Of a DNA stretch of 64,000 bases, positions 1 through 64,000 are shown one piece after another; the first letter of the stretch is position 1; every line of letters starts with the position of its first letter. Origin of the DNA: Diadema setosum (taxonomy: Eukaryota; Echinodermata; Echinoidea; Diadematoida; Diadematidae); NCBI RefSeq assembly GCF_964275005.1, contig NW_027307651.1, forward strand, positions 868,001 through 932,000, given 5' to 3'. The notes beneath the pieces are model-generated. The model had not been told where the DNA came from. It worked only from the letters and a program-made list of their open reading frames with translations, and searched no databases. Both the position numbers and the translations under genes were made by a program.

Positions 1-1165
1 CTCCCCTCCCCCCTCGCTCGCTCCGCTCCGGCTCGGGTTCAGTCGCGTTCATGATATTCAGTGAAAAGAATTAACACAGGAAGTGTATTTTACTTGTACC
101 ATTTTATAGGCAAATCGTTCAATAATAATCGACATCAAAATATACTGCTACCTTAAACAAGTGAGACTGTTTCTCGTCGATAAAACGCGCAAAAACATGC
201 ATCAAATTGCACCATTTACAACATCAAAATGCAAAAAGTTCTTACCGTGGGAGGGGGGACACCCCCCTCCCACACCCTCCCCTCCCCCCTCTCTCGCTCC
301 GCTCGCTCGGGTTCAGTCGCGTTCATGATTGTTATTCAGTGAAAAGAATTAACACAAGAAGTGTATTTAAATTGTACCATTTGATAGGCAAATTGTTCAA
401 TAATAATCTACATCAAAATATACTGCTACCTTAAACAAGTGGGACTGTTTCTCGCCGACAAAACGCGCAAAAACATGCATCAAATTGCACCATTTACAAC
501 ATCAAAATGCAAAAAGTTCTTACCGTGGAAGGGGGGACACCCCCCTCCCACACCCTCCCCTCCCCCCTCGCTCGCTCCGCTCGCTCGGGTTCAGTCGCGT
601 TCATCATATTCAGTGAAAAGAATTAATACAAGAAGTGTATTTAAAATCATACCATTTTATAGGCAAATTGTTCAATAATAATCTACACTAAAATATACTG
701 CTACCTTAAACAAGTGGGACTGTTTCACGTCGATAAAACGCGCAAAAACATGCATCAAATTGCACCATTTACAACATCAAAATGCAAAAAGTTCTTACCG
801 TGGCAGGGGGGACAGCCCCCTCCCACACCCTCCCCTCCCCCCTCGCTCGCTCCGCTCGCTCGGGTTCAGTCGCGTTCATCATATTCAGTGAAAAGAATTA
901 ATACAAGAAGTGTATTTAAAATCATACCATTTTATAGGCAAATTGTTCAATAATAATCTACACTAAAATATACTGCTACCTTAAACAAGTGGGACTGTTT
1001 CACGTCGATAAAACGCGCAAAAACATGCATCAAATTGCACCATTTACAACATCAAAATGCAAAAAGTTCTTACCGTGGCAGGGGGGACAGCCCCCTCCCA
1101 CACCCTCCCCCCCTCGCTCGCTCCGCTCGCTCGGGCTCGGTCGCTTCGCTCCCTCGCAGACTAAC
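1..1165. repeat. 275-bp tandem satellite, about four units
   Basis: Four tandem units are seen. The landmark TACCGTGG recurs near 244, 522, 797 and 1072, giving spacings of about 278, 275 and 275 bp; the last two units are almost identical. Each unit joins an AT-rich half (cattttataggcaaattgt) to a C-tract half (ccctcccacaccctcccc) followed by a CGCTCGCTCCG-type run. The first unit is cut by the window edge. The repeated proline/serine-rich reading frames inside have no splice or domain support and are artefacts. Confidence 0.9.
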
Positions 1166-1215
1166 CGCCCCCCCCCCCCTAAGATCAAATCCTGGCTACG
1201 CCGTTGCCTATATCT
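1140..1215. repeat. Transposon-like end abutting the satellite
   Basis: The array ends in a CpG-rich TCGCTTCGCTCCCTCGCAG segment, a C11 tract and the terminus-like string aaatcctggctacgccgttg. That ending resembles terminal repeats of dispersed elements in marine invertebrates. The other end was not located. Confidence 0.4.
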
Positions 1216-1702
1216 GAGTAGTTTCGCTTTCCTGTGTGGACGGAGGCGTGGCGACAAGAGAGCTGATTGCCTGGCTGTCTGGCTGGCTGGCTCATCCTGT
1301 CCAGTATCGGGTCCAGACGCTATTTGGGTCGAGAACCGTTTTCGCTTTCCCTTGGACGGGACGTTTCTCGAATTGGATCATGCTCAGAAGCAAATTCTGC
1401 ATACGGCACGCTCAAGTTCTGACCGTGTCGTGCTTGCGAAAGCTCACTAACGTATGTGCCTTGTGAAACGGGCATGCTTTATGCCACATCATCTGCAAGA
1501 ATCGGGGACTTCGACAAACAGCTGCGTATGATATTATTTTCCCCATTCACACTAGCTCTTTTTAGGAATTGCGCTTGTTTTGAAAGGATGCATTGCATGA
1601 AGTGTGCTCGACAATCATGTCTATTTGAGAACTGCGATGACTGTGACAGGCTCGTTGGACATTGCCATCGAAACGTTTATTCATTTTGCCTTGTGTAATG
1701 TG
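1216..1702. other. Upstream region of the Ig gene, nothing recognised
   Basis: Non-repetitive sequence between the satellite and the signal-peptide exon. It should carry the promoter and 5' UTR of the Ig gene, but no convincing TATA box or initiator was seen. Short open frames here have no recognisable domain. Confidence 0.3.
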
Positions 1703-1772
1703 ATGGATAAAAGATGCGTTCTCGTTCTATCAATATTTGCAGCTTCTGTGTTCTGTAGCCCCACTGCAGAAG
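1703..1772 (+). CDS. Ig gene exon 1: signal peptide
   Basis: ATG at 1703 opens 23 codons with a basic start (MDKR), a hydrophobic core (VLVLSIFAASVF) and a plausible cleavage site after FCS. The exon ends in GAA G|GTAATT, a phase-1 donor. It matches in phase the acceptor at 4114-4115 that opens the V domain. Separate leader exons ending in phase 1 are standard in Ig-superfamily genes. The link is inferred from phase and content only. Confidence 0.5.
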
Positions 1773-4700
1773 GTAATTTGGTTTTATTTTCATAAACTTA
1801 CACTCAGTATAACTTCATCAGGTCTCAACAAAGTAATATCACCTAAAAGTTTTTTGTTTGTTTGTTGCCTTTTTTTAAGCGGACGGCGCTGAACCGAACA
1901 ATCATGTAATATAAATGTAATCACCATCTTTTCTCCATCAATTTTCGCTCATTTTGTTTCAGATGTACTCACCTCCTATCCGAAAACAGCTAATTTTTTC
2001 ATGTGAATTCGACGCAAAAGTCATCTTTTTGTTCAAAGTTGGCTATTGGTGTCTTTGTAGTCGGTGCTCTTTGGAGTAAATGCGTTAAATCGGTGCGACA
2101 GCAGAGTATTCTAAGTAATTGCCTAGATAGATTTGCAAAAATGTTATTTGAGTGATCATTTAAAGAACGTCATACGTCTATACAGATTAGTATATTATAG
2201 GCAGTCATTCAGTGTCTTCCATTAAGTCTCATTGGGAATGGCATATATTATTATTGAACAGAAAAATAACAAAATTAAATAAATCATTTCCAAGACCAGC
2301 TCGATTAAACTCTGCCCGATCATGCGGATTGTTGAACAGGCTAGATGCTGCAGAAAAATATCTGCAATATGTATGCAAAACCGATGCTCGAATGATATAA
2401 ACGTTTTGTACATCATTAGATATAAGGTATTCTACTCTCTTATCAGAATAACAAATAAGAGAAATAAACACAAAATTTAGTTTTCAAGAGTATGCCACGT
2501 TCTTGCTTATCCTGTTGAAATTATAGTCATAAATGGCATTCCAGATATCAAGCTATTTGTTCTAAATCCTAGTCCAAGAACCAATAGTATTGGTGTAAAT
2601 CTAAAAGTATTGAAGCTCAAAAAATTGTGGAACATCCCAGAAAAGTACCCTGCTGCACATGTCTGAGAAGGAAAACGCAATAATGACTCTCTCTGGAAAT
2701 TCAAAGAGAGTAAAAAACAAAAACAAATCAGCATTGATAAACGTGATATGACAATTCCTATATCGCAAACTACATTACTACATCACAAAACGAAAAAAAA
2801 AGTTGCACCACTTGATTTTACGTCAGGGCTCAAATAAGGTGAAATAGGTCAACCGAGTCAATCTTCAGTTGTTCATATTTTCTGAAAGAGCTATCCTTCT
2901 TCTATATTCTTCTGTAATTTGGGATCATAACATGAATGAGAAAGTGTGTTTCCAGCAGTATTTCTACAACCATTTTTTGGAGGAGAGTAGAATTTATGTA
3001 TTTGTTTCATTTATTCATTTCAATATTCTTTTAGCAGGGTAGCTCTTTCAGTTGGTTAACTGTTCTATCAGGGGACCCTGCTCACATTATGTAGAGATAA
3101 AAATGTCATGAACATCAAAACAGAGTACAAACAATGAAATAACTTATACTACAAATCAACCACTACACCAAAATATACAATGATCAGGTATGTCTCAAAG
3201 GCATATTTTCATTTCTTCAAATCCTTTGCACACTCTTCATTTTCAAGTCTAATAACTTTCGAAAGGATATTGTTGCTGCTTTGAAATTTGACATTAATCA
3301 TGGACAGAATATGTTAAAAGAACATGCTTAATTTCAGTTTAATCTGATAATCTCTTCATTGTTGTTGCTCCGGTGGTTATCATCATGTGTTTTGCCTCTT
3401 CCATCGCTCATCGAGCACAGCTTGGTAAAGATTAACCGCTTGAATAGACGCTGTACTTCAGAGCCTCGTTTTTGTTTTTGTTTTTTCAGTTCACGTTTTC
3501 CAGAGTGTGTACTTACTTCCCAGTATTTAGTTAGGTTAGGAGAATACATTTGAATTGAATTACACGTCATTTTAAAGCTTAGAGTCTGCTCTGTCAGAAT
3601 TTGCCCTTAACTAAAAATCTTTCCGGCGACTTTTTGTTTGTTTTGTGATGCAGGGTCACATACACACATACAAACACATAAATACAGTTTTCAATAATTG
3701 TGTACAATAATGCAATCATATACTAACGATACACTAAGGACATACATAATTACCAATTTGTTATTAAAAAGTAACGAGATGCGATGATATTCTCTACAAT
3801 AACTCTAAAACTGTAGAACATTGTTTGCAGAAATTTTGCAGGAAAAAAGAAAAGAAAAATCAAAAGTAGGAATATTTCTTACACTCCTAAATGATAATGT
3901 TGAAATGTTTATATTTCCTTAATTTTTTATGTCGAATGACAGAAATAACCTCTCTAGAAATAGAAAAGGCAGCCGATCCAGATGTACAATATAACATAAC
4001 TGTGCTCGATTTCAAGTACTTCATTTTCATGTCTCTCTTTTAAAGAAACAATGGAAGATGTGGCAGGAGATCAAGAGACTTGCTAATACTCCAATTTTCA
4101 TCGTTGTACTCTTAGTGGTAGACACTGTCTCCAGCGTTCAAGGATGGAAAGGGGAAGACATTCGACTGCCATGTCACTTCCAAGGGGAGCCATTGGCTGT
4201 GATCTGGGCCAAGGAGACCATTTCGTATCAGCAGCTGCCTAAGGCTGAATTTAACGAAGGGAACTTTGAGAGCTTGGAGAAAGGGTTCGATATCGACAAG
4301 AACTTTAGCCTTGTCATCACCGACCTGAAGGTAGCAGATGAGGGTCTCTACCTTTGTCAAGTGGTTTTGAAGAATTTCGACAACTTTGAGAATTCCGTCT
4401 TTTTGACGGTTATCTGTAAGTTCACCTGCTATCATATTGCCATAAGGAGACATGGAGAAAGGAATTTAGATGGCAAAAATTTGTCATTACCACATTCAAA
4501 TAGTTATACATCATTGCATTTTTAGAGTTATCAAAATAAGATAACAAAATCACTTATAAGGATGTACAAAACCTTCCTCGACCAGCATCGCGATGTAAGC
4601 CTCATAATCATTGCCACTTGAATAAGATGGGAGTGGCAGAAAGGGAATTTTGCAATTCCGAAGACACATTGAATAGCTGTGACAATCATGGCAAGAGATA

Positions 4701-7410
4701 TTGTTATGTGATGAATATGCTTCATATTTTTATACACTTGTTAAGTTTTAATCTTCTTAGCATTTTTCATGTTCAATAGCAAACCATACCGCAAACATTT
4801 AACACTTTTTTTTCACGAGAGAGATGCAATCTGCTAAAGTTGTCATAGTAATTTGGCGAGTAAGAAAAAACAACAACATAAGGCTCATATTTTTAGTATT
4901 GAAGGTGTGACATTCTATGAATTTCCTGTTTCCCCTAGCGATAGCATCAAAACATACAATCGAGGAATGCGTCGATAAGAGCCAGTCACATCAAAGTAGG
5001 TGTACTTACCAAACTCCGTCCAACGCTACTTCCATTATACTTACGTGTGTCGTGAGTGGATTCAAGCCTGACATTTCCATGATATGGACCGATGAGACAG
5101 ACAACACTATCTGACGACACATACGAGAGGTTCGAGAAAATTAATGTTTCAGCCAAACATGGGACAGAGCGAACTTTGATGTGCAAAGCTACCGGTGACT
5201 CTATGAACGGAACGTCAACTAAAGAAATCACGCTTCTGCCTATATCAGGTTCTGTGAAAAGTTTTTCAATTTTGTGTTTCTGAATGATAACGAATTTTGT
5301 CAAAGCTTCTATCGCCACTACTACTACTGCTACTACTGCTAAACAATCAAACGAACAAAAAAAAAAACAAAAAAAAAACGAACGAATGAACAATCAGACA
5401 AACAAAACTAGAGGAGCACTCATCTCTGACCACATTACTCCAGTTCTCCAATCCATCCACTGGCTCCCCATTCATCACTTTTAAAATCCTCCTTATTGTT
5501 TACAAGATATGCAATAATCTTGCCCCATCTTATCTCAAAGACTTAATTTCCTTCCGCTCTTCCACTTCAACCCGTTCTCTCCGTTCTTCCTCCACTCTCC
5601 AATTATCACGTGGTCCCCGCACCTGTACCCGTTTGGTCATAGGGCCTTTTCTGTAATTATTTCCCCACTTCTTTGGAATAAACTCCCTTTTTATATTCGT
5701 AATGCTGAAAATGTTGATAGGTTTAAGTCATTGTTGAAAACTTATCTGTTTCCACAACCTTATTTCTGTTGTTGTTGCGTCGTTGTATCATAATATGTAC
5801 ATAATGCTGTAGTTTACTTTTACGTTATACTTTTTCTTTTTCTTTTTTCCCCGGATTGATGCGCTTAGAAACATCAGTATTAAGCGCTATATAAATGTTA
5901 TTCATTATCATTATCATTTATCTGCCAAACAAATATGGTTATTTTGTATTCATAGATTCTAAAGCGACATTTATACTTTATATTGAATTATTGGGAGATT
6001 AAGCTTTTCTGTGTTCCTTGTGTTTCTTTAACCCTATAAAGCCCAAGGGGGGGGGGGGTGGGGGGCCTACCATATTTTCGTTTGCCACTCCTACACCCTT
6101 CACTCGATTTCAACCAAATTTGGTGACTTTTCCTAAAATCTTATTGCAAACATTTTGATATATAATTTAGCTATGTCCGATATTGCTGGTTGCCATGGCT
6201 ACCGTAAACTGACAACCATGTCAGTCAGATTTTGAATGATTTTCTGTTCCAATTTCACTTAACAATATAATAATGGATGAAATGGGGGTTTTCTTGGCTG
6301 TAATTTGCTGAAGGACCAAAATGTGAATTAATTATGGTTGTGAATTACTCTGAAATGGTCTTCTTATTATTTCCTTTATTTTTTATATGACATAGGCATC
6401 AAACAATGGATATAATAGAAATAATCGAAAATACAGCATTTTCCAAAGACTACCCTTTTATTTTGTGTTATCTTCACACAAGCTTTGCCTGTAATATCAT
6501 TTTTTTTATCATATTATCAATCTGCAAACTCAAAATTTCAATATTTTGGAAATATGAAATGTGATACCAATATATGAACCCATTCCAAGCAATACATCAT
6601 AGGTTTCATATATTTCTCTATATTGTAACGAGTAGCGCCCCCACGTGTTGACCTTGAGAAATTTCAACCATAACAAATAGTGAAGGTTGACTTGCTTTTC
6701 CTTTTTGGTAAATATGAAAATGATTGATATGAAATAAAAACATATATACTGGGATAAAGAAATAAAAAGAAAAATATATGATTTTAGCGTATTTTCTATG
6801 TATTTCTGTATATTTTGGTAAATAGCGCCCTCAGTGGATGACCTTGAGAAATTTAAAATGTTGGGTCATGTAGAGTATGAGTTGCTTTACCCATGTGCCA
6901 AATATGACGGTCATACATCATATAATAAAGAAGTTATATAGGGGGGGGGGGCACAATGTGCCCCCCCCCCCCTTGGGCCTGGAAGGGGTCAAAATAGCTT
7001 GGGCTTTATAGGGTTAACCTTTGACCTTGGATTTCGTGACCCCAAATTTATATGTTTCCTTCGTGTTTCATCATACACATACCCTGCAAGTTTGGTGAAA
7101 CTCTGACTATCAATTGAATAACTCGTCAGTTAAGTTATTAGGTGACTAAGCGTAGTTCATGATCCCCTATATGGGTTATAGGTTGTAAAATCATTGAGGT
7201 ACTTATTTACATGTTTGATGACCTCTGTAGGACTCGAGTAATGAGTGAATAACGTGATTTCACTTTGTCTATATCAAATTCCAGGAAAACGAGATAATTT
7301 CGGTCTCATCATTGGACTCATCATCGGTATACCTTTTGCCGTATCCATCATATTTCTTCTTGTTCGAAAGCTTCGGCAAAAATGTCATTTGGACTGCCTG
7401 CCCCCAAAAG
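1703..7410 (+). CDS. Ig-superfamily type I membrane receptor (V-set + second Ig + TM), partial model
   Basis: Four exons are proposed: 1703-1772, 4116-4415, 4939-5248 and 7285-7410. All use GT-AG introns, and every junction is phase 1, the usual pattern for shuffled extracellular Ig exons. In order they give a signal peptide, a V-set domain with the B-strand Cys, the core Trp and a DEGLYLC motif, a second Ig domain with LTC/MIW/LMC landmarks, and one membrane span followed by RKLRQK. About 268 residues are covered. Such proteins are cell-surface recognition or adhesion receptors; no ligand can be inferred. An alternative start is the in-exon ATG at 4058, which also gives a hydrophobic leader. 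The second Ig exon needs a one-base frame change near 5095-5113 to read through, so this is either a sequence error or a decaying allele. The C-terminus is unresolved: the gene may stop in the following intron or splice into the rolling stone-like exon at 8063. Confidence 0.6.
1773..3185 (+). other. Ig gene intron 1, 5' part
   Basis: AT-rich intronic sequence. No coding exon, RNA gene or complete transposon was recognised before the repeat fragment at about 3190. Confidence 0.35.
3190..3660 (-). mobile_element. Partial copy of the GTGAC..GTCAC TIR element
   Basis: Read on the minus strand, this closely follows the left two-thirds of the complete element at 52518-53201. Shared strings include caaacaaaaagtcgcc, agcttaaaatgac-type and tcctaacct blocks in the same order. 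One terminus (ending ggtcac near 3656) is present; the other is missing. It is a non-autonomous DNA transposon fossil lying in an intron. Confidence 0.65.
4116..4415 (+). CDS. Ig gene exon 2: V-set domain
   Basis: A 300-nt exon, phase 1 at both ends, from the acceptor ctcttag|TG to the donor ATC T|GTAAGT. It encodes a V-set domain: A'-B strands VQGWKGEDIRLPCHF (B-strand Cys), the core Trp in VIWAKE, and an F-strand DEGLYLCQV that fits the D-x-G-x-Y-x-C signature, then a G strand ending FLTVI. Spacing between the two Cys is about 66 residues, normal for a V set. If the ATG at 4058 is used instead, the same exon carries its own leader (hydrophobic FIVVLLVV). Confidence 0.8.
4416..4938 (+). other. 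Ig gene intron 2
   Basis: AT-rich intron with a GTAAGT donor and a cccctag acceptor. No embedded gene or repeat was recognised. Confidence 0.5.
4939..5248 (+). CDS. Ig gene exon 3: second Ig domain, with a frame break
   Basis: After the acceptor tcccctag the frame reads to an Ig-like B strand (IILTCVVSGFKPDIS) and core Trp (MIW). It then stops at TGA 5112-5114, while the next frame continues the domain (SDDTYERFEKINVSAKHG, then TLMCKATG with the F-strand Cys). The donor is TCA G|GTTCTG. The exon is 310 nt, one more than the multiple of three demanded by phase-1 ends, so one extra base near 5095-5113 explains the break. It may be a sequencing or assembly error, an allele or true decay. The fold looks C1/C2-like. 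Confidence 0.65.
5406..5925 (+). mobile_element. 5'-truncated LINE 3' end (CR1/L2-like) in Ig intron 3
   Basis: Translation gives the typical C-terminal tail of CR1/L2-group reverse transcriptases: HITPVLQSIHWLPI, then an FKILLIVYK-NLAPSYLKDLI stretch, a basic RSLRSS segment and KLICFH-like text near 5750. The 3' end has gcgctatataaatg and a short ATT-rich tail (ttattcattatcattatc), as these LINEs have. The body upstream is absent, and several frame changes show it is old. Confidence 0.75.
6028..7017. mobile_element. piggyBac-like MITE (982 bp) with TTAA target duplication
   Basis: TTAA at 6028-6031 and 7014-7017 flank inverted ends CCCTATAAAGCCCAAG (6032 onward) and its complement CTTGGGCTTTATAGGG (ending 7013). 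TTAA duplications with CCCT ends are the piggyBac signature. There is no transposase frame. Near the right end a G10 tract, a short CACAATGTG core and a C14 tract could form a strong hairpin. Inside, two segments (gagtagcgcccccacgtg and aaatagcgccctcagtgg, each followed by a gaccttgagaaattt-type string) form an internal duplication. Confidence 0.85.
7285..7410 (+). CDS. Ig gene exon 4: transmembrane segment
   Basis: A 126-nt phase-1/phase-1 exon from attccag|GA to AAA G|GTGTCT. It encodes KRDNFG, then an uninterrupted hydrophobic stretch of about 21 residues (LIIGLIIGIPFAVSIIFLLV), then RKLRQK, a classical stop-transfer. The topology is therefore a type I receptor with a short cytoplasmic start. 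Read past the donor, the frame stops at 7470-7472 after a low-complexity FFYFSIL tail that looks like intron. Confidence 0.75.
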
Positions 7411-8062
7411 GTGTCTTTTTTTATTTTTCTATATTATTTGATTTGTTTGTTTCTTTGCTTCCTTCACAATAGCAAGTCCAATGGAATTAACTAGGAGGTT
7501 CTCTAACATCCTACACAGTGACTCTTGTAATAGTCGTTTATTTTGACAATCGAAAATGTGCTGATCACTTCCTGCCATACAGTATCTTGCCAGACTCATC
7601 AATAGAATTTAGAGGCATTACTTAATTTGCAGATTAAATAAAAATATAGCTTTAGTGCTTCAGAATAGTTATAAGAAAAAAGAACCAACGTTGTGATAAT
7701 TATGAAAATTATAATCGATGTTAAGTATTGTTAACTATACATAGCAATAGTTACAGTGAAGAATATTAATAATGTAATTGCTTCTAAACTAAACCGTTTA
7801 ATTTTATGGTTTAGCGGAAAAAAAAATAGTGCTATCGCCAAATATCTAATGTTTATATTGCGATATTCTATACGGTAGGATTTAATTTTCTGATACAACT
7901 GACGACCTACACATGTTCACATAAATTATGCATCAAAATGTGATAACTTGATTTTTTTTAATCACTGGCAATCAATATCTAGGAGGAAAGGGAGCCAGTT
8001 GCGCTTTACAGGAGTAAGATTTTTTTTTTTTTTTTTTTTTAATTGCTATTCATGTTGTCCAG
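7411..8062 (+). other. Intron or intergenic gap between Ig TM exon and rolling stone-like exon
   Basis: About 650 bp, AT-rich, with a T21 run just before the acceptor at 8061-8062. A potential AATAAA lies at 7637-7642, so the Ig gene could end here by intron retention. No ATG in the frame of exon 8063-8184 occurs after the last in-frame stop (7900-7902). Confidence 0.5.
7637..7642 (+). terminator. Candidate polyadenylation signal AATAAA
   Basis: This would serve the Ig gene if its last exon is read through the donor at 7411 to the stop at 7472. It is a weak call in an A/T-rich stretch. Confidence 0.2.
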
Positions 8063-8184
8063 TTTCGCCACCGACCTCAGAGACTACAGCGGGTAGTGAA
8101 GATAAGAGCAGAGAGTGGTACTCCATTAAATGGACGGACTTCAAACTTTGTTGCGGACGATTGAGGGACGTGTCCACACCACAC
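8063..8184 (+). CDS. Copy A exon 1: cytoplasmic N-terminal block
   Basis: Acceptor ttgtccag|TT (phase 1) to donor CCA CAC|GTGAGT (phase 0). It encodes SPPTSETTAGSEDKSREWYS followed by a W-T-D-F-K-L-C-C block and RDVSTPH. It aligns with copy C 54440-54565, but the region matching copy C's ATG lies in another frame here. Confidence 0.7.
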
Positions 8185-9242
8185 GTGAGTATGGATATGA
8201 TTCATCGACAGGTGGTGCATGAGTGCAAAGTTCAAAGCAATTTCATTACGATTTAAAGGGACTGTACTGTACTGGTTAAGGTGGGGATTCATGTTTTGAA
8301 CATTTCTAAGTGAGATGATGCAAAGCCTCTTATGAAATATGAAAGAGCATGTAATGTTAAGAAGAATTCAACGTTTATTTGATGAAAATTGGTTTTCAAA
8401 TGGCCGAGATATCCAAAAAAGTGCTAATGATAAAAGGCGACATGCCACAACTTTATTAGGATCTCTTTGTTTCACCTTGTTTTTGGATATCTCAGCCATT
8501 TCAAAGCCGATTTTCATCAGATAAACTTTTGATACCCCTTAGAACTGCGTGCTCTTTGACATCTCATAGAGTGGTTTCTGAATATCTCGCAAAACGTTAA
8601 AAGCTAAATCCTCACCTCGACCAGAACTGTACACACCCTTTAAGTACACACCGCACTGCGTGCATAATTATCATGTCTGTTGGTAAGACATGGTGCCTCA
8701 AACGGCAGTAAACATCACATTACTTGCATATATATATATATATATATATATATAGGTATATGGTGATAACAAGTGTATATTACAACTGTTCTTTATCAAA
8801 GGATAATCATGATACTGGCATTTTGTGTTCTATTTTGAAGATGAGGGAAGGGGATTTTTTTTCTTCTTTTTCTTTCTTTTCTTCAAGAATACTAAGAGAG
8901 GAGAGTCAGTTTCAAATGTATTCATATTCTCTGCATTGGCTGACATTTACCATAATAAATTGAACAACAAATGAAGAAGAAGGAAAGCCTGTCTAATCTT
9001 CTGACAACACTTGCCTATAATTATCATCTTTATAGTCTTATTATGACATTATTTGGATTTTGGATGCTTATTTATGTGCATGATCCTCATTAGAATAATA
9101 CATTATTTGATAGATTAAGCCTTATAACAATTTTTGCAGGGACAATTAAAAAAAAAGTTTTATATTTCTTCGTTTGAATCACATTCATTGTTCTTGTGTT
9201 ACACCCTCCCTATCCCTCTTATGTCAGCCCCCCCCCCCCCTC

Positions 9243-9290
<48 letters not shown>

Positions 9291-10799
9291 AACAAAAAAT
9301 AGAAATAATTAGCTAATTTTTTCGCAAACGTATAGTGTTCGAAAATTTTCAGCTTATAGCGAATATCATTCAAAATAATTCAAACGCCTTGCATGGTTAG
9401 ATCTTTGTTTGATAACACTCAAGAATTAGTTTGAACTTAAGAAGTCAACTATATTACTAGAACTTTGTGTAACAGTTTCTTCGAAAACGCGTGTCAATAA
9501 TAAAAAAAAATAACAACTGCATTCATCTTTTCCTCTTTCAGCCTAGAATACCTTTCTGGTTGTACGCCCTCTATCGATGCGCACTCGCCACTTATTTCTT
9601 CCCATTCCTGATATTTTATTTCGTGCCTGGAGCGGAGAAATTGGGTCATAAATTCATTATCTACATCCCAGTATGGTCGTATACAGCCACCACATGTTAC
9701 GTCTGCTTTGCCTTCTTCAACGTTGTGTTGGACTTTGTGGAGAGGAGAGGAAATGCAGAACTTGAAGGTACGGTATTAAGTTGACATGGTTGAAGTTGAA
9801 AAGGGCTGAGGTGGGAAGAAGCTAACACGAATGCAATTTTAAGCGGAATAAAGAAAGCTTGCGAAAATGCAACTTATTTGATAAATTCGAATGCAACTGT
9901 TTACGATCCCTGAGGAAACCAAAATTTGCTACGTTCGGAAATATTTGCCGCTTAGTGTGATACTCTCTTTTGATAGTACAGCATGCTATAAGATCTCCTA
10001 TACATATCCTGTGGGCTCTCAGAGAAAAGAAAATAATTTTCAGGAACGTCACAACATTTCGCTGCTAAGTGCATGACTTGGTTGCCCTGAAATTGCACGT
10101 AATGAATAGGACGAATGTTCCAAAATGTACATGGTAAACGTACATAATATAGTTGTTGATGAATATTTTCGTTTTCCTTTAAGTATGCGTTGGTTCCACA
10201 TTGTTTTGCTCATTGTTACTCCTCTATCTATTTTATATCTCTCTTGAAACATCTGTCTTGAATGCTGTTCTTTATACTTATACAATGTAGATGAGTTTCG
10301 GTACCAGATTCAGTGGCTTCTCTTCAACGTCGCCGCCGTTCCTTCCATCATCTCAACCGGCTTCGACTGGGGGGCGCTTTACTATGTCGTATATGATAAG
10401 ATTCCGACTTTAATTTTCATCAGTCTTAACTTCCTCCCCACCGTCGTGTGCTTCGTAGACATCTTCATTACGCTGATCGTTATCCGATTCTTACATGTGG
10501 TTTACCCTGGCACTCTCCTGATCTTTTACGTGCTCTTCGCTGTCGGCTACTGGGCGGCAGGGGGAACAGACCCGTCCGGAAACCCCTTCATATCTCCCAT
10601 TCTCGACTTCGGGAACTACCCCGGCATAGCGGCCGCAACAGTGATGGGCGTGTCATTGTTAACGTTGCTGCTTCAGGCCGGTTTAAAGGGATTATACGCT
10701 CTCCGCGTCCGGTGTATGGACAGCAGAAGACAAGAACCTGTTCCTTCTACAGACGAGCCGTCAAGTGGAAATGTCGAGCTCGAAAAACTTACCGAGTAA
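8063..10799 (+). CDS. Rolling stone-like six-pass membrane protein, copy A
   Basis: Exons 8063-8184, 9542-9767 and 10291-10799 give about 285 residues to the TAA. Landmarks shared with copies B and C are the N-terminal W-Y-S-x-x-W-x-D-F and L-R-D-V-S-T-P-H block, PRIPFWLYALYR before TM1, TCYVCFA in TM2, FRYQIQW before TM3, FLHVVYP at the end of TM4, YWAAGGTD after TM5 and LKGLYALRVRCMD after TM6. Rolling stone in Drosophila acts in myoblast fusion; the role of these paralogues is unknown. The hydrophobic core is open throughout. The first exon has no in-frame ATG, so an upstream exon must supply the start. Its phase-1 entry fits the Ig transmembrane exon, but a separate undetected 5' exon is equally possible. 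A poly(A) signal follows at 11029. Confidence 0.8.
8253..8643. mobile_element. MITE with TTTAAAGGG ends, in copy A intron 1
   Basis: The left end ttaaagggactgtact and the complement of the right end ttaaagggtgtgtacagttc pair over about 45 bp, continuing as ctggt(t/c)(a/g)aggtg(g/a)ggatt. The interior contains a second inverted pair, tggccgagatatcc near 8401 and ggatatctcagcca near 8487. There is no coding capacity. A degraded relative lies near 39380-39510. Confidence 0.7.
8728..8754. repeat. (AT)n microsatellite
   Basis: About 13 AT dinucleotides within copy A intron 1. Confidence 0.95.
8755..9228 (+). other. Copy A intron 1, middle
   Basis: AT-rich intron between two AT microsatellites. 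No recognisable exon or transposon end. Confidence 0.4.
9229..9289. repeat. C11 tract followed by (AT)n microsatellite
   Basis: A C11 tract (9230-9240) and tccaaa lead into about 22 TA/AT dinucleotides. Confidence 0.95.
9542..9767 (+). CDS. Copy A exon 2: TM1 and TM2
   Basis: Acceptor cctctttcag|CCT (phase 0), donor GAA G|GTACGG (phase 1). It encodes PRIPFWLYALYRCALATYFF, a first span, a loop HKFIIYIPVWSYTA, and a second span TTCYVCFAFFNVVLDF ending in a basic/acidic ERRGNAELEG tail. Confidence 0.9.
9768..10290 (+). other. Copy A intron 2
   Basis: 523 bp, similar in size to copy B intron 2 (498 bp). The acceptor is tacaatgtag. No repeat recognised. Confidence 0.6.
10291..10799 (+). CDS. Copy A exon 3: TM3-TM6 and C-terminal tail
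   Basis: Enters in phase 1 (G|AT = Asp) as DEFRYQIQWLLFN. It then encodes spans around ISTGFDWGALYYV, FLPTVVCFVDIFITLIVIRF, LLIFYVLFAVGYWAAGG and AAATVMGVSLLTLLLQ, followed by LKGLYALRVRCMDSRR and a hydrophilic tail ending EKLTE. TAA at 10797-10799. Confidence 0.9.
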
Positions 10800-11028
10800 T
10801 TTTCGAATGTGACGGGGCGCCATCATTGTGCAATATTTGCTTATATAGTGGATAGAAACCAGCTGATAATGTTTACAGCCAAACGCAATTATGCTAATCA
10901 TTGCCAACATAAGAATGATGCCATTTCAATGATTTATTGAAATGTAAAGTTGACTCATAGATGAATTACGCTGATCTCCGTGTCACTTAACTGATGTTTC
11001 TTTAATTTTTTTTCTCACATTTATACGA

Positions 11029-11034
11029 AATAAA
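11029..11034 (+). terminator. Polyadenylation signal of copy A
   Basis: AATAAA 230 bp after the stop codon, in a typical AT-rich 3' UTR. Confidence 0.6.
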
Positions 11035-11085
11035 AAGGTAAACTTTTATCTGCAGGCACTTTACGTTTGGGTCTTGTGTAGCCGT

Positions 11086-11530
11086 GGTCACAACTCGCCG
11101 TACTTGCAAGTGCGTGCTGTCTACTTACAAAATTTGGGGATCCGTACGTAGTAAGTACCGCCTCCGCACGAATTTTCGAGCACGCAGACACGCCGTAGCA
11201 CTTTTAGGACCCGAGGAACTTTCGCTGCGTTCGGGCTACGGATTCACCCTAAGTGCGGTCAACGTACGTGCACTCTACAGCGAACGTGCGTACAACGCAC
11301 TGACTCCGTGCGTTTTTTTAATTTTCCCACCGTCACTTGCTCGGCTGACGGCACACGTAGCACGTACGTGTTGAGCGCGTAATAAGCGCGCAGCCCGTGC
11401 TTATCCGACACTTCCCTGAGTTCAACTGTTCAATAGAGCACGCAGACCGTACCGAACTTGCCGAATAAGCGCCTGCTCCGCCCTGAAAACGCAAGCTGTG
11501 CGCAGTGATCTCTGCAAGGTACACGAATCG
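11086..11530. mobile_element. CpG-rich dispersed repeat beginning GGTCACAACTCGCCGT
   Basis: Base composition jumps to GC/CpG-rich (many ACGTACG, GTACG and CGCAC words). The 16-bp start GGTCACAACTCGCCGT at 11086-11101 recurs in inverted orientation at 14758-14773. Both segments carry cgcacg/gtacgt-rich bodies with a cctccgc(a/c)-type string. The likely source is a non-autonomous DNA transposon family. Confidence 0.55.
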
Positions 11531-11780
11531 AGCCGACGGACGAGTATCATAATTTTTGTCTCCAAGATGTCATGATGATGGCAATTATATATTCATACTG
11601 TTCTATTTCACCTACCGGGCAGAAATTCCCTGCAAGGATTATAGGATCGAAAAATCGCATACACAGTAAAATGATTGTTATATCACTTGAAAGGGCTTTC
11701 AAAACTCTTTCGAATTGTGTCACAACCCAAAACGATTATGTTATAGAACCCTTCTGCCTAGTAGGTGATTAGTAATATCC
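11531..11780. other. AT-rich spacer
   Basis: No recognised feature between the CpG-rich repeat and the TA microsatellite. Confidence 0.35.
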
Positions 11781-11808
11781 ATATATATATATATATATAT
11801 ATATACGT

Positions 11809-11858
<50 letters not shown>
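11781..11858. repeat. (AT)n microsatellite
   Basis: Long interrupted TA/AT run immediately left of the palindrome. Confidence 0.95.
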
Positions 11859-11861
<3 letters not shown>

Positions 11862-11979
11862 GTGAGAAATAGTTCCCTGGGTCCCGAACGTAAGCGGTGC
11901 CGCATTGTTGGATGCATATAGTTGAAAGAAATTGGACTGAGGCGGGACGTTGCTCTCGATCTTAGTCTCCCTTTTATTT

Positions 11980-12018
11980 GTCAAGCTTTCGGCCCGTCAT
12001 TGGGCCTTCGTCAGGACC
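11980..12018 (-). ncRNA. Hammerhead-like motif, left palindrome arm
   Basis: Minus-strand mirror of the motif at 13217-13255: CTGACGA, stem GGCCC/GGGCC with an AATGAC loop, then GAAAGC. See that entry for interpretation. Confidence 0.3.
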
Positions 12019-13216
12019 TACCAACAGAACGATTATTATATGAATAACCTGATGTGTCATATAATATATAATGCAATTTCACATATTACCAATCTTCTCA
12101 ATCCTTTCCTTTATATACACAAATCAATCATTCAATTCAATACAAATATCCACTCTAACCTCCAGTCATCATCAGAATAACATCATATGTCCAAAAAATA
12201 TATAAATAAATTCTTATATCATAATGCTGCCATATAATAATCATATTGTCTTATAATTCTTAGCATGATGATCACAAACAGAATCATTATACATATATAT
12301 CATATTCATATGTCTATTTGCATTGCGTATGTAGCATGTATATATCCGCATACGCACACAATAAATTCTTATATCGTAATGCTGCCATATGATAATCATA
12401 TTGTCTTATAATTCTTAGCATGATGATCACAAACAGAATCATTATACATATATATCATATTCATATGTCTATTTGCATTGCGTATATGTATACATCCGCA
12501 TACGTACACACACACCCACATACATACGCACATATATACATATTCACATACACACACTCTCACATATGCACACACCCACAAAACTCCGGTTGATATAATA
12601 CTATCTGGATACTAGGATATGTTGATTTAGATAGTATTATATCAACCGGAGTTTTGTGGGTGTGTGCATATGTGAGAGTGTGTGTATGTGAATATGTATA
12701 TATGTGCGTATGTATGTGGGTGTGTGTGTACGTATGCGGATGTATACATATACGCAATGCAAATAGACATATGAATATGATATATATGTATAATGATTCT
12801 GTTTGTGATCATCATGCTAAGAATTATAAGACAATATGATTATCATATGGCAGCATTACGATATAAGAATTTATTGTGTGCGTATGCGGATATATACATG
12901 CTACATACGCAATGCAAATAGACATATGAATATGATATATATGTATAATGATTCTGTTTGTGATCATCATGCTAAGAATTATAAGACAATATGATTATTA
13001 TATGGCAGCATTATGATATAAGAATTTATTTATATATTTTTTGGACATATGATGTTATTCTGATGATGACTGGAGGTTAGAGTGGATATTTGTATTGAAT
13101 TGAATGATTGATTTGTGTATATAAAGGAAAGGATTGAGAAGATTGGTAATATGTGAAATTGCATTATATATTATATGACACATCAGGTTATTCATATAAT
13201 AATCGTTCTGTTGGTA

Positions 13217-13255
13217 GGTCCTGACGAAGGCCCAATGACGGGCCGAAAGCTTGAC
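13217..13255 (+). ncRNA. Hammerhead-like motif (Penelope-type terminal signature)
   Basis: The string CTGACGA is followed by a five-base stem GGCCC-AATGAC-GGGCC, then GAAAGCTT. Hammerhead ribozyme cores are CUGANGA-stem II-GAAA, and minimal versions are known from Penelope-like retroelement termini. An A sits unpaired at the first stem II position, so activity is doubtful. The palindrome arms may be Penelope-like terminal sequence; no coding part is present. Confidence 0.35.
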
Positions 13256-13314
13256 AAATAAAAGGGAGACTAAGATCGAGAGCAACGTCCCGCCTCAGTC
13301 CAATTTCTTTCAAC

Positions 13315-13319
<5 letters not shown>

Positions 13320-13350
<31 letters not shown>

Positions 13351-13929
13351 CACACTTGCATATATATAGATGTATATACACACACTTGTATACACTTGTT
13401 CCATATTTTGTGGCACATAAGACAAAGTAAAAAACTTCTTGAAGAAGCAAAACATATGGAAATCTTGAGCTCTGAATGGTCAATGCATGAAGTGACAAGA
13501 TTTTTGGAGTTTTGAACAAACAAATGTTACATTTAAGATCTGCACATGCGTGGTTAAAAGGCATTGATCATCATTGTATATGCAGAACAGTGATAAAGTC
13601 AGAACCATTCTCTGAAATTGAGAACGTGTATATTTTGAAATTAAGCAAGGAAGAATTTTCTATGAGAGTATTACCTTATATAGGGCCTTAATTGCAAACG
13701 TGACACCTTTAGTCTCAGATGAAACTGCAAACCCATAGGCCTACATTCATTGTTTTATTAATATGCTGATAAATCTAGCTAAAAAATGCCTCCATGTCTG
13801 AAATGCCACCACCTCTGAAACTGGGTATAAAGATGGCAGACTTCATAACAGCAAATCATACGCATCTCGCCTCAAGTGCTAATGTGTTAGGATGTTTTAA
13901 TCCAAATAATGTTATACAATGTCATTGTC
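13320..13929. other. Microsatellite then anonymous sequence
   Basis: TA repeats to about 13340, two copies of a tatatacacacacttg-type string near 13342 and 13373, then anonymous AT-rich DNA. Confidence 0.4.
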
Positions 13930-14081
13930 CTGGGGCATGTTTAGTAAAACTTGTCATCAGTGACAAGTTGTCATAGATGTGACAAGCTACTGAAATCCTT
14001 GCATCTGATTGGCCGAGAGCAAATTTGTTATAGAAATGTGGCAGTTGTCACTGATAACAAGTTTTATGAAACGGGCCCCTG
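13930..14081. mobile_element. Short MITE (152 bp)
   Basis: The left end ggggcatgtttagtaaaac continues as ttgtcatcagtgacaa. It pairs with the complement of the right end, ggggcccgtttcataaaac followed by ttgttatcagtgacaa. The arms cover about 40 bp each. Elements with GGGCCCGTTTCATAAA ends are abundant in many marine invertebrate genomes (recollection). Confidence 0.75.
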
Positions 14082-14417
14082 ATATTGACATTAGCCTATA
14101 AGCCTACATCAGGTACACAATGCCATTTTATACGTGATGTAACCTATGTCCTATACCTGATATAGCCTATTAATCCTTTCTCCGTCAATGAGTCAAATAT
14201 GCTCACATTTCACATATATTTCACTTAGTTTATTTATTTCAATATCATTTCTTTCAACAGAATATATAACAACCTATAGACATGAAATGAATATGACACA
14301 CAGAAGGTTAAACTACCATATACATCTATGGAGAAGAAGTATGATTATACATCTGAAGAACTTTGGAAGGTGGTCCTATAATTAGGCCTACCCCTAGCAT
14401 CTGACGGGGAGAAAAAA
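14082..14417. other. Anonymous AT-rich DNA
   Basis: Nothing recognised. Confidence 0.35.
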
Positions 14418-14773
14418 AAAATCATCGCACTTGCACGCACTTACAACATGCGACAGAGTAGGGATACCTTACGTGAGCAGCACGTGTAATTACAGCCTCC
14501 GCAAGAGAACGTAACAATCGCACGCAGATTGTAAGTTGTAAGCACGTACAACTCACTTACCACGTGCACAACGTACGATGCACGTAACCCCTCATGGTTA
14601 GGCGTGGCGTGCGGGCCACGTACTTACATACTGCGCAACCGTGCGAGTGTCGTGCGTTGACGTACTTCCTCCCTGCGCTAGTCACTTCCTCCCAACGTTT
14701 TTAGAAAAAACGTGAACGCCGTGGCCTCCGCCAAGAACGTACGGACGAAAAGCACGCACGGCGAGTTGTGACC
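14418..14773. mobile_element. CpG-rich repeat, inverted relative to 11086-11530
   Basis: Rich in CACGTA, GCACG and CGTACG. It ends with acggcgagttgtgacc, the exact complement of the start of the 11086 repeat. Together with that copy it may mark the two ends of a 3.7-kb insertion enclosing the palindrome. Confidence 0.5.
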
Positions 14774-15127
14774 AGGGCTTTAAAGTAATGTCAGACATTC
14801 ATCATGTTTATACGGGATGATTCTCGTAATGTCAGTTTCAATATTTTTCAGTTTCATTTGTAGTAGACATTCTGTGTGGAAGATCATTTCACAAGAAAAA
14901 AAAAAAAAAAAAAACTTAAAAAGCTATATGAATTAGGACGTCTATTTTTTCTGAATTCTAGGCGATTCGGTTATGGGTTCTTACATGCTATGTGCATAAA
15001 AAGTGTTCATTGACTCTTTCTTACATATTTTGAATCTTTGTTTCAGTTCAATAAAGGAAATAGAAGACTGTTGAATAATCCTGCGCACATCCGTACTCAG
15101 TACGAGAGAAACATCAACCAACATCAT

Positions 15128-15165
<38 letters not shown>

Positions 15166-17140
15166 GGTATCGTTGTTGTTGTTGTTGTTTTACGTGCATT
15201 GGTTATCTAAAAGTATGAGAAACAAATGCTCCAAAACTTAGACGATTCCAAGTTGATATGTCGCAAAAAGTGGACGTTGAAAATTGTATACGCTCAGTCA
15301 AGAATATGGCATTTATGGCAAAAATACGCCTCTTCCACAGCACTCCTGCAACCGACAAACCAGTCATTTGATTCCTGATTTCTGTTCATTTGTTCAGGTT
15401 ATGCCCTCTCAAATTTCGAGAGAAATTTAAAAGAAAACTACTATCTGTAGGATTGAAGTGAAAAGAAAATCATTATGGGTTTTTTTTTTTTAGAGGAAAA
15501 GTGACCGTTTTGATATTGTAATATCGTGACGTAACAGAACATGAAAGTATGAAAGAGAAACATGAGGTGACCTATAAAGTCATGAGGAAAAACTTGTGCA
15601 GCTGTTGGATTAAACCACACACAAAAAATCAACTGCATTCCCCAACAACAGAGAATTGAAACATCTTTTAAAAAATTGAAATGATAATGTGGTATGTATT
15701 GTATGTGCTTTGGATTGGGGGGGTAAAGTATGGGAGGGAATTTGTACCAAAGGAGTGAAAAAGGACCCAATAATAATAATTTAATAAGTATAACTCGGTG
15801 CATTGATAAGACTTCGAGAAGGTCACTGAAGGTGGCGATGTAGAGCATTAATTTTCGAGTAACATCATGAGAAAGTATCTCCACGTAGCTGTTTTACCGT
15901 GGAATGAAGGGTCAAAGTAAGATCCACCTCGTGAGTTGTGCAACTAGGGAACCAGGAAAATCAAGAGCGTGCAGAAGTATCTGCAAATCACAGCCTTTGA
16001 AGAAAAAAAAAAAACCAAATGTTTACATGTTATGTTTCCGCCACATTTTTGTTAAGGAGCAAAACAGAGAAAAAAAAAAGCTTTCAAAAGACCATGCATC
16101 TCGTTCCTGGTGTGCTTTGGGTTTAAACCCCTCAACTCCTCTTCCTTCGCCCCTTGTCCGTGTCTCATTCAGTCCCTTTTTCAAAGCTTATCCCTGGTTT
16201 TTTTTTTTTTTTTCTTTCAAGAGAACTGCCTTGTGTTTGTCTGTATGTATGTATTTCTTATTTCTTTTTTTCTTTCTGTTCTTTCTTTGAAGACAATTCG
16301 CCAAGGTTTATTAGTTCAGCAATAAGTTGTTAAGTACTGTTTATGATGAGACTGCAAGATATCTACAAACTATGAATTTTACCAGTCCTCTCCATTTTCA
16401 AGAATCTTAATTTGTTATTTGTCACTGTCACAATATCAGTTGTGGTTCAGCTCACTGTATTTTCCTTGATTGCAATGCTATACTATACTAACTGTATGTA
16501 ATTATGTGTATTTAGATATCTATCGGCTATTCCAACTTTGTTGGAAATGAATTAGATGAAAGGATTTAAATAATAAAGGAAAAGCAGACAGGAAGAAATT
16601 TGATTCATTTCCGCACTAAGATCATTCCAGCACTTTATAGCTCGCATATGTTCGCTGTAAAGTCTGTTGTACTACATAGGAAGATGATAAGAGTCATTCT
16701 ACCTGATGTTTTATGAGTGAATCAAGTGTATGTTTGTGTTTTTCTTTTTCTGAATATCATTTGAAACTATTCAGGCGATTTGTTTTGCGATAATCCAAAC
16801 ACGTGTATCAGCAAGAAATTCTATATTTTCAAAATAATACTTGTAGAAAGGAGGTCATTTTAGCGAGAAATGTCCTACTTTGCTAACAGTTCTGCTCACA
16901 CGTTTCTGTTCACTGCCTTTTTTATTATTATGAAAAGTTTATACAACAGCGCATCGAGGATTCATTAAATAACAGAGTCACGATTTTTTTAAGAGTGTGT
17001 GGTTGTGCGTATGTGTATGCGTGTGAGGTATATTGATGGTTTGATCAAATATGAAATCAAATATCAAATCCTCTTTGTCAATCAAATCAAAAAAGTACAT
17101 ATGGTAAGCATTAAGGTGAGACCTAGATCGGCATTATTGG
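14774..17140. other. Intergenic region without recognisable gene
   Basis: Contains a (TG)n tract at 15131-15164, A/T homopolymers (14895-14914, 16199-16213) and pyrimidine-rich stretches. Open frames here are low-complexity and unsupported. Confidence 0.4.
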
Positions 17141-17420
17141 GCCGTATGCACAAAAGGTAGCAATTGCTCGCAAGCAATTACTTCAAGCACAAGGTCAAGC
17201 CTCTCAAGTAAAAGATCAAGTCCAAGCGATTGCTTACATCCATTGGGACGTATGAATAAAACGTACCAATTGCTTCAAGCGCAAACACAAGCTTGTCAAG
17301 CAAACGATGAAGCTCGAGAAACTGCTTGAATCATATGTATAATTTTGGATTGCTTGTACAGAAACATTTTGCTTGCCTTGCACAAGCAAATGCTTGCAAT
17401 TTCATTAAAAGGCACGTCAC
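17141..17420. repeat. GCAATTGCT-rich repeat fragment, left flank of foldback
   Basis: Starts ccgtatgcacaaaaggtagc and contains many copies of CAATTGCT, CAAGC and GCTTG words. A matching inverted piece lies at 21250-21540 (tttttatgcatacgg, gctcgcaagcaatt). The pair brackets the satellite foldback. Confidence 0.5.
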
Positions 17421-17644
17421 GCCAAAGACGGGTTTAAAAGGGCGTTTGTGTGTGAAAACATCTCCTGACAAAGATTCACACACACAGACACACACTCACA
17501 CATCTATAAACACTCACACACGCGTACTAGCTGATTCTCAATACGCGTGTGCTTCCCCTATACTGCTGATTATAGTAGCCCGGATGTGCCAGGTCGCACG
17601 TGGAGAGAGGTCTGTAATAGAGCCCATTAATGTCAAAATCGACC

Positions 17645-17900
17645 ACTAATGTCAAAACAACAGCTAATGTCATAACACGTCGACGACAAATGTCATAGCA
17701 ACCACTAATGTCATAACACGTCGACAACAAATGTCATAACAACCACTTATGTTATAACACGTCGACGACAAATGTCATAACGACCACTAATGTCATAACA
17801 CGTCGGCGACAAATGTCAAAATCGGATTAACCAAAAATGTCATAACACGTCGACGACAAATGTCGAAATTTCCAAATTTACTGCAAATGTCATAACGCGT
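17645..17900 (+). repeat. 44-bp minisatellite, about five units
   Basis: The core cataacacgtcgac recurs near 17669, 17713, 17756, 17797 and 17841, alternating with acaaatgtca and ccactaatgtca. An inverted counterpart lies around 20722-20860. Confidence 0.8.
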
Positions 17901-17902
17901 AA

Positions 17903-19770
17903 CAGGGGCGGTTCCAGGTATTCCGTATAAGGGGAGGCGCCTTTACAAAATCAAAGGCTGGCGCAACCCCTCCCCCCCCCCCCCATTTTCTACTTTTTAT
18001 TTCTGTTGTTTTAACAAAATATAGAGAAGGGACACCAGAGGGGGATGCGCCCCCACCCTCCATCCATGATTGCGTCAACCACAAAAGTCAAAATAGGATT
18101 AACTACAAATGTCATAACACGTCGACCACAAAATGGCAAAATTTCCACATTTACTGCAAATGTCATAACGCGTCACTGGGGCGGATCCAGGAGTTCCGTA
18201 AAGGGGAAGCGCCCTTACAAAATCAAAGGCTGGCGCAACCCCCTCCCCATTTTTCATTTTATTTCTTTTTTTACCCCCCCCCCAAAAAAAAAGCCTGGGA
18301 GGGGGCCCCTCCTCCTCTCCCCCCCCCCCCTCCATCCGCGACTGCGTCAATCACAAGTTAATGTCAATTCCCATTGCTTGCATTACAGGGGCGGATCCAG
18401 GAATTCCGTAAAAGGGAGGCGCCTTTAGAAAATTAATAGCTGCCGCCCCCCCCCCCCACCCCATTTTTTTCTTTTTTTATTTCTGTTGTTTCAAATGATT
18501 GTTTTAACAAACAAAAAAGGGGGCACTAGGGGGGGGGGGGGTGCGCCTCCAGTCTCTGTCCGCGATTGCGTCATCCACAAATGGCAAAACTCATTGCTTG
18601 CATTACAGGGGCAGATCCAGGAATTCCGTAAAGGGGAGGCGCCTATTTAAGACAACCGCACCCCAGCCTTCTTTCTTGTTATTTCTGTTGTTTGAATAAA
18701 AACGAAAGGGGGCACCAGAAAGGGATGCACCCCCTCTCGATCCATGATTGCGTCAACCAGAATTAAAGTCAAAACTCATTGCTTCCATTACAGGGGCGGA
18801 TCCTGGAATTCCGTAAATGGGAGGCCCCTTTACAAAATTAAAGGCTGGCGCACCCCCCTCCCCACAATTTTTTCCTTTATATTTTTGGAAAAAAAAAGGA
18901 AGAAAGGGGGAGCGAGGGCACCAGAGAACGGATGCGCCAACTCTCGATCCATGATTGCGTCACCCACAAATGTCAAAAATCATTGCTTGCATTACAATGG
19001 CGGATACAGGAAGTACGTGAAGGTGATTCGCCTTCACAGAATTATGTACGCTGCCGCACCCTCTTTTTTTTCTTTTTATATCTCTTGTTTTAGCAACAAC
19101 AACAACAAAAAAAAAAAAAAAGATAGAAAGGGGGCACCTGAGGGGGATGCGCTCCATCTCGATCGGCGATTGCGTCAGCCACATAAAAATGTCAAAACTC
19201 ATCGCTTGTATTTTACAGGGGCAGATCTAGGAATTTCGTGAAGGGGGGGGGGCACCTTTACATTATTAAAGCATGGCGCATCCGTTTTTTTAATATCTTT
19301 TCTTTAAATACAAAAATAGGAAGGAGGGGCAGAGGAGGCTAGTGCGCCCCCTATGGATCCGCGACTGAGTCAACCACAAATGTCAAAACGTATTGCTCCC
19401 ATTACAGGGGTGGATGCAGGTATTCTGTAAAGGGGAGGCCCCTTCACAAAATTAAAGGCTGGCGCACAACCCCCTCCCCCCATTTTTCTTTATAGTTTTT
19501 TGTTTTATTAAAAAAAAGACATGGGGGCACCAGAGGGTGATGCGCTCCCTCTCGATCCGTGATTGCGTATACCACAAATGTCAAAACTCATTGCTTGCAT
19601 TACAGGGGCGGGTCCAGAAATTCAAAAAAGGAGAGGCGCCTTTTCAAAATTAGAGCTCCCGCAATCCTACCTCATATTCTTTTCTTTTCTGTTTTTACCA
19701 CCAAAAAAAAAAAAAAAAAAATGAATAGGGGGGCACCAGAGGGGGATGCTCCCCCCCCCCCACAAGCACA
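17903..19770 (+). repeat. Tandem array of a MITE-like ~200-bp unit, + orientation
   Basis: The unit start caggggcggatcc (with variants) is seen near 17903, 18175, 18387, 18606, 18791, 18996, 19215, 19406 and 19601, spacing 185-272 bp. Each unit has ggaattccgtaaa, a C-rich/T-rich tract, then gggggatgcgccccc, gatccgcgattgcgtcaacc and acaaatgtcaaaactcattg. A solo dispersed relative with inverted ends lies at 35707-35881. Confidence 0.85.
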
Positions 19771-19919
19771 ACCACAAAAAAAAATCGGATTAACCACAAA
19801 TGTCTTTTTTTTCACGGATGGGGGGGGGGGGGCGCACCACTCTAGTGCCCTATCTATTTTTTTTTTTTGCTAAAACAAAAGAAATGAAAAGAAAAAAAAT
19901 GAAGTAGGGTTGTGGCAGA

Positions 19920-20722
19920 TTTAATTTTGTAATTTCGCCTCCCCTTTACAGAATTCCTGGATCCGCCCCTGTAAGGCAAGCAATGAGTATCGAGGAGGGA
20001 TCGAGGATCGAGAAGGGGGCGCATCCCACTCAGGTGTCCCCCCCCCCCCCCTTTTTTCTTTTAAGTTAAAACGAAAGAAATAAAAAGGAAAAATGTTGAG
20101 GAGTGCGGCAGCTTTAATTTTGTAAAGGCGTCTCCCCTTTATGGAGTTTCTGGATCCGCCCCTGTAATGCAAGCAATAAGTTTTGACATTTGTGGTTGAC
20201 GCATTCGCGGATTGATAAGGGGGCACATCCTCCTCTGGTGCCCCCTTCTATTCTTTTTTATTTCTTTTTAGTTAAAACAACAGAAATAAAACGAAAAAAA
20301 AATGGGGGTGCGGAAGCCTTTGATTTTGTACAGGCGACTCCCTTTTACGGAATTCCTGGATCCGCCTCCCCGTCTCTATTTTTGTTTTTAAAAAAAAAGG
20401 AAAAAGAAAAAGAAAGGGGAGAGGCTTCGCCTGCCATTGATTTTGTAAAGGCGCCTCCCCTTTACGGAATACCTGGATCCTCCCCTTAGACGCATTATGA
20501 CATTTGTGGTCGACATGTTATGACATTTGTGGTTAATCCGATTTTGACATTTGCTGTTGACGCAATCGCGGATCCAGAGGGGGCGCATCCCCTCTGGTGC
20601 CCCCTCTCTATATTTTGTTAAAACAGCAGAAATAAAAAGAAGAAAATGGGGCGGGGGTGTTGCGCCAGCCTTTGATTTTGTGAAGGCCCCTCCCCATTAC
20701 GGAATTCCTGAATCCGCCCCTG
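19920..20722 (-). repeat. Tandem array of the same unit, - orientation
   Basis: The complement ctggatccgcccctgta (variants) is seen near 19955, 20151, 20356, 20471 and 20706. The orientation switch occurs around 19780-19900. Confidence 0.85.
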
Positions 20723-20861
20723 TGACGTGTTTTGACATTTGCAGTAAAAATGGAAATTTTGACATTTGTCGTCGACGTATTGTGACATTTGTGGTTAATC
20801 CGATTTTGACATTTGTCGTCGACGTGTTGTGACATTAGTGGTCATTATGACATTTGTTGAG

Positions 20862-21055
20862 ACACGGATTGTCGCCCCTACACGGATTGTCGTCCCCGGC
20901 TCGGGTCGACAATCCTTGACCGAGTTGGCGTCACGGATTGTCGCCCCCGTCACGGATTGTCTTCTGGCGACAATCCGTGACGCTTGTACAGTTCTCAATT
21001 TTTTACCTCGATGGCGACAATTCTTGTTGCGACAAGGATTGTCGCCCCGTCAAAT
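20862..21055. repeat. Cluster of GGATTGTCG words in both orientations
   Basis: About nine copies of ACGGATTGTCG-C-C-type words or their complement CGACAATCC within 190 bp. They are arranged as direct pairs and inverted pairs, e.g. tcacggattgtc near 20951 and gacaatccgtga near 20970. Confidence 0.7.
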
Positions 21056-21280
21056 ATTAGTGGTCGATTTTGACATTAGTGGGCTCTACAAGGTCTGCTT
21101 ACTCTCCATCATAGTTGTCAGACATCCTACCTGTTTCTCATCACATTTTGCGCGCTATTACCACTGGACATTCCCCTTGTTGAAACAACAATCTTTTTTA
21201 AACATCTAGGGAGAAAGTTCTGGTAAATTATACCACTCCTGCACAAATTTGCTAGCAAAAGTTTATGCTCGCAAGCAATT

Positions 21281-21454
21281 GAAGAGTTTGTTCGCAAAAA
21301 CCGATAAGTCCATATTTACCAAATGGAGATATTTGCGATTAAAGTTAAGAAAAATAAAGAGGGTAATGAGAAAATTTTTGCTTCTTTTGACCACAACTTC
21401 AAAAATGTACCTTTATATGTAGTGGACTTATCGGTTTTGGCGAACAAACTCTTC
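21281..21454. mobile_element. 174-bp MITE, GAAGAGTTTGTTCGC ends, AATT duplication
   Basis: The ends gaagagtttgttcgcaaaaa and the complement gaagagtttgttcgccaaaa match over 31 bp with one mismatch. AATT at 21277-21280 and 21455-21458 is the target duplication. Its first 140 bp closely match the start of the 5.08-kb element at 47321. Confidence 0.9.
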
Positions 21455-21540
21455 AATTATTCCTTATTTTTATGCATACGGATTCAAGCAAAAAGCTAGC
21501 ACGAGCAACTGCTCGTTTATTTTTTTAATGCATACTGTCC

Positions 21541-22508
21541 ATCAATAGGTATATCAACATGGACCTGCCACACATGGACATACATCGCTCATTTATTAAT
21601 TCAAACACCTGTTTCTGTGAAAAGTGTCACAATAACATTTAAAAGATGCTTTCCTGCTTTGATCTCATCGTGCATCACCGACAGCCAGCCTGGATTAAAA
21701 GCAAGACGGCGCTTTGAGATATCTCAAAACTACATGCACAGAAGACGATAACTTTCTTACATCAAGAAAGATGCATGTGCAGTTGTAGTATACATTGGGA
21801 AATCGCTCAGTTAATTTCATTTGCGAAATGCACGCACTTTATAAGAAAAGGCTAGTATTTCGGCAGGCTGGTTGTAATTTGTAATCTAATTTTTCCCATT
21901 TTTCGCACATTGTTTCAGAGTAAAGATGGACAGTAATGGTAGACGACATGTACAGTATGTCTTTCCATAAAGCAACGTTACATGCGCGTCCACAAGCATC
22001 CACTTCAGTAATTACTAATTTTGTGACACGAAATTTGTCATGATTTGAGCTGGGTTTGCGGCTCCCCGTCATTGTCAATTTTCCAAAGGCAGTTAAATCT
22101 GGAAAGGCACCTCGGCGAAATAAACCCGAAATGAGGGAAACGGTTCTTTTGTCTAGTTGTCAGTGACGATGAACGATTACACAATCGTCATTGTCCAAAC
22201 ACCTGAATGTACTCATCAAGATGCACATAATCAGGTGGCGCCGATGCAGGGCGGATCAAAGAAAGGCCCTCCGTTCATAGTCCATGTGTGTAGTAGGTCC
22301 ATGATATCAAGCACTTTTTCTCTTGATCAGTCAACCGGTCAATAAGAGTAATGCTCTCCATGAATCTCTATTACGATTTTGCTCGTACCGTGTACATAAT
22401 ACAGGAACCTTTATAGAAGCAGGTTCCCCTGCGAACGCGGGTTATGGTATAGGAAACTATTAACAGAATCGCTGTTTATGATGACATCGGAAGGTTGTTG
22501 ACTTTCAG
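21541..22508. other. Region upstream of copy B
   Basis: Anonymous. It should hold copy B's promoter if exon 22538 is active; no convincing core promoter motif was seen. Confidence 0.3.
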
Positions 22509-22633
22509 GGGACTCACTACCCACCGAGCAGACAACCATGAATAGTGAAGATGAGAGCAGAAAGTGGTACTCAGTGCAATGGGCGGACTTCAAACTTTGT
22601 TGCAGACGACTGCAAGACGTGTCCACACCACAC
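22509..22633 (+). CDS. Copy B exon 1 (N-terminal block)
   Basis: Frame from an acceptor-like gactttcag|GG (phase 1) or from ATG 22538, encoding MNSEDESRKWYSVQWADFKL and CCRRLQDVSTPH. The donor CAC|GTAAGT is perfect and phase 0. It aligns closely with copy C exon 1. Confidence 0.65.
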
Positions 22634-25600
22634 GTAAGTATTGGAGGTACATGGTAACTGTAGAACGTCATTACGAGAAGTTTGTCAGATAAATCTCACA
22701 TTGAACATTGCGTTCATTCTCAAGATAGTGTTGAAGAAAGGATACATTGAGCTAACCATTCACGAATAATAATAACAATCGCAAATGGAAAACTATTTTG
22801 TTCCAGATTTTATTTATGATATATAAGTGCGTGGTAGTGTGCAAAGATTCACAGTCACAACATATGCCACATTGATTGTTTTGCACTCTTTCATTCATAA
22901 GCTCCAAATGTGCAAAGCACACGGGTGCCCCGCACAGTTGAAGGCATTTGCATCAATGTGTCTGGAAGCTTTTTATTCGCATTTATTTGTGGTCATGTTT
23001 GAAGTCCTTCCATTTGTGATTATTCATGCGTGTGTATACGGAACTTGCCATAGCAATAAAAAATAAACATCATAGAAACGCATGATTTTTTTTTTTTCAG
23101 TAATGCGTTATTGTGCTGTGAATTGTACCTGGCTCCATCTTTCGAAATCTCTGGAGAGGAATTTTCCTTCTTAAAAGAGGAAAGGGTTGGAGGGGATTCT
23201 GTACAGAACAAGAATACCCACGTTATGATTCTATGTCAGTATTAAAGCAACTTTTTATGGTATTCCACAAAATTCACACACTGGAGCCGTACTTGGAAAC
23301 AAATTATCTTACCCTTGCTACGATAAGAGATGAGGAAACGGGCCTGAATTTTGGCATTTTCCTTGACTTGAAATATGATTTACTTCAGGTTGGTTTTCTT
23401 CTAGAATGCTTTGTACGCTTCAATTTGGTTTTTAATAATTTTCTTGTCTCAAACGTTCCGATATCTTTTCAAATTAATTCACACACTCCATAATGTCAAG
23501 TCATAATTGCGGTCTTACAACTCATTCTATTCTGCGTATCTGCAGACACACAGTGATAATTCTTGCGCGTGGTTATATTCCAAAAATAAGAATTTAAATC
23601 AATAAATGATGATAGTGTAATTGTGTGCTCAGAAAGGTTCATAAAAAAAAAAAAACCACGTTTTCTTAGAATGAAGATTTAGAAGGGTATTTTCCTTACC
23701 AGAGTAGGAGCAACTTTTCCATTGTAAATGCATTTGTTTTAAACAAAATGGTTACGTGTATAACAATGTACTCCAGCTATGATGCTATTCTCGTAAAGCC
23801 CACTCACATCCAACTCCTCCCCACCTAACCCCTGTTGAGGACCTTTTATTTGTGTCCATGTATAGGCAAAATCTCCAGTTTCGGTTGTAATACTTGACTG
23901 TATCGTAGACTTTCCAACTGAAAGCAATATGTTTTTTAAAGGTTAAATCCAGCCCAAATATAAGTTAGTCTGATAATAAAGAGTAAAATATTACGACTTC
24001 AACGGTATAATTTTGATCGAAATTGAATGAAAAAGTTATGACATTTTGAAGTTTCGCCATTTTGGGTGGAAACAGTTTTTGAACAGTCAATATGAATATG
24101 CAAATGGCAAAGTGAGCATGCCATTCCCTCACAACTTGCCATATAGTTTGTACAAAAAACTTCAAATGACATTTCCAGCTTTTCATGCAAACGCAATTAT
24201 GCCCGAGGCTCATACCCCCGTATATCAAACTGATCACTATTCTGAAGTTATTCAACCAGGAATAAGATCGTGTTTCAAATTTCAATAAAAGAAACATTGA
24301 ATTTTCGTCATTTTTTTGTGTACACCATCAATGGAAAATTGTAATGGTATGACATGGTTAGCTCACTCATTTGCATATCTATATCCACTGTACAAGAAAT
24401 GTTTTGCACAAATTAGCAAAACTTCAAAATGTCATTACTTCCTTATTTTTCATCCGAATTCATTCAAATATTTGCCGTTAAACTCGTAAGACTATCTAAT
24501 ATTTGGACCGGATTTCGTCTTTAAATGGGAATATGTCTGAGTTATAAAATGTGCACTGTGGGCAGAGGTGGAGTTTTGCACGGCAGTCCGTTAGGTCCAC
24601 TGTTATTCATACTGTATGTACATGACTTCAGTAAATCTTCTGATATTGTGTCTTTCATTCATTTTACTGATGAATCCAGTTCTTTTTCTCACGTCTTAAT
24701 GCTCATATACTTGTGGAAACAATAAACGAGGAATAAGTTAAGATATTACAATGGATAAGAGCTTATTAGTTACCCCTTAATTTTCAGAAATCAAATATAA
24801 CGTTAAATAATATTATCTTCTTTCCCAACAAATACTGTTTTTGTTGAGATTTTGGTAGAAAATGCTCCCCTTATCTAGTGTTGAGGGATTATTGGTGATA
24901 ACAAACTGTCTTGGAAATGTCATGTTGATAACATCTCCAGAATTATATCTGGGAGTGCTGATGTTATTAACAGAGTAAAGTTTCTCCTCCCAATTACTCC
25001 GCTGCTTATCTTATCCTCCTCTCTGATATTGCCTCATTTTCATTACTGTTTATTGGCTTAGGACAACGCCAATCAAAATATGTTTTATAGAAAATATATA
25101 TGTTTTTATAAAAAAAAGCACTCAGTGTTATTTTCAACTCTTATATAAGATCTCACACAGATGCATCATTTTTTGAAAATAAATTGCTTAAACTAAAAGA
25201 TTTTTATTATTTCCAATTTGGTCAGTTCATGTTTAAATTAAAAGACGGGACCTTACCTGCTTCATTTACCAATCATGTTTCATGAAAATTTATTCTTTCA
25301 TAAATACCCCACCAGACGATCTGCAGAATATCATCTACCTTTGCTCAGGTCCATGTTAGCACAAAAGACATTCATTTCTTATGACGGGCCAAGATTGTGA
25401 AATGCATTAAGTGACAATATTAAAAATGCCCCATCATTAGCTGCATCATGTAAATGGAAACGGAAGCAGATATTGTTCCTGTCATATAAGTTAAATGTAT
25501 GGGTGAATCTCATGGATTGATATAATCAGTATTATTGTCATTGGGCCATATGTTAATGTTTCGGATTAAAGATAATGCCCCGTGCATTTGAATGCCTCTA

Positions 25601-28600
25601 ACACCATGTCTTTTCTCTCTCCCTTTCTTCTTTCTTTTCTGCTTCATTGACACCCGTCCCGATTTTCGTTGTACTGTTGCATTTGTTATGTTCTTATTCG
25701 TACTTCGGTGTGTCTTAATTAGGCTGCGTTTATCAACTTTCCCCAAACGACTTTCGAAAGCCCTTTCGATAGCCCTTTCCATAGCCCTTTCGAAAGCCCT
25801 TTCCATAGCCCTTTCGAAAGCCCTTTCCATAGCCCTGTAGGTATTTATGGTGTGGGCCTATAATGAAATACCTAACAATTACTCACCGAATGGCTAACAG
25901 GACAACAGAGCTGAGGGCACCACCAGCAGGAGTGGTAGACGACCGTATCAGTAGTGTAGAATGCACCAGGGCACCAGTAGAGGTGAACAGTGTCCTTGTA
26001 ATGGGTATTGCACTTCCCGAACTGATATGAAATAATATGGACTAACTCCGAATGCACTTAGGGTGTCCGAAGACGACAGTGTCCCATAGAAATATGTACA
26101 AAATATCCAGCGGCAGCGTGGAGTATCCTCCGAGTGCCGCGGCTAGAACAAGCGAGGGTAGAGTCGATCCACAGCTGGAGCGCTGGATAGAAGAGCTGCA
26201 CGGTCCCTAGCTGGTTGTGGTAGAGTCTGCACACCACAGACCACGCGCTAGCAGGACAGAAGCAGCGATGTGATTTAGGCCTGCGGATTGAGGCTGAATT
26301 TGGGGGACCTATGGGGGTCAACTGGCAACTATCGTATAACAAACAAATTGTGTATTTTTTTGAAAGTATATTTCTTAACAAACTTACCAGTAAAATTTAC
26401 CCGAAATTTCTGCGTCGGAACATGCTCAAATGACGTCATCAATATGGCCACCCCAAAACCAAAATAAATCAATGAGAATTTTAGGATATCTCAAGTGTTC
26501 ATTATACAACTGACATTATAATCATTAGATAAGTTGCCAGTGTATGTATTTATTTCCTGCCTTTCTTCAAACAAAATTGGGCCCATTTGTGACCTCTTTT
26601 CAAAAAATCTGAGCCCAAATTAGGTCATTTCTATGGCAACTTTATGCTGAAATTTTTTTTTTCTCAAACAAAAAACGCAACACCCTCTCAACGATAAACA
26701 CCATTCTAAATTTACATAAGTATGTAAATTTAATAGACTAGAGTTGAGACCTAACCTGTGAGAGACCATAGCTACCATGGTTACACTCAAATTTGCCTGT
26801 AGCCATTATAACACAGCTGTCCAGATATCACAATTTTCATTATAAGTGGTGTATTATGTATATTCCATCTCAGTATCAAGCTGGATTTTTTGTTGTTTTT
26901 CGTTTTGAATTTGGCACAATCATAGGACAATCTGAAATTTTTTCAAGCCAATTAGGCATAGAACATAAGATTAATTTCTCATATTAGACGAGACCCTCCT
27001 CCACCTCAGCCCCCTTGTTAGTTCATGGCTGTTCCTTTCTTACAGTCCTGTAGGGTGTTTCACCAAACTTCTCATTGGTTTCATTTTCACTTCACTGGTT
27101 TCAGTCTCGCTATCTCACTTTTTTTATTATGTTTCAGTCACGAGGACTTGCTAAGTGAAACTGGAAACACTAATTGACACTGATCTCACTGAAATTAATG
27201 TCGGTGAAATGGGTCTTGCATGGATTTCTGTACGATATCAAAGCAAGCTCATTATACTCGATGGACTACTACAACAGATACTGTACTTCTGAAAGAAATG
27301 AAGCACTATTAACAGAAACTGGATACCGTTGTACACATTTTGTCATAGATCACATTAGTCCAGTCAAAATAGGGTTTCACCCACTATACTAATTGCAGTA
27401 GGAAATTCCACTGCAGTGCTACTTGTTATGGGCTCCCAAACACCTTACTCAAAGTCCCAAGAAATCCAGTGGGGCATAGTGGCTAAATTTCCATAATATG
27501 CAAATTAGCACCCATTATGATAAAAATACAGTGTTTCCATGAAAACTATACTTCTAGGTTCTAGATTGGAACACCGAAAGTGTTGAAACCTATGTTTATA
27601 ATGTCAGTTAGTGCGATGCAAACATTCGCCATGACATGTACATAGTCTGGGCCTCATTTGCATAATATGCAAATTAGCTCCCATAGGCCTAATGATAAAA
27701 ATACAGTGTTTCCATGAAAACAATGCTTCTGGGATTAAGACTGGAACACCGAAAGTGTTGAAATCTATGTTTACGATGTCAGTTAGTGCGATGCAACTAT
27801 TTCCATGTACATATAGTCTGGGCCTCATTTGCATAGTATGCAAATTAGCTCCCATAATGATAAAAATACAGTGTTTCCATGAAAACAATGCTTCTAGGTT
27901 TCAGATTGGAACACCGAAAATGTTGAAACCTATGTTTGCAATGTGAGTTAGTGCGATGTAAATATTTCCACGTATATACTCTCGGCCTCTTGCATAATAT
28001 GCAAAGGGTTCCGAGCCAACGGAATACTCTAATGCATCAAAGTGCCCGATATGAGCATATCAAGAGTGTTCAAATATGATATTTCAGTTTCTCTTCACCA
28101 AACACAAACTTTACAGCCTTAGTAAACCAGCATGAATAATATCATAAAAATCAGAGTTTGTTATCCAACAGATAATGATAGCTTAAAAGTACGAAATTAA
28201 ACAAGTGTCAACATCTATAATTTGTCTAAATTTGTAATGAATTAACTCTATTTGGAGGGTGGTTTGCTCGAATCTTGATGATTCATCTCTTGCATCCTTG
28301 AGGGTTTTGAGATATTGAAGATGGCACAGTCAAAGGAAACCCTGTAGGTAGCGCCCAAAGTCACCCCAGTCGATCATATATCCCCACGACCATTTACACA
28401 ACATGCATCAACCAACGCGATTTCCGTTGTTTTAAGCGTACGAGATTTTATTTTCAAGTCGTTTGGCTGTCTAGCAAAGACTTTTTTTATTTCCATGAAA
28501 TAGAATTGGCATTAACAGAGACATTTTCCTACAATGTGTATAATTATCTTTAAAAAGTGGTGCACAGTCAAAGCGACTCGTAGGAAGGTACCCGAATTCA

Positions 28601-31600
28601 TCCCTATACCCTCACGGCTCGGTACAAAACATAATTATACACACGTGAATACAGCTGTTTGAAGCGAAAAAACTCTGTGCATAACGTCCCTTTAGTTTCA
28701 TTTCCATTAAAATTCAGTGGAAGATATAGAAGAATTTTTGTTCTACAATATCTGTAGGGTGAAAATGGTTCACATACGAAGGCAACTACGTGGAGAGCGC
28801 CCAAAATTATCCCACCCAAAGGCAGTCTAAGACATGCAATAATCATGTACCAACGCAAATACATAATGATGTTCTATGGGTACATGCCTTTAAACAGTCC
28901 CTTTGGTCCTCTAGCAAAGAAACTTTTATTAAATGAAATTCAACGGAGTCAACAGACGATATATTGCTCTGCAATTTTGACTTACACTGACATAGTTAAA
29001 ATGGTTATCATTCGAAGGGAGCGTGCTATATGGGAAGTACCCACATTAATTGCCTCTATACATGACCCTTTGTAACGCAAATATCAACGCAATTACAGTC
29101 GTTCCAAAAGTGCATGTCTAAAAAAAAAAAAAAAAAAAAAAAACGTTCCTTGAGTTTTATGACTATCACTTGAGTTTTACGTTTATGTATAATTATCGTA
29201 TGGTGCTATAATCATTGTAAATTCTTTTCATTCGACATAGTTTTACGCACCTCATTTTCTTTAACAAAGAAAGTGATGTCTCGATCTGTTCTTGTTGAAA
29301 ATGAAATAAAAATTAAATTGAATTGTATTGAACTGGATTCCTGCCATATCAAGACACTTTTTTTTCTATAAAAGTTGCCGGGGTAGAGATGAAATAACAA
29401 CATTGATCTACAATATCTATGCAGTCCAAAGGGTTCACTTGCAAAGACCACCTTAGGAGAGGTGCTCAAAGTAACTCCATGCATCCTAAAGGCGATGAAA
29501 AACATGCAGTATACAACAGAGAAAAATGTTCCATGGTTACATACCTCTGAAAAGCTCTTTTGCCTGTGTAGCACATGCGCTTTTATGTTCGTGAAATGCT
29601 ATTAAGGTGATATAGGACACGTTGCTCTACAATATATATTTTGTCAAGCCCTTGGGAAGTGCCCAGATTACCCCTACCCTGACCGTAGTGGTCCTGAAAC
29701 AGATTAACAAAACATGCATTTATGCCAAAGCAAACTCACTTGTACATGCATGTAAAGTCGTTTTGCCGAGTGGCAAGTAAAGACACTTTACTTTTCATGA
29801 TTTTTGAATGGTAGAGACACTGCTTTGCAATCATCATATAGTCACAGGGGTGCACATTCAACGGCAACCGAGTGGGATGTGTTCAAAATCATCTAACCCC
29901 ACGGCAATATAGAAACATGCACTAGCATATAACACAAATATGTTTCAATTTCCCATGCCTTCACATTTTCCCGATCGTTACGGTTGTACAGCAATTGCCC
30001 TTTTGTTTGTAAGAAATGCAGTATGATTACAAAAAGAAAAATGCTCTACATTAACTACATTGTCAAAAGGGTGAACATTCAAAAGCAATCTCTTGGGAAA
30101 TCTCCAGAATTACACCGCCGCTCAAGACCCGTAATTACATCACATGGATACTATGAACGCAAATACCGACGTTCTTTCGTGCATGGTTTTAGAAGTAGTT
30201 GCAGCAATACAGCTACACACTTTTATATCAATGAATGTCGTGGAAATGATAGGAAAAGCATTGCTTCAAAAAATATCTATTTAGTGGGAGGATGCACATT
30301 AAATGCCAATCCTGTGGGATGTGCCCCCAAAGTGCACCACCCTCATGACAATAATATTGAAAACATTGAATATCATGAACGCGAATACACTATATGTTCC
30401 AAACATACATGTTTTCAAACATCGATCGTGCCGTAAATCAAGGGCACTTTTGTTTTCAAAAATACGTTGTAGTTAATAGAGGAGACATTGCTCTACAATA
30501 TCCATATCGTCAAGAGGGTGAACGTTAAAAGACAACCCCATGGGAATTGTCCAAAGTACACCTACGCTCAAGCCCCCTTAAGACAAAATATAGATATTAG
30601 CAACACAAACATCGTTGTTCTATAGCGTGGATGGTTTTAAAAGCAGTTCCGGCAATATAGCAAATACACTTTTTAACAATGAAAAGTCATGGAAATGATA
30701 GAAGAGGTTTAACTTTACAAGATCTATGCAGTGAAGAGGGTGCACATTAAATGGCAGCCCTGTAGTATGTGCCAAACAATATCCCACCCTCACGGCAATA
30801 TATAAGACATATGAAATCATATAATGCAAATATATCATATGTTCCAAACGTGTATGTCTTCAAAATGCCATCGTGTCGTACAGCAAAGGCACTTTTGTGT
30901 CCAAGAAATACAACTTATTAATAGAGGAGACATTGCTCTACAATAAATACATTATCAAAAGGGTGAACATTTAAAATTAATCCATTGGGAAGTGTCTAAA
31001 TTCACACCTAAGCTTACGCCCTCTTGTTACAGAGCACATATATTAGCAACGCAAATACCGTTGTTCTAGCGTGAATGGTTGTAAAAGTAGTCCCGGCAAT
31101 ACGGCAAATACAATTTTCATCGACGGAAAGCAATGGAAATGATAGAAGAGACTTAACTTTACAAGATCTATACAGTGAAGAGGGTGCGCATTAAACGGCA
31201 ACCCTGTGGGATGTGCCAAAAATACTCCACCCTCACCGCAATATAGAAAACATTGTAATATCATATAACGCAAATACAATATGTTCCAAACGTACATGTT
31301 TTCGAAATTCCATCGTGCCGTATAGCAAAGGCACTTTTGTATCCAAAAATGCAACCAATTACTAGAGGAAGCATTGCTCTACAATAACTACATTGTCAAA
31401 AAGGTGAACATTCAAAGGTAAGCTTTTGGGAGGTGTCTAAATTTACACCTACGCTAACGGCCTTTATTACAAAATATGGATGTTAGCAACGCAAATACAG
31501 TTGTTCTAACGTGAATGGTTTTAAAAGTAGGTCCGGCAATGCAGCAAATATACTCTTACATCAATGAAAAGTCATCGAAATGATAGAAGAAGATTTACCT

Positions 31601-34600
31601 TACAAGATCTACATGATAAAGAGGGTGCTTATTGAAGGGCGACCCGGTGCCGTGTGTCCCCAAAATGCCCTTTATCCTCTTGGCAATATAGAAAACATAT
31701 ATTATCCTATGACGCGAATATATAATATGTTTCAAACGTACATGCTGTCGTGCCTTATAGCAAGGGCACGATTGTTTCCAAGAAATGCAATGCAATTAAT
31801 ACAGATTGTCACATAGTTCTTTACCTCAAATGTGACATCCATCATGTCCATATTAATATATTTTGATAAACAGAATACACAAGCAAAATGACACTTGACA
31901 GATATGTTGAAATTGCACTTTCATTCCATTGCGTAAACCTGCTTCCGAAGCTCTTTCTCGTTGCCATGGAAACAATTTTGGTGATCATGGTTAGCCTTAC
32001 AATGAGTTGAGTCATCTAGTGACTAGATACGTTTACTGGGCACCTACTTATTTGAAAGTTATTAAGCTTAATTTATAACTATTTGCGTAGAAAGAATTAC
32101 ATTTTATCATTTAGGGTTTTTTTTTTCATGAAAGCGTTACCATGGCAATGACTATATTTCCCCGTATCAACACATGAGTAAGACGGAAATTGGTTCGGCA
32201 CTTCGCTGAAACCAACAAGACACATCATAAAACATATATTTAGGAATTCTTATTATATTTCAACAAATTAGATGAAAATTATGAAAATTATTATGATTTT
32301 TTTGTTTATTTCTACTACGTCAGTGTAAGGTTGCTATAGAAACGCTATTGGTATGCGTACAACTCACCAGCTCAACTGAAAATGAGCATAATTGATGGCT
32401 GATGACCTGAGGTACATGAGAAATAGCATTACTGTAGCTAGAATTACTTCCTTTCCGAAATATTCCATTTTTATTATTATAGATGTCGAAGTGACAATTA
32501 CTCTGGCAAAATTGCAGTTCTTAAGAGGCCATTTTGATGACGTCATTTGAGCATGTTCCCATTAGATTTTTTTGGGTAAATTTCACGTGGGATATTGTCA
32601 GGATGTATACTTTTTAAAAAAGTTAAAATTTGCTTGTTATACGATAGTTGCCAGTTGAGTCTTTTTTAAGCCACTTTTTGGCCATCGTCTGCAGGCCTGA
32701 TTAGCCCGACCAGACGCTTTTAATACGCTACGCGAATACAGCGTCTGACCAGCGAGCGGGCACCTTCAAAGTGGGGAACCACAACACAACTACAAAACTT
32801 ACGAAAATTTATACGTTCTTAATATAAACAGTGTACACGTTACCAAACGTTACTCACCTCAAGTGCATGCTTGTATTAGAGAAGGTTCGTAAGTCCATTG
32901 AGAGCCCTCGTGATAAGTCCGTGGAATCAAAAAATGATACTTTCTGGCGGATTCCCAGGTACCGCCGGGGTTCATCGTTGCAGAATTCAAAATGGCGCCT
33001 TGATCTCTGCGGAAATCTTTTGCGTGCGTGCGATGCGCTGCTTGAGTGTTGGTGCGCGGTAGCAGCACGGTCGACAGCAGCGCGACCTTTTGAAAGGGCA
33101 TTCAGATCATGTGACCTCCCGGATATTGAAAATGGCCTGGCGTGAAAGACGATGTACCGTTCGTGAACCGTTCACACATGCTGCATATAACCATCATTTT
33201 AGGTAAGTTATTAAATCTAAATTTCAATATTCATAGCATAGATATGAAGTCTCATTATCATTCTGTTCGTCAGATGAGTTTGAAGTGACAAAAAAAATGA
33301 TCTAACGTATCAAAATTCAATCCGATCGCATGCGATCGTTGGATCGTTCAGATCGCGTTGAATGCAGCGATGTAACGAGGCGCCGGTCGCGTTGAATGTA
33401 GCGATGTAAAGATCCCCAGGTTGGAGTGTAGCCTGAAGAAAGGGCGAATCGCGGTATAAAATGGAGCGAATGTCGCGAAGTACGAAATCCGGGAAAGTGT
33501 ATCCGTATCGAGTATAATCCGTATGAAGTGACAGTCCACGGCGCGAGGTATCGTCAGCGCGAGAAGACGTGGGAAGTACATACGGACGTAGTATGCGGAC
33601 GTGAGTGACTCCAACGATTAGGACGCGCTCTCGGGATGAAAGCTAATCGTGAAGTGAGGAAGCGTGGAAAATGAAACAGCGTGGTCGGAGAAAACGTGTC
33701 ACGGACAGGAGCTTTGAGAATGGTAATTGGCTGATGAAGATGCATAGCTCGTCACTAATTGGTAGCTTGTTTCCGTGACAGCAAAACAAGGGGTGTGTTT
33801 ATGAAAATCCCACTACCGTTGGAATGTGAAATACGCGTACCTCGGCACGATGACAAAAGCGAAGAATGTAGTGCGCACCTGTCATGTGTCGGCGCACAAA
33901 GAAAGCTCGCGTGGATGTTGACAAAATACAGTGGCCGCCAGACAGCGTAATTTACAACAGCCAGAATGCCAGACAATATGATACATAGGGTGCGTTTATC
34001 AACTCCTTTTCTCGGTAGAAACAGGTTATCCAAACAGCTTTCAAGGATTTTTTACGAGTTGATAAACGCAAAGCTGTTTTGAAAGGCCTTTAGGAAAGCC
34101 TTTACGAAAGGGTGCGTTTATCAACTCTCCTTTCTCGGCACCAGGGCTATCGAAAGGGCTATCGAAAGCCGTTTAAACAGGGGAAAGTTGATAAACGCAG
34201 CCATAGATATAGAAAACCGCTACAGCCCTTTCGAAAGCCCTGTCCACTCCCTGTACTATTAATGTGCCGCTTGTTTTCGTCGGCTGCGTTTATCAACTTT
34301 CGATAGCCCTTTCCATAGCCCTTTCCATAGCCCTTTCGAGAGCCCTTTCCAAAGCCCTGACTGCCTGTAATATTAATGTGCCGCTTGTTTTCTAAGAAGG
34401 GACGGCGAAAAGCAATTACCATCATAAAGACATATCTTCCTTTGAGAGTGAGGAGTCATGATACAATGCCACATGAATCAATTGTCTTCCTATCTGCGAG
34501 GCAGCTCCAGTTTAGCACATAATTACTTCAAATATTTCTGAGTAGCGGCATGAGACATGGGATCAAAGGGAATGAGACTGTTGTTACTTTATTTCTCAAA

Positions 34601-37600
34601 CCTTGTTGGTGAGAGAAACACCTCCTTGTTCCAAGCATATGCGTGCATTACACACAGCTGTATGTACACACCTGTGTACACGTACTCGTGTGCATTTTAC
34701 GTGGCGCGCGTCTTTTTAGAAACTGGAAACGCATGGTTGCGCAACCGCAGTATAGGGCGACCTAAAGGGCTAGTGATAGTTTACATGTCAGTGCTGCATG
34801 AATGGCTTTTGTTAATGTGGCTGAAAAGAATGCACATTCACCTGTAAATACCAATCTGCACCTGGTTCATTTACAACACAGATGTCAAGAAGACCTATCT
34901 AGGTTTTGAATACCTCAGTTGCAAATCCATTTCAAGAGAAGGTCTGCAATGACCTTTATCTGCACATGCTCAGATTGTAACTGTGAACTGGCTTATTGGG
35001 TTTGGTGACCACGAATATCTTCCTTTCTTTTCGTAAGTGCATTGCATATTGCAACTGGGGGCCCACAATCTAGAAGCTTCGCTTTTTAATAGGTCCCCCA
35101 TCTCCATCCTCTGATTGATTTATAATGCTTATTTGTATGAGCCCCCCCCCCCCCGCTTTTATCGACTACTTATGTTGAAATTCTTTACTTTCACGTACAC
35201 TATGCATATATGTTTCTGATTATGTTGGAGAAAAATAAAATGAACTGAAGTGAACTGAATTGAAGTGAAGTGAACTGAACTGAACTATCAATCGTGTATA
35301 CACAACAGACACACAGCCAAAGATTCTCGGCTGGGGTTGATCGTTACCGTTACGTTTCTGCGGACACAATCGTTGACCGGTGTCACAGGCGATCCGTTCC
35401 AGGTTCCGGGGGAACCGATATACTGGCCGAATTAAGTCGATTGATTCCGCCGGAACGAATATACCGCACAATAGGCAGTACGCAGAAACGTTCCGCAACC
35501 GCCGATCCTATCCGGGTTCATTAAAAACAAAATAATATCTATATTTATTGTGGATACCAAACCAAAAGAAAAAAAATCTAAGCAAGCTATTTCCTCATTT
35601 CTTAAATGATATTAATGACAAACATATTTTTACGTTCTGATAATTTCCCTTAAAGTGAATCATATTATAGCCTCGTACAAGTGGTGGGCAGAAATAGATA
35701 ATTACTGTAGGGGCGGATCCAGGAATTCTCTAAAGGGGGGGGGGCGTGACTAATATTTCTGGTGGCGCTTCCGGTTTCATTTCATTTTTTTTTTCTTTTT
35801 AATTTCTTTTGTTTTTCACGGATAATAAAGGGGGGGGGGGGGCGTGCGCCGGTAGCGCCCCCCTCTGGATCCGCCACTGTACTGTGCAATGTATTAGCTA
35901 AATAGCACGCACACATACGTGCGAGTCGATCATCTGGAGCCGTTGCACAGACAGTATGGTGCGATTAGCCTTTGTTTACATAAAACTTCAAAGAATACTA
36001 GTAGTCCAACGATGAGCATGATAATACTGTAGTTATACATTTATAAGAGACTGCTTGAAGTGGGAAGGAAGAGAGAGGGGGGTTTTGCTGGGAGGGCACA
36101 GCGTGGATAAACATGCTTTTTCAATGAGCTTTGTTCTGATAAGAAAATGATTGTACAGCTGTATAACTTTAAAAAAAAGAATGTTGGTTAGTCTGCAAAC
36201 AAAATTGAGCTATGCATGTGGATTTCATTTCATTTATTTATTTTTATCTATATAGATTCCATTTTGGGACACATTAAACCATATTTCTGTCTGTTTCCTG
36301 TCAATTCATGTTACAGGTAGTTTACTAGCTGTTTTTCATTTTCTTATCTCTTTTAATTTCTGTCTATCCCATTGCCACTATTGACTTCACACCTTTTACA
36401 TTTGCATGTAATTATATGTCTTTTCCATTAAAACGCATATACATGTATGTATGAAACTTAATGAGTACTACATCTGGAACACCGGATTTCGGACACAGGT
36501 GGACTGTTTGGATATTCACGTTGGGGTATTATTAAAAGTCAAAAATTTACGTGAGTTTTAGATACCCCATATTTTGCATGCACTCTGCTTTCAGGACAAG
36601 TTCACCTTCATAGACATGGTAAGTGGGTTGAGTGAATGCAGCAATATTAGTAGAACACATCAGTGAGAGTTTGAGGGAAATCCGACAATCCGTTCAAAAG
36701 TTATGAATTTGTAAAGTTTCTGCTCAGTCATGGCTGGATGAGAGACTGCTATAGCTTGTGATCTCACATGAGTACAACGGTATAAAGAAAGTATAAAGAA
36801 AATTCACCTTATTTTCACTTTTCTCGCATAACAAAAGAACACTCGACTTCTCTCTTTCAGAAGGCAAGGGGAATAATATTATCCTTAACATATGTGACCG
36901 GCTGGACACGTCCAGTCAGTGTTGACCTACACTAGCTCAGACTCAATTAGACAAAATCAGTCACCTGGTTCTATTTAATAAGGACTGGGAAAAGAAGGAA
37001 TACTCAAAGATTATACTCGAATTTAAAACAACGAAAAGCAACTTATAGCAAATTTAAAACAACTAATAACAAAAAAGCACACTAAAAGCAACAAGAGGCA
37101 ATGCAACAACACCTCTTAAAAGCAACGCAACGAATCTAAAGCAAACGGTTAAAAGTGACTATAACAAAGCAACATTTAAAAATAGCAAGATGCAACACTA
37201 AAACCAACTACAAAAAGGCAACGCAACACTGTCCGACGCAGAGCGTAGCAAGTCCGTGTCCCTTTCCCACAGAAGCTCTGACATGTATACAGCATGTGCA
37301 GTGCGCTGGGGTCCATCCACTTGACAGAAGTCTTGGTGTCTTCTATAATTGACAATGCAAATGAATATACTTTCTTAAAGCAGAAATTTATAGAGAATCT
37401 AGAAATATGACAAGTTTGATATCTACGGAAAGCTAAGAAGCTAGTTAACAAAACTGGATATCTTTTAGACGATATAACTTTACCCCCAAACTTTGTTTGA
37501 GATTGAAAAAACACCCAATATCTATGACCACGTAGCTCCGTTCGCTACAAGAAACATCGGATTTGAGCGACGTCACCTAATGTGTATGAGCTGATTTGCC

Positions 37601-40600
37601 GTACGGCTATATGAGACCCGCTCTGGCAAAACCCGAAACTTCTCGGCAAATGTGATTTCGCGCTACAGCCCGAAAAAGGTCAAAAAATGACCTACCTCAG
37701 GGACCAAATTGACATTTTGGTATCACGTTGTAGGGGAAATTTTCTAGTTTCTGACTGATATCAACAACATTTCGAAATACAACCTACAAAATATGGAATT
37801 TTGAACAGAAAAGTGGGATGTCAATCTCAAATGTTGGCCAAAATCTTACGTCTAAAGACCAAATCGCCTTCGCTTACGGCAAAAATGACTGTTATTTTGG
37901 CGATCGTGTCTTAGATTATATTACGGTAGGTTTTGTGCTTTTCAAACGTCGTATTTCCGTAAATTTATGGGTGTAAAAATGCTTTCCAATCAATTACAGC
38001 TCTTTGACTTAGTTATCATCCGTCGTGAGTATGTAAGATTACCTCAGCTATACACAATTTCCCCACAATGATCGATTTGTTGTGTCAATAATAACAGCAA
38101 ATTGTGACTGTACGAAGGAACAGCTGATCACGGCAATCGTGAATCTTGAGCTGACGATAGGTTTTGTGCTTTTAAAACTTTGTTTTTCCGTATATTTATG
38201 GGTGTAAAATATGATTCCAATGAACACAGACAAATAATTTCACGATGTGAATATATAGTTTTGGCCGACGATTTATTCTAGATTGACAACAAATTACACA
38301 CCAATTTCCTGAAAAGTGCACACAGTTTGCCTATAGATACGTAAATCCCACTGGGTTGCATACACACGTGGTGACGTCACAGATTTGGCACTTTTCGTAG
38401 CCGCATCGAACTTTTTCCAGTGCTCAAATTTGGTAAAAATAAAGATTCTTATATTCAAGCAGAGACAACTTTATTGCATGATTTATGTCAGAAAGTATTC
38501 AAAATAACATTAAATGATGGAAAACAGACAATTTGTATGATATTATTTCCTATAAATTTCTTCTTTAAATCTCTCCCCATGTTGGGAATCTATAAATGAA
38601 ATCGCGAACATGTGCTTTGTGTATGATAAACAAAGCGAATTATTAAGCCCAAGCATCGTTCAATCTACTAATAAACCAGTGCTAACTATACTAACCGATC
38701 AAATGATATAACATCATACAGCGGTTTGAAAGCTATACTCAAAAGGACTGATCAGTTGCCTTCGCTAGGATAGCACAGTAATATACATAATTATATAGGC
38801 CTACAAGAGATAGATACATATGTGTTCATTACCCTTCCACCTTACATTGCAACTCTGAGACAAAGAATCACTGATGAGTTTGAAGCTTTACGCCACCAAG
38901 CCCCAATGATTCGCAGGGCTGTGCGTTAGATGGAGAAAAGAGCTAATCTCTGTGTGGAAAGGAATGGTGGCCATGTTGAGGGACATGGGATGTAATGTTA
39001 AAAAGAGATATCCGAAAGAAGACACTAATTTCATTATTCCATTTGTTAAGTTAATTTCTGATAAGGTGCATTGATTCTTGCAGTGTCTAAACTTGGTCCC
39101 AAGTCCAATTTGACCCATTGTACAAAAAAATGATTACTCAGTCATCCATGACCGTGTATCCATAAATAAGATATCATTTTAAAGAGGACATATGTGGTTT
39201 TAAGATGTTGCTACTCACTTTGGTGTAAAGTTAACACAATCTTCACACATTTGGAATCAAATCTTGTTGCGTTTTTTTTTTTTATACGCAATGTATAAAC
39301 AAAGAGGCCCTAATTAAAGGATGGACCCACCTTATTTGCCCACTACACATGTATCTTTTTAGTCCAAACCGATTTTGTACAATGTATTTTTAATTTCTCT
39401 TAGAATCGTATGCTCTCAATTTCAAATGTGCTTTCTAATTATCTTGCAAAACGTTAAATTTTCAATCGCCCATCTCAACCAAAACTATTACGGTATCCCT
39501 TTAGAATACTTTGCATGTTTGAAGTAATCTCTGTGTAAGACATTTATACCCCAATAGAGATAGACCGCCCCCCCCCCCAAAAAAAAAAAAAAAACAACAA
39601 CAACAACACACACACAGATAAGGGAGAAAAAAAGGGAATCGTTTTGTAGTCCGGGTCTGAAATTGGCAACTAGGTTCGGTTGGCTGGTTAGAGAGATTTG
39701 GAGAAGCTCATTGGCTGTAGAGGGAGACTGGAAGAGTACATTTTACTGAAAGGAGTGTTTCCCCATTACCACTTTGTATACATTGTAAGGTAGAGACCCA
39801 GATCGAATCGGCGGTGGAGGATCGTATCGGCGGTGAGGCAAACATCCCGCCGATTGGATCCGGGGATCCGATATACTGGCCAAAGTCCGCCGATTAGTTC
39901 CGGCGGAACTTATCGACATTGTCGGAACGGATCGCCTGTGACACCGGCAATTTCATTTGGGGTCATCCCATGCGGGTCACCCCATGAGACCGACACCCAC
40001 CAGTCACGAAACCGACATTGAATGTAGGTCCTTGAGTCATACAGCCCGCGAGTTATGCAGCCCACAAGTTATACATCCCACAATTTATTTTGATCATACA
40101 GCCTATGAGTTCGACATTATATATAGCAAAGTAAGTCCATGAGACGGATTGTAGACACTGCACAAAACATGCTCATGACACCCACAATTGGCAAAAAAAA
40201 AAGGCCACGAGACCGACACCAATAGGCATGACTCGTTGGTTATGGGTTCGTGACGTGCACCCATCCCATGAGCGAGACACTCACGAATAAAATCTCCCAC
40301 GACAAAAGGTCAATGAGTCATACATCCCATGAGTCATACAGCCCATAAGCTCGACACTAGGCAAAGAAGGCCCACGAGTTTGACACTATAGGCAAAAGCC
40401 CCATGAAACCGACAATGGAACGTCGGACTCGTTAACCTTGTCTGTCTAGTATTGTCGAACTTATGGGTCCTATTTGCTCAGTAGAGAGTTCGTGGAATGC
40501 GTGACTCGTGGGTGGTGAAATCGTTTTCTGTTTGACTCGTGAACTGAATGACTTGTGGACATTGGACTCATGACGTGCACCTTTCTACTCTATAACAGGC

Positions 40601-40740
40601 CGTGGTTTCCGAATGTATCACAGTAAGCAGCGAATGAAGACCGTTTCAATCGGGCCAACCTTCTCTCCTTACGTCACTGGGTGTTTAACATTAAGTAAAC
40701 TGTCTTTAAGATTTTACTGTGTGTGGTAAACCATTCTCCT

Positions 40741-40778
<38 letters not shown>

Positions 40779-42267
40779 ATGTGAGAACGCTTTCAGACCA
40801 AAGTTGACGGTCAATCTTGAATTTTTCAAGTGCTCTCCTTACTTCACCTCCCAGATTTCAGTTTCATTCATAATGTATTATTCTGTAAAAACTCTTACTT
40901 GGGTAAAGTCGCGCTGGACTTCTCGGGTCAGGAAGGCGTGTTCGAATTGCAGTGATAAGCCGTTCCGTACACTATTTGAATCCTTACATCTTTGCTCATC
41001 ATTTTTTTTCTACTTTCTTTCTTTCTTTCAGCCAAGAATTCCTTTCTGCTTGTACGTCCTCTATAGGTTTGTTCTCGCCGCGTATTTCATAGCTCTTTTG
41101 ATAGCTTACGTCATACTCGCAGCGAAGACACTGGGCCCGAAGTTCCTCATCTACTACGAATCTTGGACGTATACTTCCGCCACCTGTTATGTATACCTTG
41201 CCCTTTTTAATGCTGTGGTGGACTTCAGGAAGAGCAGGAAAAAGAATGCAGCACTTGAAGGTACAGTATTCTTTGCATAAAAACAAAGCCTCAAATGATA
41301 AGTTATGATGTCCAAACATTATAGTGACATGTTTCATACCCTTTCTGTAATACCTTATCATTATACCCTTCTGACTACTTAGCATATTGACAGAACTGAT
41401 TATGACGAATTCTGCCACTGACTGATTTCCCCCTTTTGGTGGCTCTCGGAAATACACTCACTAAGACCATAAAGTACATATTATTAATATTTTTGTTTTA
41501 ACTTGCACTGCAATCATTGCTCTAGTTATTTTCTGTAAATCCTCACGTTCGATCATACTTTCCATTCGTAATTTGCTAGGATTGTCACCAAAGATTCCAT
41601 GGGCGTTTTAATGTGATTTTCTGGTCACAATCGGTAAAAGATGATTTTAGCTGAAATGGTATAATGATTACATGTTTGTTTGCTTTACGTGTTACCATTA
41701 AATGTGTTAACCATGATTATTCTCTTTCTCTTTTAAATATCGTTCGTTTAACTTCCAGACAAATTTCGATACCAGATCCAGTGGTGTCTCTTTAACCTCA
41801 CTGCCACTCCTTCCATCATCGTTACCACTTTCGACTGGGGGCCGCTGTATTTTGCCAATTCAGAAAAGGTATCGCTCTTACTTTACGTCAGCATCTACCT
41901 CCTTCCCAACGTCGTTTGCCTCATCGAAATCTTCCTCACATTGATCATTGTCCGCTTCGTACACGCGGTCTATCCAGCCTTGTTCATGATCATCTACCTG
42001 CTCTTCATCACCATCTACTGGGCAGCTGGAGGAACGGACCCGTTCGGAAATCACTTCACCTATTACTTACTCGACTTCGAAAACTACCCCAGCATTGCGG
42101 CCGCAACCGTGGTAGGCATAACGTTTGCAGTGCTGTTGGTTCAGGTCATTTTAAAAGGATTGTACGCCTTCCGTGTCCGATGTATGGACAGGAGGAGAAC
42201 AGAAGCCGTTCGTGCTCGAAGGAAGGAGGAACCTGAAGCTGCCCAGCTCAAAGCACAGACTGAGTAA
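22538..42267 (+). CDS. Rolling stone-like six-pass membrane protein, copy B
   Basis: Exons 22538-22633 (start at ATG 22538, context acaaccATGA), 41032-41260 and 41759-42267 encode 277 residues to TAA. The same exon phases (0, 1) and motifs as copies A and C are kept: QDVSTPH, PRIPFCLYVLYR, ATCYVYLALFNAVVDF, FRYQIQW, FVHAVYP, YWAAGGTD and LKGLYAFRVRCMD. The tail is more basic (RRRTEAVRARRKEE). The first intron is 18.4 kb, against 1.4 and 3.9 kb in the other copies, and is filled with satellites and transposons. The upstream ATG matching copy C's start (22474 region) is closed by TGA after a few codons, so translation must begin at 22538 or from another exon spliced to the acceptor at 22507-22508. 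Exon 1 may alternatively be an orphan and exon 2 may use an unknown first exon. Confidence 0.7.
22634..23935 (+). other. Copy B intron 1, first part
   Basis: AT-rich, nothing recognised before the MITE at 23936. Confidence 0.35.
23936..24525. mobile_element. 590-bp TIR element (MITE)
   Basis: The left end tttaaaggttaaatccagcc and the complement of the right end tttaaagacgaaatccggtc agree at most positions, and both continue caaat. The interior contains inverted-looking AT-rich segments with gacattttgaagtttc and its near-complement gcaaaacttcaaaatgtc. No transposase. Confidence 0.65.
24550..25510 (+). mobile_element. Degenerate LINE reverse transcriptase (CR1/L2-like)
   Basis: The frame at 24525-24725 reads GSPLGPLLFILYVHDFS then FTDESSSFS, corresponding to the PQGSVLGPLLF..FADD core of a non-LTR reverse transcriptase. 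Further on, other frames give NKLSWKCHVDNI near 24903, then LLKLKDFYYFQFGQFMFKLK near 25185 and the conserved tail region to about 25500. Several stops and frame changes and a mutated FADD motif show it is dead. The position is copy B intron 1. Confidence 0.75.
25721..25840. repeat. GCCCTTTCGAAA/CCATA minisatellite attached to a GTTTATCAACTTTCC end
   Basis: Seven or so 12-bp units (agccctttcgaa, agccctttccat) follow ggctgcgtttatcaactttc. The same terminal sequence and the same units recur at 34111-34360. Confidence 0.8.
25841..26276. other. Anonymous DNA
   Basis: Moderately GC-rich unique-looking sequence. No gene recognised. Confidence 0.3.
27490..28010 (+). repeat. Tandem repeat, about 170 bp x 3
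   Basis: The landmark atatgcaaattag recurs at about 27495, 27665 and 27837, with a degraded fourth copy near 27998. Each unit contains ataaaaatacagtgtttccat, a ttggaacaccga string, a gttgaaa(c/t)ctatgttt string and gttagtgcgatg. Confidence 0.85.
28300..31830 (+). repeat. Dimeric higher-order satellite (~215-bp monomer, ~440-bp dimer)
   Basis: Monomers share a tct(a)caat..gtgaagagggtg-cacatt core, a gggatgtgcc word, a ggcaatatagaaaacat word and cgtgccgtatagcaaaggca. In the better-preserved right half the last landmark recurs near 30425, 30867, 31312 and 31748 (about 440 bp), because two alternating monomer types differ. The left half is more diverged. Confidence 0.8.
31831..32529. other. Right inner part of the 6.4-kb element
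   Basis: AT-rich, with several gttgccatgg/ccatggcaa words also seen in the left part (26630, 26770), consistent with one diverged symmetrical element. Confidence 0.35.
32699..33984. other. CpG-richer island without an assigned gene
   Basis: Contains many CG dinucleotides. An exon-like stretch runs from ATG 33130 to the donor GTAAGT at about 33202 (MAWRERRCTVREPF...). No partner exon or protein family was recognised. It could be transposon-derived. Confidence 0.3.
33988..34071. mobile_element. 84-bp MITE with GTGCGTTTATCAACT ends
   Basis: gggtgcgtttatcaactcct at the left and gagttgataaacgca at the right are inverted ends. Confidence 0.7.
34111..34360. mobile_element. Nested GTGCGTTTATCAACT MITEs with GCCCTTTCGA minisatellite
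   Basis: One complete 91-bp copy (34111-34201) is followed by a gccctttcgaaagccctg segment and a third end near 34283 (ggctgcgtttatcaacttt), then more gccctttccata units. This is the same family as 25721-25840. Confidence 0.7.
34361..35319. other. Copy B intron 1, anonymous part
   Basis: Includes a run of gaagtgaactgaa imperfect pentanucleotide repeats (about 35240-35286) and a C12 tract near 35142. No gene. Confidence 0.35.
35320..35522. repeat. CpG-rich repeat, inverted relative to 39795-39950
   Basis: Shares gtgtcacaggcgatccgttcc (35380 region) in inverted orientation with 39924-39945. The words ccgatatactggcc and ttccgccggaac occur in both copies. Confidence 0.6.
35707..35881. mobile_element. 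Solo MITE of the GGGGCGGATCCAGG family
   Basis: The ends gtaggggcggatccagg and the complement acagtggcggatccagagg are inverted. The interior has T-rich and G-rich tracts like the units amplified at 17903-20722. This is the dispersed form of the satellite unit. Confidence 0.75.
35882..36529. other. Copy B intron 1, anonymous part
   Basis: AT-rich, nothing recognised. Confidence 0.3.
36530..36900 (+). repeat. Dispersed repeat (gagggaaatccgacaatccg family)
   Basis: Shares gttgagtgaatgcagcaata, a gtagaacacatcag string, a gagggaaatccgacaatc string and a ttcaaaa-ttatgaattt string with a diverged copy at 42870-43330 (+) and one on the other strand at 62880-63110. Confidence 0.65.
36901..39794. other. 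Copy B intron 1, anonymous part with a small tandem pair
   Basis: A-rich caa/caac-rich stretch at 37020-37200. A tandem pair of about 231 bp spacing has ggttttgtgcttttcaaac near 37928 and ggttttgtgcttttaaaac near 38159. A degraded relative of the 8253 MITE lies at 39380-39510. No gene. Confidence 0.4.
39795..39950. repeat. CpG-rich repeat, partner of 35320-35522
   Basis: Contains atcggcggtgaggcaaac, ccgatatactggcc and ggaacggatcgcctgtgaca. Confidence 0.6.
39955..40580. repeat. Degenerate short-word repeat (catgag / gagtcataca / cgacac)
   Basis: Dozens of variants of ccatgagaccgacac, gagtcatacagccca and gagttcgacacta, mostly direct in the left two-thirds and inverted (gactcgtgg, gtcgaac) after about 40430. 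It is probably a decayed minisatellite foldback. Confidence 0.6.
40581..41031 (+). other. 3' end of copy B intron 1
   Basis: Contains a C11 tract plus (CT)n at 40741-40778 and ends with a strong pyrimidine tract (ctttctttctttctttcag). Confidence 0.6.
41032..41260 (+). CDS. Copy B exon 2: TM1 and TM2
   Basis: Phase-0 acceptor ctttcag|CCA to phase-1 donor GAA G|GTACAG. Encodes PRIPFCLYVLYRFVLAAYF, a span, KFLIYYESWTYTSATCYVYL and LFNAVVDFRKSRKKNAALEG. Confidence 0.9.
41261..41758 (+). other. Copy B intron 2
   Basis: 498 bp, acceptor aacttccag. No repeat recognised. Confidence 0.6.
41759..42267 (+). CDS. Copy B exon 3: TM3-TM6 and tail
   Basis: Starts G|AC AAA (DKFRYQIQWCLFN). Spans surround TPSIIVTTFDWG, LPNVVCLIEIFLTLIIVRF, LFMIIYLLFITIYWAAGG and AAATVVGITFAVLLVQ. 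After RVRCMDRRRTEA comes a highly charged tail ending LKAQTE and TAA at 42265. Confidence 0.9.
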
Positions 42268-42621
42268 TTTAAGTTTATAGGTTTCACACCGGCAGATGAA
42301 CAGGGCTAGGTTTAGAAAGTTGCACACTTGTAATTACCAATTTCTCTGTGAAACTGTACACCCACTTTGAGTTTGGCTTCTCTGGGAAAACACATCTCAT
42401 GGGAACGCAAGCTACCCATAGGATATATCATGTACTGTGCCAATGTTCACAAAAGATCCTTAAAAGTGGTTTAACGAGGTTTAGTGAAAAGTACTAAATT
42501 TAGTACTTCCGATATTCTTCCATTGAGAATTGTTGTTGTTGTTCTTGTTCTTGTTCTTGTTTTGATGAAGAATGAAAAATGATTTATGGAACTTGCCTGT
42601 AATATAGGTCTCATTCGTGTA

Positions 42622-42627
42622 AATAAA
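42622..42627 (+). terminator. Polyadenylation signal of copy B
   Basis: AATAAA 355 bp after the stop. Confidence 0.5.
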
Positions 42628-42869
42628 GTGAACCAGCTCGAGCCTCTTCACTTTTTCGTACAAAAGATACCATGATAAATCTGGGGGGGGGGGAATATAG
42701 AAAATTAGTCAACGATCGAAGTCTGTGGAAAATTAGTTAAGTTGGGTTTGATGATGGTGAATCTTTCAGCAAAATATATGTCATTTGGAAGCTGGACATA
42801 CTATTGTGTATATCAAAGAGGATTACATTTACTTTGGCGTAGATTTAGAAAACTCTACACAGTTTTGAG

Positions 42870-43330
42870 TGGCATAAGCGTAGTCTTTGTAAGAGATTGG
42901 AACTTATGATATCGATTCAGTGAATGCAGCGATGTAATTGAACATATCAGCGAAGCTTGTAGAAATCCGGCAATCTGTTCAAAACTGACAAAATCTTTTA
43001 AACTTCGATGCTGTCGTCGCTTGATAAGTGAATAATGGACAACAATACAGAGAATATAATTATACAAAATTATTGTTTGTTTTTATTGCAATGTACATTA
43101 TTAGTTCCGCCTCTCGATACTTATATATGTTAAAGGTAATATAATCTATTTGTTTTCGGAAAGAGGTACTTAAAGTCAAGTGTTATTTCATTATGTTAGG
43201 AAAATCTACATTTTGAATTTTCTATGTTTTTATACCGTTGTCCATGTGTGACGTAATTGAATATCATAGTCTCCTCATGGAGAAATGGCGTCACCGAAAC
43301 AGCACAATTTGTTAATATGTGTGGGAGAAG
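42870..43330 (+). repeat. Diverged copy of the 36530-36900 repeat
   Basis: Retains cagtgaatgcagcgatgtaa, a gaacatatcag string, a gaaatccggcaatctgttca string and a later segment also seen at 62900-62980 (ttctatgttttt, tgacgta). Confidence 0.5.
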
Positions 43331-46240
43331 GTGATGGGAAGAGGAAAGTATCACAGATGGTTGTATGACTACTGCTAATGTGAAATGTTAAAGACAATGC
43401 CCACAATAAGTATTGGCGATTGGTATATTGGTTACTGACCAGACATTGACCTGCAATCTTAGGTTCTCTACATTCATACTTATGCACATCTGCTATGCCG
43501 CATACGCAACACAACGGAGTGTATAAGAAATGACATTATTATCAAATGAGAGTACTTCGATAACATTTCACAAATATACCACTTAACATTCATTTGAATA
43601 AGTCGTGGCAATTTCCTAACCTATGTAAATGCATGTTTCACTCTAATTACATGGTCTGTGCATGTACAGACCTCGTTCTCTTTGATTGGCATAATCATAC
43701 ATGAATGCATGGATGTCATCTTTGTTACCATGCATTCTTTTCGAACTTTTTCTTAGCAGGTCCCTTCAGTTCTTCTAAGTTTAAGTTCCCTTCATGTTTG
43801 TTACTCATCTACTTTATGCAAATCGTTTCATTCGTTACACTTGTTAAATCAATCAATGTTACACACATCTAAAGTCAGTATTGAGACACAGCAACCATCA
43901 GGATTGGCTCTCTGTGGAGATGACGGATGCCCCGATGCGTGGTTAGTCTGGGGCTGGTTACAATGCCAGGAGGAGGAGGAACTAGCCATGCGACTAGTTG
44001 AAAGCATGATAATAAGCTGAAAAAGACCAATGTTAGAATTTATTAATTTGCATAATTTTCTGATCATTATTGTCCGCTAATCAAAATGGTTGTCGGAATG
44101 CCATCCTGATTGTCCTCTATAGTCCATGGTTTTATCCCTCTGAGTGTGATCTTCGGATGTGCCCTCGCTGTCCTGCTATCGTCAGCATTTTCATTTTGCA
44201 CCCTTTTCCAACTGATTCTCAGGCATGTCTCTCATCAATACACAAAATGATATACTGCCCCAAGGAACGACCATTATTCGCATACAATGTTCGCGCCTGA
44301 CGCGGAAAGAATGCCAAATTGACCATATTTGCCTAAGCGCAATCTTTCCCAATCTTATTTGGGCCCTAGCGGATGCCAGCCCTTATAAGCGGCAGGAGAT
44401 CCGGAATTTTAAGCTGATGCTTACTGTGTCTCTAATGTTGCAACTACCCGATTCATATTTGTGCTTTCATTGAGACCTGTAAGAGCAAGTTTTTTCTAGC
44501 GTAAATGACGTAGAAGGAATACATCAATATATAATTATCATCAAAAATTACTTTGAAGACAAGTTGTAATGGAGGCGTATACAGTGTATGTACATTTTCA
44601 GCTGATGATACCGTCTTGTTATTCATGATTCTCATTGGGATTCGGCAGACAGATGCCTTTAGAATTGGTTCCACACGATTGATATTTGATATTTATTTGT
44701 TTCTGCAATTTCATGACAAATGCATTACACAAACACATTTTTCTTTTGTACAATCATAGATTTTTTTTTAAAGAATGAATAGACTCGGTGAACACAAAAT
44801 ATTGACAATTCTTTAATACAAATTACACTGTACATTGATAATAAAGACAAATAATGTAAAAGTGCAATCTAAGGGGGGTAATTACAGAAAAGGCTGCATC
44901 CTAGAAAGCTTAAGCTTGAAAGCAGAAACAGCCCGGTTGACAAATATAGATGATGTTTATCGAGGGTATAAGTATTGGGGGTGAACGGAGCGTGGGGGCG
45001 GGGAGGGGGTGTGAGATAGATTGCATGTGCTGAGTTACTTACAAATATTTGCCCTCACCACACCATCAGAAATTCTGCACTCATCAGGCTCGTTCTTGTG
45101 CACAGTGATCTGCATTGTTTACTTACCATCATCTTGCAGGCCCATCAAAACTTTTAACACAGTAACGGTCTCTGTTATACTTGTAAAGGCCTATCGATAT
45201 CCTAGACACAGTACCACCATGAGCCAATATCTCTGTGCTGAAAATGCAGGTTTCATTTCTTCCAAACGTGCAACATGAATCCTTTCAGATTTATTCTGCT
45301 TTCAAAGGGAGTACGCCTCAAATCCCATTTCTAATTGGCCATGAAACCAGTGCAAGCAGAAGTCTTGGAGATGATACGATATATGAGTGCCAGTAACGAA
45401 CCCTGAGAGGCTATACGAAATTTATTATTTTTTTTCTTGGTTAATTCAGTTCACAATCATCAGACACTGTTTTCTCTGCATGCAGTAGTGCTTAATACTA
45501 ACCATCCAGTGGACAAGACACGCCCATCTCAATCGTAGTGGTAATGTTGATAAGGAAAAGATAACTTAGGTTATCGAGGATTAGTCCTTATTGTTAATGA
45601 CCACTCAGACAGTCAGATAACTTAATTAGCCGATATTGGGAGTCTTCTAGAAATTTCAAGAAATATGAATGATTGATATTCATTCTTTGTTCAATCTCTG
45701 AAAGCACTTTCAAAACACATTTTCACCATTTGTTAGGTATACATTGCTTTTCCCGTTCATTTTCACACTTTTAAGTATCAATTTCAAAGATTGTTATCAA
45801 TTCAAATTCTTCACGAGAAGCACACGGAATGCAAATCCTAACTTCAAATTAGTCAATTGTCATCGTATGTTTTTTTTTTTTTTGTCACCCATTCTCAAAG
45901 ACAATGCATTCAAAATCGTCAATTTTAATTGAAATTCATCCCGTCGCCCATCACCTGGAAAATGTAAGGATCAAACTTTTCTCTTTTCGCGCAATTTTTG
46001 ATGAATTTTCCAAACATGGAATCGATCTTTTATTGTGAAGGTGAACCAATTCTAAGCAGACCTTATCAGAGAAGATTAAATATACACAGTAAAGACAATG
46101 TTGTGACAACATTTGGACTTGAGCTCTTTTATTTTCTGATCTTATGTTATTGCATCTTCTGTATGAAACAAACTTACTCAACATTGAAAACGGCAAAAAA
46201 TGTCTTTTAATTTTACCTTACATTGAAACGGGCTTAAACT
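43331..46240. other. Intergenic DNA, nothing recognised
   Basis: AT-rich. Several open frames up to 85 codons have no domain, splice or paralogue support. Confidence 0.35.
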
Positions 46241-46244
46241 CTAC

Positions 46245-46730
46245 ACATGCAAAATTGTCTTAAATTAAATGATTCTAAAATTGTGGATCAATGTTTTCGT
46301 TTGCATGACAGTACATAAGCGTTTGTCTCCGTGTGTACTCTGATTAGGGTGTGTTTGTATTTGTGCATGTATGTGTACGTGTATTTATGTGTGTATGTGT
46401 GTGTGTAAATGTGAAAAAAAGTGAACGATTGCAGGAAAAATGAAATAACCAAGAAATCACAACAGAAAAGATATGAGATGAATTTGAAGGAAAATTTGAC
46501 GAAAATGATCGCTTAAAGACGAAACTGTTTTAGCTATTTGATATGTGTGCAGCAAAATGTCTGAAAATGACTTAATTGAATAGACTTTGCTCGAAAATGG
46601 TCGAAAAAAAACAACGAATTTGAAACTAAGATTGCCACATTCCAGATTTCTCGGGACGAAATTAAACTACTAATGTATTAAATTCAATGACAGAAGTTTA
46701 AAAATGAAAGGAAAAAGCTCTATAGAAATT
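46245..46730 (+). repeat. Remnant of a duplicated rolling stone-like intron 1
   Basis: Aligns in order and orientation with the last part of copy C intron 1 (about 57760-58400): agggtgtgtttgt, GT-rich tract, gtgaac-attgcagg, atgaaataaccaagaaatc, ggaaagatatgag-type, aaatgatcgct-aaagacg and gaaatt-aactac words. In copy C the homologous stretch is followed within about 80 bp by exon 2; here no exon follows. Confidence 0.65.
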
Positions 46731-47316
46731 TCGAGTTTTGATAGGCGGCTATATCAGCGGCCATCTTGAAAATCTCAAAGATCTCTTGGATTCAAGAGTT
46801 ACCTCATCGAAATTCTGAAATTTTGTGCCCCATTTACGATGTTGTCTCGTCAAAATTTCAAAGTACAATGATTACACCATGGGCAAAAAATATGCTCCAA
46901 AGCTGCCTGGTGTCGATGTTCCATCAGCAGTAGAAAGCCTTGACAGAACATGAGAGAAAACGAGGAAACCTCAATGTGAGGTACCTGTCAGAATGTGACT
47001 GAATGGGAAAGAGTGTATAAGCCAGTTCGGAGTCAGCTCATGAGCATACTTATGACTGACCTTTCTTTCTTTCTTTTTTCTCAGTCGGTAAGGGGTACGA
47101 AACCCGTTTTCAGAACGACGTTATAATGCATACGCTTTACGTAACAATTCCAGCAATCCTGTTCAAACAAAGAATGAAGTTGCGCTGACCAGATGACCAG
47201 AATAATCAGTTAGTTAACACTTGGGAAGTCGTCTATTTTATTATTTTGCATTGAATGTATTAACAATCTCCTTCAGTGATATTGATATTGAAAGTGATAT
47301 ATGTGATGTATACAAT
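46731..47316. other. Anonymous DNA
   Basis: Nothing recognised between the intron remnant and the 5.08-kb element. Confidence 0.3.
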
Positions 47317-50300
47317 ATATGAAGAGTTTGTTTGCAAAAACCGATAAGTCCATATTTGCCAAATGGAGATATTTGCGATTAAAGGTCAAGAAAAATAAAG
47401 AGAATAATAAGAAAAATTTTTGCTTCTTTTGACCACAACTTCAAAAATGTACCTTTATATGTAGTGACCAGTATATCATTTAAAAGGTATTATTTTGTAC
47501 TTTATGACAGAGACTGTACTTCAAAATCTTCAAAATTGGACTTAGCAGTTCGGCCGTCAGATGGTAAAACGGTCTAACTCGAAAATTTGACTTTTTGAGT
47601 TAAGTTCACTTTCCGGGATATGTGAGGGTGCTCTTTCCAATGGTGCTATCGAGAAAATCCCATCATGTCTTGTTTTAGAGATAATTTCCGCTATCTTGGT
47701 ACTTTTTTGTATTTTTCCTTCAGATTTGATGGTAAAACGGTCTATCTTTGAGTTAGCCCATTGTCGGTAATATCGTTTGGAGGTAAAACGAGCTATCTTT
47801 TACATAAACCTTTTAACCTTCTTAAGTGAGATTTTTTGATCATCGCTGTCAGATGGTAAAATGATCTATCTTCGAGTTAGACCAATTTACCACCTCACGG
47901 CCGCGCGCTGCTTGTATACGTGTGCGTACATCGTCTACAGGTAAAAATCTCTCGCGGGACTAAAATGTTGGAACAGTCGTTGAGTTGGAGACGTGGTGAC
48001 TGAAAAGGGGACTATTTCCTCGAATGTAAGTAAATTAGTAAATAAATACATAGTTCTCTACTGCACTGCATAAGGGAACTTTTAAATTTGTTTTGATCTA
48101 ACAGTTAGATATATAACTTTGATTTGAGATTTGGTATAAAATATCAAGGTTCAAGCGCTAGTAGAATCTAACGTATAGGCCGATGCCTTATGACTGCATT
48201 TCGCACCGATCCAGCGGGCATGCCTACCAACCCCCGGGCCGCCACCCGACCGTGCCGGCGGTGTGGAACACCGATTATTCCGTAAGGCACGTCTTGACAC
48301 GGTGCGAAAAGAGGCCTTGCTTGAGGTTTACGTCTAGATTTAGGTGTCTTGTTCGATCTAAGGTTTCTAATCTATGGCCTCATCACATGCAGTTAGACTG
48401 AATCCTCGTCTAACGTTAGGTCTATGGGATCTAACGATTACACTCTCTTTAACTCTGGACATTAGCTATCGTTAGGGGTTAGAATGTGTTAACTGTTAGG
48501 TGAATTAGGGCTCTACGCCTGTTGGTGTTAAGTGTTATGCCAAAACAATTATTCAATCGAGCTAACCGTTAGGCCTTAATCACAATGAACTTAACACCTA
48601 ACGTTAGCACATTAGCAGTTGTATACCGTAGACAGTACAGGCCCACCCTATTAGGCCTACTATTAACGTTAGATGTACACTGTATTTGTAGGGCTAACGT
48701 TAGAGCCAGGTCCAGGGCAAGAGACTGTGCATAGTCTATACAGAAGGTACCGTATAGCGTAGTGCTCTAACGCTAGATCTACTATTACTAACGTTTAGAG
48801 TCTAATCAAATATAGTACTCACCCTAGTTAGACCTGTATAATTATTATAAAATCTAACGAGTCTTAAGTAGAAATAGCTGGCGTCTAGTCAAAATCTGGG
48901 CCACTGATTCTACCTAACGTTAGAGGCTTCTAGTAACCTTACGCTAGTATATAATGGCAGTTTTATTGTAAGACCCAGCCTACCGTTAGATAGACCTAAG
49001 TTTAGACATCTAGACCCTCTTGAGGTTCTAAAATCTATGCATAAATGATACATATTATACATCTAACGTTAGGCTAACTTTGCTCCATAAAAGTAAGAGT
49101 TCACGTTAAATCTAACATTTCTAGATCTTGATCTGAATAGAATATCCTAACATTAGCTCTGAACGTTAGCACTAATTAATACTAGTCTCTAGAGTAGAGG
49201 TCTGCCAGATTGGAATGTCTTTTTTTTTTTGGGGGGGGGGGGTCAACAAAAGGGAAGTGAACTTTGCCTTTCTTCATCAGATGGAGGAAAATATATGACA
49301 TGTTGGTCAGAAAAAAAAACCTGCACATTAAAGTGCTTAAAAAGAGAAAACTTCACAAAAGAACAGTTGCTGAATCTGAAAGGAAATAGCACAGAGCATG
49401 TTTTTTTTTTTCTAGTTTAAGATATATAAGACATCAGTAAAAGGTTCCAACCCAAACACCAAGTACAAGAAGTAGTGAAAAGAATATGATCTGGTCAAGA
49501 TGTATGTTTTTCCAGTTGTTTTGTTTTGTTTTTTCTTTTTTCACATGTGCCATAATTGTCATGATGTTAGTAATACTAAATATAATTTATGTTAGCTATT
49601 CAGGGCCCCAGCAATGTATTCTGGTACTTGGGATAAGGGAAAGTATTAGAGGGAAGCATTACCCACATGTTTTGGAGAGGTGATTTTTTTTTCTTCACTG
49701 AGAGAGGAATGCTCAGTACAGATATCTTATCGCACTGGTCTGCAGAACACAAAAATAATATCAGACTAAAGGTAGAATTTTAAAATTCTGGCAGTCACCA
49801 TTCTAATTTAGTTATACAGTGACGAAAGTTCAATGCAACAGCGTACAGTCATAATTAGCTAGGATATGTAACCAGAAACTGTGAAAAAGATAGAGATATT
49901 GAAATATCGCCTAAAGAGAAAATTTTGTTTTTCTAACTGGTGTAACGTTTGTGATGGTGGACACATAGCATACGTCACATTAAACAAATAGAGTTTATCA
50001 ATGCAGTTAATGTAGTCAGTGCAATTTGTATTGTTGATTTTCAAAGTCTTTGGATGTATGTCACAGACATTTGTTCATGATAAAAAAAAATCACTGAGGA
50101 CTCATTCTTTCATTTAAGAAGATTGCTTTCAGATGGAATTTTTGTTTTTGTTTTTAGATGTCCACAAATCGAGACTGAGGTTCTTTACCTTCCAAAACGA
50201 AATAAATAAAAAGCATTTTGATAACCAACAACATAGATGTCAAGTGCTGCTTTTCTAGTAAATGTGCGCTGATGGCAAATCATTATTAAAAAAAAAGAAA

Positions 50301-52402
50301 GAGAGAAATTGCTTCGTTTACTGTTTACTGTATTTCATTGTGTGTTGATATAGTCCGTAAACGCAGTTTGAGACGATGGTTGCGAGCGTGATGTGCACAT
50401 TGTGTAATACGTTTTGTTGGTTGACTGGGAATTTAGAGTGTTTATGATAACTGAAATGATTTTTTTTTTTAATCACAAAGATGTGATAATATAGAACACA
50501 CACGCAAAAAAAAAAAAAAAACCACAATCGAATTGCAAACAAACCATTTGTTACATGACTGTCTGCTCCAAGGTCATAGAACTTGGCCAAGGATAAATAT
50601 TATAGACTCGATGATTTAACCGACTTAATGATGGGAAGGGGAAATGAGGCTGTTATTGCATTGTTCGCATTTCATTTCTACTTCCTTTTTACTTGTTGTT
50701 TTCTCTCTTTTTTTGAGGGTGATATTTGCCTTATTATTTCACACAAATATCTAGGATACATATATGATATTCTTATGTCGCCGAATAATTGTGCGTTCCA
50801 AACAACGCTCATGTAAACAATCAATCATAAAAGAAACATTTAGTAAGTTTTCTGCGGGAGGATAGATCAAAATTAAATGCAAACACCTCGCCTTAGAACA
50901 TTACAAATGTAAAAGTGCTTTCGTGCCTATCCCTTGCAGGGCTGCGTTTCAGGGCCCGAGAATGCAAACTATATAGTATTGTATTGATAACCATGAATTC
51001 CCAAGCTTCTCGGGGGGGGGGGGGGGGGAGGTTGAGTATGCAGGATGGGAGATTTGGTACCGTAATTTTGCCAAGTAAAACGTGATTTGTTATCACGGTT
51101 TCCATGACAACCATTTCCAAACATAGTAAGCAATCTATATATAACTGGTATAAGCAGGTTTCATTGTTAAACAGATTAGTAAGATTAATACATTTCTCAC
51201 ACACACATACAAAAACATGTTTCAACACTTCTACGTTTTAAAATCATGAATATTTGAAATTTTCTGGGAGTGACCTAAATGATCAGTTGCCATGGTAACA
51301 ACATTACTGACCAGCCCTCTTTGTATTTTTTTTTCTGGCAAATAAGCACATTTCAGTCATATCAAGGTGTCACAAAGGGTTTTTGCAGTCAGCTATCCAA
51401 CCTGTCCATTGATTTCGCCGATTATGTAAGATAAGTATACCTACACGCACTATACCATGTACAATATATGTGGGCCTACGCTATACATTCGATTTTCCAT
51501 TCAAAATGCGCGTCCAGTAAAAAATACATCGTCCCATTTAGGATAACATAAAACGAGTTATCTTTCGCCTTATCTTATAATTTCTTTGCTGCATAAGATA
51601 TCAGAACATATATTATATTTCGAACAAATAAAAACGTTTGAATAGACTGATTTCGGTAGTTTAAAAAAAAACAACTGAAATATTGGTAGATTCTGCAAAG
51701 TAAAATTTTAAGTAAATCACGGTTTTATGTTTCATTGCGCCATATATGTGCGTGTAATATTCTACTTTCAAATGTATATTAGTTAGGTTCTACACTTTAA
51801 ATGGAAGATAACACATTTCTAGTTTAAAAGGTACTTATAAACTATTATTTTTTTCGATAAAAAAGTAAAAATCTTGATTTTTTTTTTGATATTTTTTCAA
51901 ATTTTTGGCTAAAAAAGGCATTTTTCGGCAAAAACGCGCTTGACATCCGGCCGTACGCTAAACTTCAGTATTTTTGCAAAACTTTCATCTGGGAAGAAAG
52001 ACCACTTTAAAACCACAAGATAAAACGGTAAAATGGTCTAACTATAAAAGATAGACCATTTTACCATAGTATGGCAATAGTGTCTGTGGTCTATCTAGAA
52101 GATAGACCATTTTACCATCTTATGATGTGTAGCGGAGTGTATACATGTGCTGTGGTTAAACAGTCTATCTGCACAAAAATCTCATTTATTTTATAATTAA
52201 AACCCCAAATACGCACAAAATTCTTCAGTTATCAGTGTTTGATATGCTTCTTCTTGTCCCATTGCTAAAAAATGCATTATACCCATCTCGTAAAAAAGCT
52301 CAAACCTCTAAACTTTAAAGTCATTTTTCTCAGAACAGCAATTTTCGAGATAGACCGTTTTACCATCTGACGGCCGAGTTTTTGCGAACAAACTCTTCAT
52401 AT
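47317..52402. mobile_element. 5.08-kb TIR element, GAAGAGTTTGTT family, ATAT duplication
   Basis: Element 47321-52398 has ends gaagagtttgtttgcaaaaa and the complement gaagagtttgttcgcaaaaa, flanked by ATAT on both sides. Its first 140 bp match the 174-bp MITE at 21281. Subterminal inverted blocks carry cggccgtcagatggtaaaac at both ends and about nine copies of a ggtaaaacggtctatct word. The middle includes a TAACGTTA-rich kilobase, homopolymers (T10-G12 near 49220, G17 near 51013) and anonymous AT-rich DNA. No transposase was recognised. Confidence 0.7.
48160..49175. repeat. TAACGTTA-rich kilobase
   Basis: At least six exact copies of the palindrome TAACGTTA (near 48404, 48600, 48663, 48692, 48915, 49061) plus a dozen variants (taacgctag, aacgttag, ctaacga). 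This is far above chance for an 8-mer. No tandem period is obvious. Confidence 0.65.
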
Positions 52403-52406
52403 ATTA

Positions 52407-52440
<34 letters not shown>
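52403..52440. repeat. (AT)n microsatellite
   Basis: AT run just outside the 5.08-kb element; the element probably inserted into it. Confidence 0.9.
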
Positions 52441-52444
<4 letters not shown>

Positions 52445-52513
52445 TGCTTCAAAATTGTCCTAAAATGCGAGTTATGAACAGAGACAAACAATGTAAAAGT
52501 GTTTAATCAGTAT

Positions 52514-53205
52514 AATTGTGACAGTGCACCTCAAAACAAACAAAAAGTCGCCAGACATGAATTTTTAGTTAAGACCATATTCTGAAAAAGTTGACTTTAA
52601 GCTTTAAAATGATGTATAACTCAAATCAAATGGACTCTCCTAACCTATCTAAATATTGGAAAGAAAGCACAACCTCAGGAAAAGTGTGAACTGAGAAAAG
52701 AGGCTATGAAGTACAGTGCCTATTCAAGCGCTTAATACCAAACCGTGCTGGCTGTGCGATGAATGGGACAAAAAACAGGAAGTAAACCACCGGAGTAACA
52801 ACAATGAAGGGATTATTAGATTAAACTGAAATTAGGCATGCCTCATTTACACATTCTGTCCATAATCAATGCCAACTTTCAAAGCAGTAGCATTATCCTT
52901 TCAAAAGTTAATAGAGTTGAAAGTGAAGAGTGTGGACAAGGTTTTTCAGAAATGAAAAAGGGATTCTGAAGACACACCTAATCACACTATTCTATCAAAA
53001 ATGTTCGAGATAAGCTGCTTAAAAACACACTTTCCTGCCCGTTTTATGATACCAAATTCTAGCATAATGTAAAAGAAGACCCGCTTTTTCAGAAAATATG
53101 AAAAAGTCAAGTTCGGCTATGTTGACCCATTTTACTTGTTTTCAGTCCTCACGCAAAATCAGTGTGTGCGACTTTATGTTCGTTTTGAGGTGCACGGTCA
53201 CAATT
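52514..53205. mobile_element. 684-bp TIR element, GTGAC..GTCAC, AATT duplication
   Basis: Element 52518-53201 has ends gtgacagtgcacctcaaaac and the complement gtgaccgtgcacctcaaaac, both continuing (a/g)aaca(a/t)aaagtcgc. AATT lies on both sides. No transposase. A truncated relative lies at 3190-3660. Confidence 0.85.
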
Positions 53206-54412
53206 AATGATAAGTATTGTTAAATATGCAAAACGTGAACAATATTCTAATGAATTTTTTTCTAGAATAAACCGTCTACCTTTATCGTTAATTGAGAAAA
53301 GAAAATAGTGATATTCTTATTCTCGTGGCTTTATTGGGATACTTTATATGGTTGGATGTTTTGTGTAACAGCTGGACTAAACATATGCATCGAACGTGAT
53401 AACTCCCTTTGTTTGATCTTTTTTTCAATCACTGCTCCACATGGTCAAGAGTGACTTTAAATGTGGAGCAACAAACAAAATGATAATAATGGTCAAAATG
53501 CTCAGCGCAGCATGTTTCCTGCAAACAGTGCTGTCGTTGCCGCCGGTAGCATAAACCCCTTTCATACCGGACGCTGAAGAGTGGATGACGTCCAGAGGCC
53601 GACCACTGTTCACCCTAGACCACTGTTGGTGAATGAAACGTAACCTGAAAGAGACATCCTGGTGAGCAGTTTAGACGATAAGCATGATAAGTGTGGACGA
53701 ACAGTGGACGAACAGTGGAGAACACTGCTTGTCGTTCCGGAATGAAAGGTCTCCGCATGAACACCCAGGACGTCGACAGGAACCAGAAATCCTAGAACGT
53801 GGCCGTTAGCGCGTACTTTGTATCACTTACCTACGCTGGAAAAAAAAAAAAACAACCAAATAGACAAATCAACAAACAAACATCTTACACACAATTTAGT
53901 GCACAGTATGCATGAAATAATAGCGTATATAGACAATGAAAATAAAATCAGTGATGACGCTATTGATAATTTAATAATCAAGAAGTTTGATTTTCACCTT
54001 TTAATGTTTAAGGCTCTACTTCATATTTTGAATTGATTTTCAGGGTATAATGAGCTGCATTACCAACAAAGGGATTTTATTTGAAGAATTCACTATATAG
54101 CCGAGGTATACAGAGCTCACTTGAACGCACTCAAGCATACTATAAAACTGTATGAAAACTGTATAAAACTGTAACTGCATAGTATAAAGCTGTGCTCTAC
54201 CAGAACCTCGTGTTAATACTGGAATCAAAACCGAGACGTTCTGTTTAGAGTGCGCTCGGCTGACGTCAGGAGGAGTTTGGTGTGAAAGCGGTAATAGAGT
54301 AACACAGCGTTACATACAACCTAGAGAAGTACAGGTGTATAGTAGGATATACTGTGGGACGCACCATATCCTCTTGTTTTACCAAAGTAGGGTAATAAAG
54401 TAGATCTTCATA
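53206..54412 (+). other. Upstream region of copy C
   Basis: Contains three TATAAA strings (about 54141, 54163 and 54182) 230-270 bp before the ATG that could act as TATA boxes. Otherwise anonymous. Confidence 0.35.
54140..54190 (+). promoter_or_regulatory. Possible TATA cluster of copy C
   Basis: Three TATAAA words within 50 bp upstream of the copy C start codon. No transcription start can be fixed. Confidence 0.25.
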
Positions 54413-54565
54413 ATGACATCGCAAGGAAGTCCAGTATTTGGGGACTCATCACCGACCATGCAGACGACCACAAATAGTCAAGATGAGATCAGAAAGTGGT
54501 ATTCCGTCCAATGGACGGACTTCGAACTTTGTTGCAGACGACTTAGGGACGTGTCCACGCCACAC
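54413..54565 (+). CDS. Copy C exon 1
   Basis: 51 codons, a hydrophilic Ser/Thr-rich N-terminus then KWYSVQWTDFELCCRRLRDV and STPH. Donor CAC|GTGAGT, phase 0. Probably cytoplasmic. Confidence 0.85.
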
Positions 54566-55622
54566 GTGAGTATGAGGTGGTAGCTGTTATAGAACTACAA
54601 TGATTAAACTCTACAATGAAAACATGAATTTTATCAGCTAAATTTCACAAAAAAACGAATATTGTTTCTCATTTTGATGTTGAAGACGGAACGTATACAG
54701 TAAGAGAATTAAAGTTAAAGAATCGTGAAAACGACTGCTAAATGACAAGCATATAACTTTGAGGCATGCTGGATAGCGCTGATGTTCTATTATTGTAAGT
54801 GATAACTTTTGTTTACTGAGCTATTATACTGTTGATCACAGTGATGAACACTTCAAAGCTGGAAGTGTCTTTACATGTCTTTATCGATGTTTCGTGTTAT
54901 TTTCATGATTCCACGTTTCTGAATTGTCTTTTAATTTACTTAGCTACAATGAATAACTGTTGGGTGTTTTTCATGTTAATATGAGTAGAAGTAATGAATT
55001 TGTACTTTTGCCTATGGATATAGCTGGAATTGATGCATGGGGAAGCTAAAGAGAAATGCGATGCTCTTGAATATGGTTTCAGGAAAACATTTAGATAACT
55101 AGGCTTTGTTGATGTCCCGTGATCGGATGCTGATGAGGAAATAACACTTTTCATATTTTTTTCCCCTCATCGAAAGTATTTTCTTGGTTTCCAGCCATAT
55201 TTGTAGCGGATAGTGAAGCTGTTGTTATTGTCTAGAAAGCTGGAATGATTAATCTGGCGTTATTTCACTGATATTTCATTTCGTTATTCTTCTTATAGCA
55301 TTTTGCTGTATTTAACTACATGGATTATCGTTATAACAGGAGTCGCCTGCATCTTGAAGTGCCCTGAGAAAGCAATATTCATATATCAATTATTCATAAT
55401 TCCTTACCATGGACTCAGAAAGATGATATTAAATCATCAACAAATTTTATAGAAATGATACACGAAGCGGCTAAATTTATAAATGCTTCGGTTTTCACAA
55501 TATGTAACATGCATGTTTTGTGTATTTTTGAAAATGTGTATCCTTTTGGCACACATTGATGGGTTCATCACACATATCCAGACATCCAGTTTGAAGTTTC
55601 GATAAAAAAGCAATCATATATA

Positions 55623-55698
<76 letters not shown>

Positions 55699-57163
55699 TA
55701 TGTGTATATTCCCGTGGATATGTTACTTTTCTAAGTACTTTTGTTTCAATCAGATTTTGAATAACGGTAACAGTAAAAGGGTAACAGATTGGGGGTATAA
55801 GCAACTAGAACATTCCAAGACAATTATCTTAACCTTGGTATGGTGATTAGATTCAGTTTTTTTTTTTTTTTTTTTTTTTTTCATAGTGCTTCCCACTTTC
55901 TAAACGTTTCATGCACAGTCTATGGTGGCTTGGTAAGCCATACTGACGTTGTCATTTGCTACGCTTTCCAAAAATGGAACTGTGGCTGATTTATTTATTT
56001 TTTAATCTAAAGTTCATAAAGATCTGAACTTTTTTGTAATGCGACACACAGGCAGCTCAATATTGTATACAGTCATGTTTAGATGTGAACAAATACGTAT
56101 AATATCATTGATAAACATTTGTCATTTGAACAAAACAATCAGCACTATAACGAAATAACTTTTCACTTGTACTGTCCATGCTAAATGTTGACGCATAATA
56201 ATAACCATGAGTATTACTGTGAAAATGCTTGAAAACATGGCATGGCTTTGGCCTTTCACAACCATGTCAATTAATGTTTGCAATTTGACATTGATGATGG
56301 ACTGTTAAACATTTCCAGACATTAGTTTGGAGTTTTGGTCTATATCTTTTTTAAACAGAGTTTTCTAGTATTGCTTCCGTGGCAATGACTCGTTTTCGAA
56401 GTAAGTTTTCGCATGAAGGTGTGTGTGGATAGGTCACGGTTTGTCATCAAAAAAATTTTAAGATTGATTTAATGTACAGCTACTTAAATTTCGATTGTTA
56501 AAATCAGTTCTAAAGCAGAGCCTGCTATTTTTAACAACCTATCATCAGTAGTAAAAGTGATAAAAGTAACATTAGCGGATTACATTTTACTCTGTATCAT
56601 CATAATCATTGTCTATAATGTCATAGTCATCAATATCGAAATCAGTAGTAGAAACCGTAAATGAAATGTCACTGTCATGCTTACTGTACATTGTCCGTCT
56701 GTCTGTAAGTTTTCAAGGGAACTGTAAAATATTTGAATGAAACTTAAAGAAAAAGTTGAAGTTGACATAAGGAACAGATGTTTAAATTTCGGTAGTGATC
56801 GGATGAAAGACACCTTCTTATAATTTTTTAAAGGATATGAATCATTGGCATTACTCTCTTTAAAAAGAAACGAGTGAAAATATTAACTTGAAAGGTGAAT
56901 ACGAAAAAAGAAAGAAAGAATTTAGAGTGAAATTGGAGTGAATTTTGAATAAAAACGTTGTATTTTCACTCGTTTTAAAGTGACCTCAGGGATCACTCTA
57001 AATATTCGAGTAAACACTGAGGTCACTCTAAAATGAGTGAAAATGAACATTTTTCACTCAAAATGCACTCCAATTTCACTCTAAAATTCACTCTTTTTTT
57101 TGCATTTACTCCTTCAAGTGTAAATATTTTCAATCAATTTTCTTTTTTTTTCTTTTTCTTTCT

Positions 57164-57194
<31 letters not shown>

Positions 57195-60100
57195 GAGAGA
57201 GAGAGTAGGGTCAACAAACGAGGGAGTTCCAGGTGCGCGTATTGAGGTGTGCACACGCGCACTGCATGAAATAGCTAATTGAAGCTAGCCGCCCAATGAC
57301 GAAGTCTGGCTTCTCTATCATGGGGAAATAAAAGTGATATCTATAAAATAATGCGTGTATGGGTCCATAGAAAGGAGGTAGTTGGCGGAGGTATCCGCTC
57401 TCCGAGTGTTTCCAGCTGAAATATGGATTGATTATTGCTAATAAATTATGACAGAACAAAAATGCAATCCTTTGGTAGCTGTTACGAATCTCCTTTCAAG
57501 CTCTCTCATGGTTGGATATTGAATGTTGTCCATGTATCATGCAAAAAATCGCCGAGTGAGACAGTGAGACTGAAGTCTTTAAAAATCTCTGAGCAGAGTT
57601 TGAGAAGACACATCCCTTCCACTTTGAAAAATTCATTACTTGGAATAAAAATTAATAAGTTGATCTACTTGGACATGAAACCCGAAAGGCACTGAATCTT
57701 TGTTTTATGTTTTTTTTTTTTTTTTTTACGTTATAAAACGTGTTTTAACTCTGCGACACTGCACACGTGAAATAATATTTAAACATAATGTGCCTAGAAA
57801 TAGTGGATCACTTTGTTTTGCTGGTTAGGGTGTGTTTGTCTGTGAGTATGTGAGTATGTGTATCTTTTTTTTTTTTTTTGAGGAGGCTTTCATGTCACGC
57901 TGTTCTTCCATTCGGTTGCCTTGCACGATTAAGCAGAAGATTTTTTTTTTTTCGTTTGATAACTTTGATTTAGTTGAATATGTTAGTATTCGTTTCATTT
58001 TGAAAACTATGGTGACATCAAACATAATTCCAATAAAAATATCATTGTGAAAAAGTATGTGGTAGGAAACACGTGTGTGTGTGTGTGTTAATCTTAAATG
58101 AGGAAGAGGTGAACAGTTGCAGGAAATGAAATAACCAAGAAATCCAATATAGGAAAGATATGAGAAAAATTTGAAAGAAGAATTCATCGAAATGATCGCT
58201 AAAAGACGTACTGCTTTTGCTCTTATATGTGCAACGAGTGTGACGGACGAATAAGAATTCGAAATTACGAAAATGTGTGACAAATGACTGAATTGAAGAG
58301 TCTTTGTTCGAAAATGATCGACAAAAGACGATTTTGAATCTAGCATTAGCATATTCCAAATTTCTCTGGGAGAAATTGAACTACAAATCTATTGAACTTA
58401 ATGAAATAGGTTTAAGAATGAACGGTAAAAACTATTGTATCTTTTTATCATCTTTCTGTTCTCCCTATCTAACTTTCAGCCACGATTACCATTCTGGTTG
58501 TACGCCCTCTATCGGTTCGCACTCGCCGCCTATTTCTTCTCGATTTGGATAACTTACGTCGTTATACTTGTAACGAAGGCAGCGGACCCGAAGTTCCTCG
58601 TTTACCTCGACTTCTGGGCGTTTCTTACCGCAACATGCTATGTTTGTTTTGCCTTCTTGAATGCTGCATTGGACTTTGTAAAGAGCAGGAGGAATGCAGC
58701 GCTTAAAGGTACAATTATTGTAATATGGTTGGAGTCGAATAGGGCTGCGGAAGGAGGAAACTAACACGAAAGCGATCGAGCGAGAGGACCTCAAAAGCCC
58801 AATTTAGAGACGCATTCCACTGTTGTGCTTAGTTTCTTCTCAAAGGTTATTCTTGGCATGCAGGGTCGTTGACACCTGCAGCTTGAGACTTGCCAGTATT
58901 TACCCCTGTTTTTTGTTTGTTTGTTTGTTTGTTTGATTGATTTGATTTGTTTAATCCCAAGACACCGTTCAGCACTGATTGTGATGACTTTACTAATTCT
59001 AGTGAATTATAAAACTTTGCTGTGCTTTGTCATAATGCTCAAGAGAATAAACACACACACAAGCATACAAAATTATGATGTCAATAAAGAAATACAATGT
59101 ACTACCATACTTTTAAAATGTTTCTGTAATGTTCTAATTATAACGCTACTGTCTAGGGGAAGTACTATGATAATCGTGAATTCGGTTACACTATAATTTC
59201 ACTCCTTCTAAAGCACTCACAGATTCAAATATTTTCTTACCACATTTCTCTCACATAGCTTCCTTTAATATAGTATCAGGAACATGCAGAGCACATTTTT
59301 CACCGTGGAAACATTTGTAAACAATGCCTTTACACCCACATCTTCAAAACTCTTTTGTGCTCATGTTCTCTTGCAGGACCACGAATTGAGATCAGTTAAG
59401 ATTTTACACGATGTAAATAGTCACTACAACTAGAAAGGCACTCAGAGAGCGGAGACCTCCGCCAAGCAGCTCATTTCCACCCGTACAGGCATGCTGAAAC
59501 TCGCTCAGTTTCCCAATATAGAATCATTTTGCTTACGTCATCAGCTTCTAGCCGCGCGGTCCCTCGCCCCATCATAGCATGCGCACGCGTTGTAGAGCGC
59601 GTATGGAAACCTTAACAAGAAATATACGTGCATCTTGAACTCGCAAGTTCATTGACTGTATATGCAAAAACATCAAAAATCCTTCAATAAATTCACAAAA
59701 ATTGCCAGATAACCATCAAAACTGAATTTTTTGTTTCTTATGTCATCATCGACATTTCCTGCAAGTTTCATTCAAATCCGCTCGCTACTTTTTGAGTTAT
59801 TTTGCACACGGACAAAGAAACAAACGCCGAAGAAAACATAACCTCCTCCCTTGGCAGAGGTAGATAATTTGAAAAGAAAACGGGGAGCAAAGACCTCCGC
59901 CAAGTCAGGAACTCATTTCCACCCTTAAACGCGTGCAATATCCCAGAAAATGGAGCCTTTTGTTTATGTCATTGCACGGCGCCTCGCCCGAGCAAAGCAC
60001 GCGCTTTAGTGCTCGTATGTAAACCTTTAGTACGCCCAGCTTGGACCCCAGGTTCGTTGACCTTATGATGGCAAAAGATGAAAAATCGTTCAAAAATCCA

Positions 60101-63100
60101 TAAAAATTAAAGGACCAGTTGATACCAAAATTATGTGAGGTGGTCCTTGTGTCAATATCGACATTTTATGCAAGTTTCATTTTAATCCGTACAAAACTTT
60201 TTGAGTTATTTTGCAAACAGACCAACCAAATCCGATGACACTTAACCTCCTCCTTCCATGCGTGGCGGAGGTAATAATGATATATGGACTTGCCTTGAGG
60301 GGATACGACATTTCTTGCCTGAAGTAGAATTATATTGCCCGAGTCGAAGACGATGGTAAACAGTTCTAGTGACGGCAATCCCCCGAAGGTCCATATCGGT
60401 ATTATGGGAATTTGCCCTCTGTCGCGAAACCCAGGTATGCGGCGCGCGTAGAAACAGCCAGCTCACACAGAAATGGCGCGTTTACACCGGGCACGGTATG
60501 AGCAACGGGCCGGGTTTTTGCTATGGTACGCCAAATGGAACCATGTTTTGGTTCTGTTAAAAAATCGCACAAAATGTTTCCCTTATGTCAAAATCAAGAT
60601 GACCAAAATCAACAATAGAAGATTAATATTGTAAGAAAATTATTAGCGGGGAAGTGATATTGTAAAAGAGCCAGACATGGTCCTTTTGGTGCACCATAGC
60701 GAAAACCCCGTTCCTTGACCCGTGCCGGATTTGGTGTATTTAAAATGAGCTTAACAGCGACCGTCCTTTAATTTTACTTGTTAACCTACTTGGGTATTTG
60801 CTCTTCGTCGCGAAACCACTCAGCGAGAATCTGTCATCAACAGCAAATTTTCCCCACTGGGAGCGTGAAGTGCCCGGATGCTATAGGCTATTCCCCTCGT
60901 TTTTTAACACGCAAATCCCATAGGCGTTTGCCAAAAGGGGAAAAATTCACCCCTCTTCGCCCTGCTGGCGCGCAATTCCGCGTGTAATGACGAGGGTAAT
61001 ACATTTTTGTAGAGCCCCAGTTCAGATGTTTAACCCTATTCTAACTGCGCGCCACGATTTCGCAACGCGCAAAGCTTTTGCCGCGTCGTTTCACGACTTT
61101 TTTCATTGAAGTCTCCCGCATATTTTGAGACCAAATTTGCGACGTCCGGGTACACCGTTTTGAAGTTACGTAATGTTTTGCATATGCATGTCAACCAAAA
61201 AACAGCTCAAATTCATGATATCGTGTGCAAATCCAATGCAAATTGTGTTTTTTGGTTAAATTGATATACATTAGATTATTTCAACTTTTAACCATTGAAA
61301 TTAATTGATTCTAGTGTAGATAAGCCTGAAAGAGTGCCTGCAACAAGTTTTGGCAAAAAAAACAATAGAAAACAAAAGGTTGAAAAAACAATAATATACA
61401 TAAGAAATTAAGAAAACAATAAAAAACAAAGAAATTAATTTCAATTGAGCTATTTTTTTTATACGAAAATTGTTTGAAGTGTCTTGAGGAATTCTGACAC
61501 AAACATTTAGCAATCCTCCAGTCTTTTTAATGGAGTTATAGGTAAAAATATGATTTCATGCACAAATTTGCATAATTAATTTATTAAAAATAGAAAGGCA
61601 ATATTTTTCTATTGTATGACGATGTAATCTTGTAGTTGACATCCAGCTCTATCTTCAGGCAAAATTTCGGGGCAATCGCGCGATCGGCGGCCGAGATCTG
61701 AAGGGGGGGTCAAATTGACCCCCCCCCCCCCCTCAGTAAAAACTTGGTCTCAAATAGCCCAGTTAGAATAGGGTTAATACGGGTAATGATAATAATTAGA
61801 TCTGCACCATGAGACGAAACGTAGTACAGCGTAGTACAACTTACAACAGCGTGCCAGGTCAAGCGGCCTTGTTCAACGAACCCTGCTGGAATGCGACTCC
61901 TGAGCTGTATCCTCCTTGTGTGTATTGCGTACATCTCCGACAGATTTCACACTATCCCACCTCTTAAATCATGTACTTATAACCATACTTTTACGCCATA
62001 AATCTACACAATTTACCTTCATACCATTTGAATCATTTTATAATCTCAGTCGTTTTGCCATGCAATGTCCTTCACTTGTTACCTCTGCCAAGGGAGAAGG
62101 AGGTTAAGTATTCATGGGCGTTAGTTTGTCTGTTTGCAAAATAATTCAAAAAGTTGTGTACGATTAGAATGAAACTTGCATGAAAAGTCGATGTTTGCAC
62201 AAGTAACACCTCGTTCAATTTTGGTTGTGAACCGGGATTCTTTTTTTTTTTCCAATTTTGAAAAATTTGTGTTTTTCTGGCATATAAGATCAACAAACTT
62301 AGGGTTGAAGCTGTGCCTACTGGAGGTTTACATACGCGAACTAAAGCGCGTGCTCCATGTTCGCCGGGCAAGGCGCCGTGCAATGACGTAAACAAAAGGC
62401 TTTGATTTTTGGGAAATTGCACGCGTGTAAGGGTAGAAATGAGTTGCTGGCTTGGCGGAGGTCTGTGCTCTCTAAGTGCTTTTCTAGTTAGTAATGTGCT
62501 TTTGATAGTAACATTTATTTGACTTTTTGTTTTGTTTTGGTAAGTTCCTCCCAATAACAGTAGGGTCTACATAGATATTTTTACTTCATAATTCCATAAG
62601 TCTGATTTATACTGGGACCTGCGGCTGAACAAGCTTGCTTTTACGTAGGCCCCATCATATTTCGCAAACTATGACCATAGATCAACTCTAAACAGACCCT
62701 TGTGTTTATACTCAGACAAACTGTTGTACATTCCAATGAAGTTTATTTATTCAGTTAATGATTTTGAATTCCCTAATTGTAGTTTTTCTGTTCTATTTAA
62801 GTGGAAAATAAAATAATTTGAAATCAAAATTGAAATCATTCAGCTAACTTTTACTCCGGCTACTTTCTCAGAAAGGTAAGTCAAGTGCTCTTTTATTATG
62901 CTAGAAAATATGTTATATTTTCTTTGCATTTTCTATTTATTTCATTGCCCATAAAAATGACGTCATGTAATGTAGTCGTTGTCGTATCCAGAGATGACGG
63001 CACCGATATTAAAAAATCCCAAACTTTTGAGTCGATCGTTCGATTTCCCTCATACTTCTCTGATGTGTTCTACTAATATTGTTGCTTTCACTCAATCCAC

Positions 63101-63618
63101 ATTCATATTTTTCAGATAAGTTTCGGTACCAGATTCAATGGTTTCTCTTCAACATCACAACCACTCCTTGCATCTTCCTATCCGTTTTCGACTGGTGGTT
63201 TTGGTTCTATTCAACAACGAAAAGAGTGCCGACCCTGTTTTCAGTCAGCAATCTTCACCTTCCCACCGCCATCTGCCTGATCGAAATCTTCGTCACCCTG
63301 ATCGTCGTCCACTTTGTACACGTGGTCTACCCAATGCTGTACCTGATCATGTACTTCTTCTTCGCTGTTATCTACTGGGCGGCTGGGGGAACGGACATGT
63401 TCGGAAACAACTACATTTTTTTCTTGCTCGACTTCGGAAACTATCCCTACATCGCGGCCGCGACTGTGGTGGCCGGATTCTGTGCAACGCTGCTGTTTCA
63501 GGCTATTTTGAAAGGGTTGTACGCCATCCGTGTCCGGTGTATGGATAGTAACAGAACAGGAGACGTTTCCCCTACAGATGAGGTGTCAGTTGTTGAGCTC
63601 GGATCAATGAGCATGTAG
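54413..63618 (+). CDS. Rolling stone-like six-pass membrane protein, copy C
   Basis: Exons 54413-54565, 58480-58708 and 63116-63618 encode 294 residues from ATG to TAG. This is the only copy with a full-length first exon opening on its own ATG (51 codons, MTSQGSPVFGDSSPTMQTTT onward). The signature blocks are all present: WYSVQWTDF, RDVSTPH, PRLPFWLYALYRFALAAYFF, TATCYVCFAF, FRYQIQWF, FVHVVYP, YWAAGGTDMFG, AAATVVAG and LKGLYAIRVRCMD. Six membrane spans are expected with both ends hydrophilic. TM3 is unusually aromatic (FDWWFWFY). Introns are 3.9 and 4.4 kb; the second is crowded with repeats, and its acceptor lies against a dispersed repeat. No AATAAA was found between the stop and the window end, so the 3' end is open. 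Confidence 0.85.
54566..56920 (+). other. Copy C intron 1, first part
   Basis: AT-rich intron with (AT)n tracts at about 55618-55700 and a T24 run near 55858. No exon recognised. Confidence 0.5.
56921..57086. mobile_element. Foldback MITE, ~165 bp
   Basis: The arms tttagagtgaaattggagtg (56921) and the complement of ctccaatttcactctaaa (57068-57085) continue through ttttcactcgtttta and gtgacctcag toward a loop near 57000. Nearly the whole element is one hairpin. Confidence 0.8.
57190..57425 (-). mobile_element. Partial GGCGGAGGTCT-family element
   Basis: Ends with ttggcggaggtatccgctct and ccgagtg, as the copies at 59429-62492 do in this orientation. The body is diverged. Confidence 0.5.
57426..58479 (+). 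other. Copy C intron 1, 3' part
   Basis: T-runs, a (GT)n tract near 58071 and the block shared with 46245-46730. Ends with tctaactttcag. Confidence 0.6.
58480..58708 (+). CDS. Copy C exon 2: TM1 and TM2
   Basis: Encodes PRLPFWLYALYRFALAAYFF and a span to YVVILVTK, the loop PKFLVYLDFWAFLT, TATCYVCFAFLNAALDFV and KSRRNAALKG. Donor AAA G|GTACAA, phase 1. Confidence 0.9.
58709..59428 (+). other. Copy C intron 2, first part
   Basis: Includes a (TTTG)n stretch at 58911-58938. Otherwise anonymous. Confidence 0.5.
59429..59862 (+). mobile_element. GGCGGAGGTCT-family element, copy 1
   Basis: Starts tagaaaggcactcagagagc then ggagacctccgccaag and ends aacctcctcccttggcagag, giving short inverted ends (cctccgccaag / cttggcagagg). 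The body contains a tgagttattttgca word shared with copies 2 and 3. Confidence 0.65.
59880..60275 (+). mobile_element. GGCGGAGGTCT-family element, copy 2
   Basis: Directly follows copy 1 in the same orientation: gcaaagacctccgccaagtc, then tttgttta(t)gtcattgcacgg, cgcctcgcccg and a terminal cttaacctcctccttccatg / ggcggaggtaataa. Confidence 0.65.
60478..60742. mobile_element. 265-bp MITE
   Basis: The left arm acaccgggcacggtatgagc continues aacgggccgggtttttgctatgg. The complement of the right arm reads aaatccggcacgggtcaagg, aacggggttttcgctatgg. These are imperfect inverted repeats of about 60 bp. Confidence 0.65.
61030..61777. mobile_element. piggyBac-like MITE (740 bp) with TTAA duplication
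   Basis: TTAA at 61030-61033 and 61774-61777 flank CCCTATTCTAACTG and its complement CAGTTAGAATAGGG. There is no transposase. A G7-tcaaattga-C14 hairpin sits near the right end, as in the element at 6028-7017. Confidence 0.85.
62078..62492 (-). mobile_element. GGCGGAGGTCT-family element, copy 3 (inverted)
   Basis: Minus-strand relative of copies 1-2: starts tacctctgccaagggagaag and ends cttggcggaggtctgtgctc, tctaagtgcttttctagtt. Shares gcgccgtgcaatgacgtaaa with copy 2 in complement. Confidence 0.7.
62493..62879 (+). other. Copy C intron 2, anonymous part
   Basis: AT-rich, nothing recognised. Confidence 0.4.
62880..63110 (-). repeat. Dispersed repeat abutting the exon 3 acceptor
   Basis: Complement of the 36530-36900 repeat: gatttccctcatacttctct, gatgtgttctactaatattg and ctttcactcaatccacatt match its beginning. 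It ends about 5 bp before the acceptor tttttcag. Confidence 0.7.
63116..63618 (+). CDS. Copy C exon 3: TM3-TM6 and tail
   Basis: Enters G|AT AAG (DKFRYQIQWFLFN). Spans surround IFLSVFDWWFWFY, LPTAICLIEIFVTLIVVHF, MLYLIMYFFFAVIYWAAGG and AAATVVAGFCATLLFQ. After LKGLYAIRVRCMDSNR comes a short acidic tail ending LGSMSM, TAG at 63616. Confidence 0.9.
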
Positions 63619-64000
63619 TTATCATACTAGCGCCCTCGCCGTTCAAAAAATATTCATGACTTGAAGAAAAAAACTGTTCAATATATGCACGGCAAAAACA
63701 TGAACATGTTACTGTGCTAACATATCACTGTTTTTTTTTTGTTTTTTTTTATGCCTCCACCACGAAGTGGTGAAACTTGTGTATGGAGCTATGTATATAT
63801 GAGTATACGGAGCTGTGCCTAGGAAATTCAGGGTGCGCAATGGTTCTGTAAGGCAAGACTTAGGCCATGGCGTCAAGGGTTTAAGTGACAATGATAAGAT
63901 GTCACTATTTTTCTCATATTTTGAAAATAGCTCAAAGTACTGCCAAAAAAAAAAATACCAGTTAGTGATTGTTTGAAGTAGATTATGGGCCATCACAATC
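63619..64000. other. Downstream of copy C, start of a dispersed repeat
   Basis: From about 63752 the sequence gcctccaccacgaagtggtg opens what looks like another inverted-repeat family (ccaccac/gtggtg); its far end is outside the window. No poly(A) signal seen. Confidence 0.4.

Follow-up and report, generated by a model that had tools for sequence, protein, structure and literature searches.

Copy A, a rolling stone (rost) gene, very probably belongs to a multigene family whose members splice the exons of a receptor with two immunoglobulin (Ig) domains and a transmembrane (TM) segment (Ig-Ig-TM), at a phase-1 junction on both sides, onto rost genes that have no start codon of their own, as judged from genomic sequence. 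The window, the whole stretch of 64,000 nucleotides that was analyzed, is C25:868001-932000 within the 912.7-Mb genome of the source animal. The order of the exons, their common phases, their kept reading frames, the exclusion between TM exon and rost start segment, and an uninterrupted full-length frame at another locus were all observed directly. An Ig-rolling stone chimera had originally been raised here as the first of two alternatives; its support comes from outside the window, and it fits a whole gene family (20 of 40 rost exon 1 places).

Exons of copy A in the window

Copy A encodes a Rost protein (Pfam PF21534; 2.6e-14, 53.7 bits against a gathering cutoff of 26.8), with the domain spanning profile positions 43 to 256. 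The rolling stone family is reputed to be six-span; copy A is multi-pass, with seven hydropathy peaks, two of them adjoining. As noted originally, exon 1 opens in phase 1, and reading upstream from it in frame reaches the stop codon at 7900 to 7902 before any ATG; the TM exon, which precedes it on this strand at a distance of 652 bp, closes in phase 1 (Table 1). The conserved start segment is absent from copy A, which does not carry the start codon expected of a rolling stone gene and found in copy C and other rost copies. No Rfam matches were obtained.

Table 1. Exons and loci discussed in the text (window positions unless a contig is named; a slash marks the exon boundary)
Feature	Position	Strand	Remarks
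Candidate signal-peptide exon MDKRCVLVLSIFAASVFCSPTAE	1703..1772	+	Phase-1 donor GAAG/GTAATT; role uncertain
Ig1 exon, in-frame leader and V-set	4058..4415	+	Donor ATCT/GTAAGT, phase 1
Ig2 exon, C1-set-like	4939..5248	+	Frameshifted in window allele
TM exon	7285..7410	+	Phase 1 in and out; donor AAAG/GTGTCT
Rost exon 1, copy A, start-less	8063..8184	+	Phase-1 acceptor TTGTCCAG/TTTCG
Rost exon 2, copy A	9542..9767	+	
Rost exon 3, copy A, including stop codon	10291..10799	+	Open in window allele
Rost exon 1, copy B, start-segment class	22481..22633	+	
Rost exons 2 (41032-41260) and 3 (41759-42267), copy B	41032..42267	+	
Rost exon 1, copy C, with own ATG	54413..54565	+	
Rost exons 2 (58480-58708) and 3 (63116-63618), copy C	58480..63618	+	
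Ig-TM-rost locus on C1	C1:26563509-26552494		

The Ig1 exon, with 150 scored matches across the genome, contains a V-set domain (Pfam, 3.5e-12; 46.9 bits against a cutoff of 26) and, immediately ahead of the Ig fold, an in-frame hydrophobic leader beginning at ATG 4058. The exon at 1703 to 1772 may supply a signal peptide, but a leader is already in frame within Ig1; were the upstream exon used, Ig1 would open at 4143. It is the sole hydrophobic exon with an ATG and a phase-1 donor listed upstream of Ig1 in a scan of the window, and its frame and donor are retained on the other haplotype. At the three other loci tried, the roughly 2 kb ahead of Ig1 contains no DNA match to it; the signal-exon scan lists unrelated candidates there instead.

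Two of the original arguments for a junction carried less weight. The phase match is weak alone, with 14 of 45 donor-acceptor pairs compatible across the two open frames, which is the chance level. The lack of a clear last exon in the Ig gene is not decisive because the Ig frame could continue beyond the TM exon as far as a stop codon whose last base is 7472. That continuation in the window would suit two adjacent, separate genes that were duplicated together, an unlikely arrangement in which the Ig gene ends past the TM exon and rost takes its start from a small, undetected 5' exon or from a non-AUG codon. Duplication as a unit would hold both genes together, and the exon at 1703 to 1772 could in principle give rost a start. 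Its donor (1772) is also directly phase compatible with rost exon 1 and scores above the TM donor, which counts against the TM-to-rost junction. The stretch from 7411 to 8020 holds no exon that combines an ATG with a phase-1 donor matching or exceeding the TM donor in score.

Rost loci across the genome

Rost exon 1 was found at 40 places in the genome; 39 loci, covering about 2 kb upstream of the exon, were fetched and considered together with the window copy. At 20 places (19 of the 39 fetched loci plus the window copy), rost exon 1 is preceded on its own strand by a homologous TM exon, although this and the other locus counts are not independent, because the loci share descent and include allelic pairs. 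The TM exon has an open reading frame at 20/20 loci and comes in five lengths (93, 99, 123, 126, and 135 nt), each divisible by three. It ends in a phase-1 G/GT donor at every one of the 20, and a phase-1 AG acceptor stands at rost exon 1 in 19. Beyond the donor, stops are hit at scattered codons within 42 codons at 16/20 loci. A donor kept over five in-frame lengths, followed by an unconserved read-through tail, argues against adjacent genes, as do relatives outside the array, in which the TM exon ends G/GT at the same place (4/4) and a conserved exon comes next (3/4). It is this comparison across the family that is decisive, rather than the lack of a clear last exon in the Ig gene.

The start segment and the TM exon are mutually exclusive, which further disfavors the other alternative raised originally, two neighboring genes and a 5' exon that escaped notice. 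Among the 39 loci, none has both, 16 have the segment only, 19 the TM exon only, and 4 neither; that is, the segment is missing from 19/19 loci with a TM exon, and 0/16 start-segment loci have a TM exon within the roughly 2 kb of upstream sequence that was covered. Listed Ig1 matches occur within 15 kb upstream at 12/20 TM-class places versus 0/20 of the remaining places. TM matches within 20 kb upstream of places outside the TM class number 2/20 (at 15 and 16 kb); both places are copy B alleles with the TM exon of copy A upstream. Within the window, exon 1 of copy B has an in-frame TGA after its first ATG and another in-frame ATG further on, and exon 1 of copy C is preceded by neither a TM exon, over about 2 kb, nor a listed Ig1 match, over 15 kb. 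Seen from the TM exon, rost exon 3 follows at no more than 20 kb for 22/28 matches in the array and does not for 6/28; for 15 of the 27 Ig1 matches in the array region, no rost exon 1 lies within 15 kb among the matches listed.

The recurrence of the Ig-TM-rost order at many loci also opposes a local origin, to which we give almost no credence, by an inversion of 2786 to 7712 that made the Ig gene face copy A and a deletion that took the promoter and start of copy A. Segment 2786-3660 does match 52517-53187 in inverted orientation, and 7713-7967 matches 53202-53434 directly. Another copy of the 2786-3660 block (ends inverted, by eye) lies in DNA unique to the other haplotype, so the block is a mobile element, and this refutes the inversion and deletion.

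Damaged and intact family members

In the window allele, the Ig2 exon reaches a stop at 5112 when read in its entry frame, and its exit frame becomes open only past 5082. On the other haplotype this exon is 32 bp longer and has an open reading frame, and the whole exon there matches the C1-set (2e-5); the deletion in the window allele sits at about 5093/5094. Skipping of Ig2 as a rescue was ruled out, as a TGA arises at the join. Consequently, no protein with two Ig domains and a rost body can be encoded by the window allele in its assembled form. The other haplotype has one premature stop in rost exon 3. Copy A in the window is probably either in decay or an allele-specific null within the family.

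The predicted protein of two Ig domains, one span, and a rost body thus fails for the window allele but holds for the frame of the copy on C1. This dispersed copy has a complete frame of 571 residues, with V-set, C1-like Ig, TM, and Rost, and AG/GT at every intron, the predicted junction from TM exon to rost exon 1 running from C1:26561625 to 26561345; as a single chain it scores 4.2e-11 for V-set and 4e-14 (53.1 bits) for Rost. A second Ig domain followed by a single span is present in both the other haplotype of copy A and the C1 copy. Among the loci traced to rost exon 3 (copy A on two haplotypes, L011, L012, and L040), only L012 is complete. Start-less exon 1 contains a stop codon at 2/20 loci (L025 and L047) and has lost its acceptor AG at 1/20 (L011), one Ig2/TM set is inverted at L044, and rost exon 3 is split over two frames at L040. 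At L011 and L013, the Ig1 leader has no in-frame ATG.

Such stops, the lost splice site, the frame break, and the damage to copy A on both haplotypes would be expected if the start-less copies were 5'-truncated pseudogenes, placed beside Ig genes through duplication and joined to them by nothing. We consider this very improbable. Constraint on exon 1 is similar in the start-less class (omega, 0.32; 2dlnL, 17.8; part of which may predate the class split) and in the rest (0.29). On the copy A branch, omega is 0.47 and a value of 1 is rejected (lnL, -2503.47 versus -2508.53), and simulated neutral decay over 30% of that branch left the gene stop-free in 2.6% of runs. The intact C1 copy likewise speaks against pseudogenes. 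Weighing against the fusion family are the weak constraint on the TM exon (omega, 0.73; 2dlnL, 4.0) and an exon 1 tree in which the two classes are not separated.

NACHT-bearing relatives and the predicted receptor

Elsewhere in the genome, the same Ig-Ig-TM module stands ahead of NACHT. In the cluster at C4 37.2-38.2 Mb, TM matches are followed by NACHT in 10/12 cases and by rost exon 3 within 20 kb in 0/12. Among 150 scored of 217 candidates, no NACHT match falls in the rost array, and none on C25 or at C4 38.7-40.7 Mb. Since the module precedes NACHT in its kin, Rost replaces NACHT in the array. The Ig, TM, and rost exons would form one mRNA and one protein: an extracellular pair of V-set and C-type Ig domains, one span, a short cytosolic tail, and a multi-pass rost body in the position of NACHT, on a module common to a larger Ig-Ig-TM-NACHT family.

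In fly muscle, both Ig superfamily receptors (Duf/Kirre and Sns) and rost act in myoblast fusion. These are separate genes in the fly, whereas Ig and Rost lie in one predicted chain in the source animal. Drosophila rost is a member of the rolling stone family (PMC9953650 and PMC7379565, citing Paululat 1997). Like that family (PF21534), copy A has a Rost domain and several hydrophobic peaks; unlike it, copy A has Ig domains and an extra span ahead in place of its own start codon. AjNLRC4 and AjNLR-new of the sea cucumber Apostichopus japonicus are Ig-TM-NACHT receptors, AjNLRC4 having two extracellular Ig-type domains, a membrane span, and an intracellular NACHT (PMC8699970, PMC13133943). The likeness to AjNLRC4 is one of arrangement (Ig, Ig, and TM in order); AjNLRC4 ends in NACHT rather than a multi-pass Rost body and is reported to have two spans. 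Chimeric genes of Drosophila yakuba arise by rearrangement, and there too a gene body borrows its start codon from another transcript (PMC6776367), but those are new polymorphic events, whereas in the array the gene family is repeated and its junction retained. No protein with an Ig-rost combination was found in the literature searched, nor anything relevant on rost in echinoderms, sea urchins and sea cucumbers included.

By analogy with what is reported for AjNLRC4, the Ig pair would most likely bind a microbe or a neighboring cell, and the rost body, rather than a NACHT switch, would couple this binding to events at the membrane, for example adhesion or fusion. Tentatively, we propose that a large surface receptor family, echinoderm-like in its likeness to sea cucumber receptors, swaps its whole C-terminal machine, NACHT switch or Rost body, by phase-1 exon joining, and that in the Ig-Rost receptor, whose N terminus would lie outside, the sensing of microbes or cells leads directly to membrane adhesion or fusion. 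Ig-Ig-TM and Rost appear to be joined in a repeated gene family in an animal genome. If RNA confirms the junction, an immune-type receptor module would pair with either of two unrelated bodies in the same genome, so that everything on its intracellular side is exchanged while the splice junction is retained across a tandem array. An Ig recognition domain and a rolling stone protein, whose family is tied to myoblast fusion in flies, would then lie in one chain, making a functional link between them directly testable.

Copy A on its two haplotypes

The exons ahead of copy A of the rolling stone (rost) gene encode a V-set Ig domain (Ig1), a second Ig fold (Ig2) and a membrane span (TM exon), and its own three exons encode a Rost protein. 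The original prediction held that the first exon of copy A lacks a start, and we indeed found that its frame, traced upstream as far as the stop at 7900-7902, contains no ATG. The predicted phase match between the TM exon and rost exon 1 is compatible, but weak by itself: among the 45 donor/acceptor pairs in the two open frames, 14 are compatible, with chance at about one-third. The second of the two Ig domains proposed is present as a fold, but its exon contains an internal frameshift that had been overlooked.

We searched the window's own assembly (912.7 Mb, 102 contigs), in which the window is C25:868001-932000. The locus is collinear with contig C4 in blocks of 89 to 99% identity, with insertions; C25 behaves like the alternative haplotype of a stretch of C4. 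On the C4 haplotype the second Ig exon is whole (the window allele is 32 bp shorter there), and rost exon 3 carries one premature stop. Copy A is therefore disrupted on both haplotypes. Its Rost score (53.7 bits) is lower than those of copy C (64.5) and copy B (76.8). On the copy A branch, omega is 0.47, and an omega of 1 is rejected (lnL, -2503.47 versus -2508.53).

Features in the window and at related loci
Feature	Location	Remark
Tandem repeat	window 1-1144	275-bp units, 4.2 copies
Collinear with C4	window 1207-10524	
Possible signal exon	window 1703-1772	Conserved on both haplotypes
Mobile element	window 2786-3660, 52517-53202	Inverted ends (by eye); another copy in DNA exclusive to the other haplotype
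Ig1 exon	window 4058-4415	
Ig2 exon	window 4939-5248	
Apparent LINE retrotransposon 3' end	window 5400-5920	By appearance (by eye only)
Element between Ig2 and TM exons	window 6028-7017	About 990 bp; perfect 20-nt inverted ends starting TTAACCC; piggyBac-like
TM exon	window 7285-7410	
Copy A rost exons 1, 2, 3	window 8063-8184, 9542-9767, 10291-10799	
Copy A exon 1, other haplotype	C4:39105823-39105944	100% identity
Insert on C4 haplotype (L009)		About 2.7 kb, inverted ends (by eye), between poly-T tract and copy A rost exon 1; absent in window haplotype
L012 frame	C1:26563509 (ATG) to 26552494 (stop)	571 residues, complete
L044	C25:96088-98698	Neither TM exon nor start segment as scored; Ig2 and TM exons inverted upstream of rost exon 1; broken unit
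Distant rost exon 3 matches outside array	C4 42.19, 42.21, 36.46, 30.69 Mb; C8, C2, C6	Perhaps ordinary rolling stone genes
Ig-Ig-TM-NACHT, L086	C4:37768000-37771300	
Ig-Ig-TM-NACHT, L087	C7:1766500-1769500	

Two classes of rost gene

The window holds two further rost copies. Exon 1 of copy C contains its own start; in exon 1 of copy B this start segment is also present, but a TGA comes after it, with a further in-frame ATG later on. Upstream of the first common codon, 28 of 39 nt are identical between B and C; copy A shares 15 and 13 with these two and therefore lacks the start segment.

At least 40 places on C25, C4 and C1 match copy A exon 1 (40 of 46 candidates scored). We fetched 39 exon-1 loci (L009, L011-L048), mostly with about 2 kb of upstream sequence (L009, the C4 haplotype of copy A, as a 10-kb stretch). 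A similar TM exon lies upstream on the same strand in 19 of the 39, plus the window copy; the start segment (scored present at 10 or more of 14 letters) occurs in 16, none with a TM exon, and 4 have neither, although these counts are non-independent owing to shared descent and allelic haplotype pairs. Among the matches listed, 2 of the 20 places in the non-TM class have a TM exon within 20 kb upstream; these two are the alleles of copy B, 15 to 16 kb from the TM exon of copy A.

The TM exon is open in all 20 TM-class loci (93, 99, 123, 126 or 135 nt) and always closes in phase 1 (G/GT). Past this donor the frame is not conserved, with a stop within 42 codons in 16 of 20 loci at scattered positions. 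A phase-1 AG precedes rost exon 1 in 19 of the 20. Exon 1 (26 codons) is equally constrained in both classes, with an omega of 0.32 in the TM class (18 distinct sequences) versus 0.29 in the other (14 distinct sequences, L020 excluded), but the TM-class value may partly date from before the class split, because the tree of this short exon fails to separate the classes. From the acceptor onward, omega for TM-class exon 1 is 0.53 (L011 excluded); for the TM exon it is 0.73.

Whole units and the predicted protein

Three loci (L011, L012 and L013) carry Ig1, Ig2, TM, rost 1 and rost 2 in this order on one strand, with Ig1 doubled in L013 and rost 3 also present in L011. L037 has the same order (it and L013 were read as far as rost 2); L040 was traced from TM to rost 3, which is split over two frames. 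All six exons of L011 are open, but its rost acceptor AG is replaced by TG. The frame of L012, on C1, is complete, and each of its introns is bounded by GT and AG; from Ig1 onward, its chain matches V-set (4.2e-11), C1-set (4e-4, at the cut-off) and Rost (4e-14). A leader is in frame with Ig1 at L011, L012 and L013, with an in-frame ATG at L012 only; no DNA match to the possible signal exon was found within about 2 kb at these three loci.

A hydropathy scan of the Rost body gave seven peaks, two of them adjoining; by analogy with the family, we assume six spans. Eight Lys and Arg residues precede the first peak and six follow the last, which fits both Rost ends being cytosolic and hence an even span count. 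With a type I span ahead of such a body, the Ig domains would lie outside.

The Ig-Ig-TM front end across the genome

Genome-wide, we found at least 150 matches to Ig1 (150 of 346 candidates scored), to Ig2 (best 150 of 274) and to NACHT (best 150 of 217), at least 111 to the TM exon (150 of 195 scored) and 88 to rost exon 3 (all 94 scored). Ig-Ig-TM-NACHT receptor genes form a genome-wide family, and their cluster at C4 37.2 to 38.2 Mb lies immediately beside the Ig-Rost array.

Among the matches listed, 40 TM exons fall on C25, C4 and C1, 28 of them in the rost array or the C1 locus. Rost exon 3 lies within 20 kb downstream of 22 of these 28; 6 without it, together with 15 of 27 array-region Ig1 matches for which no rost exon 1 is listed less than 15 kb away, count against a tidy picture. 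Part of the array is decayed. Of the 12 TM exons in the C4 cluster, none is followed by rost exon 3 over the next 20 kb among the matches listed; Ig1 accompanies 11, Ig2 accompanies 10, and NACHT lies downstream of 10. All ten C4 NACHT matches listed fall at 37.27 to 38.17 Mb, and the best 150 of 217 candidates include none on C25 or at C4 38.7 to 40.7 Mb. In four non-array TM loci that we fetched, G/GT closes the TM exon at the same place; a short exon between TM and NACHT is conserved in three, and NACHT lies within the fetched stretch in two (4.7e-21 and 2.6e-24). Since TM exons are followed by rost exon 3 in the array and by NACHT at non-array loci, a single front end appears to be coupled with two distinct bodies; judging by these gene orders, the array variant would have Rost in place of NACHT.
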